A stretch of DNA of 64,000 nucleotides from Gilvimarinus polysaccharolyticus (lineage in GTDB: Bacteria; Pseudomonadota; Gammaproteobacteria; Pseudomonadales; Cellvibrionaceae). Below are positions 1-64,000 of the stretch, one piece after another. The notes under the pieces are model-generated. The model was not told where the DNA came from. It saw nothing but the letters and a program-made list of their open reading frames with translations, and searched no databases. The stretch covers positions 584,169-648,168 of the forward strand of contig NZ_LFIJ01000001.1 in assembly GCF_001187555.1 (NCBI RefSeq), read 5' to 3'. Position 1 is the stretch's first letter. Every line of letters begins with the position of its first letter. The position numbers and the translations under genes are program-made.

Positions 1-480
1 CGCGCCCTTGCGGGCATCTGACTGGTTGGACCAGTAACCGATCAGTAAAAACGACACGAGGCTGGTGATTTCCCAGAAGACGATCAGCAGCATCAGATTA
101 TCGGACATGACGATGCCGAGCATCGCCATCATAAACAATTGCAGCAGTGCGTAAAGTTTAGCCAGTGAGTCGCGCGGCGATAAATAATAGCGGGCGTAGA
201 GCGTTACCAGTAGACCAATGCCGACAATCAGAAGGCCGAACATCAGGCTTAAGCCGTCGAGGCGTAAATTGAGGTTGAGCCCTAGCGACGGCAGCCAGCT
301 TAATTGGCTGTAGAGGATGGTGCCGTTGAAAATGGTGGGTGCGCTACCGATCAGTAAGCCTAACGCAATCAGTGGGCCGATTGCCGCCGAGTAGGCGCAA
401 ATCGTGCGCCCCATACGCTCGGTCATAAAGGGTATAGCGGCACCTATTAAAGGCAACAAGATAATAATTAATAATGTCAT
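1..480 (-). CDS. mrpA: Mrp-type Na+/H+ antiporter subunit A, N-terminal part
   Basis: The first 160 codons of a gene that runs off the left edge, starting at the ATG complementary to 478-480. The translation begins MTLLIIILLPLIGAAIPF and has hydrophobic membrane segments. It carries the segment DNLMLLLIFWEITSLVSFLL followed by IGYW, typical of the proton-pumping subunit of multisubunit Mrp (Mnh/Pha) cation/proton antiporters and related to NuoL. The family exchanges sodium or potassium for protons across the inner membrane for pH and salt homeostasis. The rest of the mrp operon would lie to the left. A NuoL or hydrogenase-4 subunit is the main alternative; the FWEITSLVSFLLIGYW stretch favours MrpA. 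Confidence 0.75.
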   Translation of the reverse strand, partial: MTLLIIILLPLIGAAIPFMTERMGRTICAYSAAIGPLIALGLLIGSAPTIFNGTILYSQLSWLPSLGLNLNLRLDGLSLMFGLLIVGIGLLVTLYARYYLSPRDSLAKLYALLQLFMMAMLGIVMSDNLMLLIVFWEITSLVSFLLIGYWSNQSDARKGA

Positions 481-919
481 GGTGTTAAGACACCCCAGTT
501 ACTTGGCGCGAGCGGCTGCAGCACCAATATTAAATAATAGTTAGATAACAGCGAGGGGTTAGCATGCTGGGGGATCGAGGTAGTAGGGATGATAGTGTCT
601 GCTTTGACGGCTGTGCACCGGCACGCCGGCAGATGCCGACTGTCGCAGAGTTGTGCCTGTTGGTCGATTATTCTGTTGTACCATAATTAGGTATTATTCA
701 AATCGGCTTTGAGGTGCATTAGGGTAGCCGATTAAGATCTGTACAAGCGATATTTTGCGCTTGTCGCTTTCATATTGAATCGGCTGAGCTACGACAACTT
801 TATACACAAAGTCGCCCTTAAGTACCAGCCCTAGGCGGTCTTAAAGCAGCTGCAGATGACTTGTGCCGCACCGAGACGGCCGTCGTTAATGCTTGCTCTA
901 GAGTGCTCGGCGCGGGTAG
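481..919. other. Intergenic region between mrpA and the DUF3833 gene
   Basis: About 440 bases with no open reading frame of useful size. It must hold the promoter of the leftward mrp gene and the 3' end of the leftward DUF3833 gene. The octamer AATCGGCT occurs at 701-708 and 778-785, and its inverse AGCCGATT at 726-733. The first two form an inverted repeat with a 17-nt spacer. I see no convincing terminator or RNA gene. Confidence 0.5.
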
Positions 920-1462
920 TTATTGTTGCGGCCGGCTAATCACTAGCTGAATGGTGCCAACGGTAAAGCCCCATTTACTGAGGGTCGATTGGTTGATGAC
1001 GGTGTGCTCATCAACTCGCCACATCCAATCGTCTACCGCTAGGTTGAGTTTACGGTTTTTATAATCGACCTCTAACACATAATTAAGGTTAAGTGCGTTG
1101 CCAGAGGTGGCGCCGGTACCGGTACCAATCACATCGCCCGCGGTTGCGTTAAATGTGGTGTTTGAAGTGGGGGTGAGCGTCCAGGTGCGGTGTTGTATTT
1201 CGCCATCGTCAAACACAAAACGCTCTGCCAGCGTACCAATGCCATTGCTCCAGCTGGCGTCAATGGTGGCGTTAAAGTAGCGCGTGACTTGGCCCGAACG
1301 ATTCTTCAATACCCCGTGGGCCGTTAATGGCCCCTGAAAAAATTGCTCGGGGGCAAAGTTGGGGCGATTGGTTTGATATTGCTCTATGTTTGGACCGGCG
1401 CAGCCGGTTAATGCAATAAGAAACGTTATAAGTACGGGGCTAAACCAAGGGCGGGCGCGCAT
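920..1462 (-). CDS. DUF3833-family lipoprotein
   Basis: A 180-residue protein with a lipoprotein signal: a hydrophobic stretch ends in the lipobox LTGC near residue 21, so it should be lipid-anchored after cleavage before that cysteine. The body matches the DUF3833 pattern I know from proteobacteria (FFQGPLTAHGVLKNRSG, then FVFDDGEIQHRTW, then WMWRVDEHTVINQSTLSKWG). No molecular function is established for the family. It sits 49 bases downstream of pldA on the same strand and may be cotranscribed, which would fit a cell-envelope role. Function cannot be assigned. Confidence 0.8.
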   Translation of the reverse strand: MRARPWFSPVLITFLIALTGCAGPNIEQYQTNRPNFAPEQFFQGPLTAHGVLKNRSGQVTRYFNATIDASWSNGIGTLAERFVFDDGEIQHRTWTLTPTSNTTFNATAGDVIGTGTGATSGNALNLNYVLEVDYKNRKLNLAVDDWMWRVDEHTVINQSTLSKWGFTVGTIQLVISRPQQ

Positions 1463-1511
1463 GGGCTGTCTCCTAGAGTTGTAGGCTATAACAACTGATA
1501 CGCAGCTCGGG

Positions 1512-2528
1512 CTAGAATAGATCGCTAAACACGACCCCTAAACCAATTGATTGGGTCTCGACGTTGTAATCGATCAAGCTGGCACCGTAGCCATGAAAAT
1601 ATTTTAAATAGCCGCGAACGGTGGGACGCAGCGGAAAGCTCCAACCCAACTCTACCGAGCCTTTGTCGCTAAAAGGACGGCGTGTTGTGGTGTCAATAAT
1701 ATGTCCTTTATAGGCGTAGGCTGCGGTTATTTCGTAGTGACCTAGATAATCTTCAATATCTGGGTTGTCGTCATCTTCGAGCTTCTCGGGCAGGCGATAC
1801 CAAGGGGCGAAAGCCAGCGCTAAATTGCCCCGCTCAAACACCGAGCGTGCTCGAATACGGTTCCAGCTGCGCGACAAGGTGCCAGATTGACCGTTGGACT
1901 GGTGCACCAAGCCAACTTGGTTTAACACGTTGCGAAACCCAAAAATTTGCCAATCGTTGGTGGCTGAAAAAAGCAGCTCGGGTTCGTGGTTAGTCTCGCG
2001 AAAGGGGCGTGAAATATCACTGTTATAGGCTTGCCAGAGCGAGCGATTGGTGTAGGCGATATAAAGGTTGCCGTTGTCGTGCAGTAAGTCTTGAGCGATC
2101 AACACCTTTAGGCTTATTTGAAAATCGATCTCGGTGTTTTGTAAATCGGTCGGCTTACCGGCGGCCTCTTCAAAAGGCGCAGCATTGGTATGCTGGGAGT
2201 AATTGAGCGGCAGGACGTAAGTGCGATTGTGCGGTGTTAGAACAAAACGGTTAGCGCTGCTAATGGCCTCGACACGCAACCGAGTGTTGAGTACACCAAT
2301 GTCTTGTTCGTGCAATGTGTTGCTTGTGGTGTCCACCAACAGTAAGCGGCAGGATTCGCGCAACTGAGCAATGCTCGACTCGGGCGCAGCGTGCGCGACC
2401 TGCTCTTTTAAACACTGCTCGAGGCTCTGGTAGCGCGGCATTGTATTGCTGTCGGTGAGTTCCGCAGCAAGTGCGCCGCTGGCGAACAGGGCTAGACTCG
2501 CAGCCCAAAGGGCTCGTGGTAACAACAT
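1512..2528 (-). CDS. pldA: Outer membrane phospholipase A (OMPLA)
   Basis: Encodes 338 residues from the ATG at 2528, which gives a clean signal peptide (MLLPRALWAASLALFASGAL then AAE). An upstream in-frame ATG at 2654 would add 42 residues before the signal and is less likely. The C-terminal part is the OMPLA beta barrel. The catalytic triad pattern is intact: His209 and Ser211 in HQSNG, and Asn223 in SRSWNR, with the same 14-residue His-Asn spacing as E. coli (142/144/156). The protein ends in Phe, as outer membrane proteins usually do. The enzyme hydrolyses phospholipids misplaced in the outer leaflet. The roughly 130-residue region before the barrel is longer than in E. coli. Confidence 0.9.
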   Translation of the reverse strand: MLLPRALWAASLALFASGALAAELTDSNTMPRYQSLEQCLKEQVAHAAPESSIAQLRESCRLLLVDTTSNTLHEQDIGVLNTRLRVEAISSANRFVLTPHNRTYVLPLNYSQHTNAAPFEEAAGKPTDLQNTEIDFQISLKVLIAQDLLHDNGNLYIAYTNRSLWQAYNSDISRPFRETNHEPELLFSATNDWQIFGFRNVLNQVGLVHQSNGQSGTLSRSWNRIRARSVFERGNLALAFAPWYRLPEKLEDDDNPDIEDYLGHYEITAAYAYKGHIIDTTTRRPFSDKGSVELGWSFPLRPTVRGYLKYFHGYGASLIDYNVETQSIGLGVVFSDLF

Positions 2529-2885
2529 GCTAAATCGCCTGCGCAAAAATTGTGGGCCGTTATTGTGCATGAGTGCCGCAGTAGGCGCCACCCTATACTG
2601 GGCGAGCAGATCAGAGGCATGAGCCATAACAAAAGAAAATGCCACCGCACGCAACTTTTTGCGGGCTTATCGCGTCTATTTTGTCGCACTACTGGACCTG
2701 TCGCGCTATCGCTATATAGATGGGCTGTGTGTTTGAGCAAGCTGGGACAAAACCACACAAGAACCCGTAGGCGTCAAAACTTACAACGTTGTATGATAGC
2801 TGACCTTTTGTTGGGGCTGAGCCACACAGTAATAAACACCGTATGACAATACTAACAATGATCGTGACACAGGAGCAGGTTGTAC
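2529..2885. other. Divergent intergenic region between pldA and the RND operon
   Basis: Some 357 bases between divergently transcribed genes, so promoters for both should be here. The clearest element is the 12-bp perfect palindrome at 2782-2793, listed separately. TATGAT at 2792-2797 is a possible -10 hexamer for the rightward operon. Open frames inside this stretch overlap one another, lack good ribosome binding sites and resemble nothing I know. Confidence 0.5.
2782..2793. promoter_or_regulatory. Palindrome, possible operator of the RND operon
   Basis: TACAACGTTGTA is a perfect 12-bp palindrome about 95 bases upstream of the RND adaptor start. It overlaps a possible -10 hexamer (TATGAT, 2792-2797). 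RND pumps are often controlled by TetR-family repressors binding such sites, but no tetR gene is adjacent, so the assignment is inference. Confidence 0.35.
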
Positions 2886-4124
2886 ATGTCTAACCTAGGA
2901 ACTAACGGCAGAAAAAAGCGCTGGATTTTACCGTTTGTGATTTTGCTGGTGGCGATTGTTATTGCCTTCTTTATGGCGTCGATGCGCAAACCACCGCCGC
3001 ATAAAGTGGTAGAGGAAACTGCAGCCCTGGTCAATGTACAACCGTTGCAAACGGAAGCGATTCAGTTGCAGGTGCTGTCGCGTGGTGTCGTGCAGCCTAG
3101 GTATAGCACCGAGTTAGTGGCTCAGGTCAGCGGCGAGATCAATTCGATTGCCGAAGCCTTTGTTCGTGGCGGCATTGTTAAAAAAGGTCAGTTGCTAGCA
3201 CAGATTGACCCGACCAATTACCAAGTGCGTTTAGAGGAGTCGCGTGCTGGGCTTGCCAGCGCCACGGCGGCCTTAGAGTTAGAGCAAGCTCAGGGTGAGG
3301 TGGCCCGAGTTGAGTGGCAGGGGGTGAGCGATCATCCCGCGCCGGCACTGGGTTTGCGTAAACCGCAATTAAAGCAAGCGCAGGCGCAGGTGGCAGCAGC
3401 AAAGGCGGCGTTAAAACAGGCGCAAAAAGATCTAGACCGGACGCAAATCATCGCGCCTTATGATGCTTTAGTGGCGGCGCGCAATGTCAGTTTGGGCACC
3501 TTTGTGAATGTCGGCACAATGATGGGACAAGTGTTGGACATAAGCAGTGCCGAAATACGTTTGCCTGTTGCCAACGGTGAGCTGCAGTATTTGTTAGGCG
3601 ATGGCGTAGGCAGCCAAGTTGAGTTAAGTGGTGATGCCATGGGCACAGACACTCGCTGGCAGGCCAAGATTGTACGTACCGAAGGGGTGATCGACGACGA
3701 TACTCGGATGAGTTATTTGGTCGCGCGGGTAAATGACCCCTACAACCTAAAGGGCGAGAGTCTTGATGTGGAGCAGGCCGATTTGGTGTTTGGCAGCTTT
3801 GTGGTGGCTAACATCGTCGGCCGCAATTTGAGCGATGCGGTGCGTATCCCACGAAACTTAATCAAAGATGGTGCTGTACCGGTCTATAACGAAGGCAAAT
3901 TACAGCTCAAGCCGGTAACGGTGTTGCGTCATATCGGCGGCGAGAGTGTGGTTACCGACGGTATTGCAGACGGCGATTTACTGGTGACAACCTCGTTGGA
4001 ATACCCTGTTGCGGGTATGGCACTGAAGCGGTTTGATGAACGTGCAGCCGAGGTTAAATCGGCGAGCAGTGCTGCCTCTGGGCAAGCATTGTCGGCGGCC
4101 AAGCGCGATCAGGGAGAGCAATAA
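2886..4124 (+). CDS. RND efflux periplasmic adaptor (membrane fusion protein)
   Basis: A 412-residue HlyD/AcrA-type subunit. I chose the ATG at 2886 because AGGAG lies at 2871-2875; a TTG two codons earlier has poorer spacing. A single N-terminal membrane helix (about residues 12-32) anchors it in the inner membrane. Then come a biotinyl-lipoyl-like half (LVAQVSGEINSIAEAFVRGG), an alanine/glutamine-rich coiled-coil hairpin with many KQAQ repeats, a second lipoyl half (RTQIIAPYDALVAARNVSLG) and beta-barrel regions. It links the pump to an outer membrane channel. The stop overlaps the start of the pump gene, so the two are translationally coupled. No outer membrane factor is encoded nearby, so a TolC-type protein from elsewhere is presumably used. 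Substrate unknown. Confidence 0.9.
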   Translation: MSNLGTNGRKKRWILPFVILLVAIVIAFFMASMRKPPPHKVVEETAALVNVQPLQTEAIQLQVLSRGVVQPRYSTELVAQVSGEINSIAEAFVRGGIVKKGQLLAQIDPTNYQVRLEESRAGLASATAALELEQAQGEVARVEWQGVSDHPAPALGLRKPQLKQAQAQVAAAKAALKQAQKDLDRTQIIAPYDALVAARNVSLGTFVNVGTMMGQVLDISSAEIRLPVANGELQYLLGDGVGSQVELSGDAMGTDTRWQAKIVRTEGVIDDDTRMSYLVARVNDPYNLKGESLDVEQADLVFGSFVVANIVGRNLSDAVRIPRNLIKDGAVPVYNEGKLQLKPVTVLRHIGGESVVTDGIADGDLLVTTSLEYPVAGMALKRFDERAAEVKSASSAASGQALSAAKRDQGEQ

Positions 4125-7100
4125 TGGAGCACGACGACGCTACTCGCAAGGGGCTTATTGCTTGGTTTACCCGCAACAGTGTGGCGGCCAATTTGCTGAT
4201 GATCTTTATTTTGCTGTTGGGTGTGGCAACCGCCATGACTATCCGCAAGCAAATGTTTCCGCAAATTGAAATTAACTGGCTCAACATTAATATTGCCTAC
4301 CCCGGCGCGGCACCGCAGGATGTAGAAGAAGCCATTACCGTTAAGCTGGAAGAATCGCTCGCCAGTATTCAGGGTTTAAAGCGCGTTATTACCCGCTCTA
4401 ACCGCGGCAATGCCTCGGCCAGTATTGAGGTGATGGAAGAGTACGATGCCCAAGAGGTGCTGGATGAGGTAAAAACGGCGGTCGATTCTATCTCGAGTTT
4501 TCCCGACGGCATGGAGCGGCCACAAATCAGTCGCGTCAAATACCGTCAAGAGGTGATGTACGTCAGTCTCTATGGCGACCTTAATAATCACGATTTAAAG
4601 CGTTTGGGCGAGCGGATTCACGATGAACTGCGCGCGTTGGATGACGTTAGTATTGTCGATTACTACAGTGGTGCCAATTACGAAATCGCCATTGAGGTGA
4701 GCCGCGATAAACTCTATGAGTACGATTTGTCGTTTGAAGAGATCGCGGCGGCCGTGCGCAATTGGTCGACGAATCGCTCGGCCGGCCAGATACGGGCTAA
4801 AGAAGGGTTTATCTCGGTTCGGGTAGAAGATCAGGCTTATGTCGGGGAGGAGTTTGAGCGCTTGCCGCTGCGCACCCGAGCCGACGGCACTAAAATTTTA
4901 CTGGGCGATGTCGCTACCATTAATGACGGCTTTGAAGAGGGCATCAACTACACCAAAATGAATGGTCACAATACCGTGACCTTTTTTGTCGGGGCGACGC
5001 GTGACCAAAGTATTGGTGATGTCGCTGATATTGTCGATGGCTATATCGCCGAGCGTGCCAAGACATTACCCAATGGCGTAACACTGGAGCCGTGGGTTGA
5101 TTTAACCTATTACCTCGATGGCCGTTTGAACATGATGCTGAGCAACATGTTTTGGGGTGGCTTGTTGGTGTTTATTATTCTTGCGTTGTTTTTGCGTATT
5201 AAGCTTGCCATGTGGGTGATGATGGGGCTGCCGGTTAGTTTCTTAGGCGCCATTATGTTACTGCCTATGGGCTGGGTAGATGTAACCATTAATATTGGTA
5301 GTTTATTCGCTTTTATTATGGTCTTGGGGGTGGTGGTTGACGATGCCATTGTGATTGGCGAAAGCGTACACACGGAGGTGGAAGAGAAAGGCCAGAGTAT
5401 CGACAATGTGATTCGCGGTGCGCAAAAGGTCGCGATGCCGGCCACCTTTGGGGTGTTAACCACCTGTGCCGCGTTTTTTCCTATGGTGCTCGAGACCGGC
5501 CCGCAATCTGCATTTCCTCGCGCGATCGGCTTTGTTGTGGTGTTTTGTCTGCTGTTCTCACTGGTCGAATCCAAGTTGATTTTACCCGCCCACTTGGCCC
5601 ACATGAAACCGCTAAAGCCTAATCCAAGCAATCTAATATATCGGCTACAGAATTTTATTGATCGACACTTACAGCGTTTTATTAGCCATAAATATCGTCC
5701 GTTATTGCAGTGGTGTTTGGCGAATCGATACGCCGTTATGGCAATTTTTACCGGCGTTATCTTTATTACCGGCGCTTTGTTTGCCGGTGGCTTGGTTAAG
5801 TTTGTCAATCAACCCAAAATCCCCAACGACTTTGTCCGTGTAACTCTGGAAATGAACGCCAGTGTGGCCGAGCAAGATACGATGGATGCGATGCTTGGTG
5901 TCGAGCAGATGATCAAAAAAATAGAAGCCGAGACTATCGACGAGTACCACAAGCCGATGATCGACAATTTGTTTGTGTCGATGGAGGGACGCACTGAAGC
6001 GCGAGTCGAGGTGAAGTTGGTCGATCCAGAAGATCGTCCAATTGGCACCTTTGCGTTGTCGGCCAAGTGGCGTGAGCAAATGCCCGATATTACCGGCTTA
6101 AAAAGTCTTGAAATCGCCGATACCGTGATGGGCGGCGGCACTAACGATGGCGATGTCAGCTTTCGAATTATCGGCAACGATATTACCAATATGCGTCAGG
6201 TGGCGAGCCAAGTGCGTGCGGCGATGGGCAGTATCGATGGAGTTTACGAGATTAACGACTCTGAACAAGTCGGTGCCCAAGAGGCGCGCTTTAAGCTGAA
6301 ACCGCTGGCCGCCAGTATGGGATTAACCACCGCTGATGTGGCGGCGCAGGCCAGTTACAGTTTGTACGGCATTGAGGCGCAGCGCATTGTGCGCAATAGT
6401 GAAGAAATTAAAGTGATGGTGCGTTACCCCGAGTCTGAGCGCAATGTGTTGGGGGCGGTTAATGATTTGCTTATTACCACCCCTAAGGGTAGCAAAGTGC
6501 CTTTGATGGAAGTGGCCGATATCGAGCTGGTTGAGGGCGTGAACCAGGTGTACCGCGAAGATGGTCGGCGCACGATTACCCTATGGGCTTCGCTCGATTT
6601 TGCCAAGGTGCAACCGCTGCAGGTAGCTAATGAGTTGCGCGATGGGGTGTTTTCCGATGTGGGCGAGCGCTATCCAAACATTGAGATTGAAGAGGCGGGT
6701 AACCTAAAAGAGGAGCGCGACAGTGTTACCGACTTTCTTATTAACTTCATGAAGATTTTACTGCCGATCTATATTTTGCTGGCATTGCCTTTGCGCTCTT
6801 ATACCCAGCCGTTGATGATTATGTCGGTAATCCCGTTTGGGGTGGTTGGCGCTATTTGGGGGCACGTCATCATGGGTTACGAGATGAGCGGCTTATCGCT
6901 GTTTGGTATTTTTGCGGCGGTCGGCGTGGTGGTCAATGATTCGTTGGTCATGGTGGATTACGTCAATAAAGCGCGCGAGCGAGGCGAGACGTTATTCGAT
7001 GCCGTGATGAACGGTGGTCAGCGCCGCTTTAGGGCGATTATTTTAACCTCGCTCACCACCTTTATTGGCTTGCTGCCGATTATGTTTGAGAGCTCGTTAC

Positions 7101-7288
7101 AGGCGAAGTTTGTCATCCCCATGGCAATATCGCTGGGCTATGGTGTGTTGTGCGCCACCTTTGTAACGCTTATCTTGGTGCCGTGTTTGTACTTAGTGAT
7201 GAATGATCTAAGTCATATAAACCGTCGCATTGGCCGTTGGTTTTCGCCGTCCGACGAATCGCACTCCGTGCCGCAGCGTAATCGTTAG
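4124..7288 (+). CDS. RND multidrug efflux permease, AcrB/AcrD/AcrF family
   Basis: A full-length 1054-residue inner membrane pump. It opens with the family pattern WFTRNSVAANLLMIF, then FPQIEINWLNINIAYPGAAP, the first porter region, and the membrane block containing GVVVDDAIVIGE (helix 4, proton-relay aspartates). A second half repeats this architecture, ending with GVVVNDSLVMVDYVNKARER and LTSLTTFIGLLPIMFE. The family expels lipophilic drugs, bile salts, dyes or other amphiphiles in exchange for protons. Its ATG overlaps the adaptor stop (TAATG). No local regulator gene is seen. The substrate cannot be predicted. Confidence 0.93.
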   Translation: MEHDDATRKGLIAWFTRNSVAANLLMIFILLLGVATAMTIRKQMFPQIEINWLNINIAYPGAAPQDVEEAITVKLEESLASIQGLKRVITRSNRGNASASIEVMEEYDAQEVLDEVKTAVDSISSFPDGMERPQISRVKYRQEVMYVSLYGDLNNHDLKRLGERIHDELRALDDVSIVDYYSGANYEIAIEVSRDKLYEYDLSFEEIAAAVRNWSTNRSAGQIRAKEGFISVRVEDQAYVGEEFERLPLRTRADGTKILLGDVATINDGFEEGINYTKMNGHNTVTFFVGATRDQSIGDVADIVDGYIAERAKTLPNGVTLEPWVDLTYYLDGRLNMMLSNMFWGGLLVFIILALFLRIKLAMWVMMGLPVSFLGAIMLLPMGWVDVTINIGSLFAFIMVLGVVVDDAIVIGESVHTEVEEKGQSIDNVIRGAQKVAMPATFGVLTTCAAFFPMVLETGPQSAFPRAIGFVVVFCLLFSLVESKLILPAHLAHMKPLKPNPSNLIYRLQNFIDRHLQRFISHKYRPLLQWCLANRYAVMAIFTGVIFITGALFAGGLVKFVNQPKIPNDFVRVTLEMNASVAEQDTMDAMLGVEQMIKKIEAETIDEYHKPMIDNLFVSMEGRTEARVEVKLVDPEDRPIGTFALSAKWREQMPDITGLKSLEIADTVMGGGTNDGDVSFRIIGNDITNMRQVASQVRAAMGSIDGVYEINDSEQVGAQEARFKLKPLAASMGLTTADVAAQASYSLYGIEAQRIVRNSEEIKVMVRYPESERNVLGAVNDLLITTPKGSKVPLMEVADIELVEGVNQVYREDGRRTITLWASLDFAKVQPLQVANELRDGVFSDVGERYPNIEIEEAGNLKEERDSVTDFLINFMKILLPIYILLALPLRSYTQPLMIMSVIPFGVVGAIWGHVIMGYEMSGLSLFGIFAAVGVVVNDSLVMVDYVNKARERGETLFDAVMNGGQRRFRAIILTSLTTFIGLLPIMFESSLQAKFVIPMAISLGYGVLCATFVTLILVPCLYLVMNDLSHINRRIGRWFSPSDESHSVPQRNR

Positions 7289-7324
7289 CGGTTAAACGGT
7301 AAATTTTCAGTGACGTGGCAGGCG

Positions 7325-7371
7325 CCTCTGAGGTAGGGTAGGGCAATTTAATCCTACCCTAATCTCAGAGG
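7325..7371. promoter_or_regulatory. Long inverted repeat sequestering a ribosome binding site
   Basis: Arms 7325-7342 and 7353-7371 pair almost completely: CCTCTGAG with CTCAGAGG on the outside and TAGGGTAGG with CCTACCCTA inside, separated only by a small bulge, with a 10-nt A/T-rich loop. The right arm ends in AGAGG, the only ribosome binding site for the ATG at 7377. In RNA it would hide translation initiation; in DNA it could be an operator. There is no T-tract, so it is not a standard terminator. Confidence 0.7.
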
Positions 7372-7376
7372 TTATT

Positions 7377-7946
7377 ATGAAGGTTGTAGCTATCAGCGGC
7401 AGCTTGCGCAAAGAGTCTTTTAATTCAGCATTATTATTGGCCGCGCGGGAGCATTTTTTAACCGGCGAAGATGCATTGGACGTGGAGTGGATCGAAGCCG
7501 ATATTGCAACCATCCCTTTGTATAATCAAGACATCGATGGCGATATAAAGCCCGAATCGGTGGCAGTGTTACTCAATCAAATTGAACATGCCGATGTCTT
7601 AGTAATTGCTACGCCGGAGTATAATTATGGCATTCCCGGTGCGCTTAAAAACGCCATCGACTGGGTCTCCCGTCCGGCGTACCGCTCTGTTCTGGCACAT
7701 ATTCCCGCGTTGATCATGAGTGCATCTATGAGCCCCGCTGGCGGAGTGCGTGCCCAAGGGCAACTTAAGCAAGTGTTGGGCGGCACCTTAACCGCAGTAT
7801 TCCCCTGTCCAGAGTTTGCCGTCGGCAGTGCCCACACATGCTTTGAAGATGGCAAGTTAACCGATGCCGTCACTGCGCAAAAGTTAGAGCGTTTAGTGAC
7901 GGACTTTGTTGGTTGGGTCAATGCCGACGTTGATTTTGATGATTAA
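7377..7946 (+). CDS. NADPH-dependent FMN reductase (flavodoxin-like fold)
   Basis: A 189-residue flavoprotein of the NADPH-dependent FMN reductase family (ChrR/YieF/azoreductase-like). The N-terminal GSLRKESFNSALL is the FMN phosphate-binding loop, and TPEYNYGIPGALKNAIDW is the conserved flavin and dimer-contact motif. Members reduce quinones, chromate, azo dyes or free flavin in the cytoplasm and often protect against redox stress. It starts 88 bases after the RND pump, but the inverted repeat between them suggests separate control. It is convergent with the response regulator gene, 15 bases away. The physiological substrate is unknown. Confidence 0.88.
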   Translation: MKVVAISGSLRKESFNSALLLAAREHFLTGEDALDVEWIEADIATIPLYNQDIDGDIKPESVAVLLNQIEHADVLVIATPEYNYGIPGALKNAIDWVSRPAYRSVLAHIPALIMSASMSPAGGVRAQGQLKQVLGGTLTAVFPCPEFAVGSAHTCFEDGKLTDAVTAQKLERLVTDFVGWVNADVDFDD

Positions 7947-7961
7947 CCATTATCGTTTTAC

Positions 7962-8879
7962 TTAAGCCAACTCTACCAGTGCGCGTATCGCGAGAGCTGC
8001 GGCAGAGGTACGGTTTTCAACGCCGAGCTTTCTAAAAATCTGCTCTAAATGTTTGTTTACTGTGCGTGGACTCATGTCTAAAATTTGGCCGATTTCACGG
8101 TTGGTTTTACCGTTGGCAATCCACAGTAGAACATCGGCTTCGCGCTGAGTAACGGTAAATTTACGGCGCAAAACATCCGTGTTGGTTTCGTTGCTAGGGG
8201 TGTCAATCAGTCTGAGTAAATGCTCATGCTGATTGACCAGCGCTAAAAACTCCACAGTCAGTGGCGTGGGTAAAAAATCTAAATTCAATTTGTGTCCGGG
8301 CTCGGGCTTGTGACTAAACCAGCGCGCTAGAGTATCGTTGAGCTGAGTTTGTAACGCTTCCTGGGCTGTTCCGGCATTGGCCAGTTGTGCGTGTACTGCG
8401 GGCGTTGCCCACAGCGGTTGCCCCTGTAAGTCGGCGGCAAATAAATTTTGTCCTGCTAAATCAAGTGCGGCTCGAGCACTGCGAGCCATCCGTGCGTTGG
8501 CTAAATGTACCTGCATGCGCGCCACTAACTCAGCGGCATTGATGGGCTTGGTAATATAGTCGACCCCACCCGATTTGAGTCCCATCACTACATGCTCGGT
8601 GTCACTTAAACCGGTCATAAAGATAATCGGCACATCCATCAATTTAGGGTTTTCTTTAAGGGCTCGGCAAGTTTCAAAGCCATCCATATTCGGCATGATG
8701 GCATCCAGCAAAATAATGTCTGGGGTAATATTTTGAGTGATAGTTAATGCTTGCGAGCCTTCAAGGGCAACCAAGACCGTCATATTGGCGGTTTCCAAAA
8801 CATCGTTGAGCATACGAATGCTGTCGATGGCATCGTCTACTACTAGCGCAACGATTTTGTCGGGTTTAGCCGTTTGCAT
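7962..8879 (-). CDS. LuxR/NarL-type response regulator of the amide island
   Basis: A 305-residue two-domain regulator. The N-terminal receiver (about residues 8-128) has the acidic pair VVDD, phosphoacceptor Asp59 in ILLDAIMP, and the Lys of KPINA. A roughly 100-residue linker follows. The C-terminal LuxR helix-turn-helix (about 238-302) reads FTVTQREADVLLWIANG and then TNREIGQILDMSPRTVNKHL. Its start lies inside the end of the kinase gene (14-base overlap), so the two form a cognate pair. By inference it binds the CTACGTCAAATGACGTAG elements upstream of the importer and formamidase genes and activates them. Confidence 0.9.
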   Translation of the reverse strand: MQTAKPDKIVALVVDDAIDSIRMLNDVLETANMTVLVALEGSQALTITQNITPDIILLDAIMPNMDGFETCRALKENPKLMDVPIIFMTGLSDTEHVVMGLKSGGVDYITKPINAAELVARMQVHLANARMARSARAALDLAGQNLFAADLQGQPLWATPAVHAQLANAGTAQEALQTQLNDTLARWFSHKPEPGHKLNLDFLPTPLTVEFLALVNQHEHLLRLIDTPSNETNTDVLRRKFTVTQREADVLLWIANGKTNREIGQILDMSPRTVNKHLEQIFRKLGVENRTSAAALAIRALVELA

Positions 8880-11800
8880 CGGATGTTCCTTTTAAGAGTT
8901 CGGTAAGTTGTTCAAACTGAAAATTATCGGTAAGCGCAGTGCATCGCTCAAAAAAGTCGCGCTGACACTTCCCCTCGGCCATTAAGGTATTTAAGTAGCG
9001 AATGAGTCCGCTTTTGTGACCAATGGTGGCCAGTGTCGCCAGTTGTTGCCGATGGGGTTCGTCCGGTAACCTAAGTGCGTTACTCATTTCGAGCTGTGGG
9101 CCTATGGTTGAATTGGCAAGCACGGCAGGAGCGTCCGAGGTGAGCAATTGATTCGCCGAAATAGCATCGTGACACCACTGAATATCAAGCAGCGCACCGA
9201 TTTTATCGAGTAGGCTGGCAATTTTTATCGGCTTAACCAAGTAAGCATTATGGGGCGCGGGTGTTATGTAAGCCGATTGATCTTCGCGAGCGTCGGCGGA
9301 TACCATAACAATCGGGCAGTTAATATGCGCGGCGCGTAAATGTTGTGCTAGCTCCCAGCCAGACAGTGCGGGCATATTGACGTCCAGCATAATAAGATCG
9401 GGTTTAGTCGCTAGTGCAACTTGTTCTGCATCCAGCGAGTTATCGACAAATTTTAGATGAAAATCCAGTGGCGCTAAAATGGCCTGTATTAATTCGCGGT
9501 GACTGGCCTCATCGTCAACTACCAACAGCGTTTTACGCGGGCCGTGATAACCGGTGATATGCGCGCTGATATTTTCGCTGCGCTCGGCTTGGGTTGGATG
9601 AATGCTGGACAACATCAGTGTGACTTTAAACGTACTGCCTTGGCCGGGAGTACTTTCAAGAGCAATATCGCCGCCCATAATGTCGGTCAGCAGGCGTGTA
9701 ATGGTTAGGCCCAGACCGGTACCTGCGATAGTGCTACCGGGGCGCTTAACGCGCTCAAAGGGGCGATAAATTCGCTCGACATCTTGTTGCGCGATACCCT
9801 CACCGGTATCCGTGATGGTAAATTCGGCTACTTGCGAGCGGTAGCGCACGTTAAAAGTTACTCGGCCTTGCTCGGTGTATTTAATGGCGTTTGATAATAA
9901 ATTAATAAGAATCTGACGTAAGCGTTGCTCATCGGTTTTAACAAATTCTGGTAAGTGACTGGAGCAAATATAATCAAACTCTAGGCCTTTGTTTTCCGCT
10001 TCTGGCCGAAACATATACACTAATTGCTCTAGCAATTGAGGGAGGCGTACTTGTTCCATATGCAAGTCGAGGCGACCTGCCTCAATTTTAGAGATATCCA
10101 ATAAACCTTCAATTAAATCCCCAAGGTGTTCGCCACTGCGACGAATCACGGCAATGGCGGCACGCTTTGAATCGGGAATAGAGGTGTCTTTCTCCAGTAA
10201 TTGGGCGTAACCCAGTACCGCATTGAGGGGCGATCGCAACTCGTGACTAATACCGGTTAGGTAGCGGCTTTTGGCTTGGTTGGCCGCCTCGGCGGTATCT
10301 TTGGCTCGCTGCAACTCTCGGTCAGTATGTTGATGGGCTGTAATCTCTTCGGTTAGCAGGCGTGTTTGTCGTTGAGTTTCTTCTTGTGCCACAACTCGGC
10401 TTTCGTGTGCGAGAACAAACAGCCAACTAATAATGCCGGTAATAATGACCAGTAAAAAAAATACTTTCCATAATGTCGTGGCAGTATTAGGCGTTGGGCT
10501 TTGAAAATAAATAAGCGATAACAGCAGCGCTGAAAAGCCGTTTATTACCCCGAGCAGCCCTAAAAAGTGACCAATACGTGAATTAACCTCAGGAATTAAG
10601 GCTGCGGGTAAAAAGCGTGTTAGCGCCGACCGCAGCTGCTCTGAATAACCCGCGCCCGGTTTACAGTAATCGCCGCAGCGGGCATCTAATGAACAGCACA
10701 GTGAACAAATATTGCCGGCATAAGCAGGGCAGTGGCTAATATCTTCGCGTTCAAAGCGGTGTTCACAAATACAACACATGGCGCTTGTTTGGTCGGCTTG
10801 ATCAAATTCAATATCGCTGGCAATTAATTCACGGGCAATATAATAGCGGCCCTTTGTCAGCCATGCGATTAAGGGAACAAAAATGAGTGTAGACCCGAGT
10901 GTTATAAAGTGGGCTAAGGCTTGAGGGGCATAACCTAATGCCCCGCTATAGCTCACCATGCCTAATAAAGTGGCAAGAATCATCGAGCCACAGCCAACTG
11001 GATTGATGTCGTACAAGTGGGCGCGTTTAAATTCGATATGTTTGGGAGACAATCCCAAGGGTTTGTTGATAGTCAGATCAGCCACTAAACAGCCAACCCA
11101 CGCGACCGCAATAATGGCGTAAAAACCAAGGGTTTGCTCCAGAGCTTGGTAGACTCCAAGCTCCATTAGTAGCAAAGCGATGGCAACATTAAATACCAAC
11201 CAGACAACTCGGCCGGGATGCGAGTGGGTGAGACGTGAGAAAAAGTTAGACCATGCGATGGAGCCTGCGTAAGCATTGGTGACATTAATTTTAAGCTGAC
11301 ACAAAACCACAAAAATACCGGCGACGGCCAGCGCTATTTCTGGCGAGTCGGTAATATAGCCAAAGGCAATGGTGTACATTTGGGTGGGGTCAGCGGCCTC
11401 GGTTAAGCTAATGCCGTGGCCTAAAACTAAAACGGCTAAAAAGGAGCCCGCTAACATTTTAATAGCACCGACCAAGATCCAGCCGGGGCCGGCAGCCATG
11501 GTGCACAACCACCAGCGCTTGCGCGTTGCCGGAGTGGGCTCGGGTATAAACCGTAAAAAATCAACCTGCTCACCGATCTGGGCAATCAGGGCAAACATAA
11601 CGGCACAAGCTGCGCCAAAAAGCATTAGGTCAAATTCGCCAGTGGGAGCGGCGCTGGTCGTGTATTGAGTCCAGTCTGTGACGGCGCTGGCATCGGCGTA
11701 AATAATAAAAATAAAAGGCAGTAGTTGTAAAATAAGCCAAATCGGTTGGCTCCAGACCTGAAAGCGACTGATGAAAGTAATGCCGTAGACCACCAGAGGA

Positions 11801-12282
11801 ATAACCATAAGGGCACTGACTAAATAACCGAGGGCCAACGGTAAACCAAATAACAGTTTTAACGCCATCGCCATGATGGCGGCTTCTAAGGCAAAAAAGA
11901 TAAACGTAAAAGAGGCATAAATAAGCGAGGTGATGGTCGAGCCAATATAGCCGAAACCTGCGCCGCGAGTTAATAGATCGATATCTAGGCCGTATTTCGC
12001 GGCGTAGTAGCTGATGGGGGTTGCCGTTAGTAAAACAATCAAGCTCACCGCAAAGATGGCGGCAATAGCGTTGGTAAAACCGTAATGGAGGGTGACAGTA
12101 CCACCGATGGCTTCGAGTGCTAAAAAAGAGATGGCACCGAGTGCGGTTATAGCCACACGAGAGGCGCTCCAGCGACGTGCGCTTTTGGCGGTAAAGCGCA
12201 GGGCATAATCTTCTAACGTTTGGTTGCCGACCCATTTGTTGTAATTGCGGCGTACACGAAATATATGCTGTTTGGCTGTCAT
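8866..12282 (-). CDS. NCS1 transporter-fused hybrid sensor histidine kinase
   Basis: An 1138-residue fusion. Residues about 1-490 are an NCS1 (purine/cytosine/hydantoin permease) domain with about 12 membrane helices. Residues 501-540 form a cluster of nine cysteines (503, 504, 506, 518, 526, 529, 530, 536, 540) with His508 and His517. Two more membrane helices (about 570-625) lead to a coiled coil, a HisKA domain with phosphoacceptor His680 in GISHELRSPLNAV, and an ATPase domain (ILINLLSNAIKYTEQG; GTGLGLTI). A receiver follows (Asp967 in LIMLDVNMP), then a 100-residue tail. The organisation recalls CbrA and CrbS, which have an SLC5 transporter instead. Divergent from the amide importer, it probably senses an amide, urea or their transport. 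Whether the transporter part still transports is unknown. Confidence 0.9.
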   Translation of the reverse strand: MTAKQHIFRVRRNYNKWVGNQTLEDYALRFTAKSARRWSASRVAITALGAISFLALEAIGGTVTLHYGFTNAIAAIFAVSLIVLLTATPISYYAAKYGLDIDLLTRGAGFGYIGSTITSLIYASFTFIFFALEAAIMAMALKLLFGLPLALGYLVSALMVIPLVVYGITFISRFQVWSQPIWLILQLLPFIFIIYADASAVTDWTQYTTSAAPTGEFDLMLFGAACAVMFALIAQIGEQVDFLRFIPEPTPATRKRWWLCTMAAGPGWILVGAIKMLAGSFLAVLVLGHGISLTEAADPTQMYTIAFGYITDSPEIALAVAGIFVVLCQLKINVTNAYAGSIAWSNFFSRLTHSHPGRVVWLVFNVAIALLLMELGVYQALEQTLGFYAIIAVAWVGCLVADLTINKPLGLSPKHIEFKRAHLYDINPVGCGSMILATLLGMVSYSGALGYAPQALAHFITLGSTLIFVPLIAWLTKGRYYIARELIASDIEFDQADQTSAMCCICEHRFEREDISHCPAYAGNICSLCCSLDARCGDYCKPGAGYSEQLRSALTRFLPAALIPEVNSRIGHFLGLLGVINGFSALLLSLIYFQSPTPNTATTLWKVFFLLVIITGIISWLFVLAHESRVVAQEETQRQTRLLTEEITAHQHTDRELQRAKDTAEAANQAKSRYLTGISHELRSPLNAVLGYAQLLEKDTSIPDSKRAAIAVIRRSGEHLGDLIEGLLDISKIEAGRLDLHMEQVRLPQLLEQLVYMFRPEAENKGLEFDYICSSHLPEFVKTDEQRLRQILINLLSNAIKYTEQGRVTFNVRYRSQVAEFTITDTGEGIAQQDVERIYRPFERVKRPGSTIAGTGLGLTITRLLTDIMGGDIALESTPGQGSTFKVTLMLSSIHPTQAERSENISAHITGYHGPRKTLLVVDDEASHRELIQAILAPLDFHLKFVDNSLDAEQVALATKPDLIMLDVNMPALSGWELAQHLRAAHINCPIVMVSADAREDQSAYITPAPHNAYLVKPIKIASLLDKIGALLDIQWCHDAISANQLLTSDAPAVLANSTIGPQLEMSNALRLPDEPHRQQLATLATIGHKSGLIRYLNTLMAEGKCQRDFFERCTALTDNFQFEQLTELLKGTSDANG

Positions 12283-12757
12283 CTAGTCTGCAATCCCCAT
12301 GGACGGTGTTTGATTTATGATTGTCTATTGGCCCGTTCGTGAGCGTTTACTGTGTTCGTGGGCTGGCTTGTCCTGGGTGTTGTTTTATTTTGCGATCAAC
12401 CGCTGCATTATTTTGGTGCACCGCTTGGTGCGTCCCAGCCAAAATGGTGCGCTATTGTTGTTGAACCGTAACTCGGTGTTTGCTGAAGTCCTTTTGTTGC
12501 GTCTTTATTGCCGTGTTTTATACCGTTGCCTGTAGTAACTATCAAAAGCCGTACCAAGTCACCTTAATTACACATTTATTCCTGCGCGCACGACTCTACC
12601 GTTAGTGCTTGAGAGTCCCTATGCGTCAAATGACGTAGCTTCATGGTGTGTTTGGCGAATAGTGCTCAAGCTCGACTTTCCTGAGAATAAGCATCGTAGG
12701 CACAGCGTGTCTGTTGCTGGGCGAACCCACTTCTGGGATAACCAATGAGGAAAGAAC
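12283..12757. other. Divergent regulatory region between the kinase and amide operons
   Basis: About 475 bases between the leftward kinase gene and the rightward importer operon. It contains operator copy (a) at 12621-12638, some 120 bases before the importer start, and a ribosome binding site GAGGAA at 12747-12752. A 72-codon open frame at 12317-12535 lacks recognisable features and I treat it as non-coding. No operator copy is seen next to the kinase start, so the kinase/regulator pair may not be autoregulated through this motif. Confidence 0.55.
12621..12638. promoter_or_regulatory. Amide-island operator, copy a
   Basis: ATGCGTCAAATGACGTAG matches the perfect copy CTACGTCAAATGACGTAG at 16 of 18 positions. 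It lies 120 bases upstream of the ABC importer binding-protein gene. The stretch TGTTTGGCGAATAGT starts 28 bases after the element begins and resembles the equivalent stretch at copy (b). Proposed binding site of the response regulator encoded at 7962-8879. Confidence 0.6.
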
Positions 12758-14029
12758 ATGGGAACTTTAGATAACGCACCGTTAGTTGACCTTGGGGGTC
12801 GACTACCAAGCTTAATGAAAGGCCTAGCCGCTGCCGTGGCTGGTGTAACTTTGGCGTTTTCGGCGGCCGTTAGTGCAGCGCCGGCGACCTCCGAGGTTAA
12901 CACTACTGATCTGGCTGTGACCGATGATACGGTTACAGTAGGTATTCTTCACTCTGTGACCGGCACCATGGCGATCAGTGAGACTGGTTCGGTACAAGCA
13001 GAGAAGTTGGCTATTGAGCAAATCAACGCCATGGGCGGTGTGCTCGGCCGTCAAATTGAATACGTTCAAGAAGATGGTGCTAGTGACTGGCCAACCTTTG
13101 CTGAAAAATCACGTAAATTGTTGCTGCAAGATAAAGTAGCCTCGGTTTTTGGTTGCTGGACTTCGGCTTCGCGTAAAGCGGTGCTGCCGGTGTTTGAGCA
13201 GTATAACGGCATGTTGTACTACCCCACCTTTTACGAGGGTTTAGAGCAGTCGCCTAATGTTATCTATACCGGTCAAGAAGCGACTCAACAAATTCTTGCG
13301 GGTATCGATTGGGTTGTAAAAGAGAAGGGTGCAAAAACCTTCTACCTGCTGGGCTCTGATTATATCTGGCCTCGCACCTCTAACAAAATTGCTCGTAAGC
13401 ACATCGAAAAGCTGGGCTTAAAAGTGGTTGGTGAAGATTACTATCCACTAGGTCACACTCAGTTCAACTCGGTGATCAACAAGTTCAAGTTGAAAAAGCC
13501 TGACGTTATCTTTGCATCGGTTGTGGGTGGCTCTAACGTTGCCTTTTACAAGCAGCTTAACGCTGCTGGTATTGACATGACCAAAGAGAAGCCGTTGGTG
13601 TTGACTATCTCTGTAACCGAAGATGAAATCTTGGGTATCGGTGGTGAGAACATCGTAGGTGCTTACGCTTCTATGAAGTACTTCCAGAGCTTGACCAACA
13701 GCAATAACGTTGAATTTGTTAAAGCGTTTAAAAAGCGTTGGGGTGACGACATCGTTATCGGTGATGTAACTCAAGCGGCTTACCTTGGTCCTTGGTTGTG
13801 GAAAGCAGCTGTTGAAAAAGCGGGTTCATTTGATGTGGATAAAGTTCGCGCCGCTTCACCTGATATCGAGCTGACGACTGCACCAGAAGGCTACGTTAAA
13901 GTGCATCCTAATCATCACTTGTGGTCTAAGACTCGTATTGGTAACGCAAAGCTTGATGGCCAATATGAAATTGTTTACGAAACTGATGAGCTGATTGAGC
14001 CAAATCCGTTCCCAGAAGGTTACCAGTAG
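12758..14029 (+). CDS. urtA: Amide/urea ABC transporter substrate-binding protein (UrtA/FmdD family)
   Basis: A 423-residue periplasmic binding protein of the UrtA/FmdD/AmiC branch. The signal peptide has a long n-region: GAGGAA at 12747-12752 supports the ATG at 12758, and the hydrophobic core (GLAAAVAGVTLAFSAAVSAA) begins only after residue 20. The body carries the family segments VGILHSVTGTMAISETG, GASDWPTFAEKSRKLL, FGCWTSASRKAVLPVFE and MLYYPTFYEGLEQSPNV. UrtA binds urea, and the related FmdD of Methylophilus binds short amides. The genes downstream are amidases and no urease is present in the window, so amides are the more likely ligand here. Two hairpins follow, so this first gene is probably the most abundant product of the operon. 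Confidence 0.92.
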   Translation: MGTLDNAPLVDLGGRLPSLMKGLAAAVAGVTLAFSAAVSAAPATSEVNTTDLAVTDDTVTVGILHSVTGTMAISETGSVQAEKLAIEQINAMGGVLGRQIEYVQEDGASDWPTFAEKSRKLLLQDKVASVFGCWTSASRKAVLPVFEQYNGMLYYPTFYEGLEQSPNVIYTGQEATQQILAGIDWVVKEKGAKTFYLLGSDYIWPRTSNKIARKHIEKLGLKVVGEDYYPLGHTQFNSVINKFKLKKPDVIFASVVGGSNVAFYKQLNAAGIDMTKEKPLVLTISVTEDEILGIGGENIVGAYASMKYFQSLTNSNNVEFVKAFKKRWGDDIVIGDVTQAAYLGPWLWKAAVEKAGSFDVDKVRAASPDIELTTAPEGYVKVHPNHHLWSKTRIGNAKLDGQYEIVYETDELIEPNPFPEGYQ

Positions 14030-14040
14030 ACAGTACTCCA

Positions 14041-14056
14041 GGCCGCGCAAGCGGCC
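14041..14056 (+). other. GNRA-capped hairpin after the binding-protein gene
   Basis: GGCCGC-GCAA-GCGGCC is a perfect 6-bp stem with a GCAA tetraloop, 12 bases after the stop codon and directly ahead of the terminator hairpin. It has no T-tract of its own. Such stems often protect the 3' end of an abundant upstream message; that role is inferred. Confidence 0.6.
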
Positions 14057-14061
14057 AACAG

Positions 14062-14092
14062 AACCCACCGATAACGGGTGGGTTCTTCTTTT
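14062..14092 (+). terminator. Partial intrinsic terminator between importer genes
   Basis: Stem AACCCACC / GGTGGGTT with loop GATAACG and tail CTTCTTTT. It lies between the binding-protein gene and the first permease gene, 48 bases before the latter. It probably stops part of transcription, giving excess binding protein over membrane components. Confidence 0.8.
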
Positions 14093-14139
14093 ACGAAAAC
14101 ATGAAGTTTCTTTTGAATTTTCTCCACGAGGATTGAGCG

Positions 14140-15066
14140 ATGTTCGCCGATTACACGACCTCTGAGTTAATGTCGATATTTGCCATGCAGGGCTTTTCAG
14201 GATTAATTTTATTTTCTGTCTTTGTTCTTATGGCGTTAGGGCTGGCTATTATTTTTGGCCAGATGGGCGTTATCAATATGGCGCATGGCGAGTTTATGAT
14301 CCTCGGTGCGTATGTTACTTATTTAACATCTAATGTTTTTTCCGAGTATATGCCGGCGTTGTTTGGTGGATACTTTTTTGTCGCCATGATATTGGCGTTT
14401 ATTGCCGCAGGTGCTTTAGGTATGTTGGTGGAGTGGGCCATGATTCGCCATTTATACCACCGGCCACTGGATACCTTGTTAGCCACTTGGGGTTTAAGTC
14501 TTATTTTGCAGCAGCTTTACCGCACTATTTTTGGCGCGCGAGAGGTTGGTGTCACTTTGCCAGATTGGTTGATGGGGTCGGTTCAAATTACCGATATTAT
14601 TGAAGTGCCCATTAACGGTATTTTTGTGATGACCTTGGCCGTTGGTATCTCGGTATTGATTGCGGCACTTATGTATCGTTCACGCTGGGGTATTCAAGTG
14701 CGTTCGGTAGTGCAAAATCGTCCGATGGCAGGGGCTGTTGGTATTAATACCGCCCGAGTTGATCGCTTAACATTTGGTTTGGGGTGTGGTATCGCGGGTG
14801 TTGCCGGCAGTGCATTTACCATGATCGGATCCACTGGTCCTACCTCTGGTCAGTTATATATTGTTGATACATTTTTAGTTGTAGTGTTTGGTGGTGCGGC
14901 AAGTTTGCTGGGAACCATTGCCTCTGCATTTACTATTTCTCAAGCGCAATCGACCATGGAGTTTTTCCTCAGCGGTTCAATGGCTAAAGTTCTGACGCTA
15001 TTGTTTGTTGTCTTCATTCTGATGCTAAGACCACAAGGTCTTTTCTCACTGAAAGTGCGTCGCTAG
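14140..15066 (+). CDS. urtB: Amide/urea ABC transporter permease (UrtB family)
   Basis: A 308-residue inner membrane permease of the LivH/UrtB type. The segment IIFGQMGVINMAHGEFMILGAY is the family signature region, and LRPQGLF near the C-terminus is also conserved. Several hydrophobic helices span the sequence. It pairs with the LivM-like permease that follows. The ATG at 14140 is preceded by GAGGA. It lies downstream of the partial terminator, so its message is probably less abundant than that of the binding protein. Confidence 0.92.
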   Translation: MFADYTTSELMSIFAMQGFSGLILFSVFVLMALGLAIIFGQMGVINMAHGEFMILGAYVTYLTSNVFSEYMPALFGGYFFVAMILAFIAAGALGMLVEWAMIRHLYHRPLDTLLATWGLSLILQQLYRTIFGAREVGVTLPDWLMGSVQITDIIEVPINGIFVMTLAVGISVLIAALMYRSRWGIQVRSVVQNRPMAGAVGINTARVDRLTFGLGCGIAGVAGSAFTMIGSTGPTSGQLYIVDTFLVVVFGGAASLLGTIASAFTISQAQSTMEFFLSGSMAKVLTLLFVVFILMLRPQGLFSLKVRR

Positions 15067-15078
15067 GAGGGTTAGCGT

Positions 15079-16245
15079 ATGTCTTATGCAAATTTACGAA
15101 CTCTGTTGCCGAAAAACGATATTCTCAATTTTGCGGTGCTGGCGTTAATTTTAGTGGTGGTATTACCGTTAAGTATGGATTTATTCCGTCTTAACTTGAT
15201 AGGTAAGTACCTTACTTATTCTTTTGTCGCACTAGGTTTGGTGTTGTGTTGGGGTTACGGTGGTATTTTAAGTTTAGGTCAAGGGGTTTTCTTTGGTCTG
15301 GGTGGTTATGCCATGGCGATGTTTTTAAAGATCGAAGCATCGTCACCAGAAAATACCGCTATTCAATCAACCCCTGGTATTCCAGACTTTATGGACTGGA
15401 ACCAGCTCACTGAACTTCCTTGGTTTTGGCAGCCGTTTCACAGCCTAACGTTTACTGTGATAGCGATTATTGTGATTCCGTCGATCTTTGCCTACATCAT
15501 TGGGGTTGCAATGTTTAAGCGTCGGGTTGGTGGTGTTTACTTCGCCATTATTACTCAAGCGGTTGCGGCAATCTTGACCATTTTGATTATAGGTCAGCAA
15601 GGTTATACCGGTGGTGTTAATGGTATTACGGATTTACGTACCTTGTTTGGCTGGGATATTCGTACCAATGAAGCTAAATACATATTCTATTTTTTGTGTG
15701 TGTTTATGTTGTTCTTGTGTCTTGGTGTTGCTCAGTACGTACGCAAAAGTAAGCTTGGCCGTTTGTTGGTTGCCATGCGCGAGATGGAAGATCGGGTACG
15801 CTTTTCGGGCTACGATGTCGCTAACTTTAAAATCTTTGTGTTCTGTCTTGGCTCTGCATTTGCAGCCATAGGTGGCGCAATGTTTACACTGCAGGTTGGC
15901 TTTATGTCACCTACGTTTGTCGGCATTGTACCTTCTATCGAAATGGTAATTTTCTGCGCAGTAGGCGGTCGATTGTCTATCTTTGGTGCCGTTTATGGCG
16001 CGCTTTTGGTGAACTGGGCGAAATCGACTTTCTCTGAGAGTTTCCCAGAGTTGTGGTTGTTTGCGATGGGTGCACTGTTCATTGGTGTTGTTATGGCTTT
16101 CCCCGATGGTTTGGCGGGTCTTTACAGCAAATACGGTGAGCCACATGTGACACGATTACTTGACCGATTTACTAGCTCTAAAAGTAAAACTTCAGGGGAT
16201 AGTGATTTGCCGCCTGAAATGGAAGCCGAAGGAGGTAACTCATGA
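15079..16245 (+). CDS. urtC: Amide/urea ABC transporter permease (UrtC family)
   Basis: A 388-residue LivM/UrtC-type permease. Family marks include LVLCWGYGGILSLGQGVFFGLGGYAMAM in the membrane core and GGVYFAIITQAVAAI before the central loop, then GYTGGVNGITD. A hydrophilic tail rich in Ser, Lys and Glu ends the protein in the cytoplasm. A strong ribosome binding site (AGGAGGG) precedes it. Its stop overlaps the ATP-binding subunit start (ATGA), so the two are translationally coupled. Confidence 0.92.
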   Translation: MSYANLRTLLPKNDILNFAVLALILVVVLPLSMDLFRLNLIGKYLTYSFVALGLVLCWGYGGILSLGQGVFFGLGGYAMAMFLKIEASSPENTAIQSTPGIPDFMDWNQLTELPWFWQPFHSLTFTVIAIIVIPSIFAYIIGVAMFKRRVGGVYFAIITQAVAAILTILIIGQQGYTGGVNGITDLRTLFGWDIRTNEAKYIFYFLCVFMLFLCLGVAQYVRKSKLGRLLVAMREMEDRVRFSGYDVANFKIFVFCLGSAFAAIGGAMFTLQVGFMSPTFVGIVPSIEMVIFCAVGGRLSIFGAVYGALLVNWAKSTFSESFPELWLFAMGALFIGVVMAFPDGLAGLYSKYGEPHVTRLLDRFTSSKSKTSGDSDLPPEMEAEGGNS

Positions 16246-16991
16246 GCTCAAGTAACACAGACTTTGTGCTTGCGGTTGAAGGGCTAACAGTTTCGTTTGA
16301 TGGTTTTAAAGCTGTTAATGATTTAAGTTTTTATGTTGATAAAAACGAAATCCGAGTTATTGTTGGCCCCAATGGTGCTGGTAAAACCACGGTTCTCGAT
16401 TTGATTTGCGGGCGAACTAAAGCCACTGAAGGCTCTATTAAGTTCCGCAATAAAGAGCTGACAAAAATGAAAGAGCATCAGATCGTCCGGGCGGGTGTGG
16501 GACGAAAGTTTCAAACGCCATCTATTTACGGAGATTTGACGGTATTTGAAAACTTAGAAATTTCTTTTCCTCGTGGACGTTCGGTCTTTGGCGCCTTGAC
16601 CTTTAAGCGCGATGCTGAAGTGTTGCAGCGTGTTGATGAAATATCGCGCATGATTTTTCTCGATGAGCTACTGCACACTCGCGGCGATCTGCTCAGTCAC
16701 GGTCAAAAACAGTGGTTAGAGATCGGTATGCTGTTGATTCAAGACCCTGAGTTGTTGATGTTGGATGAGCCTGTTGCGGGTATGTCGGTATCAGAACGCC
16801 GTAAAACCGCTGAGTTATTGCGCACAATTACTAAAGATCGTTCGGTGATTGTGATTGAGCATGATATGCAATTTGTCGCTGAGATTGCCGATAAAGTGAC
16901 AGTCTTGCATCAAGGCAAAATCTTAGCGGAAGGAACAGCAGAGCACGTTAAACAAGATCCTAAAGTCATCGAAGTATATTTAGGCCATTGA
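16242..16991 (+). CDS. urtD: Amide/urea ABC transporter ATP-binding protein (UrtD family)
   Basis: A 249-residue ABC ATPase. The Walker A motif is GPNGAGKTT (about residues 39-47). The signature reads LSHGQKQWLEIGMLL rather than LSGGQ, the usual form in UrtD. Walker B is LLMLDEPVAGM, followed by the switch His of IVIEHDMQFV. It energises the UrtBC-type permease pair from the cytoplasmic face with its partner. Start by ATGA overlap with the preceding gene; GGAGGT at 16231-16236 is its ribosome binding site. Confidence 0.93.
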   Translation: MSSSNTDFVLAVEGLTVSFDGFKAVNDLSFYVDKNEIRVIVGPNGAGKTTVLDLICGRTKATEGSIKFRNKELTKMKEHQIVRAGVGRKFQTPSIYGDLTVFENLEISFPRGRSVFGALTFKRDAEVLQRVDEISRMIFLDELLHTRGDLLSHGQKQWLEIGMLLIQDPELLMLDEPVAGMSVSERRKTAELLRTITKDRSVIVIEHDMQFVAEIADKVTVLHQGKILAEGTAEHVKQDPKVIEVYLGH

Positions 16992-17001
16992 GGAGAAGAC
17001 T

Positions 17002-17691
17002 ATGCTGAATGTGTCTGATTATCGAGTCAGTTACGGCCAGAGCAATATTATTAGCGGCATGAATTTCTCTGTAGCACCTAATGAAATTGTTGCGGTAATG
17101 GGTCGTAACGGAATGGGCAAAACCACACTCATGAAATCACTGATGGGGGTTATCCCATCAGAGTCCGGTAGCGTTACCCTTGATGGCACGGAAGTGTCCG
17201 GCATGAAAAGCTATCAGCGGGTTGAATCCGGCTTTGGCTTTGTACCGCAGGGGCGCATGATCTTTTCGAGCATGACCGTTAAAGAGAATATTGAAACGGG
17301 TTTGACTACCACGAACTCGCGCCATGTGCCGCGAGATCTTTACGATATGTTTCCAGTGCTGTTGGAAATGCGCAACCGTCGTGGCGGTAATTTGTCGGGC
17401 GGGCAGCAACAGCAGTTGGCGATTGCTCGGGCTTTGGCAAGTAACCCTAAAATGTTATTGCTGGATGAGCCCACAGAAGGAATTCAACCATCGATTATTC
17501 GTGATATGGCGCGCACGCTTAAAGAAATTCGCGATCAGCGCGGCTTGTCGATTGTTGTCTCTGAGCAAGTGCTGAGTTTTGCCCTCGATATTGCCGATCG
17601 AATTTTGGTGATTGAAAAAGGTGAGATTGTGCACGAAGAACTTAGATCAAATGTAGATGAAGCCAAAGTGGCTTCTTATCTGTCGGTGTAA
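17002..17691 (+). CDS. urtE: Amide/urea ABC transporter ATP-binding protein (UrtE family)
   Basis: A 229-residue ABC ATPase of the LivF/UrtE class. Walker A is GRNGMGKTT, the signature is [15 protein letters not shown] and Walker B is [15 protein letters not shown]. It completes a five-gene branched-chain-type importer, the only transporter of the operon apart from the kinase's fused domain. It lies 10 bases after the previous gene. An intrinsic terminator follows its stop codon, separating it from amiE. Confidence 0.93.
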
Positions 17692-17712
17692 AAACACACC
17701 ATACAACGGTTT

Positions 17713-17750
17713 GGTGCAATAGCTGTCGTGGCTATTGTGCCGGTTTTTTT
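17713..17750 (+). terminator. Intrinsic terminator/attenuator directly before amiE
   Basis: An 11-bp stem (17713-17723 with 17731-17741, two G-U pairs) with loop TGTCGTG, followed by GG and seven T residues. It ends two bases before the AGGAG ribosome binding site of amiE at 17752-17756. In Pseudomonas aeruginosa amiE is controlled by AmiR antitermination at a leader terminator, but no amiR gene is present here. It may simply reduce read-through into the amidase. Confidence 0.75.
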
Positions 17751-17762
17751 CAGGAGTTAACG

Positions 17763-18806
17763 ATGCGTCACGGTGATATTTCTAGCAGCCCCGATACAGT
17801 TGGCGTTGCAGTGGTTAATTACAAAATGCCTCGGTTACACACTAAAGCTGAAGTGTTAGAAAATGCCCGTAAGATTGCCGATATGATGATTGGCATGAAG
17901 AAGGGTTTACCGGGTATGGATCTGGTGGTGTTTCCCGAGTACAGCACGATGGGAATCATGTATGACAACGATGAAATGATGGCTACCGCTGCCACTATTC
18001 CGGGTGAAGAAACCGCGATTTTCTCTGAGGCCTGTCGTCAGGCCGATACCTGGGGAATATTCTCGTTAACCGGTGAGCAGCACGAAGATCATCCTAACAA
18101 AGCGCCTTATAACACCTTGGTGATGATTAATAATCAAGGTGAGATCGTACAGAAATATCGTAAATGTATTCCTTGGTGCCCCATTGAGGGCTGGTATCCC
18201 GGTGACAAAACCTATGTTACCGAAGGTCCCAAGGGCATGAAGATCAGTTTGATTATTTGCGATGACGGTAATTACCCTGAAATTTGGCGTGACTGCGCTA
18301 TGAAAGGTGCCGAGTTAATTGTCCGTTGTCAGGGGTATATGTACCCGGCTAAAGAACAGCAAGTGATGATGTCTAAAGCGATGGCTTGGGCCAACAACTG
18401 TTATGTTGCAGTGGCTAACGCTTCGGGTTTTGACGGAGTTTATTCTTACTTTGGGCACTCGGCCATTATTGGTTTTGATGGTCGCACATTGGGCGAGTGT
18501 GGCGAAGAGGATATGGGCGTGCAGTACGCACAACTGTCTGTGTCGCAAATTCGTGACGCACGTAAAAATGATCAATCGCAAAATCATCTGTTTAAATTAT
18601 TACATCGCGGTTATAGCGGCGTTTATAATTCTGGTGATGGAGACAAAGGCGTTGCCGAATGTCCTTTCGATTTTTATCGCAGTTGGGTGCTCGATGCAGA
18701 AAAAACCCAAGCAGATGTTGAGGCAATGACCCGCTCGACAATTGGTGTCGCAGACTGCCCCGTGGGTGATTTGCCGGTAGACGGAAAAGAAAAGTCAGCG
18801 GACTAA
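17763..18806 (+). CDS. amiE: Aliphatic amidase AmiE
   Basis: A 347-residue nitrilase-superfamily enzyme nearly collinear with P. aeruginosa AmiE; both begin MRHGDISSS. The catalytic triad is Glu59 (FPEYS), Lys134 (YRKCIPW) and Cys166 ([10 protein letters not shown]), at the same numbering as the studied enzymes. It hydrolyses short aliphatic amides such as acetamide and propionamide to the acid and ammonia in the cytoplasm, supplying nitrogen and carbon. It follows the importer operon after an attenuator-like terminator and precedes amiB, as in Pseudomonas. The regulators AmiC and AmiR and the channel AmiS are not found next to it. Confidence 0.97.
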
Positions 18807-18836
18807 TGGATTTTAAATCGGTGAGTAGGGGGTTGT

Positions 18837-19940
18837 GTGCCATTTATTAATGATTTATTGGCCGATCAGAACCCCCCAAGTTCTGTATCGCCTAGTGCTG
18901 GCAAGGCCGGTGAGTATCGCGTAGGACAAACGCGGTTTCGTTTTGATGTAACTAAAGCCAAAGCATTATTACGCGAGCGAATTGTTGGTCAGCCCGAAGC
19001 GATGGCGGCACTTGATAGTGCACTTGATGTGTTGAAGGCTGACATAGCAGATCCAGACCGACCGCTTTGGTCGGCTTTGCTGGCAGGCCCTACGGGAGTG
19101 GGTAAAACTGCCACCGTTAAAGTGTTAGCCGAGGCTCTCACCGGGAGTGCTGATAATTTTTGCCGCATTGATATGAATACATTGTCGCAAGCGCATTACA
19201 GTGCCGCTTTATCTGGTGCGCCACCTGGCTATGTGGGTAGTAAAGAGGGACACACCCTTTTTGATCCGGTGTTAATCGCCGGTGATTACTCTACGCCCGG
19301 CATTGTGTTGTTTGATGAGGTGGAAAAAGCCAGCCCAGAAGTCTTGCGAGCACTGTTAAATGTTTTAGAGGACGGGCACCTGCGTTTGAGTGCAGGTGAA
19401 AAAACCATCGATTTTCGCAATACGCTACTGTTGATGACAAGTAACCTGGGTGGGCGTGACTTAAGCGCGTGGTTAAAGCGCGCCCATTGGTGGCCGGGCA
19501 ATTCATCTAGCGTTTTGCCGCCGCGTGTAAAGCGACGAGTGAACGAGCGTATAGAGGCGTTCTTTGATCCAGAGTTTATCAACCGACTAGATCGGGTGTT
19601 AATCTATCGGCCGCTGGGGCAGGACAATGCGAATACATTGCTCGACCTTGAAATTGCACGATTAAACCGGCGCCTTAACCGTAAGGGATGGAGTCTGACT
19701 TTAACAGTTGAGGTGTGTGACACTATCGCAAAAACCTCTATGGACAAACGCTACGGTGCTCGGTCTGTGAGAAGAGTCGTGCGGGATGCTATTGAATCAC
19801 CGCTGGCACAATTTTTACTCACCTCTGGTCCGGTAACTAATCCAGGCCTTTCGGTAAAGCCTACCTCAAGCACTACATCCATGCTACGAGTGGCTCATGG
19901 GCAATTGCAGTCAGGCAATATCGTTTTTCACGAACAGTAA
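18837..19940 (+). CDS. amiB: AmiB-type AAA+ ATPase
   Basis: A 367-residue single AAA+ module related to the ClpA/ClpB second domain. Walker A is GPTGVGKTA, Walker B is IVLFDEVEKA, the sensor region reads LLMTSNLGG, and the arginine-containing RYGARSVRRVVRD lies in the C-terminal lid. It corresponds to AmiB, encoded directly after amiE in the P. aeruginosa ami operon and proposed to be a chaperone-like ATPase of amide metabolism. I chose the GTG at 18837, 30 bases after amiE, because AGGGGG lies just upstream. Its exact role is unresolved even in Pseudomonas. Keeping the amiE-amiB pair without amiCRS suggests it acts on the enzyme or transporter, not on the AmiR regulator. Confidence 0.88.
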   Translation: MPFINDLLADQNPPSSVSPSAGKAGEYRVGQTRFRFDVTKAKALLRERIVGQPEAMAALDSALDVLKADIADPDRPLWSALLAGPTGVGKTATVKVLAEALTGSADNFCRIDMNTLSQAHYSAALSGAPPGYVGSKEGHTLFDPVLIAGDYSTPGIVLFDEVEKASPEVLRALLNVLEDGHLRLSAGEKTIDFRNTLLLMTSNLGGRDLSAWLKRAHWWPGNSSSVLPPRVKRRVNERIEAFFDPEFINRLDRVLIYRPLGQDNANTLLDLEIARLNRRLNRKGWSLTLTVEVCDTIAKTSMDKRYGARSVRRVVRDAIESPLAQFLLTSGPVTNPGLSVKPTSSTTSMLRVAHGQLQSGNIVFHEQ

Positions 19941-20034
19941 TCTTACCTCTTACTCTCGCATTAAAGCGTTGGCATTCTCCGGCGCTTTAATGTGTCTCGT
20001 CATCTGTCATATTTTGTTTACTAAAGTCTAGACC

Positions 20035-20052
20035 ATGCGCCAAATGACGTAG
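20035..20052. promoter_or_regulatory. Amide-island operator, copy b
   Basis: ATGCGCCAAATGACGTAG matches the perfect copy at 15 of 18 positions. It is followed at 20062-20076 by TGTTTGTCGTATGAT, which resembles the stretch after copy (a) at nearly the same distance and contains the -10-like TATGAT. It is about 770 bases from the next gene start, so its target may be a non-coding transcript. Confidence 0.5.
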
Positions 20053-20720
20053 TGCTCGAGCTGTTTGTCGTATGATCGGTTTTGCTCGTGGATTCGATAC
20101 TAAGCCCACATCCGCAGTCCGTCGCAACCGCGCCTTTAGCTGGGTATTTAATTGAGCAGGGCGCTCATAAAGACAAATTGCAGCTACTGACTATCCATAG
20201 CGTTTTACAGTGCGGTGAGGTGCAATTTCGTTGACTTAGTGACACTAGCCTTTTAACTTCACAGTGAATAGCTATTAGCAAAAGCCAGCTCTTTTATAGC
20301 CGGTTTTTGGGTTTTAGGCCAGCATTATTAAGAGCGGATTAAGTCTGATTTTCGACTTTTACGGTCAATGCTGCATTTGAGGTAGTTAGCTGGCTAACGC
20401 CGTTGTGTTACTCAACATTGAAGCATCGCATGTGCAGTGATTGTCGGTAGCCTAATCCACTTATCCTTTTTAGTTCACTAGCAGCAAGTTATCCTGTTTT
20501 GCGCTAGCAAGTCCGCACGATACAGCACTCTCGCAGATATACTTTTAACCTTCCTAACCAGAGATGGACGCTGTAGTGGGCGTTATTGGGTGGCTCCTGT
20601 AGTCAGATGCTTTGTAATCCAATGTTGCTATGTAAAGGGGGCGGCGCGCCGTGCTTTCAGGAATGATACTTGCGAATCATTTTTCATGTTCCCTTTTGCC
20701 TCTTTGCCGGTGCTGCAAAC

Positions 20721-20738
20721 CTACGTCATTTAACGAAT
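20721..20738. promoter_or_regulatory. Amide-island operator, copy c, upstream of amiF
   Basis: CTACGTCATTTAACGAAT matches the reverse-oriented element at 15 of 18 positions. TATAAC, a plausible -10, starts at 20750, 29 bases after the element begins. The same offset to a -10-like hexamer (TATTAA) is seen at copy (d). The site would overlap the -35 region, the position expected for direct activation by a response regulator. Confidence 0.6.
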
Positions 20739-20742
20739 ATAC

Positions 20743-20760
20743 GCAATGTTATAACATTGC
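20743..20760. promoter_or_regulatory. 18-bp perfect palindrome at the amiF promoter
   Basis: GCAATGTTATAACATTGC is a perfect 18-bp palindrome just downstream of operator copy (c), covering the presumed -10. It may be a second operator, for example for a repressor. I saw no second copy in the window. Confidence 0.5.
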
Positions 20761-20816
20761 AACAATGCCCTTGTATCTGCAGATAACCCATTAAACATTC
20801 ATTCTGGAGTTTTTGT

Positions 20817-21824
20817 ATGGCTAGTACAGGTAGCGTTAGCGCTTGGGATGAAGCGCTTTTGACCGCAATGATTCAATATCCCGTCCCAGTGATTAAAGGT
20901 CCCGAAGATATTCAGGTCCAGGTGGATCAAATTTGTAAGGCTCTGGCATCGACAAAAGCCGGTTACCCTGATCTTGACTTGATCGTATTTCCGGAATATT
21001 CCACGCAAGGCTTAAATACAGCTATCTGGACTTATGATGAAATGCTGTTGACGATTGATAGCCCCGAGATCGATCAGTTTCGAAAGGCCTGCGTCGACAA
21101 TGACGTATGGGCCGTTTTCTCCTTGATGGAGAAAAATGAGGATCCGTCTAAGCCGCCCTATAACACCGCTATTATTGTCAATAATGAAGGCGAAATTGCA
21201 CTGCACTATCGCAAATTGCAGCCTTGGGTGCCGATTGAGCCCTGGTCGCCGGGCAATTTCGGTATGCCAGTATGTGACGGGCCCAAGGGTTCCAAACTTG
21301 CCGTTTGCATCTGTCACGACGGTATGTTCCCAGAACTAGCTCGCGAAGCCGCTTATAAAGGTGCCAATGTCTATATTCGCATTTCCGGTTATTCGACCCA
21401 AGTAAATGATCAGTGGATTTGGACCAATCAAACCAATGCTTGGCAAAATTTAATGTACACAATCTCGGTCAATTTGGCCGGTTACGACGGTGTTTTCTAC
21501 TACTTCGGTGAGGGCACGGTGTGCAACTATGATGGCAACGTCGTTCAGCAAGGTCACAGAAACCCCTGGGAAATCGTGACCGCGGAGCTTTTCCCGAGAC
21601 TGGTAGACAAGGCTCGAGAAAACTGGGCGCTGGAGAACAACATCTTTAATCTTGGGTGTCGCGCTTACGTAGGCCAGCCCGGAGGCAGCAAAGAAAACTA
21701 CCTGACGTGGGTTAAGGACCTTGCCGATGGTAATTACAAGCTGCCTTGGGATGACAAAGTTAAGATTCGCGATGGCTGGAAGTACTATCCCGACGGCGTA
21801 AAGCTGGGGCCGATGCCAAAATAA
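20817..21824 (+). CDS. amiF: Formamidase AmiF (nitrilase superfamily)
   Basis: A 335-residue enzyme closely resembling Helicobacter pylori AmiF (334 residues). The catalytic triad Glu60 ([12 protein letters not shown]), Lys133 (HYRKLQPW) and Cys166 (CICHDGM) sits at the same positions. It hydrolyses formamide to formate and ammonia. Conserved blocks such as GCDGPKGSK-like and [15 protein letters not shown] are present. It has its own promoter region with operator copy (c) and a palindrome. It is paralogous to AmiE three genes earlier but not to FmdA, which follows. Start supported by TTCTGGAG about 8 bases before the ATG. Confidence 0.96.
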
Positions 21825-21853
21825 TCGATCGCTTTTTCTTTAGATCTGCGCTG

Positions 21854-21893
21854 GCACCACTCACCTACGTCAAATGACGTAGGTGAGTGGTGC
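21854..21893. promoter_or_regulatory. 40-bp palindrome containing perfect operator copy d
   Basis: Two 19-base arms (21854-21872 and 21875-21893) are exact reverse complements around a central AA. The core CTACGTCAAATGACGTAG (21865-21882) is the best copy of the island element. TATTAA at 21894-21899 starts 29 bases after the core begins, as at copy (c). With no T-tract after it, terminator function is doubtful, though as RNA it would form a very stable hairpin between amiF and fmdA. Confidence 0.7.
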
Positions 21894-21980
21894 TATTAAC
21901 GCATGGTCGCTCCTTGGGGTTTCATCGATACTGCAGTCATTACTAACTGGATCAAGATGATTCCCCGAGGAGTTACCGAC

Positions 21981-23213
21981 ATGACAGAAACCATTGTAAA
22001 AATCGACTTAAGCAAATCGGCCTATGAAAACGACATGATCCACAACCGTTGGCACCCAGATATTCCTATGGTTGCCACAGTTAAGCCTGGCGACGATTTT
22101 ATTATGGAGTGCTACGACTGGACTGGTGGTCAGATCGAAAACAATGATTGTGCGGATGATATTCGCGATGTGGATCTGACCCAAGTACACTTTTTGTCGG
22201 GCCCTGTCGGTGTTGAAGGCGCTGAACCTGGCGACTTGTTAGTCGTCGATATTCTTGATATTGGTGCCTTTAAAGAAAGCCAGTGGGGTTTTAATGGTTT
22301 TTTCTCTAAACAAAACGGCGGTGGCTTTTTAACCGAGCAGTTCCCCGAAGCACAAAAGTCCATTTGGGACTTTAACGGCATGTTCACAAAATCACGCCAT
22401 ATACCTGGGGTCGAGTTTGCCGGTCTTATTCACCCAGGGTTAATTGGTTGTCTGCCATCTAAAGAATTGTTGGATAACTGGAACGAACGCGAGAAAGGGC
22501 TGTACGATACCGAGCCTGATCGCGTGCCAGCACTGGCTACACTGCCTTATGCCGAGACTGCGCATATGGGCCGTATGAAAGGTGATGAGGCGAAGGTTGC
22601 TGCGGCCGAGGGCGCGCGTACTGTTCCGCCTCGTGAGCACGGCGGCAACTGTGATATTAAAGATTTGTCTCGCGGCTCAAAAATCTATTTCCCTGTTTAT
22701 GTTGAAGGCGGTGGTTTAAGTGTAGGCGATTTACACTTTAGCCAAGGCGACGGTGAAATTACTTTCTGTGGCGCTATTGAAATGGCCGGTTGGATTCACT
22801 TACGGGTTAATTTGGTTAAAAAAGGCATGGAGATGTACGGGATTAAAAACCCGATCTTTAAACCTAGCCCGATCACGCCAAAATACGATGACTATATTAT
22901 TTTTGAAGGTATCTCGGTAGATGAGCACGGCGGTCAGCATTATCTGGATGTACAGGTGGCTTACCGACAGGCCTGCTTGAATGCCATCGAATTTTTAACC
23001 AAATTCGGTTACAGCAAGGCACAGGGTTACGCCATTTTAGGCTGTGCACCAGTGCAAGGGCATATCAGTGGCGTGGTGGATATCCCCAACGCTTGTGCGA
23101 CCTTATGGCTGCCAACGGATATCTTTGAGTTTGATATTAACCCGACCGCGGAAGGCCCCAAGAAAATGGTCGACGGCACCATCGACATCCCATTATCGAA
23201 AGATAAGGAGTAA
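21981..23213 (+). CDS. fmdA: Formamidase FmdA (acetamidase/formamidase family)
   Basis: A 410-residue metal-type acetamidase/formamidase, unrelated in fold to AmiF and AmiE. It resembles Methylophilus methylotrophus FmdA (about 407 residues). Family blocks include NRWHPDIPMVATVKPGD, GPVGVEGAEPGDLLVVDILDIG, PREHGGNCDIKDL, VEGGGLSVGDLHFSQGDGE and GAIEMAG. I start at 21981 (MTETIVKIDL) because GAGGAG lies at 21967-21972; the in-frame ATG at 21903 would add 26 residues with no family resemblance and lies at the promoter. It cleaves formamide and probably other short amides to the acid and ammonia. The next gene, fmdB, is its usual partner. Confidence 0.95.
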   Translation: MTETIVKIDLSKSAYENDMIHNRWHPDIPMVATVKPGDDFIMECYDWTGGQIENNDCADDIRDVDLTQVHFLSGPVGVEGAEPGDLLVVDILDIGAFKESQWGFNGFFSKQNGGGFLTEQFPEAQKSIWDFNGMFTKSRHIPGVEFAGLIHPGLIGCLPSKELLDNWNEREKGLYDTEPDRVPALATLPYAETAHMGRMKGDEAKVAAAEGARTVPPREHGGNCDIKDLSRGSKIYFPVYVEGGGLSVGDLHFSQGDGEITFCGAIEMAGWIHLRVNLVKKGMEMYGIKNPIFKPSPITPKYDDYIIFEGISVDEHGGQHYLDVQVAYRQACLNAIEFLTKFGYSKAQGYAILGCAPVQGHISGVVDIPNACATLWLPTDIFEFDINPTAEGPKKMVDGTIDIPLSKDKE

Positions 23214-23216
23214 ATC

Positions 23217-23585
23217 ATGCCTGTTTACGATTACCGTTGCAGCGAGCACGGCGTGTTTAATGAGCTGGCGACTATAGACAAAAGCTCGGCGCCTGCGGCT
23301 TGCCCGCAGTGCGGCACGTTGTCAGGTAGGGTGATTATGATGTCACCGACACTGATGGATATGGCCCCTAGCAACCGCCAGGCCCATGCTCGCAATGAGA
23401 AATCACGGGACACCCCGTCATTCTCGACGCCTGAGTCACGCCTTGAAGATAAGGCTCGGCGCGAGCACAAGCACGGTAAAGGTTGCGGCTGTGGCGATAG
23501 CCCAATTCGTAAATCGAAAGTGTTTTATACGCCCGATGGCAGCAAGATCTTTCCCTCGGCTCGGCCTTGGATGATCAGCCATTAG
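23217..23585 (+). CDS. fmdB: FmdB-family zinc-ribbon protein
   Basis: A 122-residue small protein beginning MPVYDYRC, the FmdB signature. The N-terminal zinc ribbon probably uses Cys8, His11 (CSEH in place of the usual CxxC), Cys29 and Cys32 (CPQC). A charged middle and a second cluster, HKHGKGCGCG, near residue 85 follow. FmdB is thought to regulate the formamidase genes in Methylophilus, but its mechanism is not known. It starts 3 bases after fmdA, so it is translationally linked. An intrinsic terminator closes the operon. Confidence 0.9.
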   Translation: MPVYDYRCSEHGVFNELATIDKSSAPAACPQCGTLSGRVIMMSPTLMDMAPSNRQAHARNEKSRDTPSFSTPESRLEDKARREHKHGKGCGCGDSPIRKSKVFYTPDGSKIFPSARPWMISH

Positions 23586-23922
23586 CGCAGTGCTGGAGTA
23601 ATAGTTTTATTTTTTATACTTTGGGGAGCTTGCTCCCCTTTTTTATGTGGGCCGATATTGCGCCCAATATTCTATTTATATAGGCAATATCGCCAGCGCG
23701 AGCAACGGCTCGACCGGCCCTCCTAGTAATCACCTCCTGCTCGGCAATGCTGTAATCCCAGTTAAACCTACACCTGTTTGTGGCGCGATATTTGAGCGCA
23801 ATAGGCGAAGATTGTGAGCAATCATAGAACTTTACATATGATTACGCTTTCGAGTGATCTCTTTTCTGGTTTGGCACGTAAAATTGCGAACCTGTTAAGT
23901 TTTTATCCCTCGGAAATCCTTT
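23586..23922. other. Intergenic region after fmdB
   Basis: About 337 bases. It holds the terminator at 23623-23644 and then the presumed promoter region of the MHYT-domain gene. Nothing else stands out, and none of the amide operators is present, which marks the right end of the island. Confidence 0.5.
23623..23644 (+). terminator. Intrinsic terminator of the fmdAB operon
   Basis: GGGGAGC-TT-GCTCCCC followed by six T residues, 38 bases after the fmdB stop: a 7-bp, all-but-one G/C stem with a tight loop, a typical strong terminator. Confidence 0.9.
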
Positions 23923-25161
23923 ATGTCTGGTAGTTATAGTTTAACCCTAGTGTTTGCCTCTTATTGTGTGGCTGTTATTGCCGCTTACACCGCTATTTAT
24001 TTTGGAACTCGAATATTTACTATGCACGACGGTGCCGGCCGAAAATTTTGGTTAGGCATGGGCGCTATTTGTATGGGCTCTGGTATTTGGTCTATGCATT
24101 TTGTTGGCATGAGCGCCTATACCATGCCGGCGGGTATGACCATGAGCTTTAGCGCACCCTTGACGCTGCTTTCATGGATACCTGCGGTTCTAGCCTCAGC
24201 CTTGGCGCTATACGTAATTACTCGCGCGACGGTTAGCTCGCTGAGTATTGCCGCAAGCGCCGTTATTATGGGGGCGGGTATTTGCGCTATGCACTATGGC
24301 GGAATGTACGCGATGCGTATGGACCCTCAAATTCAATACGATGGAGTTATTGTAGCAATATCGATCATTATTGCCGTCGTCGCCTCTGGTGCAGCATTGG
24401 TTATTTGTCGTCAGGTACGGGTAGTACCTGCGCAGTACGCGCTGGTGGTTAAAATCGTTGCGGCATTGGTGATGGGGGCCGCTATTTGCGGTATGCACTA
24501 TACCGGCATGGCCGCGGCGAGTTACCCGATGCATGCTATGGCAGCCCATGACAACACACTACAAGGGCAGTGGATGGGTATTCCTACGGCAATAGTGGCA
24601 AGTATTGTTTTGTTGCTGGCGTTAGTGGTGGCGTACCGAGATTTTAAGCAAGCAGAGCAAGAGCGTCGCAATGCCGCGCACGAACATCATCGCGTGATTG
24701 AGAACGCGTTTGCCGATCAGTCTACCGGGCTTGCAAATCGCACACGCTTTGAGCAGTTGTTGATTCAAAAAATGTCAGTAGAGGGCAACCGCTTTAGTTT
24801 GGTTTATATTGAAATGAATGGTTATCGGGATCTTCGCAGTGCCTTAGGCGAGCAGAGCGCACAGCAGATGGCACAGGATTTTGCGGTGGCTATTAAAAAA
24901 GAGTTGGGTAATACCGATGACATAGCGCGTTACAATAGTGCGGGGTTTATTGCGCTAGTCCCTGAGATGACTAATCGCAAGTTGGCGAGCGTATTTGCCC
25001 AGCTTAAGTATGCGCTGGGTGGCGCCGACTATATGTCATCGTACGGCCAGTGGTCGCTTGGGTATAGTAATTATCCCGATTCTGCGACCAATAGCCGGCT
25101 GTTGGTGCGCGCGGCGCAAAAAACTCGGTACAACGTCGATTACCAAGCGGCCTCGGCGTAA
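23923..25161 (+). CDS. MHYT sensor protein with degenerate GGDEF domain
   Basis: A 412-residue membrane protein. The first 240 residues are an MHYT domain with seven helices and three repeats of the motif (SMHFVGM, AMHYGGM, GMHYTGM); the family is proposed to bind copper and sense oxygen, CO or NO. The C-terminal 150 residues are a GGDEF-type domain (STGLANRTRFEQLL is the usual start). The active-site loop reads YNSAGF instead of GGDEF, so cyclic-di-GMP synthesis is not expected. It may bind nucleotide or act through protein contacts. It is convergent with the amidotransferase gene. Confidence 0.9.
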   Translation: MSGSYSLTLVFASYCVAVIAAYTAIYFGTRIFTMHDGAGRKFWLGMGAICMGSGIWSMHFVGMSAYTMPAGMTMSFSAPLTLLSWIPAVLASALALYVITRATVSSLSIAASAVIMGAGICAMHYGGMYAMRMDPQIQYDGVIVAISIIIAVVASGAALVICRQVRVVPAQYALVVKIVAALVMGAAICGMHYTGMAAASYPMHAMAAHDNTLQGQWMGIPTAIVASIVLLLALVVAYRDFKQAEQERRNAAHEHHRVIENAFADQSTGLANRTRFEQLLIQKMSVEGNRFSLVYIEMNGYRDLRSALGEQSAQQMAQDFAVAIKKELGNTDDIARYNSAGFIALVPEMTNRKLASVFAQLKYALGGADYMSSYGQWSLGYSNYPDSATNSRLLVRAAQKTRYNVDYQAASA

Positions 25162-25190
25162 AGGCACTCATGTGTGATGGGTGTGTAGTG

Positions 25191-25898
25191 TTAATGATGC
25201 GCGTTTAACGGAGCCGCCTCAGCCATGATATCTAATGTCCTGGCCATTAATGTGCGGATTTGGGTAAATTGCGCAAGAGTACCCGCTACCGTTTTGGCTG
25301 GTTGTACATAGAGGCTGCCGTCCAGTTCATGGCCACAATGCTCTAGTAGCGCTTGGGCCGATTCGGCGGTTGTCTCTAAGTGAAACTGCAACGCCAGTAC
25401 CCGTGTGCCAATGGCAAAGGCTTGGTGTTGGCAGGCTTCGCTGTGGGCAAGGTGAGTAGCGCCGTGGGGCAGGGCAAAAGTATCACCGTGCCAATGAAAT
25501 ACGGTCGGGTTGTCAGTAAATAACTGGCTGTAAACACTGTGGCTGGTTAGTCCCTGCACGGGGTGCCAGCCGATCTCGCGGTGGCGCCCAGGAGTTACCG
25601 CAGCCCCTAGTGCGCTGGCAATTAATTGCGCCCCGAGGCATATTCCTAATACGCGTTTACCCGCGCTAACTGCGGCGGCAATCAGTTGTTGCTCGGTTAC
25701 TAGCCAAGGGTGCTGAACAGTATCCGCGACGCTCATCGGGCCGCCCATAATCACCAGCCAATCAAAGTCAGTGAGCTTAGGCAGCGGCTGGTTGAGGTAT
25801 AGATGATGGTTGGTAACGCTATAGTTCCGCGCGGCAAATTCATCAGCCATACTTCCCAGCCCTTCAAAGGGTACATGTTGCAATACACTAATACGCAT
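25191..25898 (-). CDS. Class I glutamine amidotransferase-like protein
   Basis: A 235-residue stand-alone GATase1 domain (GuaA-N/YfeJ-like). The nucleophile is Cys87 in GICLGAQ, with His173 and Glu175 in LQFHLE completing the triad, and MGGPMSV forms the oxyanion region. I prefer the ATG at 25898 ([10 protein letters not shown]) because GGAG lies six bases before it; an ATG four codons earlier overlaps that site. Such free domains are often annotated as GMP synthase-like, but no synthetase partner is encoded here, so the substrate is unknown. Confidence 0.88.
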
Positions 25899-26067
25899 CA
25901 ATATCTCCATAAGTGAGGCTGGAATAATAGCCTGTTGGTGGTTAAATTACCGCTGCGCAAGACTGATTTATCTGGCGCTGCTGGGCGGAGCATGGCTGTA
26001 CGAAAAAGGTCAGGAACGGCATAATCGTGTATACTCCGGCCACATTTTAATCAACAGGTGTTTCATT

Positions 26068-27708
26068 TTGATCGCAAAGTTATTCAGAAAAATAATCGGC
26101 GGCGACAACTCACCAAAGCCGCAGACTCCCCCCAGTAAAGCTGCCGACACGTCCAAAGCAACGCGTGGCCAAAAACTTGCTGGCGATCAGAGCCCAAGGC
26201 CCAACTCAAAAAGCCGCGCTAAGCCTACAGCGACCGCGGGTAAAAGTGACTCAGGTAATCGAACTAAACGCGACGACAAGCGAGATAATACCCAGGGGAC
26301 GAGCAAAAGCCGCACTAATACAACAGCTCCCGCAGCCAAAAAATCTAGCACTAAGCCTAAAAGACCACCTAAGCAGGCGTGGGATGTTGCACAATTTGTG
26401 GTTCCTGCTGTGGAGGGTAAAGTCCGCTTCCACGATTTTAATCTCGACCAAGATCTGATGCACGCGATTGCCGATTTGGGCTTTGAGTATTGCTCGCCGA
26501 TTCAGGGGCAGTCGCTGCCATTTGCCTTAAAAGGTCGCGATGTAGTGGGTAAGGCCCAAACGGGTACCGGTAAAACAGCGGCTTTCTTAACGGCTATTAT
26601 CGAGGATTTACTTAAGCATCCATTAGAGGAGCAGCGCTACGCTGGCGAAGCCCGAGCATTGGTGATTGCACCTACCCGCGAGCTGGTGATGCAAATTGCC
26701 GAAGATGCCGAGCTGCTGTGTAAGTACACCGATTTACAAGTGCATACACTGGTGGGTGGCATGGATTATGCCAAACAGCAGCGTCGCCTAAACGATAGTC
26801 TAGTGGACATTTTAGTGGCAACCCCTGGGCGTTTACTGGATTTTTGCCGCAATAAAGATGTGCATTTAGATCAGCTAGAAATCATGGTGATCGATGAAGC
26901 TGATCGCATGTTGGATATGGGCTTTATCCCACAAGTGCGTCAAATCGTCCGTCAAACACCGCGCCGCGAAGAACGGCAAACCTTGTTCTTTTCGGCGACT
27001 TTCACCGATGAAGTACACCGTTTGGTTGATCAGTGGACCAACAATCCAGAAACTATTGTTATCGAGCCTGAAAGCGTTGCCACCGATACGGTAACCCAGT
27101 ATGTGTATTTGGCCAGCACCGAGGAAAAATACACCTTGCTCTACAACCTAATTCAGAGCGAATCGGTAGAGAGTATGATCGTCTTTGCCAACCGCCGAGA
27201 TGAGTGCCGCCGCTTAGAAGAAAAACTTAAGCGCCATGGGATTAAAGTCGGGCTACTTTCGGGCGAGATCGCGCAAAACAAACGCGTATCGACTCTAAAG
27301 GCCTTTAAAGACGGTGATATTAAAGTGCTGGTGGCCACTGACGTAGCGGGTCGCGGTATTCATATCGACGGTATCAGCCATGTGGTGAACTTTACCTTGC
27401 CCGAAGAACCCGAAGATTACGTCCATCGAATCGGTCGTACCGGTCGTGCTGGCAACAGTGGTACTTCTATTAGCTTTGCTTGTGAAGATGATGCCTTTCT
27501 ACTAGAGCCAATTCAGCAGCTGTTAGGCAAACCGTTGCGCTGTGAGCAGCCGCCAGAGGCGCTGTTGGCAGAGATGCCACCTATGGCGCCGGCGCCACGG
27601 CGTAGCAGTAGCGATCGCTCATCGCGCGATCGTGGCCGTAACAATAGCCGTGGTCCAAGTCGAGGTGGTAATAGTAACCGCGGCCCTCGGGGTGGTGGTC
27701 ATCGCTAA
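26068..27708 (+). CDS. rhlB: DEAD-box ATP-dependent RNA helicase RhlB
   Basis: A 546-residue helicase. A basic, low-complexity N-terminal tail of about 110 residues (Lys/Ser/Thr rich) precedes the core. Motifs in order: Q-motif region [10 protein letters not shown], Walker [19 protein letters not shown] in [12 protein letters not shown], and [10 protein letters not shown]. The C-terminus is Arg/Gly/Ser-rich, typical of RNA-contacting tails. The layout fits RhlB of pseudomonads, which unwinds RNA for the degradosome. The start is a TTG at 26068 with AGGTG eight bases upstream; I see no better ATG. Confidence 0.88.
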
Positions 27709-27932
27709 CGGGTGATTTTATTGATGGCGTGTCTTGCTATACGTTTTTACGGGCCTTTTGTTGCTATATCAGTAGCCATTGGCCGGTTTAATGTGTGGCG
27801 AGCGCTAAGTAACTACTGGGGCTTGCAGTATTTTACGAAACTTTGCAGGCATGTCGGCGCTTTGCAGCTGCCGCAGCTGCGTGGTTATCTGATTTCTGTT
27901 AACGTTGCGCTTTTCCGCAATCGGCTCGGGTT

Positions 27933-29330
27933 ATGCAAAAAATAGGTACTGCAACAGCCCGCTCGTGGCTCGCAACCCTCAAGCAATACCGCGATATTCG
28001 CCTGCTGTATGTGTTTTTACTAGGCTGCTCGTCTGGTTTCCCCTTCGTTTTAATTGGTTCTAATTTAACCGGCTGGCTCACCGATGCGGGTATATCTCGC
28101 GCCGAGGTTGGACTGATCGGTGCCGTTTTTATCGTTTACGCCATTAATTTTCTTTGGGCACCGTTGCTCGATCGGGTGCACTTGCCATTTTTTACGCGCA
28201 AGTTGGGGTTGCGGCGCAGCTGGATTTTTTGTCTGCAAGGGATAATGTTGCTGCTTATTTTGGGGGTTGTGGGTACACAGCCTTCGGTTAGCTTGCTGTG
28301 GACGGGTATTCTGGCGCTGGGCATTTCGGCTTGTTCGGCGACCCACGATATCGCGATAGATGCCTACCGTATCGAAATTATTGGCGACGATGCTGGTCGT
28401 GTTCCTGCCGCCTCGGCGGTAAGCATTATCGGTTGGTGGACGGGCTATTCACTGCCTGGGTATCTGGCATTTGCTAATGCCGATGCCATTGGCTGGTCCG
28501 GCGTGTACTTGTGGATGGCTCTAGTGATGGCATTGTTGATGGGGTTCACGTTGTATGTTCGTGAGCCGGTAACCGATCGCGAGCAATTACAAGCGACAGC
28601 GCAATTGCGTTATGCCGGAGCGCTCAACGCGGGTAGTCGTCGGATTGACCGTGTGTTGGTTTGGTTGAGTGTCACGGTGATTGAACCGTTCGCTGATTTT
28701 TTTCGCCGCAACGGTTGGCGTTTGGCGTTGTCCATATTGCTGTTTGTCTTTTTGTTTAAAATTGGCGAGGCGTTTTTGGGGCGCATGTCGATTGTGTTTT
28801 ATCGTGAGATCGGGTTTTCTAATGAAGATATCGCTCACTATTCAAAATTAATTGGTTGGGGCTTAACGGTTGCCTTCACCTTGTTAGGCAGCACTATTAA
28901 TATCCATTACGGTATTGTGCGCGGCTTGTTTATTGGCGGCATAGCGATGGCGGCGAGCAACTTAATGTTTGCTTGGATTGCGCTAACGGGCCCCGACGAG
29001 ACGTTGTTTATGGCCGCTATCGTCGTCGACAATTTCTGTGCGGCCTTTTCGACGGTGGCATTTGTCTCACTGTTGACCTGGCTTACTGGACGCGCGTTTT
29101 CGGGGGCACAGTATGCGCTGTTGGCATCGCTTGGTAACTTAGGTAGAACCACCTTGGCATCTGGGAGTGGCACTTTAGTTGATTGGTTGGATGGCAACTG
29201 GGCATTGTTTTTTGTGCTGACAGCGTTGATGGTGATACCTGGGTTGTTGTTACTGCTGTTAATCGGGCGTCAGCTTACGCCTGAGGGGGGTGGTCGGCCG
29301 CTCGATAACAAGCGCCATAACCTTGATTGA
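27933..29330 (+). CDS. ampG: AmpG-family muropeptide permease
   Basis: A 465-residue MFS-type inner membrane transporter with about 12-14 helices. The opening YRDIRLLYVFLLGCSSGFPFVL and the motif ATHDIAIDAYRIE are characteristic of AmpG, which imports anhydromuropeptides released in cell wall recycling and so feeds the AmpR/AmpC beta-lactamase induction pathway. No ampR or ampC is adjacent. The length is between the E. coli (491) and shorter versions. The start at 27933 is the first ATG consistent with the N-terminal helix. Confidence 0.88.
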   Translation: MQKIGTATARSWLATLKQYRDIRLLYVFLLGCSSGFPFVLIGSNLTGWLTDAGISRAEVGLIGAVFIVYAINFLWAPLLDRVHLPFFTRKLGLRRSWIFCLQGIMLLLILGVVGTQPSVSLLWTGILALGISACSATHDIAIDAYRIEIIGDDAGRVPAASAVSIIGWWTGYSLPGYLAFANADAIGWSGVYLWMALVMALLMGFTLYVREPVTDREQLQATAQLRYAGALNAGSRRIDRVLVWLSVTVIEPFADFFRRNGWRLALSILLFVFLFKIGEAFLGRMSIVFYREIGFSNEDIAHYSKLIGWGLTVAFTLLGSTINIHYGIVRGLFIGGIAMAASNLMFAWIALTGPDETLFMAAIVVDNFCAAFSTVAFVSLLTWLTGRAFSGAQYALLASLGNLGRTTLASGSGTLVDWLDGNWALFFVLTALMVIPGLLLLLLIGRQLTPEGGGRPLDNKRHNLD

Positions 29331-29352
29331 AACGACTGTCTTGCTGGGTGTG

Positions 29353-29688
29353 TTATTCCCGAGGCCAGCGATATTGTGCCAAGGCAATACGCTCGTTGCG
29401 AAAAGCAATGCCTTCTGCTTCAAGCCGTGTACGTTGTTTGCCGGCGGCATCCGAGCCCGCCGGCAGTGATATTTTACCGCTAGCGGCCACTACCCGGTGC
29501 CACGGTAGCTGGGTATCGTTTGGTAGTGCACGCAGCTGGCTACCCACCCAGCGAGCGGCCCCAGGGCGGCCCGCCAGTGTGGCTAATTGGCCGTAGGTAA
29601 TAACTCGCCCGACCGGTATCTGGGCCAGTACGGTATAAAGCGGGTTGGGTGGAGTGTCGGCCAGCCCCGACGGTTGTGATGGGTGCAT
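29353..29688 (-). CDS. Alkyltransferase-like protein (ATL)
   Basis: A 111-residue homologue of the DNA-binding domain of O6-alkylguanine-DNA alkyltransferase. The helix-turn-helix and Arg finger region (GRVITYGQLATLAGRPGAARWVG) is present, but the active site reads PWHRVV: the alkyl-accepting Cys of PCHRV is replaced by Trp. ATL proteins bind alkylated guanine without repairing it and recruit nucleotide excision repair. The Trp variant matches E. coli YbaZ-type ATLs. It is convergent with ampG (22-base gap). Confidence 0.92.
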   Translation of the reverse strand: MHPSQPSGLADTPPNPLYTVLAQIPVGRVITYGQLATLAGRPGAARWVGSQLRALPNDTQLPWHRVVAASGKISLPAGSDAAGKQRTRLEAEGIAFRNERIALAQYRWPRE

Positions 29689-29749
29689 AAATACCCCTAC
29701 ATAGAGCTAATGTTAAAACGTTGGTAGATCTGATAAGTGTAATGCGAGA

Positions 29750-30787
29750 GTGGATACGAGTGTGAGAAAACTGGGAATCATTGTGTTGTTATGGCTTAAC
29801 GCCAGCTTGGCCCACGCCGGCTTTGTTGAGCTGTTTAACGGTGATCGCGTAGAGGGCGATTTTGTTAAACTCGACGGTGACTCGCTGGTGTGGGGCAGTA
29901 GCAACTTTGGTACGTTGAAAATTGCTCGCGCCAAAATTAAAAATATCAACACCACAATGCCGATGAAATTAAGCGGCAGTGTAACGCCTTGTTTGCTGGA
30001 CGGTATGAAGCAAGAGTATTTGTTTTACTCCTGTGGGGGAGATCCTGATCAGCGCAGCGTATCGCTTGCATCGCTGGAGGTTATGCTGCCCTTTGAGAGC
30101 CATATTGAAGGTGAGTACACTTATAGTGGCAAGCTTAGCGTCACCGGCTTTTTTGCCGAAGGTAACGATGTGCGGCGCGATATTAAAATGAAAACGCATA
30201 TTGAATATCGTCGCAGTGAGTTTCGCCACAATGCTAACTTAGAGTATGCCAGTTTCTCGTCCGACCGTGAGGCCCCCGATGAGCTGTGGTTGGGAAAGTA
30301 TACCCTAGACTGGTTCTTCCGCGAGCGCTGGTTCTGGAGTAGCGATGTCTCTCTCGGGGCCGATGAGTCCCGTGGCGTTGAGCAGTATTATACCTTTGGT
30401 AGCGGTACTGGTTATCAGTTTTGGGAAAATTCAGATACGGCCCTGGCGCTTACTACCGGGCTTACATATTTAAATGAGCGGTATGAAATACCCGAAGAGC
30501 CCGAGGAAGATTTTAGCGAAATTAATGAACGATTTGCCTTGCGCTTGGGAACTAACTTTCGTTATTTGTTGCCTTTAGGTGTGTCGTTTTTTCACGAGAA
30601 TGAAGTTACCCGCTCACTTGAGGATGGCAGTGACTGGCGCTTGACCACGGGTACGGGTATTAGCACGCTACTGGCCGGTAATTTGTACTCTGAAGTTAAA
30701 GTCGATTACAACGTCGATAATCAGCCGCAGCAAGATAAGCGGCGTGAAGATACCCGCCTGATGGTTGGGGTAAGTTACGAGTGGTAG
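29750..30787 (+). CDS. DUF481-family outer membrane protein
   Basis: A 345-residue exported protein. The signal peptide is short (KLGIIVLLWLNASLAHAG). The C-terminal 230 residues form a DUF481 (YdiY-like) beta-barrel: alternating aromatic strands, many Tyr/Trp, and a terminal GVSYEW. The first 100 residues (ELFNGDRVEGDFVKLDGDSLVWGS) look like a small beta domain. The family includes salt-induced outer membrane proteins of unknown function. The start is uncertain: GTG at 29750 or GTG at 29762; the latter gives the shorter signal peptide. Confidence 0.8.
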   Translation: MDTSVRKLGIIVLLWLNASLAHAGFVELFNGDRVEGDFVKLDGDSLVWGSSNFGTLKIARAKIKNINTTMPMKLSGSVTPCLLDGMKQEYLFYSCGGDPDQRSVSLASLEVMLPFESHIEGEYTYSGKLSVTGFFAEGNDVRRDIKMKTHIEYRRSEFRHNANLEYASFSSDREAPDELWLGKYTLDWFFRERWFWSSDVSLGADESRGVEQYYTFGSGTGYQFWENSDTALALTTGLTYLNERYEIPEEPEEDFSEINERFALRLGTNFRYLLPLGVSFFHENEVTRSLEDGSDWRLTTGTGISTLLAGNLYSEVKVDYNVDNQPQQDKRREDTRLMVGVSYEW

Positions 30788-30826
30788 CGCCCAAGCGCTA
30801 CTAAAGCGAACACATGGAGAGCTTCA

Positions 30827-31300
30827 ATGCCGATATTTCTTAGTCTTTTTATTATAATTCCGCTGCTAGAGATCGGCCTGTTTATTCAAGTGGGCAGCCG
30901 GATTGGGGTGCTGCCGACAGTGGCATTGGTGGTGTTGACCGCTGTTTTTGGCGTGCTGCTGTTACGCTGGCAAGGTTTTACAACCTTGATGCGCGCTCGC
31001 GGTCGTATGCAGCAAGGGCAAATGCCTGCGCGTGAAATGGTCGAGGGCATTATGTTGGCCTTTGCTGGCGCCATGCTGTTAACACCAGGCTTTTTTACCG
31101 ATGCCTTAGGTTTTTTACTGCTGATTCCAGCTTGTCGGCACGCTCTTTTTAATTCCCTCGGTAAACGTATGATGATTGGCAGTCTGTATGCGGCTCCCGG
31201 CGGGGTAGGGCCACGTCCATCGGCCGGTGGCGATGTCTATGATGGTGAGTTTCGCCGTACTGATAACGCCTCAAATGACACTTTACCGCCTAAAAAGTAA
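30827..31300 (+). CDS. fxsA: FxsA-family membrane protein
   Basis: A 157-residue inner membrane protein. The N-terminal block PIFLSLFIIIPLLEIGLFIQVG and the later LLTPGFFTDALGFLLLIPACR are the FxsA core, with about four hydrophobic segments and a hydrophilic tail. E. coli FxsA overproduction relieves exclusion of phage T7 by the F plasmid; its normal function is not known. fxsA lies just upstream of groESL in E. coli as well, so the order here is conserved. Confidence 0.93.
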   Translation: MPIFLSLFIIIPLLEIGLFIQVGSRIGVLPTVALVVLTAVFGVLLLRWQGFTTLMRARGRMQQGQMPAREMVEGIMLAFAGAMLLTPGFFTDALGFLLLIPACRHALFNSLGKRMMIGSLYAAPGGVGPRPSAGGDVYDGEFRRTDNASNDTLPPKK

Positions 31301-31370
31301 GCAGTTGGGCGAAAGCTCGTAAAAAATGACCTAAATCCTCTCTTTTTTTGATTTTTTCCTGTTGTAGCTA

Positions 31371-31398
31371 TTGAAATAGCCTGTCGCCATCCCCACCT
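31371..31398 (+). promoter_or_regulatory. Candidate heat-shock (sigma-32) promoter of groESL
   Basis: TTGAAA at 31371-31376 and CCCCACCT at 31391-31398, separated by 14 bases, fit the sigma-32 pattern (CTTGAAA, CCCCATNT). It lies about 150 bases before groES, leaving a long leader. No CIRCE element was seen. Confidence 0.6.
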
Positions 31399-31551
31399 TT
31401 TGAGCAAGTTCGCAAGTGTGTGGCAAGCGCTGCATACAGGATCCGAATTTTTGCCGAGATCGGCAAAAGTCTGGGGCAACCCGGGTTCGACATTGTCGTT
31501 ATTGCCTTTTGTTACTAAGCATTTAAACCTGTTAGTTGGAGATAGAAGTCC

Positions 31552-31842
31552 ATGAATATTCGTCCGTTACACGATCGCGTTGTGGTTCGCCGCAAGGAAG
31601 AAGAAAAAACTACTGCCAGTGGTATCGTTTTACCCGGTTCAGCCAAAGAGAAGCCCAACCAAGGTGAAGTGTTGGCCGTAGGTAATGGCCGCGTACTGGA
31701 TAGCGGTGACGTTCGTCCGGTTGACGTGAAAGTGGGTGACATCGTTGTATTTGGTAAATATGCCGGCAGCGACACCATCGAGATCGACGGTGAAGAGTTA
31801 GTGATTTTAAGCGAAGGCGATATCAAAGCCGTACTTGCTTAA
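31552..31842 (+). CDS. groES: Co-chaperonin GroES
   Basis: A 96-residue GroES, standard length. It begins [18 protein letters not shown] and contains the mobile loop region ([20 protein letters not shown]) and the [11 protein letters not shown] segment. It caps the GroEL cylinder during ATP-driven protein folding. It is cotranscribed with groEL 49 bases later, behind the candidate sigma-32 promoter. GGAGATAG precedes the ATG. Confidence 0.98.
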
Positions 31843-31888
31843 TATCCTCCCCATAAGTGTTGTTGAACGATTTATTGTAAGGAATTAA

Positions 31889-33538
<1,650 letters not shown>

Positions 33539-33588
33539 GTCTGCGCCACCGGGCTCTGTAGTATTTATCCCATTATTAACGGGGCCCT

Positions 33589-33620
33589 AAAGGCACCTTC
33601 CTTTCTAGGAAGGTGCCTTT
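33589..33620 (+). terminator. Intrinsic terminator of groESL
   Basis: AAAGGCACCTTCC (33589-33601) pairs perfectly with GGAAGGTGCCTTT (33608-33620) around a six-base loop. The A/T ends make it usable in both directions. Confidence 0.85.
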
Positions 33621-33754
33621 AGTATTTAATAGCGTTATACTTTTGCGCTTTAGATCAACATTAAAAGTGTCGGCAGGGCTTTGCCCGGTTGATGAAAAAA
33701 GACTGAATAACTCGCTTTGAGGGTTTCACTTTAACCGTGTTAATGGAGAATGTT

Positions 33755-34336
33755 ATGGCTTTTGAATTACCGGATCTGCCTTACGCAAAAGATGCTTTGG
33801 CACCGCACATTTCTGAAGAAACGTTAGAGTTTCACTACGGCAAGCACCACAAAACTTACGTTGATAAACTTAATGCTGCAGTACCTGGCACCGAGTTTGA
33901 AGGTAAAACATTAGAAGAAGTTGTTAAAACCTCTTCTGGCGGCGTATTTAATAATGCGGCACAAATTTGGAACCACACCTTTTACTGGCATTGCTTAAGC
34001 CCTAATGGTGGCGGTGCAGCATCGGGCTCAATTGCCGGTGCTATCGACGCAGCGTTTGGCTCTTTTGAGAAATTTAAAGAAGAGTTCACCGCTCAAGCAG
34101 TGGGTAATTTTGGTTCAGGTTGGACTTGGTTGGTCAAAAAAGCCGACGGTTCGGTTGCTATTGTTAATACCTCTAACGCTGAAACCCCATTGACTGATGC
34201 TTCGGTAACGCCGTTGTTGACCGTTGATGTATGGGAGCACGCTTACTATATCGATTACCGCAATGCTCGTCCTAAGTATATGGATGCATTTTGGGCGCTG
34301 GTTAACTGGGAATTTGTTAACGCCAACTTTGCCTAA
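33755..34336 (+). CDS. sodB: Iron superoxide dismutase SodB
   Basis: A 193-residue cytoplasmic Fe-type superoxide dismutase. Metal ligands are His27 (FHYGKHHK), His74 (NHTFYWH), and the Asp and His of [11 protein letters not shown]. The pattern [10 protein letters not shown] with SPNGGG is the iron form rather than the manganese form. I start at the ATG 33755 ([10 protein letters not shown]), preceded by GGAGA; the ATG at 33737 would add six residues. It removes superoxide formed by respiration, which fits the oxidase-rich surroundings. Confidence 0.96.
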
Positions 34337-34400
34337 ATTGTAATCGCTTTATTGCGTGTGCAGAAGTTGGGTTGACGTTATGTCGCCCAATGCTTGTAAC

Positions 34401-34429
34401 AAAAAACGCCGGCATTGCCGGCGTTTTTT
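34401..34429. terminator. Intrinsic terminator after sodB
   Basis: AAAAAACGCCGGC-ATT-GCCGGCGTTTTTT: 13-base perfect arms with a three-base loop, flanked by A and T runs, so it can act in both directions. Confidence 0.92.
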
Positions 34430-34560
34430 GTATTGCTGGAGCGCAGCTTCTTTTTTGTGGTCATACCTGTTATAAACATTACCCTGTTAACAGCGTCATG
34501 TTAAACAGCATGATAATCTCATGCGCTTTTATGATTATTTAATCGTTGTATAGGACCTTT

Positions 34561-35346
34561 ATGGAACGCAAAGAGCCCACTCTAGGGGGCGCCTCCCCCG
34601 ATCGTGATGAACAGCAGCTTGATGATCAGCCAGCACTGCGCACCAGTGCCAGCCGCCCCCAGTCATCATCTCGTTCCGCGCCGCCACCCGTATCTGACGA
34701 GACTCGGGGGCCTGGCATGGTTGCCGTATTAGCACTGCTGGTGGCAATTGCCGGCGTCGGTGGTAGTGGCTATCTTATGTGGCAATTAACCGAGTCACAA
34801 AAAGTGTTGGCCGATGCCGAGCACCGTATTGCCGGCTTGGAGACGCGGCTTAACCTGAACTCCGATCAGTCCAGTCAAACCGTCGATGAGATCCAAGATA
34901 AGTTAAAGTGGGCCGATTCAGAGATTCGTAAGCTCTGGGGGGTATCGCAAGACACCAACCGCAAGAAAATTACCGCCAATGAAGATGCTTTGGTGGTATT
35001 AAAGCGGCAGCTTAGCGCGGTTGAAAAAAGTGCCGCCAACGCCACGGCGAGCGCCAGCGGCGTTAAACGTGAGCTGCAGGCTCAACTCGACAAGCTAACC
35101 AATCAGCTGTCACAGGCGAATGAGGCGGTGACTAAACTAAAATCAAGCGCCGATCAAATTGAGAGCCTAAGCATTGATGTACAGCGTGTTACGCAGCAGT
35201 TGCCAGGGCTGCGCGATTTGGCCTCTCGGGTTAAAACCAACGAAGAGGCGGTAGCCGCCATCGATACCTATCGTCGCAATACCAACAACGATATCTTGCA
35301 GCTCAAGCGGCAAATCAGTAATGCCAGTTCGGGTACGGCACCCTAA
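34561..35346 (+). CDS. Membrane-anchored coiled-coil protein, function unknown
   Basis: A 261-residue protein I cannot name. A polar, disordered N-terminal region of about 55 residues is followed by one membrane helix (MVAVLALLVAIAGVGGSGYL). A long coiled coil follows to about residue 250, with many Leu/Ala heptads such as LKRQLSAVEKSAANATASAS. The C-terminus should lie in the periplasm if the positive-inside rule holds. I prefer ATG 34561 over the upstream ATG because AGGA precedes it. It lies between sodB and fumarase. Confidence 0.75.
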   Translation: MERKEPTLGGASPDRDEQQLDDQPALRTSASRPQSSSRSAPPPVSDETRGPGMVAVLALLVAIAGVGGSGYLMWQLTESQKVLADAEHRIAGLETRLNLNSDQSSQTVDEIQDKLKWADSEIRKLWGVSQDTNRKKITANEDALVVLKRQLSAVEKSAANATASASGVKRELQAQLDKLTNQLSQANEAVTKLKSSADQIESLSIDVQRVTQQLPGLRDLASRVKTNEEAVAAIDTYRRNTNNDILQLKRQISNASSGTAP

Positions 35347-35444
35347 AAAGATCTTAGATCTGCCCGCTGTTGCTTTATACAGCGGGCAAGCTTGACTATA
35401 TTGGTGTAAAATTACGCGCAAAATCCAGCCTTCGAGATTTTGCT

Positions 35445-36965
35445 ATGACAACCGTAATTAAAGAAGCCGATCTTATCGAGAGCGTCGCCGATGCTCTGCA
35501 GTTTATCTCTTATTATCACCCCGTTGATTTTATTCAAGCTGTACACCAAGCCTATGAGCGCGAGGCCAACCCGGCCGCGAAAGACGCTATGGCACAAATT
35601 TTAATCAATTCACGCATGTGTGCCATGGGCCATCGTCCTATCTGTCAGGATACCGGCATTGTGACTGTCTTTGTTGAAGTCGGCATGGATGTGCAGTGGG
35701 ATGCCAGCCAAGGCCTCACTGATATGGTTAACGAGGGGGTGCGTCGAGCCTACAGCAATCCAGATAACGTGCTGCGCGCTTCGATTTTGTCCGACCCTGA
35801 TGGTGCGCGTAAAAATACCGGTGACAATACCCCTGCGGTGATTCACTACAACATTGTGCCGGGCAATACGGTTGATGTGCATGTGGCGGCCAAAGGTGGC
35901 GGCAGCGAGGCAAAAACCAAGTTTGCCATGTTGAATCCATCGGATTCGGTTGTCGATTGGGTGTTGGATATGGTGCCTAAAATGGGGGCCGGCTGGTGTC
36001 CGCCAGGTATGCTGGGCATTGGTATTGGCGGCACCGCCGAGAAGGCTATGTTGCTTGCCAAAGAGGCGCTGCTAGATCCGGTTGATATTCAAGACTTACA
36101 AGCCCGTGGCGCTAGTAACCGCTGCGAAGAGCTACGCCTTGAGCTGTACGACAAAGTAAACCGCTTGGGTATTGGTGCTCAAGGGTTGGGCGGTTTGACT
36201 ACCGTACTGGATGTTAAAGTTAAAGATTACCCAACCCACGCAGCCAACAAAGCGGTAGCTATAATTCCTAACTGTGCGGCGACCCGCCATGCCCACTTTA
36301 CTCTTAAAGGAGATGGTCCTGCGCTGCAAACTCCACCGTCATTAGACGATTGGCCCGAGATTAGCTGGGAAGTTTCTGACACGGTTCGTCGAGTTAATCT
36401 TGACACCGTTAGTGCCGAAGATGTTAAGCAATGGCAGCCGGGCGATACTATTTTGCTGTCGGGCAAAATGTTAACTGGTCGTGATGCCGCGCATAAAAAA
36501 ATGACAGATATGCTGGCTAAAGGTGAAAAATTACCGGTGGATATGACCGGTCGTTTTATTTATTACGTAGGCCCAGTGGATCCGGTGCGAGACGAAGTGG
36601 TGGGGCCGGCAGGGCCGACTACGGCAACTCGAATGGATAAATTTACCCGCACCATGCTGGAAGAAACAGGCTTGCTGGGGATGATTGGTAAAGCTGAGCG
36701 TGGCCCGATTGCGATAGAGGCGATTCGCGACAATGAATCGGTCTATTTGATGGCGGTCGGCGGCGCTGCTTATTTGGTGGCGCAAGCGATTAAGTCCGCT
36801 AAAGTGTTGGGCTTTCCGGAGCTTGGCATGGAGGCGATTTATGAATTTGATGTAAAAGATATGCCCGTCACCGTAGCGGTAGACAGTAAGGGTGAATCTA
36901 TTCATAAAACCGGCCCACAGATGTGGCGCGCTAAAATTGAAGAGGGCGTGGTGACGGTTAGCTAA
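35445..36965 (+). CDS. fumA: Class I fumarate hydratase (iron-sulfur)
   Basis: A 506-residue single-chain class I fumarase, similar in length to the Pseudomonas enzyme and shorter than E. coli FumA (548). Cysteines for the [4Fe-4S] cluster lie in ICQDTGIVTVF, ASNRCEELRL and NCAATRHAHF. The C-terminal beta domain includes GRFIYYVGPVDP and GPTTATRMDKFT. It interconverts fumarate and malate in the TCA cycle; its cluster is oxygen-sensitive, and sodB is nearby. I start at ATG 35445 (MTTVIKEADL), as the upstream frame lacks family resemblance. Confidence 0.94.
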   Translation: MTTVIKEADLIESVADALQFISYYHPVDFIQAVHQAYEREANPAAKDAMAQILINSRMCAMGHRPICQDTGIVTVFVEVGMDVQWDASQGLTDMVNEGVRRAYSNPDNVLRASILSDPDGARKNTGDNTPAVIHYNIVPGNTVDVHVAAKGGGSEAKTKFAMLNPSDSVVDWVLDMVPKMGAGWCPPGMLGIGIGGTAEKAMLLAKEALLDPVDIQDLQARGASNRCEELRLELYDKVNRLGIGAQGLGGLTTVLDVKVKDYPTHAANKAVAIIPNCAATRHAHFTLKGDGPALQTPPSLDDWPEISWEVSDTVRRVNLDTVSAEDVKQWQPGDTILLSGKMLTGRDAAHKKMTDMLAKGEKLPVDMTGRFIYYVGPVDPVRDEVVGPAGPTTATRMDKFTRTMLEETGLLGMIGKAERGPIAIEAIRDNESVYLMAVGGAAYLVAQAIKSAKVLGFPELGMEAIYEFDVKDMPVTVAVDSKGESIHKTGPQMWRAKIEEGVVTVS

Positions 36966-37126
36966 TCGATATTTGCACGCTCAGGAGTTTTATGGCTTAT
37001 GAGCGTGTGAAGGAATCGGCGTAAACGCTAAGCAACAGGAACGTTAAATTTATCGGGTTGTCGCAGGGATTGTTGCAGCAACACACGCCGATTAAATGAT
37101 AGCGTTTAAATTATAGGAGCTAGATT

Positions 37127-37459
37127 ATGTCTGTATTACATGAACAAACCTGCAGCGCCTGCCACGCCGATGCCCCAAAACTCACTGAAAAAGAGATAAA
37201 ACAGCACTTGAATCATGTCCCTGAGTGGACGGTAAAATATATCGAGAGTATTCCGGTGTTGACCCGAGTGTTTGAGTTTAAGGATTTTGCTCAAGCTCTG
37301 AGTTTTACTAATCGCGTGGGTGAGTTGGCCGAACAGGAGCAGCACCACCCTAAAATTGTCACAGAGTGGGGCAAGGTTAGTGTCGACTGGTGGACCCATA
37401 AAATTAAAGGGCTGCATACCAACGATTTTATTATGGCGGCAAAAACCAGTCTATTATAG
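37127..37459 (+). CDS. phhB: Pterin-4a-carbinolamine dehydratase
   Basis: A 110-residue PhhB/DCoH protein. The active-site histidine motif is EQEQHHPKIVTEWGKVSVDW followed by WTHKIKGLHTND. It regenerates the tetrahydropterin cofactor used by phenylalanine hydroxylase and can stimulate that gene in pseudomonads. No phhA is next to it. Two cysteines in the N-terminal CSACH are of unknown importance. TAGGAG precedes the ATG. Confidence 0.94.
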   Translation: MSVLHEQTCSACHADAPKLTEKEIKQHLNHVPEWTVKYIESIPVLTRVFEFKDFAQALSFTNRVGELAEQEQHHPKIVTEWGKVSVDWWTHKIKGLHTNDFIMAAKTSLL

Positions 37460-37506
37460 CGAACCGAAAACGGCTTTGGTGGGGCGGTTTGCCGTACTGC
37501 CAGAGC

Positions 37507-38241
37507 TTATGGCTTGCTGTCTTTAATGTACATGCCCATTCCCGCTCGGGCTTTAATCTCGAATAAATCGGAAGCTTTGATCAGATCGCTGATTTTCTTG
37601 TAGCCGTAGTTGATCGACGAAAACGAGCTGTTATTTGATATATAGCTGCCCACCCGCCCGAGATTTGCCCAACCGTCATCCTCTGATGTTTGCTCGACCG
37701 CAGTGCGCAGTAACCTTACTAATTGCGTATCGCCGCGCAACTCGTTGCGGGTTTTTCGGCGCGCCGGTTGTTTGGGCTTGTCGTCGGCCTCATCTTCTTC
37801 GATTAAGTTTTCGGTGAAAATAAAGGGTGAGCAAGCGTCGACGAATGCACTGGGTGTTTTGCGTTCGCCAAATCCAAATACCGGCATGCCACTTTCTAAA
37901 ATACGTAACACCAAGGGCGTAAAATCACTGTCGCTGGTCATTAATGCAAAGGCGTTGACGTTACCGCTGTAGAGTAAATCCATGGCGTCGATAATCATCG
38001 ACGAGTCAGTGGCATTTTTACCTTTGGTGTAGGCAAATTGTTGCACGGGGCGAATGGCGTTGGGGTGTAGTCGCTCTATCCAACCTACTAAGCTTGGGCT
38101 TTTCCAATCGCCGTGGGCGTGACGGACGTTGACAGTCCCGTATTTGGCCAGCTCCTCTAAAACGCCTTCTACGGCATTATGGCTAACGTTGTCGCAGTCG
38201 ATTAATAGTGCAATTTTTAGGGCTTTATGTGCCGTTTCCAT
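37507..38241 (-). CDS. NYN-domain nuclease with LOTUS domain
   Basis: A 244-residue two-domain protein. The N-terminal NYN/LabA domain (about 8-150) has the acidic metal-site residues of a PIN-like nuclease: LLIDCDNVS, KNATDSSMIIDAMDLLYSG and LMTSDSDFTPLVLRI. A charged linker (EEDEADDKPKQPARRKTRNE) precedes a C-terminal OST-HTH/LOTUS domain (about 168-240) ending in LFEIKARAG. LOTUS domains bind RNA, so RNA cleavage is the likely activity, but the substrate is unknown. It is convergent with phhB and lies close to the spermidine-synthase-like gene, upstream on the same strand. Confidence 0.87.
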   Translation of the reverse strand: METAHKALKIALLIDCDNVSHNAVEGVLEELAKYGTVNVRHAHGDWKSPSLVGWIERLHPNAIRPVQQFAYTKGKNATDSSMIIDAMDLLYSGNVNAFALMTSDSDFTPLVLRILESGMPVFGFGERKTPSAFVDACSPFIFTENLIEEDEADDKPKQPARRKTRNELRGDTQLVRLLRTAVEQTSEDDGWANLGRVGSYISNNSSFSSINYGYKKISDLIKASDLFEIKARAGMGMYIKDSKP

Positions 38242-38256
38242 GTTGGCCTCTGTCAG

Positions 38257-38982
38257 TTAATTCTTTTCAGTGTGGGCAACGTATACCGAATTGCTTGCCT
38301 CTACCTGTGCAAACGGATTGTAAAAGGTGACAAGCTCGCTCGTCACTTTGGCAAACACACTTTCTAATAGCTTGATGAATTCTGCATTGGGTGAGTTTTG
38401 GCTCCACATGGCAAAGACACCGCCGGGCTTTAACTGTTGCGCCATAGCGCTTAGGTTGCCGTGGGTGTAAAAGCCGGCGTTACTGCTGTTAAGGAATTCG
38501 CTCGGGGAGTGGTCGATATCGAGTAAAATCGCGTCAAACAAAGCCCCAGGTGCATTTGGGTCAAAGCCTATGTTGGGCTGAGCCAAATCAAAAAAACTGC
38601 CCAATACGTAACGGCAACGGGGATCGCGATTTAACACTTCTCCTACTGGCACTAGTTCGTTTTTATGCCAGTTAATTACTGGCTGTAAAAACTCTACAAC
38701 AAGAAGTTCGTTAATGCGCTGATCGTTTAGCGCCGCTTTTGCGGTGTAGCCTAACCCTAGACCGCCGACCACCACTTTAAGTTGCTCGCCTGGGGTTGCC
38801 GCCAAGCCCAAGTCGGCCAGCGCCACTTCGGCGTCGACAAATAAGCTCGACATTAAAAACTCTTCGCCCAGCTTGACCTCATAAATGTAATCATCACCTA
38901 GCGTCGGGATGATACGTCGGCGCAGAGAGATCTCGCCTAAGCTGGTGGGTTGACTGTCGAGCTCGGCAAATAAACGGGCCAC
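38257..38982 (-). CDS. Spermidine synthase-like methyltransferase-fold protein
   Basis: A 241-residue protein with the spermidine/spermine synthase fold. KVVVGGLGLGYTAKAAL is the nucleotide-binding glycine motif, LLVVEFLQPVI the acidic strand 2, and FDAILLDIDHSPSEF the strand 4 active-site region. The N-terminus lacks the typical full polyamine-binding loop (the usual YYD-type aspartate is not evident), so polyamine synthesis is uncertain and it could methylate or aminopropylate something else. It is 15 bases upstream of the NYN gene. Confidence 0.8.
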   Translation of the reverse strand: MARLFAELDSQPTSLGEISLRRRIIPTLGDDYIYEVKLGEEFLMSSLFVDAEVALADLGLAATPGEQLKVVVGGLGLGYTAKAALNDQRINELLVVEFLQPVINWHKNELVPVGEVLNRDPRCRYVLGSFFDLAQPNIGFDPNAPGALFDAILLDIDHSPSEFLNSSNAGFYTHGNLSAMAQQLKPGGVFAMWSQNSPNAEFIKLLESVFAKVTSELVTFYNPFAQVEASNSVYVAHTEKN

Positions 38983-39036
38983 GTTAAATCCTTGGGCAGC
39001 CCTAGGCCGCGTTAATACGTAAAGTAATTTTGGGGG

Positions 39037-39666
39037 TTAAACAATGCGATAGCGCTCGCTGATGTCATCAAGACCATCGATTGGCTCCATCAAATTACGG
39101 ATAATGCCGTCTTTAATGCTGTAGCACCAACCGTGCAAGGTTAACTCTTGACCGCGCTTCCAAGCGTCTTGAACGATATTGGTGTGAGCGACATTAGCCA
39201 CTTGTTGTACAACATTTAACTCGCACAAGCGGTCGATGCGACACAGCTCGTCATCAATTGCTTCAAGTTCGTCTTGGTGGTTAAAGTAAACGTCGCGTAT
39301 GTTGCGAATCCAGTAATCAACAATACCAAACTGTTGGTTTTGCATCGCCGATTTAACCCCACCACAACCATAGTGGCCGGTTACCATAATGTGTTTAACT
39401 TTTAATACATCTACCGCAAACTGCATGACTGACAGACAGTTGAGGTCTGTGTGTACCACTAGGTTGGCAACATTGCGGTGAACAAACAGCTCGCCGGGGA
39501 GTAGGTCGACGATCTGGTTGGCTGGCACACGACTGTCGGAGCAACCAATCCAGAGGTACTCTGGCGACTGCTGTTGTGAGAGCTTAGTGAAAAAATCGGG
39601 ATCTTCGGATTTTATGTTTTCTGCCCAGCGGGCATTGTTGGCAAAGAGTTCATCCAGCTTATTCAT
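39037..39666 (-). CDS. can: Beta-class carbonic anhydrase
   Basis: A 209-residue enzyme. Zinc ligands are Cys42, Asp44 (in CSDSR), His98 and Cys101 (HYGCGG), at the same positions as E. coli Can. It interconverts CO2 and bicarbonate for biosynthetic carboxylations. I start at 39666 (MNKLDELFAN) because AGGAGA precedes it; an ATG 45 codons upstream lies within the start of the divergent sbcB gene. Confidence 0.95.
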   Translation of the reverse strand: MNKLDELFANNARWAENIKSEDPDFFTKLSQQQSPEYLWIGCSDSRVPANQIVDLLPGELFVHRNVANLVVHTDLNCLSVMQFAVDVLKVKHIMVTGHYGCGGVKSAMQNQQFGIVDYWIRNIRDVYFNHQDELEAIDDELCRIDRLCELNVVQQVANVAHTNIVQDAWKRGQELTLHGWCYSIKDGIIRNLMEPIDGLDDISERYRIV

Positions 39667-39772
39667 TGGCTCTCCTTCTCGATTGGATGGACAGTATATT
39701 TCAAAGCGGGAGTAAAGTGGTAGAGTGGGTTGCACTAAGAGAGAATCGCAGTAAATAGCGCGAGGAGCATGC

Positions 39773-41251
39773 ATGGCGGTCAACACCACAGGAAACACCA
39801 CCTTTTATTGGCACGATTACGAAACTTGGGGCGAGGTGCCTGCGACTGACCGCCCTTCGCAGTTTGCCGGGGTACGCACCGATACCGACTTAAACGTTCT
39901 CGGTGAGCCATTAATGATCTATTGCCAGCCGCCGGAGGACTTGCTGCCCAAGCCTGAGGCCTGCTTGGTTACCGGTATTGCCCCGCAGCATGCCAAGGCC
40001 CATGGCCTGCGCGAGGCTGAGTTTATGGCGAGAATTGTTACTGAATTTGCTCAGGCAGGGACGTGCGGGGTGGGGTATAACTCGATCCGTTTTGATGATG
40101 AGGTAACCCGTTACGGCTTGTATCGCAACTTTCACGACCCCTACGAACGCGAGTGGAAGAACGGCAACTCACGCTGGGATATTATCGATATGGTGCGGAT
40201 GACCCGCGCATTGCGACCGGAGGGTATTGAGTGGCCTAACTATGACGACGGCACGCCGTGTTTTAAGCTTGAGGCGCTAACCGCCGCTAACAACCTTGAG
40301 CACGGCTCGGCGCATGATGCCTTAAGTGATGTGTATGCCACGATTGCTATGGCGCAGCTGGTTAAACGTCGTCAGCCGAAGTTATTTGATTATGCTTATC
40401 GCTTACGCAATAAACGCTTTGCCGCTGGCATGATTGATATTGACAGCTTTAAGCCGCTGCTGCATATATCTTCGATGTTTCCCTCGAGTCAGGGTAATTG
40501 CGCGCTGGTATTGCCGTTGGCATTTCACCCACACAACAAAAATAGCGTGATTGCCTACAACTTAAGCGTTGCCCCCGATGATTTATTGACTCTTGAAGCT
40601 GAGGCCTTGGCCGAGCGTCTATTTGTGCGCCGCGATGAGTTATCCGAGGGGGTAGAGCGGTTAGCATTAAAAGAAATACACCTTAATAAATCGCCCATGT
40701 TAATGCCCACTGCAATGCTGGATGATGCTAGCGCTGCTCGCCTTGGCATAGACCGCGCCCGCGCCGAGGCCTATTGGCAGCGATTTTCTGCAATGACATT
40801 GGTTGAATCTACCGCGTTGCGGGCCAAATTGACTAAACTGTATCAGAGTAACCAGTTTGCGCCGCGCACCGATCCAGAGCAGCAATTGTATGACGGCTTT
40901 TTAAATGACCATGACAAGAAGTTGTTGGCGGTGGTGCGCCGCAGTAGTGGTGCCGAACTTGCGGTCAAGCCATTGGAGTTTCACGACTCGCGCTTGCCAG
41001 AAATACTCTGGCGCTATCGGGCGCGTAATTTTCCAGAGACGCTGACCCCCGCAGAGCAGCAACGCTGGCGAGCCTTTTGTTTTGCGCGCCTTACCGATCC
41101 CGCCGCTGGGGCAGGGCTGGTGAAGTCAGATTTTGATCAAAGAATGGCTGCGTTATTAGCCAGTGGTGAGTTGTCAGCCGCGCAACAGCAGCTGTTGGCG
41201 CAGCTGCAAGAGTACGCCGACACTCTGTTAATGCAGGCATCTCAAACCTAA
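39773..41251 (+). CDS. sbcB: Exodeoxyribonuclease I
   Basis: A 492-residue single-strand-specific 3'-5' exonuclease. The DEDD core is visible: WHDYETWG (first acidic pair), VGYNSIRFDDEVTRYGLYRN, and HDALSDVYATIAMA. The SH3-like and C-terminal thumb regions follow. It acts in mismatch repair and recombination, and is divergent from can with a shared promoter region of about 100 bases. Start at ATG 39773, preceded by GAGGAG. Confidence 0.95.
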   Translation: MAVNTTGNTTFYWHDYETWGEVPATDRPSQFAGVRTDTDLNVLGEPLMIYCQPPEDLLPKPEACLVTGIAPQHAKAHGLREAEFMARIVTEFAQAGTCGVGYNSIRFDDEVTRYGLYRNFHDPYEREWKNGNSRWDIIDMVRMTRALRPEGIEWPNYDDGTPCFKLEALTAANNLEHGSAHDALSDVYATIAMAQLVKRRQPKLFDYAYRLRNKRFAAGMIDIDSFKPLLHISSMFPSSQGNCALVLPLAFHPHNKNSVIAYNLSVAPDDLLTLEAEALAERLFVRRDELSEGVERLALKEIHLNKSPMLMPTAMLDDASAARLGIDRARAEAYWQRFSAMTLVESTALRAKLTKLYQSNQFAPRTDPEQQLYDGFLNDHDKKLLAVVRRSSGAELAVKPLEFHDSRLPEILWRYRARNFPETLTPAEQQRWRAFCFARLTDPAAGAGLVKSDFDQRMAALLASGELSAAQQQLLAQLQEYADTLLMQASQT

Positions 41252-41364
41252 AGAAGAGGCGATATTGGGCGCTATATACAATAACGGGGTTGATGTTTTG
41301 TACTGGCGCTTCAAGGCGGCCCCATTCTTTAATAAAAGTCATCGCGAGCTAAGGTTGGGTGTTT

Positions 41365-43257
41365 ATGCGTCTGTCCCTCAGAAAAAAAATCAGCGGCTCG
41401 GCCGCAGTGGCGTTAATTGTGGTTGGTTCTGTGGTCGCGTGGTTGGCGTATTCGGCGGCTATGGGGCAAATGGAAAGCCGTATTCAGAGTCAGGTTCAAG
41501 GGATTTCCAACACTTTCTCGCAGTATGTTAGCGATTGGTTTATCAGCAAAGGGCGTGCACTGGAAAGTTTTCCGGGGGAGTCTTTACCGGCAAGTTATAT
41601 TACCCACCTAAATCAAGTAAAGCGCGCAGCCGATGTCGACAATGTGTTTCTTGGCTTTGAAGATGGCGGTTTGGTCAATGCTAAAGAGTTGGTGTTGCCC
41701 GATGATAATAATGATCCGCGTGTTTGGAGTTGGTATATTCATGCTAAAGAGCGGCCCAATCAAACGGTAGTAGAAGATCCCTCGGTTGCCTCGGCCACAG
41801 GAAAAAACGTTGTCTCTCTTGGGCGAGTGGTAAACGGTGCCGATGGCCAAGTGCTTGGCGTTATAGGTGCTGATGTGGTGCTCGATAGCATCGTCGAGCA
41901 GTTGCGTCGTATCAACCTTCCGGGCAATGGCTCAATGTTTATTGCCAAACGTAAAGGCACCGTGTTTGCCCACAGTAATCAAACGCTGCTAAACGCAGAA
42001 CTTACATCCATTGCCCCGGCATTGACCAACTCTTATATCGGCAAGCTGCTGCAAGGCGGTGACAGCATTGATCTGGTTGACGTTGAAGGTGAGGCGTTTC
42101 AGGTTTTTGCCGCGCAAGTGCCTAACTCCGAATTGATTTTGCTTATGATGCTCAATCGCGATGCCTTGGTGGCACCGGTGGTCGGTAGTTTAGCGCAGCA
42201 GTTAATGGTGATTTTACTGCTTGTGGCTATTAGCATTGTGGCGCTTAACTGGTTGATAGCGCGCTTGTTTATACCGCTGCACCGAGTGTCTGATGCGCTG
42301 CGTGAGATCGCCTCGGGTGGCGGTGATTTGACGCGACGATTACCAGAAACATCAAAAGATGAAGTGGGCTCGCTGGCTCATAGCTTTAATCAGTTTGTTG
42401 AGCATATGCACGATTTGGTTGAGCATATCCGCCTGCAAGCTACCGAGTTAGATGCAAATGCGACCGCGACAGCGGGGCGAGCGTCGGGCTCGGTGCGTGA
42501 AATGCTGCATCAGCGCGAGCAAATCGATAGCGTTACGGGTGCTATGAGCGAGATGACCAGTGCCATTGGAGAGATCGCACACCATGCCGAAAATACCGCC
42601 AACTCGGTGCAAGAGGTGGTTAGTAGTGCCGGCGATGGTAAAACACAGGTGGATACCACCACTGACTCCATCAACACATTGGCGCAAAAGTTGGAGCAGG
42701 CCGGCGATGTTGTCGGCTCGCTCAATGATCGAGTGCAAGAGATTAACGGTATTCTGGCGACCATTCAGGGGATTGCCGAGCAGACTAACCTGTTGGCATT
42801 AAATGCGGCGATTGAGGCGGCCAGAGCTGGTGAACAAGGGCGCGGGTTTGCCGTTGTGGCCGATGAAGTACGGGTGTTGTCGCAGCGCACTCATGCTAGT
42901 ACCGAAGAAATTCAGGGCATGATCAGTGCGTTGCATGACACCTCGAAAAATGCCGTAACTATTATGGCCAGCAGTCGCGAGTTGGCTGCTGGCAGCGTGA
43001 CCAATGCTCAAAGCGCATCGAAATCGTTGATCACCATTAATGATGCCGTTGCGGTTATTAGTGCGATGGCGACTCAAATTGCCACGGCCGCCGAACAGCA
43101 AAGTCATACGGTGCAAGAGGTGATGCAAAACATGCAAACCATCTCCGATGTGGCCGAGCGGTCGCTGGGTGAGGCTGAGCAGGGTCAATCGCGGGCCAAG
43201 GTTTTAAAGGAACACTCAGAGGCGTTGACTGACAGGGTGGCTACCTTCCGCCTTTAG
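41365..43257 (+). CDS. Methyl-accepting chemotaxis protein with dCache sensor
   Basis: A 630-residue chemoreceptor. The first membrane helix is near residues 9-30, followed by a periplasmic sensor of about 240 residues with dCache features ([35 protein letters not shown]). A second helix near 278-298 leads to a HAMP domain ([20 protein letters not shown]) and the signalling domain whose tip reads [20 protein letters not shown]. The GTG at 41359 is also possible; I prefer ATG 41365. dCache domains often bind amino acids or organic acids; the ligand is not known. Confidence 0.9.
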
Positions 43258-43451
43258 TTTTGATGTGTTGTTGGGCAGACAAAATGAGATGCATTCTCAG
43301 TGGTGTTACCTGTGGGTTTATCTGTGTAAATAGGTGACATTGGAGTGGGTTTTTATCCGTTTTTCGGGTACAATTTCGCCGCGCTAAGTTAAGGCGTTTT
43401 GTCACTGGACTGTTTAGCCAATACGGCTAACCAACTGCGGAGCTCTCTAAT

Positions 43452-44672
43452 ATGTCGTCCATCAAAAAAGTTGTATTGGCCTACTCTGGAGGTTTAGATA
43501 CCTCGGTTATTGTTAAGTGGCTGCAAGAAACCTACAACTGTGAGGTGGTGACTTTCACGGCCGACATCGGTCAAGGTGAAGAGGTGGCTCCAGCTCGTGC
43601 CAAGGCCGAGGCTCTGGGTGTTAAAGAAATCTATATCGATGACTTGCGTGAAGAGTTTGTGCGCGACTTCGTTTTTCCAATGTTTCGCGCCAATGCTATT
43701 TACGAGGGCGAATATCTACTGGGTACATCGATTGCCCGCCCATTAATTTCTAAGCGCTTGATCGAGATCGCTAACGAGACCGGCGCCGATGCCATCTCGC
43801 ATGGTGCGACCGGTAAAGGTAATGATCAGGTGCGCTTTGAGCTGGGCGCTTATGCGCTTAAGCCAGGCATCCATGTTATCGCCCCTTGGCGCGAATGGGA
43901 TCTAACCTCTCGCGAAACCTTGATGGACTACTGCGAGAAACACAATATCCCCGTTGATTTTTCCAACAAAAAGAAAAAATCACCGTATTCCATGGATGCC
44001 AACTTGCTGCATATCTCTTATGAGGGCGGCGTGTTAGAAGATCCTTGGACCGAAGCTGAAGACGATATGTGGCGCTGGAGTGTCTCACCCGAGAACGCCC
44101 CAGATACCCCAACCTATATAGATCTAACCTTTGAGAAGGGCGATATTGTTGCCATCGACGGTGAACCTTTGTCTCCGGCGACTGTGTTAGAGCGGCTTAA
44201 TAAGCTGGGCGGCGATAACGGTATTGGCCGTTTAGATATCGTAGAAAACCGCTACGTCGGTATGAAATCGCGCGGCTGTTATGAAACCCCCGGCGGCAGT
44301 ATTATTCTCAAAGCTCACCGTGCAATAGAGTCCATCACCCTAGATCGTGAAGTGGCTCATTTGAAAGATAGCTTAATGCCCAAATACGCCGAGATGATTT
44401 ATAACGGTTACTGGTGGAGCCCTGAGCGTAAAATGCTGCAAACCGCTATCGATGAATCGCAAGACCCGGTTAACGGTGATGTGCGCGTTAAATTGTACAA
44501 AGGCGGTGTTCACGTTGTTGGGCGTCGTTCAAACGACAGCTTATTTGATGAGAAAGTCGCTACCTTTGAAGACGATGCCGGCGCTTACGATCAGAAAGAT
44601 GCTGAAGGCTTTATTAAGCTCAATGCATTGCGTATGCGTATCGCTGCAAGCAAAGGCCGTAAGTTACTATAA
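43452..44672 (+). CDS. argG: Argininosuccinate synthase
   Basis: A 406-residue enzyme of standard length. [10 protein letters not shown] is the ATP pyrophosphate-binding loop and [16 protein letters not shown] the citrulline/aspartate region. It joins citrulline and aspartate using ATP in arginine synthesis. Monocistronic here, with a terminator after it. Confidence 0.98.
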
Positions 44673-44677
44673 GCTGA

Positions 44678-44708
44678 AAATGCCGGTGGTTTTACACCGC
44701 CGGTATTT
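44678..44708 (+). terminator. Intrinsic terminator of argG
   Basis: Arms AAATGCCGGTGGT and ACCGCCGGTATTT pair over 13 positions with two G-U pairs around loop TTTAC, six bases after the argG stop. The tail is only TTT, so strength is moderate. Confidence 0.75.
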
Positions 44709-44793
44709 GGCGTATTGCTCCAGAACCTTGTTTTTTAACTCGGTAATGTGTGCCCTGGAATTTCTACTGTAAGCGTTGGTGTGTCTACTATAG

Positions 44794-44807
44794 TTGATTG
44801 ATATTAA
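44794..44807. promoter_or_regulatory. FNR/Anr-like box upstream of ccoN
   Basis: TTGAT-TGAT-ATTAA matches the FNR consensus TTGAT-N4-ATCAA at nine of ten defined positions. Its centre lies about 148 bases before ccoN. TAGGCT at 44832-44837 would be a -10 at the right distance for activation from -41.5. Confidence 0.7.
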
Positions 44808-44815
44808 CCGAGGCG

Positions 44816-44829
44816 TTGATTGATATTGC
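44816..44829. promoter_or_regulatory. Second, weaker FNR/Anr-like box
   Basis: TTGAT-TGAT-ATTGC repeats the first 12 bases of the upstream box exactly, shifted by 22 bases (two helical turns). Only the left half is perfect. If the promoter proposed with the first box is right, this site would lie inside it. Confidence 0.4.
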
Positions 44830-44948
44830 TGTAGGCTTTGCTCCAGTGCCATGCTTTTGTCGTATCAAGAGTGTCAGTAGATAGCTACAGCACCTCTAAA
44901 TAATACAACTTTAATTAACTGTGTTTTGCCAAATATAGGGAAACTCCT

Positions 44949-46397
44949 ATGAGTAGTAATCTTGTGAAGGCCGGCGATCACCCGATCTACGACTATAGGG
45001 TCGTGCGTCAATTTTCTATTATGACGATTGTTTGGGGTATTGTTGGCATGGGTGTCGGTGTTCTAATCGCCGCTCAATTGTGTTGGCCTGAGTTAAACAA
45101 CCTTTTTCAGCCATTTACCCATTTTGGACGTCTGCGTCCGTTGCACACCAATGCGGTGATTTTTGCCTTTGGTGGTTGTGCTTTGATGGGGACAAGCTTC
45201 TACGTGGTGCAGCGCACTTGTCAGGCCAAGCTTTGGGGCGGATGGTTGGTGCCATTTACCTTTTGGGGTTGGCAGTTAGTTATTGTTTTGGCCGCCATCA
45301 CTCTACCGCTAGGGCTTACTTCTAGTAAAGAGTATGCCGAGCTTGAGTGGCCCATCGATATCTTGATTACTCTGGTATGGGTGGCGTATGCACTGGTGTT
45401 TTTTGGCACAATCGTCAAACGTAAAACATCGCATATTTATGTTGCCAACTGGTTTTACGGTGGTTTTATTTTAACCATCGCGGTACTGCATATTGTTAAT
45501 AGTGCAGCCATTCCGGTGAATTTATTTAAATCATACTCTGCCTACGCCGGTGCCGCCGACGCTATGGTGCAGTGGTGGTATGGGCACAACGCGGTAGGCT
45601 TCTTCTTAACCGCGGGCTTCTTGGGCATGATGTACTACTTTGTGCCTAAGCAAGCCGATCGCCCAGTTTACTCTTACCAGCTGTCTATTGTGCATTTCTG
45701 GGCTCTAATCTCTATTTACATTTGGGCCGGTGCTCACCACTTACATTATTCTGCACTGCCAGATTGGGCTCAGAGCTTAGGTATGGTGATGTCTTTGATT
45801 CTGCTGGCACCGTCTTGGGGCGGTATGATCAACGGTATTATGACGCTCTCGGGCGCATGGCATAAGCTGCGCACCGATCCCACCTTGCGCTTTTTGGTTG
45901 TGTCGCTGTCGTTTTACGGCATGTCGACCTTTGAGGGGCCAATGATGTCCATCAAAACCGTTAACGCCTTAAGCCACAATACTGACTGGACGATTGGTCA
46001 CGTACACTCCGGCGCTCTGGGTTGGGTGGCAATGATTTCTATTGGTGCCATTTATCACTTGCTGCCCATTTTGTTTGGTCGTAAAGAGATGTACAGCATT
46101 AAGTGGATCAACGTGCACTTTTGGCTGGCAACCATCGGTACCGTACTTTATATCGCGGCGCTGTGGGTTAACGGCATTATGCAGGGCTTGATGTGGCGTG
46201 CGTTTAACGATGATGGCACTTTAACTTACAGCTTTGTAGAAACAGTTCAAGCGAGTCATCACGGTTATGTAGTGCGCTTTGTTGGTGGTGTGTTCTTCCT
46301 CTCGGGTATGATTTTGATGGCTTATAACGCCTATCGTACTGCGCAAGTAGCGCGCGAAGAAAACGCAGATACCAGTTCAACTGCGCCAGCGATTTAA
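44949..46397 (+). CDS. ccoN: cbb3 cytochrome c oxidase subunit I (CcoN)
   Basis: A 482-residue catalytic subunit with about 12 membrane helices. Heme and CuB ligand histidines lie in [41 protein letters not shown] and [15 protein letters not shown]. It reduces oxygen to water with high affinity and pumps protons. First gene of ccoNOQP, behind two FNR-like boxes, so expression should rise at low oxygen. Confidence 0.97.
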
Positions 46398-46409
46398 GGA
46401 GACCAGTCG

Positions 46410-47021
46410 ATGAAAGGTCATGATTTAGTAGAAAAAAACATTGGTTTGATGACCATCCTGATAATTGTTGCGATCAGCTTTGGTGGTTTGGTAGAAATTG
46501 TGCCTCAGTTCTTTTTAAAAGAAACAACAGAGCCAATTGCTGGGCTTAAGCCACTTGGTGCCGTTGAACTGGAAGGCCGTGATATTTACATCCGTGAGGG
46601 TTGCCATGTGTGTCATACACAAATGGTGCGTCCGCTGCGTGCCGAGGTTGAACGTTATGGGCACTACTCAGTGGCCGGTGAAAGCGTTTATGAGCATCCT
46701 TTTTTGTGGGGTTCTAAACGTACCGGGCCCGATCTTGCTCGCGTAGGTGGCCGCTATTCGGATGACTGGCATAAAGTACATTTATTTAATCCGCGCCTCG
46801 TTGTGCCCGAGTCAAATATGCCCGAGTTTCCGTGGCTTTATGACAACAAGCTCGATGGCAAATATACCGCAGCTAAAATGCGTGCGTTGCGTAAAGTGGG
46901 CGTTCCTTATACTGATGAAATCATCGAGGGTGCTGGCGACAAAGTGCGTGGCATGACTGAGATGGATGCGTTAGTTGCTTATTTACAGCAGTTGGGAACG
47001 CTGCTGAAGGAAAAGCGGTAA
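46410..47021 (+). CDS. ccoO: cbb3 oxidase cytochrome c subunit II (CcoO)
   Basis: A 203-residue monoheme cytochrome with an N-terminal anchor helix. The heme c motif is CHVCH (in [14 protein letters not shown]), and the axial methionine is likely in SNMPEFPW. It passes electrons from CcoP or a soluble cytochrome to CcoN. It follows ccoN by 12 bases with AAGGAG upstream. Confidence 0.96.
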
Positions 47022-47025
47022 GGTT

Positions 47026-47196
47026 ATGGATAAAGGTACTTGGGGCGCCATTAGTACGGTATTAGTCGCAATTGCATTTGTCGGCGTGTGTTGGTGGGCA
47101 TTTGCCCCCAGCCGCCGGAAACGCTTTGAAGATGACGCTAATTTACCTTTTGCTGATGAGCAAGATGACGCGACAACAACAAAAAGCAAAAGATAA
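47026..47196 (+). CDS. ccoQ: cbb3 oxidase small subunit CcoQ
   Basis: A 56-residue protein beginning MDKGTWGAISTVLVAIAF, with one membrane helix and a charged tail ending TTTKSKR. Its place between ccoO and ccoP, four bases after the former, and the FAPSRRKRFEDDANLPF segment identify it as CcoQ, which stabilises the oxidase. Confidence 0.92.
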   Translation: MDKGTWGAISTVLVAIAFVGVCWWAFAPSRRKRFEDDANLPFADEQDDATTTKSKR

Positions 47197-47234
47197 CACC
47201 CATCGACCGGTGATGTAGCAAGGCGGAATTGACT

Positions 47235-48140
47235 ATGAGCATTTTTTGGAATTTTTGGATTATTGGCCTTACCCTAACAAACCTAGCACTATTGCTTTGG
47301 GTGTTGTTGGCTAATCGTAAGGTTGCAGTAAGTGACGATGACGCGCCTGAAAACCGCACCACCGGCCACATTTACGACGGCATTGAAGAGTATGACAACC
47401 CGCTGCCAAGCTGGTGGTTTAAGATGTTTCTTGCCAGTTTTGTTTTTGCTGCGGCGTATTTAGCTATTTATCCCGGACTGGGTTCTTTTAAGGGCCTTGC
47501 CGGATGGACGCAGGTTAATCAGCTAGAAGGCGAGCAACAAAAAGCTGATGAACTCTACTCTGAGCAGTTTGGCATGTACAACGCCATGCCTATCGAAGAG
47601 CTGGCGCGCGACTCAGATGCCATGAAAATGGGGCTGCGTTTGTTTGCCAATAACTGTGCGGTTTGTCATGGCGCTGATGGTGGTGGTAACTACGGGTTTC
47701 CTAATTTGACCGACCACGATTGGCTGTACGGTGGTGAGCCCGCTGCGATTAAACAAACCATTAACGCCGGGCGCACAGGTGCCATGCCGGGGTGGGCTGC
47801 AATATTAGGTGAAGACGGTATTCGTGAAACAACTGAATACGTGTTGAGCTTAAGTGATCGTGACCACGATGCCGAGCTTGCTGTTGCCGGCGCTAAACAC
47901 TTTGCACAAAACTGTGTGGCATGTCATTCGGCCGACGGTAAGGGCAATCAAATGATGGGTGCGCCTAACCTGACCGACGATATCTGGTTGTATGGTGGTG
48001 AGCCGCAAGATATTCGACAATCTTTGCGTGAGGGCCGTAACGGCGTAATGCCGGCGCAACAAGAGCTACTAAAAGAAAGTCGTATTCATTTGTTGGCCGC
48101 TTATGTGTTTAGTTTGTCGTTACCCTTAGACGAACAGTAA
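47235..48140 (+). CDS. ccoP: cbb3 oxidase diheme cytochrome subunit III (CcoP)
   Basis: A 301-residue diheme cytochrome c. Two membrane helices near the N-terminus (FWIIGLTLTNLALLLWVLL; FKMFLASFVFAAAYLAIYP) are followed by two heme c domains with motifs CAVCH and CVACH, each followed by a GNxxxGxPNLTD pattern. The ATG at 47235 fits the family start; a TTG two codons earlier is less likely. It accepts electrons from the cytochrome c pool. Confidence 0.96.
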   Translation: MSIFWNFWIIGLTLTNLALLLWVLLANRKVAVSDDDAPENRTTGHIYDGIEEYDNPLPSWWFKMFLASFVFAAAYLAIYPGLGSFKGLAGWTQVNQLEGEQQKADELYSEQFGMYNAMPIEELARDSDAMKMGLRLFANNCAVCHGADGGGNYGFPNLTDHDWLYGGEPAAIKQTINAGRTGAMPGWAAILGEDGIRETTEYVLSLSDRDHDAELAVAGAKHFAQNCVACHSADGKGNQMMGAPNLTDDIWLYGGEPQDIRQSLREGRNGVMPAQQELLKESRIHLLAAYVFSLSLPLDEQ

Positions 48141-48165
48141 CTATAAGGCATGCAAGTAATCATTC

Positions 48166-48186
48166 CGGCCGAGCAGGTCTCGGCCG
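48166..48186 (+). other. Hairpin between ccoP and ccoG
   Basis: CGGCCGAG-CAGGT-CTCGGCCG is a perfect 8-bp GC-rich stem with a five-base loop, 26 bases after ccoP. There is no T-tract, so an mRNA-stabilising 3' structure for ccoNOQP is more likely than a terminator. Confidence 0.6.
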
Positions 48187-48272
48187 AATACCTGCCCGGT
48201 GTGGCACAGTGCATTTGCCACAGGAATATGTCGCCGGCGCTTGGGTAAACCCCACTCGCAAGAGGTGTAGCT

Positions 48273-49694
48273 GTGAGTAAAGATCCATCCTCGCCAGAGC
48301 AATCCAGCGGCGAACCTAGTATCCGTTACGTCAATCTGTATGAATCTGAAAACAAGGTTTATACCCGTCGTATTACCGGTTTTTATCAAAAGTTGCGCCG
48401 TTACACAGGCTTGCCGTTAATCGTCGGTTTTGTGCTAATGCCTTGGCTGTCGATTAACGGACGTCCGGCTATCCTGTTTGATTTGGCCAATCGAAAATTT
48501 CATATCTTCTGGACTACCTTTTGGCCTCAAGACGGGATCTACCTTGCCTGGCTGTTGATTATTGCAGCGTTCTTACTGTTTACCGTGACCGTATTAGTAG
48601 GGCGGGTGTGGTGCGGTTTTACCTGTCCACAAACCGTGTGGACACAGATGTTTGTTTGGGCTGAATTTCTCTGCCAAGGCGACAGAAATAAACGCATAAA
48701 ACTCGATGCTGCGCCTTGGAGTGTTAATAAGCTGTTGCGCATTGGTGCTACGCACGCAATTTGGTTGCTGATTGCGTTGGTGACGGCGTTAACCTTTGTC
48801 GGTTATTTTGTTCCAGTACGCGAGCTGATCAACAGCCTAATTAATATCGACAGTACCGTACCTGTCGTTTTTTGGGTGGGGTTCTTTACCTTTGCAACCT
48901 ACACCAACGCCGGCTTTATGCGTCAGCAGGTGTGCAAGTACATGTGTCCGTACGCTCGTTTTCAGTCGGTGATGTACGATGCTGATACTTTAACGGTTTT
49001 TTATAACAACCTTCGGGGCGAAAAACGTGGCCCACGTAAAATGGGTGATGATTATAAAGCCGAAGGTAAGGGCGATTGCATTGATTGCTCTTGGTGTGTG
49101 CAGGTGTGTCCGGTCGATATTGATATTCGCGATGGAATGCAGGCCGAGTGTATCGACTGCGGTTTGTGCGTGGATGCCTGCAATACCGTGATGGATAAAA
49201 TGGAATATCCGCGAGGGCTAATTAGCTTCACCACGGAGGACGCTATTAAAGAAGGCAAAACCCGAGTGTTGCGGCCGCGCCTAATAGGCTACTTGACGGT
49301 GCTGCTGGTTATGGTCAGCGTGTTTGTTGGCAGTCTTGCCCAGCGTACTCCTCTTGGGCTAGAGGTATTACGCGACCGTGGTGTGCGGATGTATCGCATT
49401 AGCGGTAAAGATGTACAAAACGTCTATACCCTTAAAATTAATAATATGGATAACTATCCGCATCGTTACAACATTAGCTTGGATGGAGATTTTGATTATC
49501 AGCTGCAGGGTTATCGGCCGTTAGAACTTGAGCCGGGCGAGCTGTTAACGGTTCCGGTGCGAGTGGCGGTTAAGCGCAAAGATTTAGACGAGGTTAAATC
49601 CGTGATTGTGTTTACCATAACCGCGCAAGATAACCCGGAGCTAACCACCCGTAACACTTCATCGTTTATCGGGCCGCAGCAGCGCAGTTATTAA
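48273..49694 (+). CDS. ccoG: Cytochrome c oxidase accessory protein CcoG
   Basis: A 473-residue membrane iron-sulfur protein (FixG/RdxA). About five helices surround two ferredoxin-type cysteine clusters, CIDCSWCVQVCP and CIDCGLCVDAC; a further CGFTCPQTVW motif is in the membrane region, and a C-terminal immunoglobulin-like domain is periplasmic. CcoG reduces copper for oxidase assembly in studied species. The start is a GTG at 48273 preceded by AGAGGTG. Confidence 0.94.
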   Translation: MSKDPSSPEQSSGEPSIRYVNLYESENKVYTRRITGFYQKLRRYTGLPLIVGFVLMPWLSINGRPAILFDLANRKFHIFWTTFWPQDGIYLAWLLIIAAFLLFTVTVLVGRVWCGFTCPQTVWTQMFVWAEFLCQGDRNKRIKLDAAPWSVNKLLRIGATHAIWLLIALVTALTFVGYFVPVRELINSLINIDSTVPVVFWVGFFTFATYTNAGFMRQQVCKYMCPYARFQSVMYDADTLTVFYNNLRGEKRGPRKMGDDYKAEGKGDCIDCSWCVQVCPVDIDIRDGMQAECIDCGLCVDACNTVMDKMEYPRGLISFTTEDAIKEGKTRVLRPRLIGYLTVLLVMVSVFVGSLAQRTPLGLEVLRDRGVRMYRISGKDVQNVYTLKINNMDNYPHRYNISLDGDFDYQLQGYRPLELEPGELLTVPVRVAVKRKDLDEVKSVIVFTITAQDNPELTTRNTSSFIGPQQRSY

Positions 49695-49752
49695 ACGCTG
49701 TAACAGTGCGTAATTTTGGCCGCAAAGCGGCTCACAGGTTATAGAGAATTTT

Positions 49753-50283
49753 ATGAGCATAGCGCAAAAAGAAGCAGGCCCTTGGTACCGAGAACCCTGG
49801 TTATGGTTTATTTTATCGCCCTTGATTGTGGTCGTTTTGGTCTCGTCAGTGACCGTCACCTTAGCGCTTAAATACGCAGATGATACGGTTATCGACAACT
49901 ACTACAAAGAGGGGCGCATGATTAACCAGAGCCTCGGGCAAGACCAGCGCGCACGGCAATGGGGTTTGTCGGCAGATGTTAATTGGCAGGCTGCTGCGCA
50001 ACAATTAACGGTGAGCTTGGACTCGGGACAAATTCCAATGCCGGCGAGCTTATCGCTGTGGCTGGATCACCCGTTTGATGAAACACAAGATGTCTTCTTG
50101 GTGTTAGAGCGCCATGGAGAAAACCAATTTAGCGCGACTTTGGCCTCGTTAGATAGCATTTGGTACGTAACGCTAACGCCCGAGCAAGATCGCGCCGAGC
50201 GCAGTGCCGCCCCTTGGCGACTGCGTACCGAAGTTAATTTTATCCAGCATCCGAACGTAACGCTTACGCCACCTGTTCAGTAG
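49753..50283 (+). CDS. ccoH: FixH/CcoH oxidase assembly protein
   Basis: A 176-residue protein with one N-terminal membrane helix (WLWFILSPLIVVVLVSSVTVT) after a polar start containing GPWYREPW, and a periplasmic beta domain. The segment DNYYKEGRMINQSLGQD is the FixH pattern. It assists cbb3 oxidase maturation. It sits between ccoG and ccoI. Confidence 0.92.
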   Translation: MSIAQKEAGPWYREPWLWFILSPLIVVVLVSSVTVTLALKYADDTVIDNYYKEGRMINQSLGQDQRARQWGLSADVNWQAAAQQLTVSLDSGQIPMPASLSLWLDHPFDETQDVFLVLERHGENQFSATLASLDSIWYVTLTPEQDRAERSAAPWRLRTEVNFIQHPNVTLTPPVQ

Positions 50284-50292
50284 TATTACTGT

Positions 50293-52686
50293 ATGTCTTT
50301 TGCTTCTGCCGGCGTGGCTAATGTTCTCTGCTATCATTGCGCAGAGCCTGTGGCTACAGGTTCTGACTATACTGTAGAGATCAACGGCGAATTGCAGCCT
50401 ATGTGCTGTCCCGGCTGTCAGGCTGTCGCCAGTGCGATAGTCGATGGCGGTCTCACCCGTTTTTATCAATACCGCACCGAGGCCAGCGAGCGACCTCAAG
50501 ATGAAACCCCTCCGAGCTGGCAAATTTACGATCTACCCGATCTGCAACAAGATTTTGTCGTCGAGCTGAGCAATGGTCGAGTACAGGCTCACTTACTGCT
50601 CGAAGGCATCAGTTGCGCTGCCTGTAGTTGGCTGATCGAGACACACCTACAGCAGTTTGATGGAGTCGAGCAGGTGCAAGTTAATGTCACCAGCTTTCGC
50701 ACCCAAGTAAGCTACAACCCCGACCTGATTCCGCTAAGTCGAATACTTGCCGAGTTGCACGCTATTGGCTATCGGCCGCGTCCCGCCACAGATGATCAGC
50801 AGCGCGCGCTCGAGCTGCAGGACAATCGTATGGCGCTAATGCGACTTGGGGTGGCCGGCTTTGGCATGATGCAAGCGGGGATGGTGGCCGTTGGTTTGTA
50901 CATGGGCGCCAGCGATGAGTGGCAAACACTGTTGCGTGTTTTAAGTATGGTGCTCTCGACCCCGGTAGTACTTTTTAGCGCCTGGCCGTTTTTTCGCGCC
51001 GCTTGGCATAGCTTAAAAGCTAAACAGTTAATTATGGATGTGCCAGTGGCTCTGGCAGTGGGGTTGGGGTATAGCGCTAGCTGTTGGGCTACCTTTACCG
51101 GCACCGGTGAGGTGTATTTTGAATCCATCTCAATGTTTGTATTCTTCTTGCTGGTGGGGCGTTATCTCGAGATGCGTGCTCGGTACCGTCATCGAATTGG
51201 CGGGGCTAATATTGCCCAGTTGTTACCAGCTGTGGCTAGCCGCTGGGAAGATGACCGCTGGCAGCAAGTTGCGGCTAAAATGCTGCGCGCCAATGACCGT
51301 ATTCGTGTTGCGGCGGGCGATACTTTTCCCGCTGATGGCCAAGTACTTGCCGGTGCCTCGGGGGTAAACGAGGCGCTGTTGACCGGTGAGTCAGTCCCAG
51401 TTGCCAAGCGCGTTGGTAGCTGGGTGATTGCCGGGAGCCAAAATAACGAAAGCCCGTTGGAGGTGCGTGTTAGCGCCACGGGTGGAGAAACCCAGCTGTC
51501 AGCTATCGAGCAATTAATTGCCCGCGCCCAAGCCGAAAAGCCACCGCAAATGGCACTGGCCGATAAAGTCGCACGATATTTTATTGGCGCAGTGCTTGTG
51601 GTGTGTAGTGCGGTGTTTACCGTGTGGCAGTTAGTGGCGCCGGAACGGGCGCTGTGGGTGGCACTGTCAGTCTTAGTGGTGACTTGCCCTTGCGCTTTGG
51701 CCTTGGCAATGCCGACTGCGGTGACCGCAGCTACAGAGTATCTGCGCCGTACCGGGGTGCTGTTAACCCGCGGTCATGTGCTGGAGACTTTAACCAAAGT
51801 TAATCGGGTTATTTTTGATAAAACCGGCACCTTAACTCAGGGGCAATTGTACGTTGCCGAGGTGCAACCGTTGGCTTCAGGGGTGACCGGTGAGCATTTG
51901 TTGGCACTGTGCGCGGCGTTAGAGCAGGGCAGTAATCATCCCATCGCGCGAGCTTTTTCTGAGTATGATGCGGGATTTGAGGTTGAGTCGTTGCGGCAGG
52001 TAACCGGCGGTGGTGTTAGCGGTTGTATTGAGGCGGCTAACTATCGGTTAGGCAACACAATGTTCGCCGCGGCCGAGCAACCACCCGAGCTTCCGCCCGG
52101 ACCATATTTGTGGCTACTGTTAACTCGCAACGATGTGCCTTATGGCTTTATTGGCTTGGCTGACAAAGTCCGCGATGAAGCGGCCGAGGTGGTTGCGGCA
52201 CTGCTGCAAAAGGGGCTGGCGGTAGAGTTGCTGAGCGGCGACACCCACGACAACACCGCGCGTTTAGCGCAAGAGGTTGGTATAGCTTGCTACCAAGGTG
52301 GTGCATCACCAGCGGATAAACTGGCGCGACTGCAGCACTGCCAAGCACAGGGCGATGTGATTTTGATGGTCGGGGATGGCATTAATGATGTGCCCACTTT
52401 ATCGGGTGCTGATGTCTCCATTGCCATGGCCGGTGCTACCGATCTGGCGCGCACCCATGCCGATTGCTTACTGCTGCAGCATAGCTTACAGCCATTGCTG
52501 CTGTGTTTGAGTCGAGCTCACGCTACTCGTCGGGTTATTCGGCAAAACCTAACGCTATCGCTTGTGTACAATAGTTTAGCGTTGCCGCTGGCAGCTCTGG
52601 GTTTAATACCGCCTTGGGCGGCGGCCTTGGGCATGACGGCCAGCTCGCTGCTGGTGGTGCTAAATGCGCTGCGCTTAACACGCTGA
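50293..52686 (+). CDS. ccoI: Copper-transporting P-type ATPase CcoI
   Basis: A 797-residue P1B-type ATPase. An N-terminal Cys-rich region (CYHC, CCPGCQ) precedes a heavy-metal domain (GISCAACSWLIETHL). Transmembrane Cys-Pro-Cys is in VTCPCALALAMP, the phosphorylated Asp in FDKTGTLT, and the hinge in GDGINDVPTLSGADV. It supplies copper to the CuB centre of CcoN. Nine bases after ccoH. Confidence 0.96.
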   Translation: MSFASAGVANVLCYHCAEPVATGSDYTVEINGELQPMCCPGCQAVASAIVDGGLTRFYQYRTEASERPQDETPPSWQIYDLPDLQQDFVVELSNGRVQAHLLLEGISCAACSWLIETHLQQFDGVEQVQVNVTSFRTQVSYNPDLIPLSRILAELHAIGYRPRPATDDQQRALELQDNRMALMRLGVAGFGMMQAGMVAVGLYMGASDEWQTLLRVLSMVLSTPVVLFSAWPFFRAAWHSLKAKQLIMDVPVALAVGLGYSASCWATFTGTGEVYFESISMFVFFLLVGRYLEMRARYRHRIGGANIAQLLPAVASRWEDDRWQQVAAKMLRANDRIRVAAGDTFPADGQVLAGASGVNEALLTGESVPVAKRVGSWVIAGSQNNESPLEVRVSATGGETQLSAIEQLIARAQAEKPPQMALADKVARYFIGAVLVVCSAVFTVWQLVAPERALWVALSVLVVTCPCALALAMPTAVTAATEYLRRTGVLLTRGHVLETLTKVNRVIFDKTGTLTQGQLYVAEVQPLASGVTGEHLLALCAALEQGSNHPIARAFSEYDAGFEVESLRQVTGGGVSGCIEAANYRLGNTMFAAAEQPPELPPGPYLWLLLTRNDVPYGFIGLADKVRDEAAEVVAALLQKGLAVELLSGDTHDNTARLAQEVGIACYQGGASPADKLARLQHCQAQGDVILMVGDGINDVPTLSGADVSIAMAGATDLARTHADCLLLQHSLQPLLLCLSRAHATRRVIRQNLTLSLVYNSLALPLAALGLIPPWAAALGMTASSLLVVLNALRLTR

Positions 52687-52705
52687 TGACCTTAGAGGTT
52701 TTGCT

Positions 52706-52951
52706 GTGAACATTTTGTATTTACTGATACCTATTGCTTTGGTTTTTGTGGCAATTGCCGTGCGGGTATTGTTTTGGGCAATCAACTCTGGGCAGTACGA
52801 CAACCTAGATACCGAAGCGCACCGTATTTTATTTGATAGTGACGAGCCAGCTGACTCGGCTGACACGCTTAAGCATTCCCCAAGCGCGGGCGCCAAGCCA
52901 GCAGTGGTGAGTGGGCCTAACAACAACCCTAGTGAGTCTGACAATGATTGA
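52706..52951 (+). CDS. ccoS: cbb3 oxidase maturation protein CcoS
   Basis: An 81-residue protein beginning MNILYLLIPIALVFV with one membrane helix and the family segment FWAINSGQYDNLDTEAHRIL. The remaining tail is polar and Ser/Pro-rich. Start is a GTG at 52706. Its end overlaps the next gene by eight bases. Confidence 0.93.
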   Translation: MNILYLLIPIALVFVAIAVRVLFWAINSGQYDNLDTEAHRILFDSDEPADSADTLKHSPSAGAKPAVVSGPNNNPSESDND

Positions 52952-53681
52952 CCTTTCTGCGCTAACCACCGGTTTATTACTGGGTTTTTTTAGTAGTACT
53001 CACTGCTTGGGAATGTGTGGCGGTATTATGGGGGCGCTGACGATGGCGGTCGAAAGCCCATCCAAGCTGCGCTCGGGGGCGATTGTGGTGTGTTATAACC
53101 TAGGTCGTTTATCCAGTTATGCGCTTTTAGGGGCAGTGTTTGGCGCTTTTGGTGAAACAATCTACGCTTTAGGCGCGGCTACCGTGCTGCGAGTAGTTGC
53201 GGCGTTGCTGTTGTTTGCGATGGCATTGTATTTGGCCGGCTGGTGGCGTGGTTTATTAAAACTAGAGGCTCTCGGTCAGTATTTGTGGCGTTATATCCAG
53301 CCCTTTGGTCGCGCTTTAATGCCAGTGCGTGGCCCATTGCCTGCATTAGGGCTTGGTTTTATTTGGGGATGGCTGCCTTGCGGGTTGGTTTACAGTGCGC
53401 TTGGTTATGCCATGACACAGCCGGCGGCCTCGGCTGGGGCTTTGTTTATGTTGGCCTTTGGCGTGGGTACATTACCCGCTATTTTATTGGCCGCTTTTGC
53501 CACTGCGCGGGTGCGTAGTTGGGCTCAGCGGCGCAGTTTGCGTTTAGCCGGCGCGCTATTGTTGGTGGTTTTTGCGGCTTGGACCCTTTATGGCGCACTC
53601 GCTCCAGGTCACGCTCATCACAATCACGCCCCTGCAGCTCCGGCGAGTGAGGCTGTGGACCATTCACATCATCACCACTAA
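52944..53681 (+). CDS. SafE/TauE-like membrane protein with histidine-rich tail
   Basis: A 245-residue membrane protein with about six helices. It starts MIDLSALTTGLLLGFFSSTHCLGMCGGIMGAL: the STHCLGMCGG motif, repeated in spirit by WGWLPCGLVYSAL, marks the SafE-type family (DUF with two membrane Cys/His motifs) often encoded after ccoS. The C-terminus is rich in histidine (HAHHNHAPAAP, then DHSHHHH). The metal-like residues and position suggest a copper role in oxidase assembly, by inference. I chose ATG 52944, overlapping ccoS; an in-frame ATG at 52911 lies inside ccoS. Confidence 0.85.
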   Translation: MIDLSALTTGLLLGFFSSTHCLGMCGGIMGALTMAVESPSKLRSGAIVVCYNLGRLSSYALLGAVFGAFGETIYALGAATVLRVVAALLLFAMALYLAGWWRGLLKLEALGQYLWRYIQPFGRALMPVRGPLPALGLGFIWGWLPCGLVYSALGYAMTQPAASAGALFMLAFGVGTLPAILLAAFATARVRSWAQRRSLRLAGALLLVVFAAWTLYGALAPGHAHHNHAPAAPASEAVDHSHHHH

Positions 53682-53871
53682 AATGACAAGAAGTGATCGA
53701 GGTCACAACGGCTCAGTTGTTTTGTGATCGTTGTTACACTTTTATATGGCGCGAAATCACTATCGTGGTAATCTTCATCTGCGATTAAAGAATGATTAAC
53801 AAAAGTGCCTGAGGTTAAGCCAAAACTTGGGATCTGAAAGCTGTTTGTACCGGTGTTGATGTAATTTCTAT

Positions 53872-55671
53872 ATGCTAAAACCTAAAGCTTTCAATGGCTT
53901 GAGTTTGTTTCAGATATGCCTGCAAGGCTCTAAACAAGCGCGCAGGCACAGCCTAAGCCGACGCTCACTTATGGCGTGTCTATTATTTTCTTGTATTTTA
54001 CCGGTACTGGCGCAGGCTAGTGAGTCTGAGTTAGAGCAACAGCTTCGCCATATTGAAGAGTCCTTACCCGAAGGTTGCCAGCAGCTGGATATTCGTCAGA
54101 CGATACGCAGCCGCTTTACCGGCAACCGTTTAAGCTCGGCCGACATTGAAGAGCTAGAGGGGATGACAATTCGAGCGATTGGATTTTTGCAGGTCGGGGT
54201 TTTTGATGAAGAAAATCCAGACGAAAACAATAGCTTGTACCGATTTTTAAATAAAATTCATATCAACACAAAAGAATATGTGGTTGCCCCTCAGTTGCTG
54301 TTTGAGGAAGGCGATAGTCTCAACGCTAATATCATTTTAGAAACCGAACGTTTACTGCGTACTCGGGGGTATTTTTATACCGCGTTTATTGTGCCCCATG
54401 TGATTTGTAATGGGCAAGTAGATTTGGTCGTCGTTACTCGCGACAGCTGGTCCTTGGAAGTTGAAGCCTCATTTAGTCACAGTGGTGGTGATTCATCATC
54501 GGGCTTTGGCTTTAGCGATGGCAATATATTTGGTTCGGGCAATAGCTTTTCTATTGGTTACGAGCAAGAGAATGAAAGCAAAGGTATGAATTACACCTTT
54601 CGCAGTGACCACTTTCTAAACTCTCGTGTTGCAACGCGAATTTCCTACGCCGATAAATCAGACGGCGAAGACACGGTGGTCGAGGCTAAGCTACCTTTTT
54701 ATTCCCGCTCTACGGTATGGGCCGGTGGTGCGGCTTATCGCGATACGGGTGAGAATGAAATTATTCGTGCAAAAGGCGAAGAAATAAGCCGATTTAGACA
54801 TGAAAAGGTTTATCAAGAAGCCTATGTTGGCCGTTTACTACACACAAATAAAAATTCAACTCAGCGTATTTTGCTAGGTTTAGCCAGTGAAGACGATACT
54901 TTTTACGAAAATGACGGAACATTTTTGGGAATACCCGATGCCCGTGGCGCGCAATATCCATGGGTAGAATACCGTTACCTCGAAGATCACTACGCGGTGT
55001 ACCGCAACCTGAATCAGATTCAGCGGACCGAAGATGTGGCAATGGGTATCACCTTTGATTTTAGATTGGGTTATGGCAAAGCTTCACCAGCAGAACACGG
55101 CGATTTGATACGTTACATTGGTAACTATCAACAAATAATCGGCGTTGGAGATGACCATTTATTAATTCTTAATGTGAGTGTGGACGGCCGCGATCATTTA
55201 GATTCCGATGGCCATGATAGTGCTATTTGGCGCACTAAAGCCGCCTACAACATCATGCAAGATGTGAATAATCGTTGGTATGCCAGTATCGGTTATGATG
55301 CGGGCCAAGATTTAGAACAATATGAAGAGCTAACCGTGGGCGGCAGCGCAGGTATGCGTGGTTACCCAGCAGATTTTCAACGTGGTAAAAAGCGCATGAT
55401 CGCGACAGTTGAGCGTCGTTATTATTCTGACTGGCATTTATTTAACCTTGTGAGAGTTGGCGCGGTTGGCTTTGTCGAGGCGGGTAAGGCATGGGATGGC
55501 CCGATCCAAGATAACAATAAAGTGCTTGCTGATGTGGGGTTTGGTTTACGGTTTAGCTCCAGTAAAGCCCGTGTCGGAAGTGTTGTGCACGTCGATATTT
55601 CGACTCCTTTAGTTGCCAAAGACGGCATTGATAAGTACCAGCTTATTATTGAAGCCAAAAGACAATTTTAG
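53872..55671 (+). CDS. Omp85/ShlB-type outer membrane protein
   Basis: A 599-residue outer membrane protein. A long leader with many Arg precedes the signal core (MACLLFSCILPVLAQASE, about residues 34-51). One or two POTRA-like domains follow (about 95-200; LLRTRGYFYTAFIVPHVIC), then a beta barrel ending in F. The MRGYP motif near residue 500 corresponds to the VRGY of Omp85 proteins, which insert in the barrel. It could be a TamA- or TpsB-like transporter; no exoprotein gene is adjacent. Substrate unknown. Confidence 0.82.
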   Translation: MLKPKAFNGLSLFQICLQGSKQARRHSLSRRSLMACLLFSCILPVLAQASESELEQQLRHIEESLPEGCQQLDIRQTIRSRFTGNRLSSADIEELEGMTIRAIGFLQVGVFDEENPDENNSLYRFLNKIHINTKEYVVAPQLLFEEGDSLNANIILETERLLRTRGYFYTAFIVPHVICNGQVDLVVVTRDSWSLEVEASFSHSGGDSSSGFGFSDGNIFGSGNSFSIGYEQENESKGMNYTFRSDHFLNSRVATRISYADKSDGEDTVVEAKLPFYSRSTVWAGGAAYRDTGENEIIRAKGEEISRFRHEKVYQEAYVGRLLHTNKNSTQRILLGLASEDDTFYENDGTFLGIPDARGAQYPWVEYRYLEDHYAVYRNLNQIQRTEDVAMGITFDFRLGYGKASPAEHGDLIRYIGNYQQIIGVGDDHLLILNVSVDGRDHLDSDGHDSAIWRTKAAYNIMQDVNNRWYASIGYDAGQDLEQYEELTVGGSAGMRGYPADFQRGKKRMIATVERRYYSDWHLFNLVRVGAVGFVEAGKAWDGPIQDNNKVLADVGFGLRFSSSKARVGSVVHVDISTPLVAKDGIDKYQLIIEAKRQF

Positions 55672-55764
55672 TCGGTGACATAAAACCAATGATTAATGTG
55701 ATTGGCGATTATTCTGTTTTTATATAAATGAACATATCTAAAAATTAACAAATAGGGACGCACG

Positions 55765-57081
55765 ATGAAAAAGATTTTAGGGTTACTGCTATTGGTTGTG
55801 GCTTATGTTGGCTTAAGTTATTACTCGGGGGTGGTGGGTGAACAATACATCAAACAGCAGGTCGAGCTTAATCGTGTACAAGCAAGTAATGCTAATTTAA
55901 TATTGGATGTGTCTCATTATGAGCGCGGCGTATTTCAAAGCACCTTTGATTTTAGTGCGCAAACAAATGCCCAGCAGTTTGATATAGAGTCAGTCACGGT
56001 TAACTCAAAAGCACAAGTTTTTCATGGCCCGATTATTTTTGCCGGCGGTTTGAAGTTTGGTTGGTTTTACGCTCGCACAGAGAACTCGTTAAGCACCAGC
56101 GATGCTGAAATAAATGTCCTAACAGCAAAGTTTCTACCTGAAGGGCTTGGCCGCTTAAGTATGTTAGGTGAATACGGCGGTGGTTATGATGCCAATTGGC
56201 GCACCGAGGTTATTACCTATCAAGATACTGACGGTCAGTTTAACGTTGCAGGTTTAGATGTTCACAGTAAAGGTGCTTTTGATACTTTAGATTCCAACAG
56301 TACGATCACGACTGGCGAGATTACCGCGCGCACTAGCGATGGCACTCAGTTGCAGATAACGCCGCTACACGGCGAGCTTGATGTGACCTTTATTGCGCCA
56401 AAAGTGCCTCTTAGCTCGGGCAGTTTTAAGACCGACACATTTACCATTACCTCGGCCAACGGCCAGAAGAGTGTCATTAACAATATTAATTTTGAGCAGC
56501 GCCAACGTTTAGAGCACGCCAACGTAGATTCTAAAGTACGTATCAGTGTTCAAGATGTTGAAGGCTCGCTGGCTATGAGCAACTTGTACTATGAGGTGGA
56601 GCTTAATCAAGTCACCCAGGCGGCTATCGTTGCGTGGACCGAGTTGTCACCTAAGCTGCAAGTCAGTGAAGACTTTAGTGCGCACGAGCAAGAGCTGCGC
56701 GATGCTTTGAGCTTACTGCTACATAAAGATTTGGCGTTGCTGATGGCAAGTGGCGTTGAAACAATGGGTGGTTACGCCAGCGTTAAGTTTGACTTGAATT
56801 ATGTGCCTCCTGTTGCAGGGCAGACCTTGGCAGGCTTGAATACCGCAGATGAGTATTTAAGTTTGGTTAAAGGCAGTGGCCAAATTATTATCTCTAAAGA
56901 GATTATGACCGGCACGCCGCTGTTGATGCTGTTATCCCCTTATATGGATACTTACATTGTGCAACAGGGTGATGAGTATATCGTTAATGCTCGAATCAGT
57001 GATGGTAAATTATGGTTGGCTGACACCCCGATTGACCTGGCCCCCTATGTCGCGGCTTACTTAGGGGCGTTAACCCAGTAG
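55765..57081 (+). CDS. DUF945 (YdgA-family) protein
   Basis: A 438-residue protein. It starts MKKILGLLLLVVAYVGLSYY, an uncleaved or signal helix, and continues with the DUF945 pattern (SHYERGVFQSTFDFS; FHGPIIFAGGLKFG). The family is found in the periplasm or inner membrane of gammaproteobacteria; function unknown. It is 93 bases after the Omp85 gene, possibly one transcript. Confidence 0.82.
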   Translation: MKKILGLLLLVVAYVGLSYYSGVVGEQYIKQQVELNRVQASNANLILDVSHYERGVFQSTFDFSAQTNAQQFDIESVTVNSKAQVFHGPIIFAGGLKFGWFYARTENSLSTSDAEINVLTAKFLPEGLGRLSMLGEYGGGYDANWRTEVITYQDTDGQFNVAGLDVHSKGAFDTLDSNSTITTGEITARTSDGTQLQITPLHGELDVTFIAPKVPLSSGSFKTDTFTITSANGQKSVINNINFEQRQRLEHANVDSKVRISVQDVEGSLAMSNLYYEVELNQVTQAAIVAWTELSPKLQVSEDFSAHEQELRDALSLLLHKDLALLMASGVETMGGYASVKFDLNYVPPVAGQTLAGLNTADEYLSLVKGSGQIIISKEIMTGTPLLMLLSPYMDTYIVQQGDEYIVNARISDGKLWLADTPIDLAPYVAAYLGALTQ

Positions 57082-57194
57082 TAACACCTATGCTTTTCAG
57101 TAGTTTACATAAACGCAACAAGGTTTTTCATAGCAGGGGGTACTCTGTAAGGGTAGTAATTAGTTCATTACTGTTTAACTCTTGGAGATACCCA

Positions 57195-57665
57195 ATGAAA
57201 AAGACATTGACTACTTTGGCTTTAGCCTCGGCACTGGTGCTAACTACCGCAGCATTTGCTGGTAACGGTCCGCGCGGTGATATGAACGGCCCAAGCATGT
57301 TGCTTAACGAGCGTGTTATTGAACGTTTAGCGTTGACGGATGATCAGCAGGATCGTATTGGTGAGCTGATCGCGGTACATCGCAGTCAGCACCAGCAAGG
57401 CGAGCGTAAAACAGTTGCTAAGCAAGAGCGTGAAGCTATGGATGCGCTCATGGCCGAGCCCGAATTTGACGAGGCTGCTGCTCGGGCATTGTTAAGCGCC
57501 GGTACCGAGCGCCGTTTAGAAGGTATTAAACTGCAGCATGAGCTTGCCCAGGTGCTAACCTCAGAGCAACGTGAGCAACTTGAAAAAATGCGTAAACGTC
57601 ACAAAGGTAAACGTCGTCAAGACGGTGATCGTCGCGATGAGCGTCGCAATAGTAACGACGAATAA
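57195..57665 (+). CDS. Spy/CpxP-like periplasmic protein
   Basis: A 156-residue exported helical protein. The signal peptide ends at AFAG near residue 22. Two LTxxQ-type motifs, LTDDQQDRI and LTSEQREQL, define the Spy/CpxP family, and the C-terminus is very Lys/Arg-rich (MRKRHKGKRRQDGDRRDERR). I start at 57195, where GGAG lies 8 bases upstream; an upstream in-frame ATG at 57090 would add 35 residues ahead of the signal. It faces the CpxAR-like pair, as expected for a stress chaperone or inhibitor of the kinase. Confidence 0.87.
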   Translation: MKKTLTTLALASALVLTTAAFAGNGPRGDMNGPSMLLNERVIERLALTDDQQDRIGELIAVHRSQHQQGERKTVAKQEREAMDALMAEPEFDEAAARALLSAGTERRLEGIKLQHELAQVLTSEQREQLEKMRKRHKGKRRQDGDRRDERRNSNDE

Positions 57666-57694
57666 CACTAGCTGATGATTTGTAATATCCAACA

Positions 57695-57723
57695 AGCGGC
57701 GCCTTAGGGCGCCGCTTTTTTTT
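57695..57723 (+). terminator. Intrinsic terminator of the Spy/CpxP-like gene
   Basis: AGCGGCGCC / GGCGCCGCT, a nine-base perfect GC-rich stem with loop TTAG, followed by at least seven T residues, 30 bases after the stop. Confidence 0.93.
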
Positions 57724-57820
57724 GCGTGGATTGTATTGTTGGAGCAATTTTTTTGTTATCACTTTAGCAGTTTTGATTTGCCAGACACTACCGTATTAAA
57801 GTGACGTCCGAAGTATTGGG

Positions 57821-57959
57821 TGACGTGCAGGGATGCACTAATGTCGGCAAGAGCCAAGGAGGGCGGAGCCGATGACGTGCAGGGATGCACTAATGTCGGC
57901 AAGAGCCAAGGAGGGCGGAGCCGATGACGTGCAGGGATGCACTAATGTCGGCAAGAGCC
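57821..57959. repeat. 52-bp tandem repeat, 2.7 copies
   Basis: A unit of 52 bases starting TGACGTGCAGGGATGCACTA occurs at 57821 and 57873 in full and at 57925-57959 in part (35 bases). The copies are identical by eye. Each contains a small hairpin GTGCA-GGGA-TGCAC. The period is not a multiple of three and no reading frame spans it, so it is not coding. Confidence 0.93.
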
Positions 57960-58010
57960 TGTGAAACTAACGGCTACCTCAAGGCTCACAGGTTTTGGCC
58001 TGGGGCAACC

Positions 58011-59324
58011 TTAACCGTTGTAACTAAGCGTAAAACACAGTCCGCCGGTCGCGGCATGGGCTACTGTTAAGTTAGCCCCTTGTGTTTGCGCCGCCGCCTG
58101 GGCAATTGCAAGACCTAAACCAATGTTGCCCTGATGGCCGCGCGCCGGATCACCACGATAGAAAGGTTTAAACAAATGCTCCAAACGCTCATCGCTTACT
58201 CCTGGGCCATTATCGGTAATGGTTAGCTGCCAACTGCCGGCTTGTGGGCTGTCGAGTGTGACATTAATAGTTTGAGCGTAACGGCAGGCGTTAGACAACA
58301 AGTTATCTAACACTCGTTGCAGTAATTGTGGTTTGGTATCAACAATCAATTGCGTTGGGCCATCGTAGGTGAACTGTTTGCCTTCGGTTTGAAAACGCCA
58401 GTCCTCGATCGCCTGCTGTACTTGTTGAGCGATATCGGTGCTTTCATCTTGCTCTTGATAAATAGAGCCTTCTAAGCGCGATAAGGTTAATACTTGATCA
58501 ACCAAATGTTCCAGCGTGTCACACTCTTTTTCAATTCGTTGGATATAAGAGTTGCTGCCTTGGTCGGCTAATAGATCGGCGGCCAATTTAAGCCGTGTTA
58601 ACGGAGAGCGTAACTCGTGAGAGACATCGGCGAGCAAGCGCTGCTGTGTGGCGGTGGCAGTTTGCAGTTTTTCGGCCATTAGGTTGAAGTCGTGCCCGAG
58701 TTGGCCCAGCTCACCTTTACCCGGTTTAACGCGGGTTGCAAGCTGGCCGTCGCCCAGTTGTTTAGTGGCGTGCGATAACTGCCGAATTGGGCGGCTTAAC
58801 CAGCGCGCTAAAATAGCCGATAACAATAATACTAAGGTCATAGACGCCATTAAGCGCCAGTGTGGGGAGTCTCGTAGAGCTTGCCGCCAGATAGGTGTAG
58901 GCTGCGGCGGCATGAGCCAGACGGCCAGTAGCGGGCGATCTGAGGTGGTGATCGGAAACGGCCCTATAGCAACCAAGCCTCTATCGAGCGCTAGGGTTTG
59001 CAAGGTGTCTTGACCTGCAAGCTCGGCCAATCGCCAGTGCTGACGATCTTTCATGAGTGGTTCGCGAGTGACTGGATCGTAAAAGGTTAAGCCATGACGA
59101 TTGCGGCCTTGCAGTAGCCGCTCGGACGGCCGACTAGTGTAACGCTGTAATAAGTGCTGGTACTTTTTTAAGGCGTTGATTTGCTCTGCGTTAGGTGGGT
59201 GTAGCTCGTCGGACTGATCTAAATATCGGCCAAGAAAAAAGTTGGCGACTAATAACAGTGTTAGTGACAACCAAAACCATAAAAATAATCGCCCAGTAAA
59301 GCCGTTAAAAATAGTTGGTTTCAT
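58011..59324 (-). CDS. cpxA: CpxA-like sensor histidine kinase
   Basis: A 437-residue kinase. Two membrane helices (about 13-32 and 158-173) frame a periplasmic domain of about 125 residues. A HAMP domain (about 175-225) and HisKA with His236 in ADVSHELRSPLTRL follow, then an ATPase domain (LLSNACRYAQ, DNGPGV, GLGLAIA). The layout and position next to a CpxR-like regulator and opposite a Spy/CpxP-like gene support a Cpx-type envelope stress sensor. The ATG overlaps the end of the regulator gene (ATGA). Confidence 0.85.
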   Translation of the reverse strand: MKPTIFNGFTGRLFLWFWLSLTLLLVANFFLGRYLDQSDELHPPNAEQINALKKYQHLLQRYTSRPSERLLQGRNRHGLTFYDPVTREPLMKDRQHWRLAELAGQDTLQTLALDRGLVAIGPFPITTSDRPLLAVWLMPPQPTPIWRQALRDSPHWRLMASMTLVLLLSAILARWLSRPIRQLSHATKQLGDGQLATRVKPGKGELGQLGHDFNLMAEKLQTATATQQRLLADVSHELRSPLTRLKLAADLLADQGSNSYIQRIEKECDTLEHLVDQVLTLSRLEGSIYQEQDESTDIAQQVQQAIEDWRFQTEGKQFTYDGPTQLIVDTKPQLLQRVLDNLLSNACRYAQTINVTLDSPQAGSWQLTITDNGPGVSDERLEHLFKPFYRGDPARGHQGNIGLGLAIAQAAAQTQGANLTVAHAATGGLCFTLSYNG

Positions 59325-59992
59325 GAGCTTTGGGTCAGTAACTGATAGCCCGAGCCACGCACCGTTTTAATGCAGTTGGTGGGGTTAATAACGGCCATTT
59401 TTTTGCGGATATGTGAGATATGAATATCGATATGGCGATCAAACTGTTGCAGTCTACGGCCAAATGCCTCACGTGAGATTAGGTCTTTATCCACCAGTTC
59501 TCCGGCGCGTTCAAACAAAATGTTTAATACTCGAAACTCAGCGGCGGTAAGGTCCAAAGGTTGATCATAATAGCGCGCTTCAAAAGACTCGGACTTCATG
59601 CTCAGCGCTCCCACATTGGTTTTAGTTTGTGGTTGTAGGCGGCGCAAAATGGCTTGGATGCGCGCCACCAGCTCACGGTGCGAGAAAGGTTTGCCAACAT
59701 AATCATCGGCCCCTAGCTCTAGACCTAGGACTCGGTCTATTTCATCGCCTCGGGCGGTTAGCATTAATACTGGCACATGGCTTGTTTGGCGCAGCCCGCG
59801 CAGCACATCAAAGCCACTTTGGCCGGGCAACATGACATCGAGCAGCACAAGATCAGGCTGCTCACGTAGAGTGGTTGCGAGTCCGCTGGTGCCGTCGTGA
59901 CTGGTGATAACAGTAAAACCGTTATCTCGTAAGTAATCGCCTAATAGCTCACACAGGGCTTCGTCGTCATCGATGATATGTACAGTAGTCAT
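59321..59992 (-). CDS. cpxR: CpxR-like response regulator
   Basis: A 223-residue OmpR-class regulator. Receiver: IIDDDEAL, Asp52 in LLDVMLPG, and Lys in GKPFSHRELVARI. The winged helix (about 125-220) includes LDLTAAEFRVLNIL and IRKKM...VRGSGYQL. It resembles E. coli CpxR strongly in the stretch DRVLGLELGADDY. It lies upstream of the kinase gene on the same strand. Confidence 0.88.
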   Translation of the reverse strand: MTTVHIIDDDEALCELLGDYLRDNGFTVITSHDGTSGLATTLREQPDLVLLDVMLPGQSGFDVLRGLRQTSHVPVLMLTARGDEIDRVLGLELGADDYVGKPFSHRELVARIQAILRRLQPQTKTNVGALSMKSESFEARYYDQPLDLTAAEFRVLNILFERAGELVDKDLISREAFGRRLQQFDRHIDIHISHIRKKMAVINPTNCIKTVRGSGYQLLTQSS

Positions 59993-60052
59993 AGCTCTAT
60001 TGTAGCTCCAGCGAGTTTAAGGTCGCAGCAATTTACGTTAGTTTACCTCATA

Positions 60053-60080
60053 AAAAAACGGGGCCTAAGCCCCGTTTTTT
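60053..60080. terminator. Bidirectional intrinsic terminator
   Basis: AAAAAACGGGGC-CTAA-GCCCCGTTTTTT, 12-base perfect arms flanked by A and T runs. It lies 18 bases past the mscS stop on the minus strand, so it ends that gene. Confidence 0.92.
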
Positions 60081-60098
60081 AAATTCGCTAATGTTAAC

Positions 60099-60944
60099 TT
60101 AAGCCGCGTTGGACTCTTGGGTAACAGGCGCGTTGGTATGTAAATCCATTTGTGGGAAAGGGATGGTAATACCGTTTTCATCAAAGGCGAGTTTAATGTT
60201 TTCGATTAGATCGAACTTAACAGGCCAGAAATCGCCGGTGTTAACCCAAGGGCGTACGACAAAGTTAACACTGCTATCGGCTAACTCAGAAACTGCGATA
60301 GTCGGTGCAGGCTCAGCCAATACTCGTGGATCCGCTTTAACTACACGCTCCATGATCTCTTTGGCTTTCTTGATGTCGTCATCGTAGCTGATGCCAAATA
60401 CCATATCTACGCGGCGGGTAGGCAGCTTAGAGTAGTTGGTGATGTTGCCGTTATAGATCTGGCCATTAGGTACAATAATTTCTTTGTTGTCCGGGCTGGT
60501 TAAGGTAGTGGTGAAAATGCTGATGGTTTTTACCACACCGGAGGTGCCGCCAGCTTCGACGTAGTCGCCTGTGGTAAACGGACGAAACACCAACAATAAA
60601 AAGCCCGAGGCAAAGTTTTGCAGTGAGCCCTGTAGTGCTAAGCCAATGGCTAAGCCTGCAGCACCGATAAGGGCAATCATGGAGGTGGTGTCGACGCCTA
60701 ATTGATCAAGCGCGGCGATAATAACAATCAATAGCAGCAGCGCATTGGCAATGGCTTTTACAAAATCGATTAGAATATTATCCAATTTGGTGCGGCCCAA
60801 TACTTTACCCAGTAGCCCCACTAAAATTTTGACGACGATTTTACCAATGATAAAGATCAATAGTGCGGTGATGATATTGATTCCCCATGGAATTACATGG
60901 GTGTGGACCAAAGTCATGGCATCGTCTTGATTAAAGTCAAACAT
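60099..60944 (-). CDS. mscS: Small-conductance mechanosensitive channel MscS
   Basis: A 281-residue channel protein of usual MscS length. Three membrane helices; the pore helix region reads GAAGLAIGLALQGSLQNFASG, and the cytoplasmic beta and alpha/beta domains follow (GDYVEAGGTSGVVKTISIF). It opens under membrane tension to release solutes in osmotic downshock. I chose ATG 60944 (MFDFNQDDAM), with AGGA before it; an ATG 12 codons upstream is less likely. Confidence 0.95.
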   Translation of the reverse strand: MFDFNQDDAMTLVHTHVIPWGINIITALLIFIIGKIVVKILVGLLGKVLGRTKLDNILIDFVKAIANALLLLIVIIAALDQLGVDTTSMIALIGAAGLAIGLALQGSLQNFASGFLLLVFRPFTTGDYVEAGGTSGVVKTISIFTTTLTSPDNKEIIVPNGQIYNGNITNYSKLPTRRVDMVFGISYDDDIKKAKEIMERVVKADPRVLAEPAPTIAVSELADSSVNFVVRPWVNTGDFWPVKFDLIENIKLAFDENGITIPFPQMDLHTNAPVTQESNAA

Positions 60945-61132
60945 AAAGCATCCTTTAGTATTAAGTAGCTCGCTTCGCACAAGTATGTGCTGACAAGCTT
61001 TATTATGAAAATGTGTTCAATCACGGCAAGTTGTGGTTTTTGCCGCTGATAGGAGATTATTGCCACTAATTAATGTGGGTGCAACCCGCAAATGAATTAG
61101 TGGCGTATAAAGATAGAAATAATCGTCTAGGG

Positions 61133-61849
61133 TTAGGCGATTGTGCCGGTGGTACGAACACGTTTGTTGCCTTTTACGGGCTTTTCTTTCATCGCGGCAA
61201 GACGCTGCGCTTGTTTTGCATCAATGATGTTTTTCAGGGCGATCAAAAACCCCGTCACAATAAACGCGCCGGGTGGCAAAATTGCCACTAAAAAGCCTGG
61301 ATAGTTGGCAAACAACGTTATGGTCCAGTCTTGTGCCAGCTCGCCAAACAGCAGGTGCATATTGGCAAATAGAGTGCCGCTGCCTAATATTTCACGAATT
61401 GCCCCCACGGTAACTAGCACTAGAGTGAAGCCGAGGCCCATCATCAGGCCATCGATGGCCGAGGGCAGTACTGGGTTCTTACTGGCAAAGGCATCAGCCC
61501 GGCCTAAAATAGCGCAGTTGGTGACAATCAGAGGAATAAAAATCCCTAAAATTGTATACAGCTCGTAGGTGTAAGCCTGCATTAATAGCTCAATACAGGT
61601 GGTAAGTGAGGCGATAATCATTACAAATGCTGGCAGGCGTACTGCGTCGCTCACTGTTTTACGAATCAGTGATACTGCTATGTTAGAGCTGGTTAATACC
61701 ATCATCGTGGCCAACCCCAAGCCCAGCGCGTTTACCACCGAGCCGGATACGGCCAGCAACGGGCACAAGCCTAGTAGCTGCACTAGGGCCGGGTTGTTAC
61801 TCCAAAGTCCCTTTTTACTGATTTCTTGCCATTCGGCGGTATTACTCAT
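61133..61849 (-). CDS. rnfE: Rnf electron transport complex subunit E
   Basis: A 238-residue membrane subunit of the ion-motive Rnf/Rsx complex. Conserved stretches are [27 protein letters not shown] and [23 protein letters not shown]. Six helices predicted. I start at 61849 (MSNTAEWQE), overlapping the end of rnfG by eight bases. The nth gene that follows rsxE in E. coli is not found here. Confidence 0.95.
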
Positions 61850-62513
61850 TGCTGTCACCCACATTGCGCGGTGTATTTATGTCGGCTTGTTCAGAGATTT
61901 CAAATAATAGGTTGTGATTGATTTGCACCTGTTGCAAAACTCGTTTGATTTGCCTTGTGACGGCACGCGGAGTAATGGTTGCTCCGGTAAATTGATCAAA
62001 AGCGCCGCCGTCCTTTTTTACGGCCCAACGCTCGGGGGTAGGGTCGGTTAACGATTTTCCATTAAAACCTAATATCCAATCGCTTTTGTTGGTGTCGACT
62101 TTATCGCCGAGTCCCGGTGTCTCTTTGTGGGTTAGTGCCCGCGCACCGGCGACACTGCCATCGCGATTGACCCCGACCAACAAACGAATGGCGCCACTGT
62201 ACCCGTCGGGGGCGATAGCGGGCACGATCACGGCAATGACTTTACCATTTTTACGTGCGCGGTAAATGGGCTCCGATTGGCTGAAGCCTAACTCGGCCAT
62301 CATCTCCGCTGGGGTTGCAAGGGTGTCGTTTAATAGGTCGTTATCGACACGATCGGCCGCGACTAACTCAAACAGGGCGCGCTCGGCGGCTTGGCGTTCG
62401 GCCTCGGCAATACGGTCGCGAGTCCCGACATTAGTGACGGCCAATATGCCGGCGGTCACCAAGGCGAATAATCCGAGTAACAGACTGTTTTTACTGATTG
62501 ATGCACCCAACAT
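61842..62513 (-). CDS. rnfG: Rnf complex subunit G (FMN-binding)
   Basis: A 223-residue subunit with one N-terminal helix and a periplasmic FMN-binding domain. The covalent FMN site is the Thr of [22 protein letters not shown] is another family mark. Electrons pass through this flavin. It overlaps rnfD by one base and rnfE by eight. Confidence 0.95.
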
Positions 62514-63565
62514 TAGAGGTCGCCCTTTTTCGTTGCGCGTTGACTTTTTTTATGGCCGTAAGTGCGCGGCACCGTGTAGTAGTCGATAAACGGAGCGGCA
62601 AAGTTCATTAGCAGTACGGCAAAAGCGATAGCGTCTGGGTAATTGCCCCAGATGCGAATAACGTATATCAGTACGCCGATGGCAGCGCCGTAAATCATTC
62701 GGCCGCGATTGCTTACGGCTGAGCTTACTGGATCGGTAACAATAAAAAATGCACCGAGCATAGTGGCGCCCGAAAACCAATGAAACAACACCGAGCCGCC
62801 ACTGCTTGAGCTGCCGCTGTCGTAAAAGATAACAGCCATTAACGCCAGCGCTGCGAGCATACTAACCGGTGCGTGCCAGGTAAAAATACGGCGGTATAAC
62901 AAATAGGCACCGCCGGCTAAAAACGCGAGATTGACCCACTCCCAGCCTGCACCGGCAAAACTACCGGCCGCCAGTACCGGATCTTGCAGGTAAACGCTGT
63001 CGAGCATCAGCGAGCTGTTTTGTTTTACAGTATCCAGCGGTGTCGCGGCGGTGTAGCCATCAATGCTGGTGCCAGTCCAAATTTGCTTGAGTGCTTCAAT
63101 CAATGTTGGCGTGTGACCACCTACATCCATGGGTGCCGCCCATTGGCTCATCTGCAGCGGGAATGAAATCAACAAAATGACATAGGCCACCATAGCGGGG
63201 TTGAAGGGGTTAAACCCCATGCCGCCGTAGAGTTGTTTGGCCAACACAATAGCGCAAAAGCTACCGAGGATAACCAGCCACCAGGGGCAATAGGGCGGTA
63301 GCGCCAAGCCCAGTAGCACACCGGTGACCAGTGCGCTGCAATCGCGTAAATAAAATAGTACTGGCCGGCCGCGCAGCGCCATAATGGCCGCTTCAAAACC
63401 CATGCATGCAGCGCTGGCTAGCAGCACATTATGCAGCGAGCCAATACCAAAAAAATACGTCAGTACCGCAAGCCCCGGCAGTGTTGCCATAACCACGATA
63501 CGCATAACCTGACTGGTGCCAAGAGCACGGTGTGTATGCGGTGATGTGATGCGTGTCAGTGCCAT
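62513..63565 (-). CDS. rnfD: Rnf complex subunit D (FMN-binding)
   Basis: A 350-residue membrane subunit with about nine helices. The covalent FMN site is in FHWFSGATMLGAFF, and GGMGFNPFNPAMVAYV is characteristic. Homologous to NqrB. It starts 28 bases after rnfC. Confidence 0.95.
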   Translation of the reverse strand: MALTRITSPHTHRALGTSQVMRIVVMATLPGLAVLTYFFGIGSLHNVLLASAACMGFEAAIMALRGRPVLFYLRDCSALVTGVLLGLALPPYCPWWLVILGSFCAIVLAKQLYGGMGFNPFNPAMVAYVILLISFPLQMSQWAAPMDVGGHTPTLIEALKQIWTGTSIDGYTAATPLDTVKQNSSLMLDSVYLQDPVLAAGSFAGAGWEWVNLAFLAGGAYLLYRRIFTWHAPVSMLAALALMAVIFYDSGSSSSGGSVLFHWFSGATMLGAFFIVTDPVSSAVSNRGRMIYGAAIGVLIYVIRIWGNYPDAIAFAVLLMNFAAPFIDYYTVPRTYGHKKSQRATKKGDL

Positions 63566-63593
63566 GCTGTATTCCGTTAGTTAAAAATCAGAC

Positions 63594-64000
63594 TTACTCG
63601 TTGTGTTCGGCCAGTTGCTCGCGAGTCGCGGCCAATTTAACTTCTAGTTTTTCTACGCCGGTTTTAAACGCATCTAGGTTAGCATCGTTGTCGGCTTGGG
63701 CTTTGAGCAAGCGCGCCTGCGATTTTTCTAATCGTGCCTCCAGCGACTCCACTTGGTTGCGCAGCTTATCGGCAACGCTCATGGTGCCCATTGCGGCGGC
63801 GCGGGCTTTGGCCTTTTCAATAGCTTGGCTCGCAGCATCGTTGGCAACGTTTACTTCGGCCTCGGGGGTGGCCGAGTTTCGCGGTGTTGGCTCGGCTACA
63901 CTTGTGGGCGCTAATTCGCTCAGCTCTTTTTGGTTGCTGGCGATCTTCTCTTTCAGTTTGGCAACGCCTTGCTCTAAGGCCTCGGCGTTATCCGAGGCTT
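63594..64000 (-). CDS. rnfC: Rnf complex subunit C, C-terminal part
   Basis: The last 134 codons of a gene that continues past the right edge. The translated tail is an Ala/Lys/Glu-rich coiled coil (AIEKAKARAAAMGTM; NQVESLEARLEKSQARLLKA), the usual long C-terminal tail of gammaproteobacterial RnfC. The nucleotide- and iron-sulfur-binding domains lie outside the window. The position directly before rnfD confirms the call. An internal ATG at 63791 is not the start, since the frame stays open to the edge. Confidence 0.88.
   Translation of the reverse strand, partial: ASDNAEALEQGVAKLKEKIASNQKELSELAPTSVAEPTPRNSATPEAEVNVANDAASQAIEKAKARAAAMGTMSVADKLRNQVESLEARLEKSQARLLKAQADNDANLDAFKTGVEKLEVKLAATREQLAEHNE

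Follow-up and report, generated by a model that had tools for sequence, protein, structure and literature searches.

The window analysed here, a stretch of 64,000 nucleotides from Gilvimarinus polysaccharolyticus, carries on its minus strand a gene for an NCS1-fold hybrid sensor histidine kinase of 1138 aa (8866..12282), the plus-strand frame at these positions being riddled with stops. According to the open reading frame, the domain matches and the predicted structure, the protein comprises an NCS1-fold membrane domain (residues 1-480, 10843..12282), a module of eight conserved cysteines (residues 500-541, 10660..10785), two extra helices seen in the AF2 model and leading into the kinase (residues 568-639, 10366..10581), HisKA (PF00512, residues 670-736, 10075..10275), HATPase_c (PF02518, residues 783-891, 9610..9936) and a receiver (Response_reg, PF00072, residues 920-1028, 9199..9525), all on the minus strand. 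The last three are clear Pfam matches and include the phospho-acceptors H680 and D967, assigned by motif, so that all constituents of a hybrid histidine kinase are present; residues 480-640, between the N-terminal domain and the kinase, gave no Pfam domain above cut-off. The end of the gene overlaps by 14 bp a gene for a partner response regulator with Pfam receiver (D59) and LuxR-type GerE domains (7962..8879, minus strand), whose D59 is present in 118/118 aligned sequences. An earlier sequence-only reading had noticed the kinase, its receiver and the overlapping regulator, all of which are borne out here, as is its open reading frame, though on the minus strand. In 15 of 30 evenly sampled rows the sole annotation of the kinase gene is "ATP-binding protein". 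Homologues occur in 502 plasmid records, and pSymB of Sinorhizobium meliloti 1021 carries one as well. Within the open-access library searched, no paper on an NCS1-fold kinase was recognisable by its title or the start of its abstract; PMC13296017 notes a hybrid kinase and a LuxR regulator adjoining a urtABCDE operon.

The ABC importer and three amidases previously described as divergent from the kinase prove to be urtABCDE, amiE, amiF and fmdA, all on the plus strand. The importer genes urtA (12758..14029, TIGR03407), urtB (14140..15066, TIGR03409), urtC (15079..16245, TIGR03408), urtD (16242..16991, TIGR03411) and urtE (17002..17691, TIGR03410) each match their NCBIfam model above cut-off, and the substrate of the importer is predicted to be urea or an amide. 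They are followed by the aliphatic amidase gene amiE (17763..18806, NF009802 (PRK13286)), a ClpB-like AAA ATPase gene (18837..19940, PF07724; TIGR03346 below cut-off), whose product is AmiB-like by position, the formamidase gene amiF (20817..21824, NF009803 (PRK13287)), the acetamidase/formamidase gene fmdA (21903..23213, PF03069), the true start of which may lie at about 21981, and a gene for an FmdB-type zinc ribbon protein (23217..23585, PF09723).

The palindrome TRCGTCAWWTGACGYA stands before urtA, amiF and fmdA. Pattern matching located candidate operators with no mismatches upstream of urtA (12622..12637) and of fmdA (21866..21881), which are the only exact copies in the genome, and operator-like sites in the gap before amiF with one mismatch (20036..20051) and with two mismatches, the latter 79 bp before the gene (20722..20737). 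At up to two mismatches the palindrome was found in 52/130 upstream stretches (51/129 without the window), compared with 6/645 other stretches of the same loci and 0/390 letter shuffles, and among urease-linked loci in just 2/19. Copy number alone is unremarkable: genome-wide there are 12 places at up to two mismatches against 9 for the reversed control pattern, and 8 of 100 shuffles reach the 6 places that the window has at up to three mismatches. The palindrome is supported only by its exactness, its position and its recurrence. Furthermore, using the NtrC and sigma-54 consensus sequences, the sigma-54 match in the intergenic stretch was no better than chance (65/200 shuffles) and an NtrC-like site at 12417 was weak (13/200), and neither a sigma-70 promoter pattern nor a terminator pattern was found in 12200-12800. 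Nitrogen control may be a further and possibly dominant influence on the urt/amidase cluster.

Variants of the palindrome appear to track residue 275 of the partner regulator, presumably a recognition-helix position of its GerE domain, as judged from 114 loci with both the regulator and the upstream stretch. Asparagine at this position (61 loci) goes with a GTCA-type palindrome in 38 loci, a GC-type in 5, a tie in 1 and neither type in 17, aspartate (41 loci) with the GC-type in 40 and neither in 1, and threonine (6 loci) with the GC-type in 5 and neither in 1, shuffles for this small group reaching the GC-type threshold in 3/30; lysine (5 loci) and histidine (1 locus) go with neither. Because 36 of the 41 loci with aspartate belong to Bradyrhizobium and its near kin, this covariation rests on few events.

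In regard to the N-terminal domain, Pfam does not support the NCS1-type label given to it by the sequence-only reading: the domain had no Pfam match at any threshold tried, and PF02133, run against the 38 relatives-set genomes, matched 9 other places and 0 kinases. None of the curated models (PF02133, NCBIfam NCS1/cytosine permease) recognised the kinase above cut-off, the match of the N-terminal domain, scanned alone, to the NCBIfam cytosine permease model being weak (E 1e-4, 21.2 bits; cut-off 326). HMMER comparison of the N-domain profile with PDB sequences gave nothing useful, with one match at E=10, and the SLC5 (SSS) model PF00474 had no match in the kinase. The evidence for the fold comes from profile-profile comparison by hhalign, in which 89 N-domains matched 9 NCS1 proteins (97.3%, E 2.4e-11, 347 columns), with only 0.2% in the control against 4 SLC5-type (SSS) proteins, and from a confident AF2 model (pLDDT 91.5, pTM 0.91), a run built on 15 close sequences having been set aside (pLDDT 57.9). 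The top fold match of the model was CodB (Z 36.1), above Mhp1, the structure named beforehand for comparison (best entry Z 30.8, two further entries 27.7 and 27.5); AgcS was the next family (27.0), and CodB and the best Mhp1 entry outscored every SLC5 structure among the matches listed. Because hhalign and the fold match of the model agree, the NCS1 label is upheld, and the predicted fold can be regarded as confirmed on both grounds.

Residue conservation over 150 sequences shows pocket-region positions E57, T126, E133, Q235, E238, Q239, K331, N333 and N336 to be invariant or nearly so, in fmd- and urease-linked groups alike. The stacking Trp on TM3 of NCS1 transporters is replaced by F129 in 143/149 domains and by Leu in 6. 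By alignment-based mapping, the Ser/Thr pair of the Na2 site on TM8 is replaced by K331 (150/150) and I332 (149/150), which correspond to Thr278 and Thr279 of CodB; in Mhp1 the sodium ligands are Ser312 and Thr313. One stand-alone relative of the domain has Arg instead of Lys at this former sodium site. With no Pfam NCS1 match, Phe in place of the stacking Trp and no hydroxyls left at the sodium site, the chemistry of the pocket may differ from that of NCS1 transporters. Comparison of 119 domains (100 fmd-linked, including one from a cut contig, L146, counted as fmd, and 19 urease-linked) placed no mapped contact residue among the best 25 positions separating the two groups.

The cysteine cluster noted earlier is real, C503, C506, C518, C526, C529, C530, C536 and C540 being invariant in 132/132 aligned homologues and the pattern being found in 149/149 N-domains. 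A search for the module in 398 proteobacterial genomes gave 58 matches, 57 of which fall within the NCS1-fold kinase. From helix parity and loop charges in the model, the module is predicted to face the cytosol.

A survey of the neighbours of kinase homologues, proposed earlier for the idea that an NCS1 fold was recruited as an amide or urea sensor or as a transporter reporting its own flux, supports that idea, as does the fold itself. We inspected 135 neighbourhoods, a set that leaves out the free-standing relative at locus L189 and for which our own locus and that of genome G002 were not refetched, and counted gene content by tblastn with bit-score thresholds of our own setting. Wherever 8.5 kb or more of upstream sequence was available, the kinase had urt, fmdA, amiE or urease genes beside it, in 115/115 loci (64 from a similarity-ranked named set and 51 from an even phylum draw, some genomes possibly being in both), and 12 of the 20 cut neighbourhoods showed such genes while 8 showed none. 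A UrtA-type gene was present in 71/80 named and 46/56 fetched stretches, mostly adjoining the kinase and divergent from it; gene orientation differs in L156, L160, L166, L184 and L185, and in seven loci (L184, L185, L178, L180, L182, L187, L188) the kinase is present with urt undetected in the approximately 20 kb examined. Among 398 genomes 39 had both the kinase (E<1e-160) and FmdA, 13 the kinase only, 1 FmdA only and 345 neither (Fisher 1.4e-41, kinship ignored). On a tree with 66 labelled rows, the partner labels fmd and urease changed at least 5 times, and 12-15 times in the five shuffles listed; labels were strict, 23/89 rows staying unlabelled, and looser labels counting truncated loci as fmd were discarded. 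New relative to what had been described from the window are the branches linked to urease, the operator, the Lys at the sodium site and the stand-alone relatives of the domain.

Two of these relatives deserve description. P0002 (549 aa, 53% identity over 532 columns) keeps the cysteine module and has no kinase; its gene, on a plasmid of Methylovirgula, has formamidase and aliphatic amidase genes nearby, and no urt gene is annotated in its 26-kb stretch, in a gene table incomplete by design. P0003, with an N-domain profile match of 76.5 bits, is itself above cut-off for PF02133 and, at L189, adjoins a nitrilase-type gene, a UrtA/AmiC-type gene and an AmiR gene, which places a stand-alone relative of the sensor domain in an AmiC/AmiR-type cluster.

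We consider it likely that the kinase is a sensor of urea or short amides that drives uptake and hydrolysis genes through its LuxR-type regulator and the palindrome. According to this model, urea, formamide or acetamide would bind in the substrate pocket of the NCS1-fold domain, and the eight-cysteine module, followed by the two further helices, would relay the change in the domain to the HisKA/HATPase core. The overlapping LuxR-type regulator would then receive phosphate, probably through the hybrid's own receiver, and once phosphorylated would bind TRCGTCAWWTGACGYA upstream of urtA, amiF and fmdA, switching on uptake and hydrolysis. The dominance of a single gene order could also mean that the kinase controls something else and that its neighbours are passengers of inherited linkage, but the changes between fmdA and urease partners, the varying orientation and the placement of the palindrome make this highly improbable. 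Sensing of ligand-loaded periplasmic UrtA, rather than of free ligand, would agree with the frequent and mostly divergent UrtA-type gene and is nevertheless very unlikely, considering the seven loci with a kinase and no detectable urt, and that no urt gene is annotated near the Methylovirgula kinase. A membrane domain serving as mere anchor, with the cysteine module reading a cytosolic signal such as metal, redox or nitrogen status, is suggested by the invariance of the cysteines, by the module retained in P0002 and by CbrA, which according to PMC7918813 still activates a target without its SSS domain when highly expressed. This too we regard as unlikely, since pocket-region residues match the cysteines in invariance, for which an anchor would have no need, and the module is retained also where the kinase is absent.

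Alternatively, the NCS1-fold domain could import urea or amides itself, with the kinase reading the transport cycle, as in CbrA, a working histidine transporter. This transceptor is a real possibility, if not the one we would favour. The stand-alone domains near amidase and nitrilase-type genes point in its direction, although P0002 and P0003 are themselves only putative transporters, as does CbrA, which carries histidine in a proton-driven manner with non-conserved Na2 residues (PMC7918813) and holds Lys196 in its Na2 site (PMC13022988). On the other hand, the kinase gene is usually accompanied by genes for a dedicated ABC importer, and where it is, uptake through the kinase would be redundant. 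Somewhat more doubtful still is the bolder proposal of a second class of bacterial transceptors, of independent evolutionary origin, in which an NCS1-fold carrier would both import urea or small amides and signal, the invariant Lys (Arg in a stand-alone relative) would replace sodium in parallel with Lys196 of CbrA, and a private eight-cysteine cytosolic module would couple carrier to kinase. If true, such a transceptor would serve Proteobacteria as a general switch, both of formamidase/amide islands and of some urease operons. For the sensor reading preferred here, a candidate sensor, regulator and operator can now be named for amide/urea catabolic islands, and the signalling of transporter-fused kinases can be put to the test in another fold, for which the candidate ligands are small and cheap.

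Among known systems, AmiC/AmiR of Pseudomonas aeruginosa likewise governs amidase genes, by antitermination, whereas a phosphorelay and a DNA operator are proposed here. The earlier statement that neither AmiC nor AmiR is present holds for AmiR, as a search for ANTAR (PF03861) found none in the genome of the window (99.98% complete), compared with 11 of the 38 relatives-set genomes; it holds less well for AmiC, as UrtA belongs to PF13433, like the protein adjoining AmiR at L189 and like P. aeruginosa AmiC. The fmdCABDEF genes of Methylophilus methylotrophus similarly combine formamidase with a binding-protein-dependent uptake system and are induced by formamide and urea and repressed by high ammonia, with no sensor kinase named in the available part of PMC10781810, and PMC13209695 reports an amiE-fmdA-urtABCDE cluster without amiC and amiR in P. 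veronii. With CodB and Mhp1 the kinase shares the fold, distant sequence homology and some polar, conserved substrate-contact positions; it differs in an N-domain below Pfam detection, in Phe129 for the stacking Trp, in Lys331/Ile332 for Thr278/Thr279 of CodB, and in the added module, two helices and kinase. A close parallel is offered by the SLC5-STAC kinases CbrA and CrbS/MxtR, which also join an APC-fold transporter domain, a small linker domain and a histidine kinase, have a partner regulator and show replaced sodium-site residues (Lys in CbrA; in our kinase the Lys lies on the TM8 equivalent). They differ in having an SLC5 instead of an NCS1 fold and, apparently, STAC and PAS domains where the present kinase has the eight-cysteine module, and the latter kinase stands apart by its LuxR-type partner and amide/urea gene context. 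We conclude that the NCS1-fold sensor kinase is analogous to the SLC5-STAC kinases, yet distinct from them.

The gene at 8866-12282 on the minus strand encodes a single 1138-residue protein, for which the sequence-only reading had claimed a transporter domain, a cysteine cluster, a histidine kinase and a receiver. The open reading frame, the Pfam domains HisKA (residues 670-736, acceptor H680), HATPase_c (783-891) and receiver (920-1028, acceptor D967), eight invariant cysteines and the NCS1 profile and fold all bear this out, and the finding of an NCS1-fold kinase holds, with a stronger case than was originally made. The LuxR-type regulator gene does overlap the kinase gene, as a receiver-GerE gene at 7962-8879 sharing 14 bp with it, and the divergent ABC importer and amidases were identified as urtABCDE, all five above NCBIfam cut-offs, aliphatic amidase, formamidase AmiF and FmdA, accompanied by a ClpB-like ATPase and an FmdB-type zinc ribbon, in a genome of 3.74 Mb. 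In the C-terminal tail past the receiver (residues 1030-1138, window 8869-9195), which has no Pfam match, W1036, L1081 and G1088 are conserved in at least 95%.

The NCS1 label of the N-domain (residues 1-480) is upheld by profile-profile comparison and fold match, but not by Pfam, which gave no NCS1 match; the sole NCBIfam match, to cytosine permease, is weak (E 1e-4; 21.2 bits, where the cut-off is 326). When 89 aligned N-domains were set against nine NCS1 proteins of related genomes, the probability was 97.3% (E 2.4e-11, 347 columns), as opposed to 0.2% in a control with four SLC5-type proteins of the G. polysaccharolyticus genome. The fold is established by computation: for the AlphaFold2 model from the same alignment (pLDDT 91.5, pTM 0.91), the top five Foldseek matches were CodB and Mhp1, and VIA-align matched it to CodB (Z 36.1, 397 residues, rmsd 3.1, model residues 22-478) and to Mhp1 4d1a (Z 30.8, 435 residues, rmsd 3.9, model residues 22-514), while two further Mhp1 entries, at Z 27.7 and 27.5, were on a par with the next family, AgcS (27.0). 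The chain of homology is closed by P0003, a free-standing relative without kinase, since it is found by the N-domain profile at 76.5 bits and itself exceeds the PF02133 cut-off. The domain is homologous to NCS1 carriers, but stays below their curated thresholds and departs from them in two motif criteria.

The eight cysteines, within residues 500-541, are invariant in 132 of 132 sequences, and in the model two extra helices (residues 568-639) lie between this module and the kinase. Among 398 proteobacterial genomes, a profile of the module gave 58 matches, 57 of them in frames of 894-1365 aa, all in the 52 kinase-bearing genomes, and the remaining one weak, in a 50-aa frame. From helix parity in the model and basic loops elsewhere we infer a cytosolic module, a placement put with caution because the module's own loop has no net basic charge (9 K+R, 13 D+E).

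A scan of 84,980 species, one genome each, yielded at least 586 confirmed relatives, the best 80 of which were kept; Cellvibrio mixtus is the most similar named record among the matches listed (73% in the N-domain). The kinase is present in 8 of 8 searched Gilvimarinus genomes, in 24 of 58 related genomes (our own count; the raw tally of 58 includes other kinases) and in 52 of the 398 evenly drawn Pseudomonadota. Of 56 neighbourhoods fetched, 55 hold the kinase and one (L189) a free-standing relative. The proposed survey of homologue neighbours for amidase and urt genes gave a consistent answer, and the linkage is established by computation: urt, fmdA, amiE or urease genes occur in all 115 of the 135 kinase loci that have at least 8.5 kb upstream (115/115), and in 12 of the 20 contig-cut loci, with none in the other 8. 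Of the 80 named loci (the best 80 of at least 586), 78 have the regulator gene, as do 53 of the 56 fetched stretches. Two shorter homologues (L184 and L185, open frames of 894 and 899 aa) are followed on their own strand by fmdA and fmdB; at these loci, nothing closely homologous to the LuxR-type partner was found. In a Burkholderiales MAG (L091), urtB and urtC lie about 5 kb apart, in the region some 4-9 kb upstream of the kinase gene. In a plasmid collection, homologues (E up to 1e-150) lie on 502 records, 338 of them Klebsiella; on one conjugative IncFIB/FII plasmid (L207), amiF-urtEDCBA runs divergently to the kinase and regulator genes.

In 19 of 135 loci, which fall into several separate branches, the kinase is partnered mainly by urease genes, and the fmd/urease partner changed at least five times, gains and losses counted alike, on a tree of 66 labelled rows. 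Full-length FmdA (E<1e-160) was found in 40 of the 398 genomes, 39 of which also carry the kinase, and 13 kinase genomes were without it; G169 is the sole genome in which full-length FmdA occurs and the kinase does not. With any PF03069 match, 42 genomes have both, 10 the kinase only, 33 FmdA only and 313 neither, so it is FmdA in the strict sense that is tightly linked to the kinase.

When the intergenic DNA of the window was aligned with that of ten close relatives, a conserved block with the palindrome TRCGTCAWWTGACGYA, itself established by computation, stood out. Counted at up to two mismatches, the palindrome is present in 52 of the 130 upstream stretches (51 of 129 when the window is left out), in 6 of 645 stretches from elsewhere in these loci and in 0 of 390 letter shuffles. 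Exact sites lie upstream of urtA, at 12622, and upstream of fmdA, at 21866. The 876-bp gap before amiF (19941-20816) holds two operator-like sites, at 20036 (one mismatch) and 20722 (two), and a third at three mismatches (20369). The number of sites alone says little, since the six window sites at up to three mismatches were equalled by 8 of 100 shuffles. Genome-wide, 12 places match at up to two mismatches, 4 of them in the urt/ami/fmd cluster, against 9 for the reversed control; the only two exact copies are both in the cluster. In Bradyrhizobium and kin, variants of TACGC(G/A)ATCTTGCGTA stand in place of TRCGTCAWWTGACGYA, and residue 275, in the presumed recognition helix of the regulator, is N with the first type and D or T with the second. 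The 61 N275 loci comprise 38 of the first type, 5 of the second, 1 tie and 17 with neither; among 41 D275 loci, 40 are of the second type and 1 of neither, and among six T275 loci, 5 and 1, while K275 (5 loci) and H275 (1) go with neither. Shuffled stretches reached the threshold in 2/305 (first type, N), 6/205 (second, D) and 3/30 (second, T). As 36 of the 41 D275 loci are from Bradyrhizobium and near kin, with others in Azospirillum and Enhydrobacter, this covariation reflects few independent events. The predicted operator, found at up to two mismatches in only 2 of 19 urease-linked loci, is mostly unrecognised there, which leaves the model incomplete. Near the kinase start, GGTGC-rich repeats (12404-12432) include one NtrC-like site, TGCACC-N4-GGTGCG; equalled by 13 of 200 shuffles, it only hints at nitrogen control. 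Taken together, these kinases form a widespread NCS1-fold family that is linked to genes for urea and amides and has both a partner regulator and a predicted operator.

In regard to the pocket, residues were mapped by profile alignments rather than superposition, with roles taken from published work. CodB Trp108/Mhp1 Trp117 correspond to F129, Mhp1 Gln121 to E133, CodB Thr278/Thr279, which are reported to hold sodium, to K331/I332, and Mhp1 Asn318 to N336, with a one-residue gap in between. Over 150 N-domains, K331, N333, N336, Q235, E238, Q239, D241 and E57 show no variation; I332 and E133 are each conserved in 149, and at E133 the remaining sequence has a gap. Pocket and ion-site residues are identical between amide-linked and urease-linked members, bar one I332V, and the alignments suggest sodium independence and a pocket suited to the carbamoyl group that amides and urea have in common. 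Most likely, amide or urea, the presumed ligand, would enter this pocket, and its closure would be relayed to the kinase via the cysteine module and the two helices; the LuxR-type regulator, probably phosphorylated by phosphotransfer and binding DNA, would then activate urt, ami and fmd transcription, so that control would be positive. That the N-domain also acts as a transporter seems to us a real but somewhat weaker prospect, favoured by P0002, a 53% identical protein with N-domain and cysteine module but without kinase. Its gene, annotated as hypothetical (L205:14685-16334, Methylovirgula sp. HY1 plasmid pHY1), has formamidase and aliphatic amidase genes nearby, as well as a full-length kinase-regulator pair, and no urt gene is annotated on that plasmid stretch.

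The absence of AmiR noted earlier holds for the G. polysaccharolyticus genome, in which AmiR-type control was searched for and not found. P0003, on the other hand, adjoins a UrtA/AmiC-type gene and an AmiR gene (AmiR_N and ANTAR), as if sensor-kinase and AmiR control alternated. At that locus (L189:7949-9439 and 9306-12984), the NCS1 relative, with Arg at the position of Lys331, stands beside nitrilase-type, UrtA/AmiC-type and AmiR genes. The available text of three papers describes amiE, fmdA, fmdB and urtABCDE without amiC or amiR in P. veronii (2026; PMC13209695), a hybrid kinase and LuxR regulator adjoining urtABCDE in Ectopseudomonas (PMC13296017) and, in a review, a M. methylotrophus cluster induced by formamide and urea (PMC10781810); this sensor is not described in those portions. 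Likewise, no description of an NCS1-fold kinase was found in the open-access literature searched, subscription journals being mostly outside its scope, which agrees with the initial claim, and within that literature the family is apparently new. The present kinase would work in the manner of the SLC5-STAC kinases CbrA and CrbS, yet is not one of them, as an SLC5 domain was tested for and is absent. Transport by CbrA is reported to be proton-coupled (PMC7918813) and its Na2 site to be occupied by Lys196 (PMC13022988), to which K331 of the present kinase, placed by alignment rather than superposition, would be a parallel.
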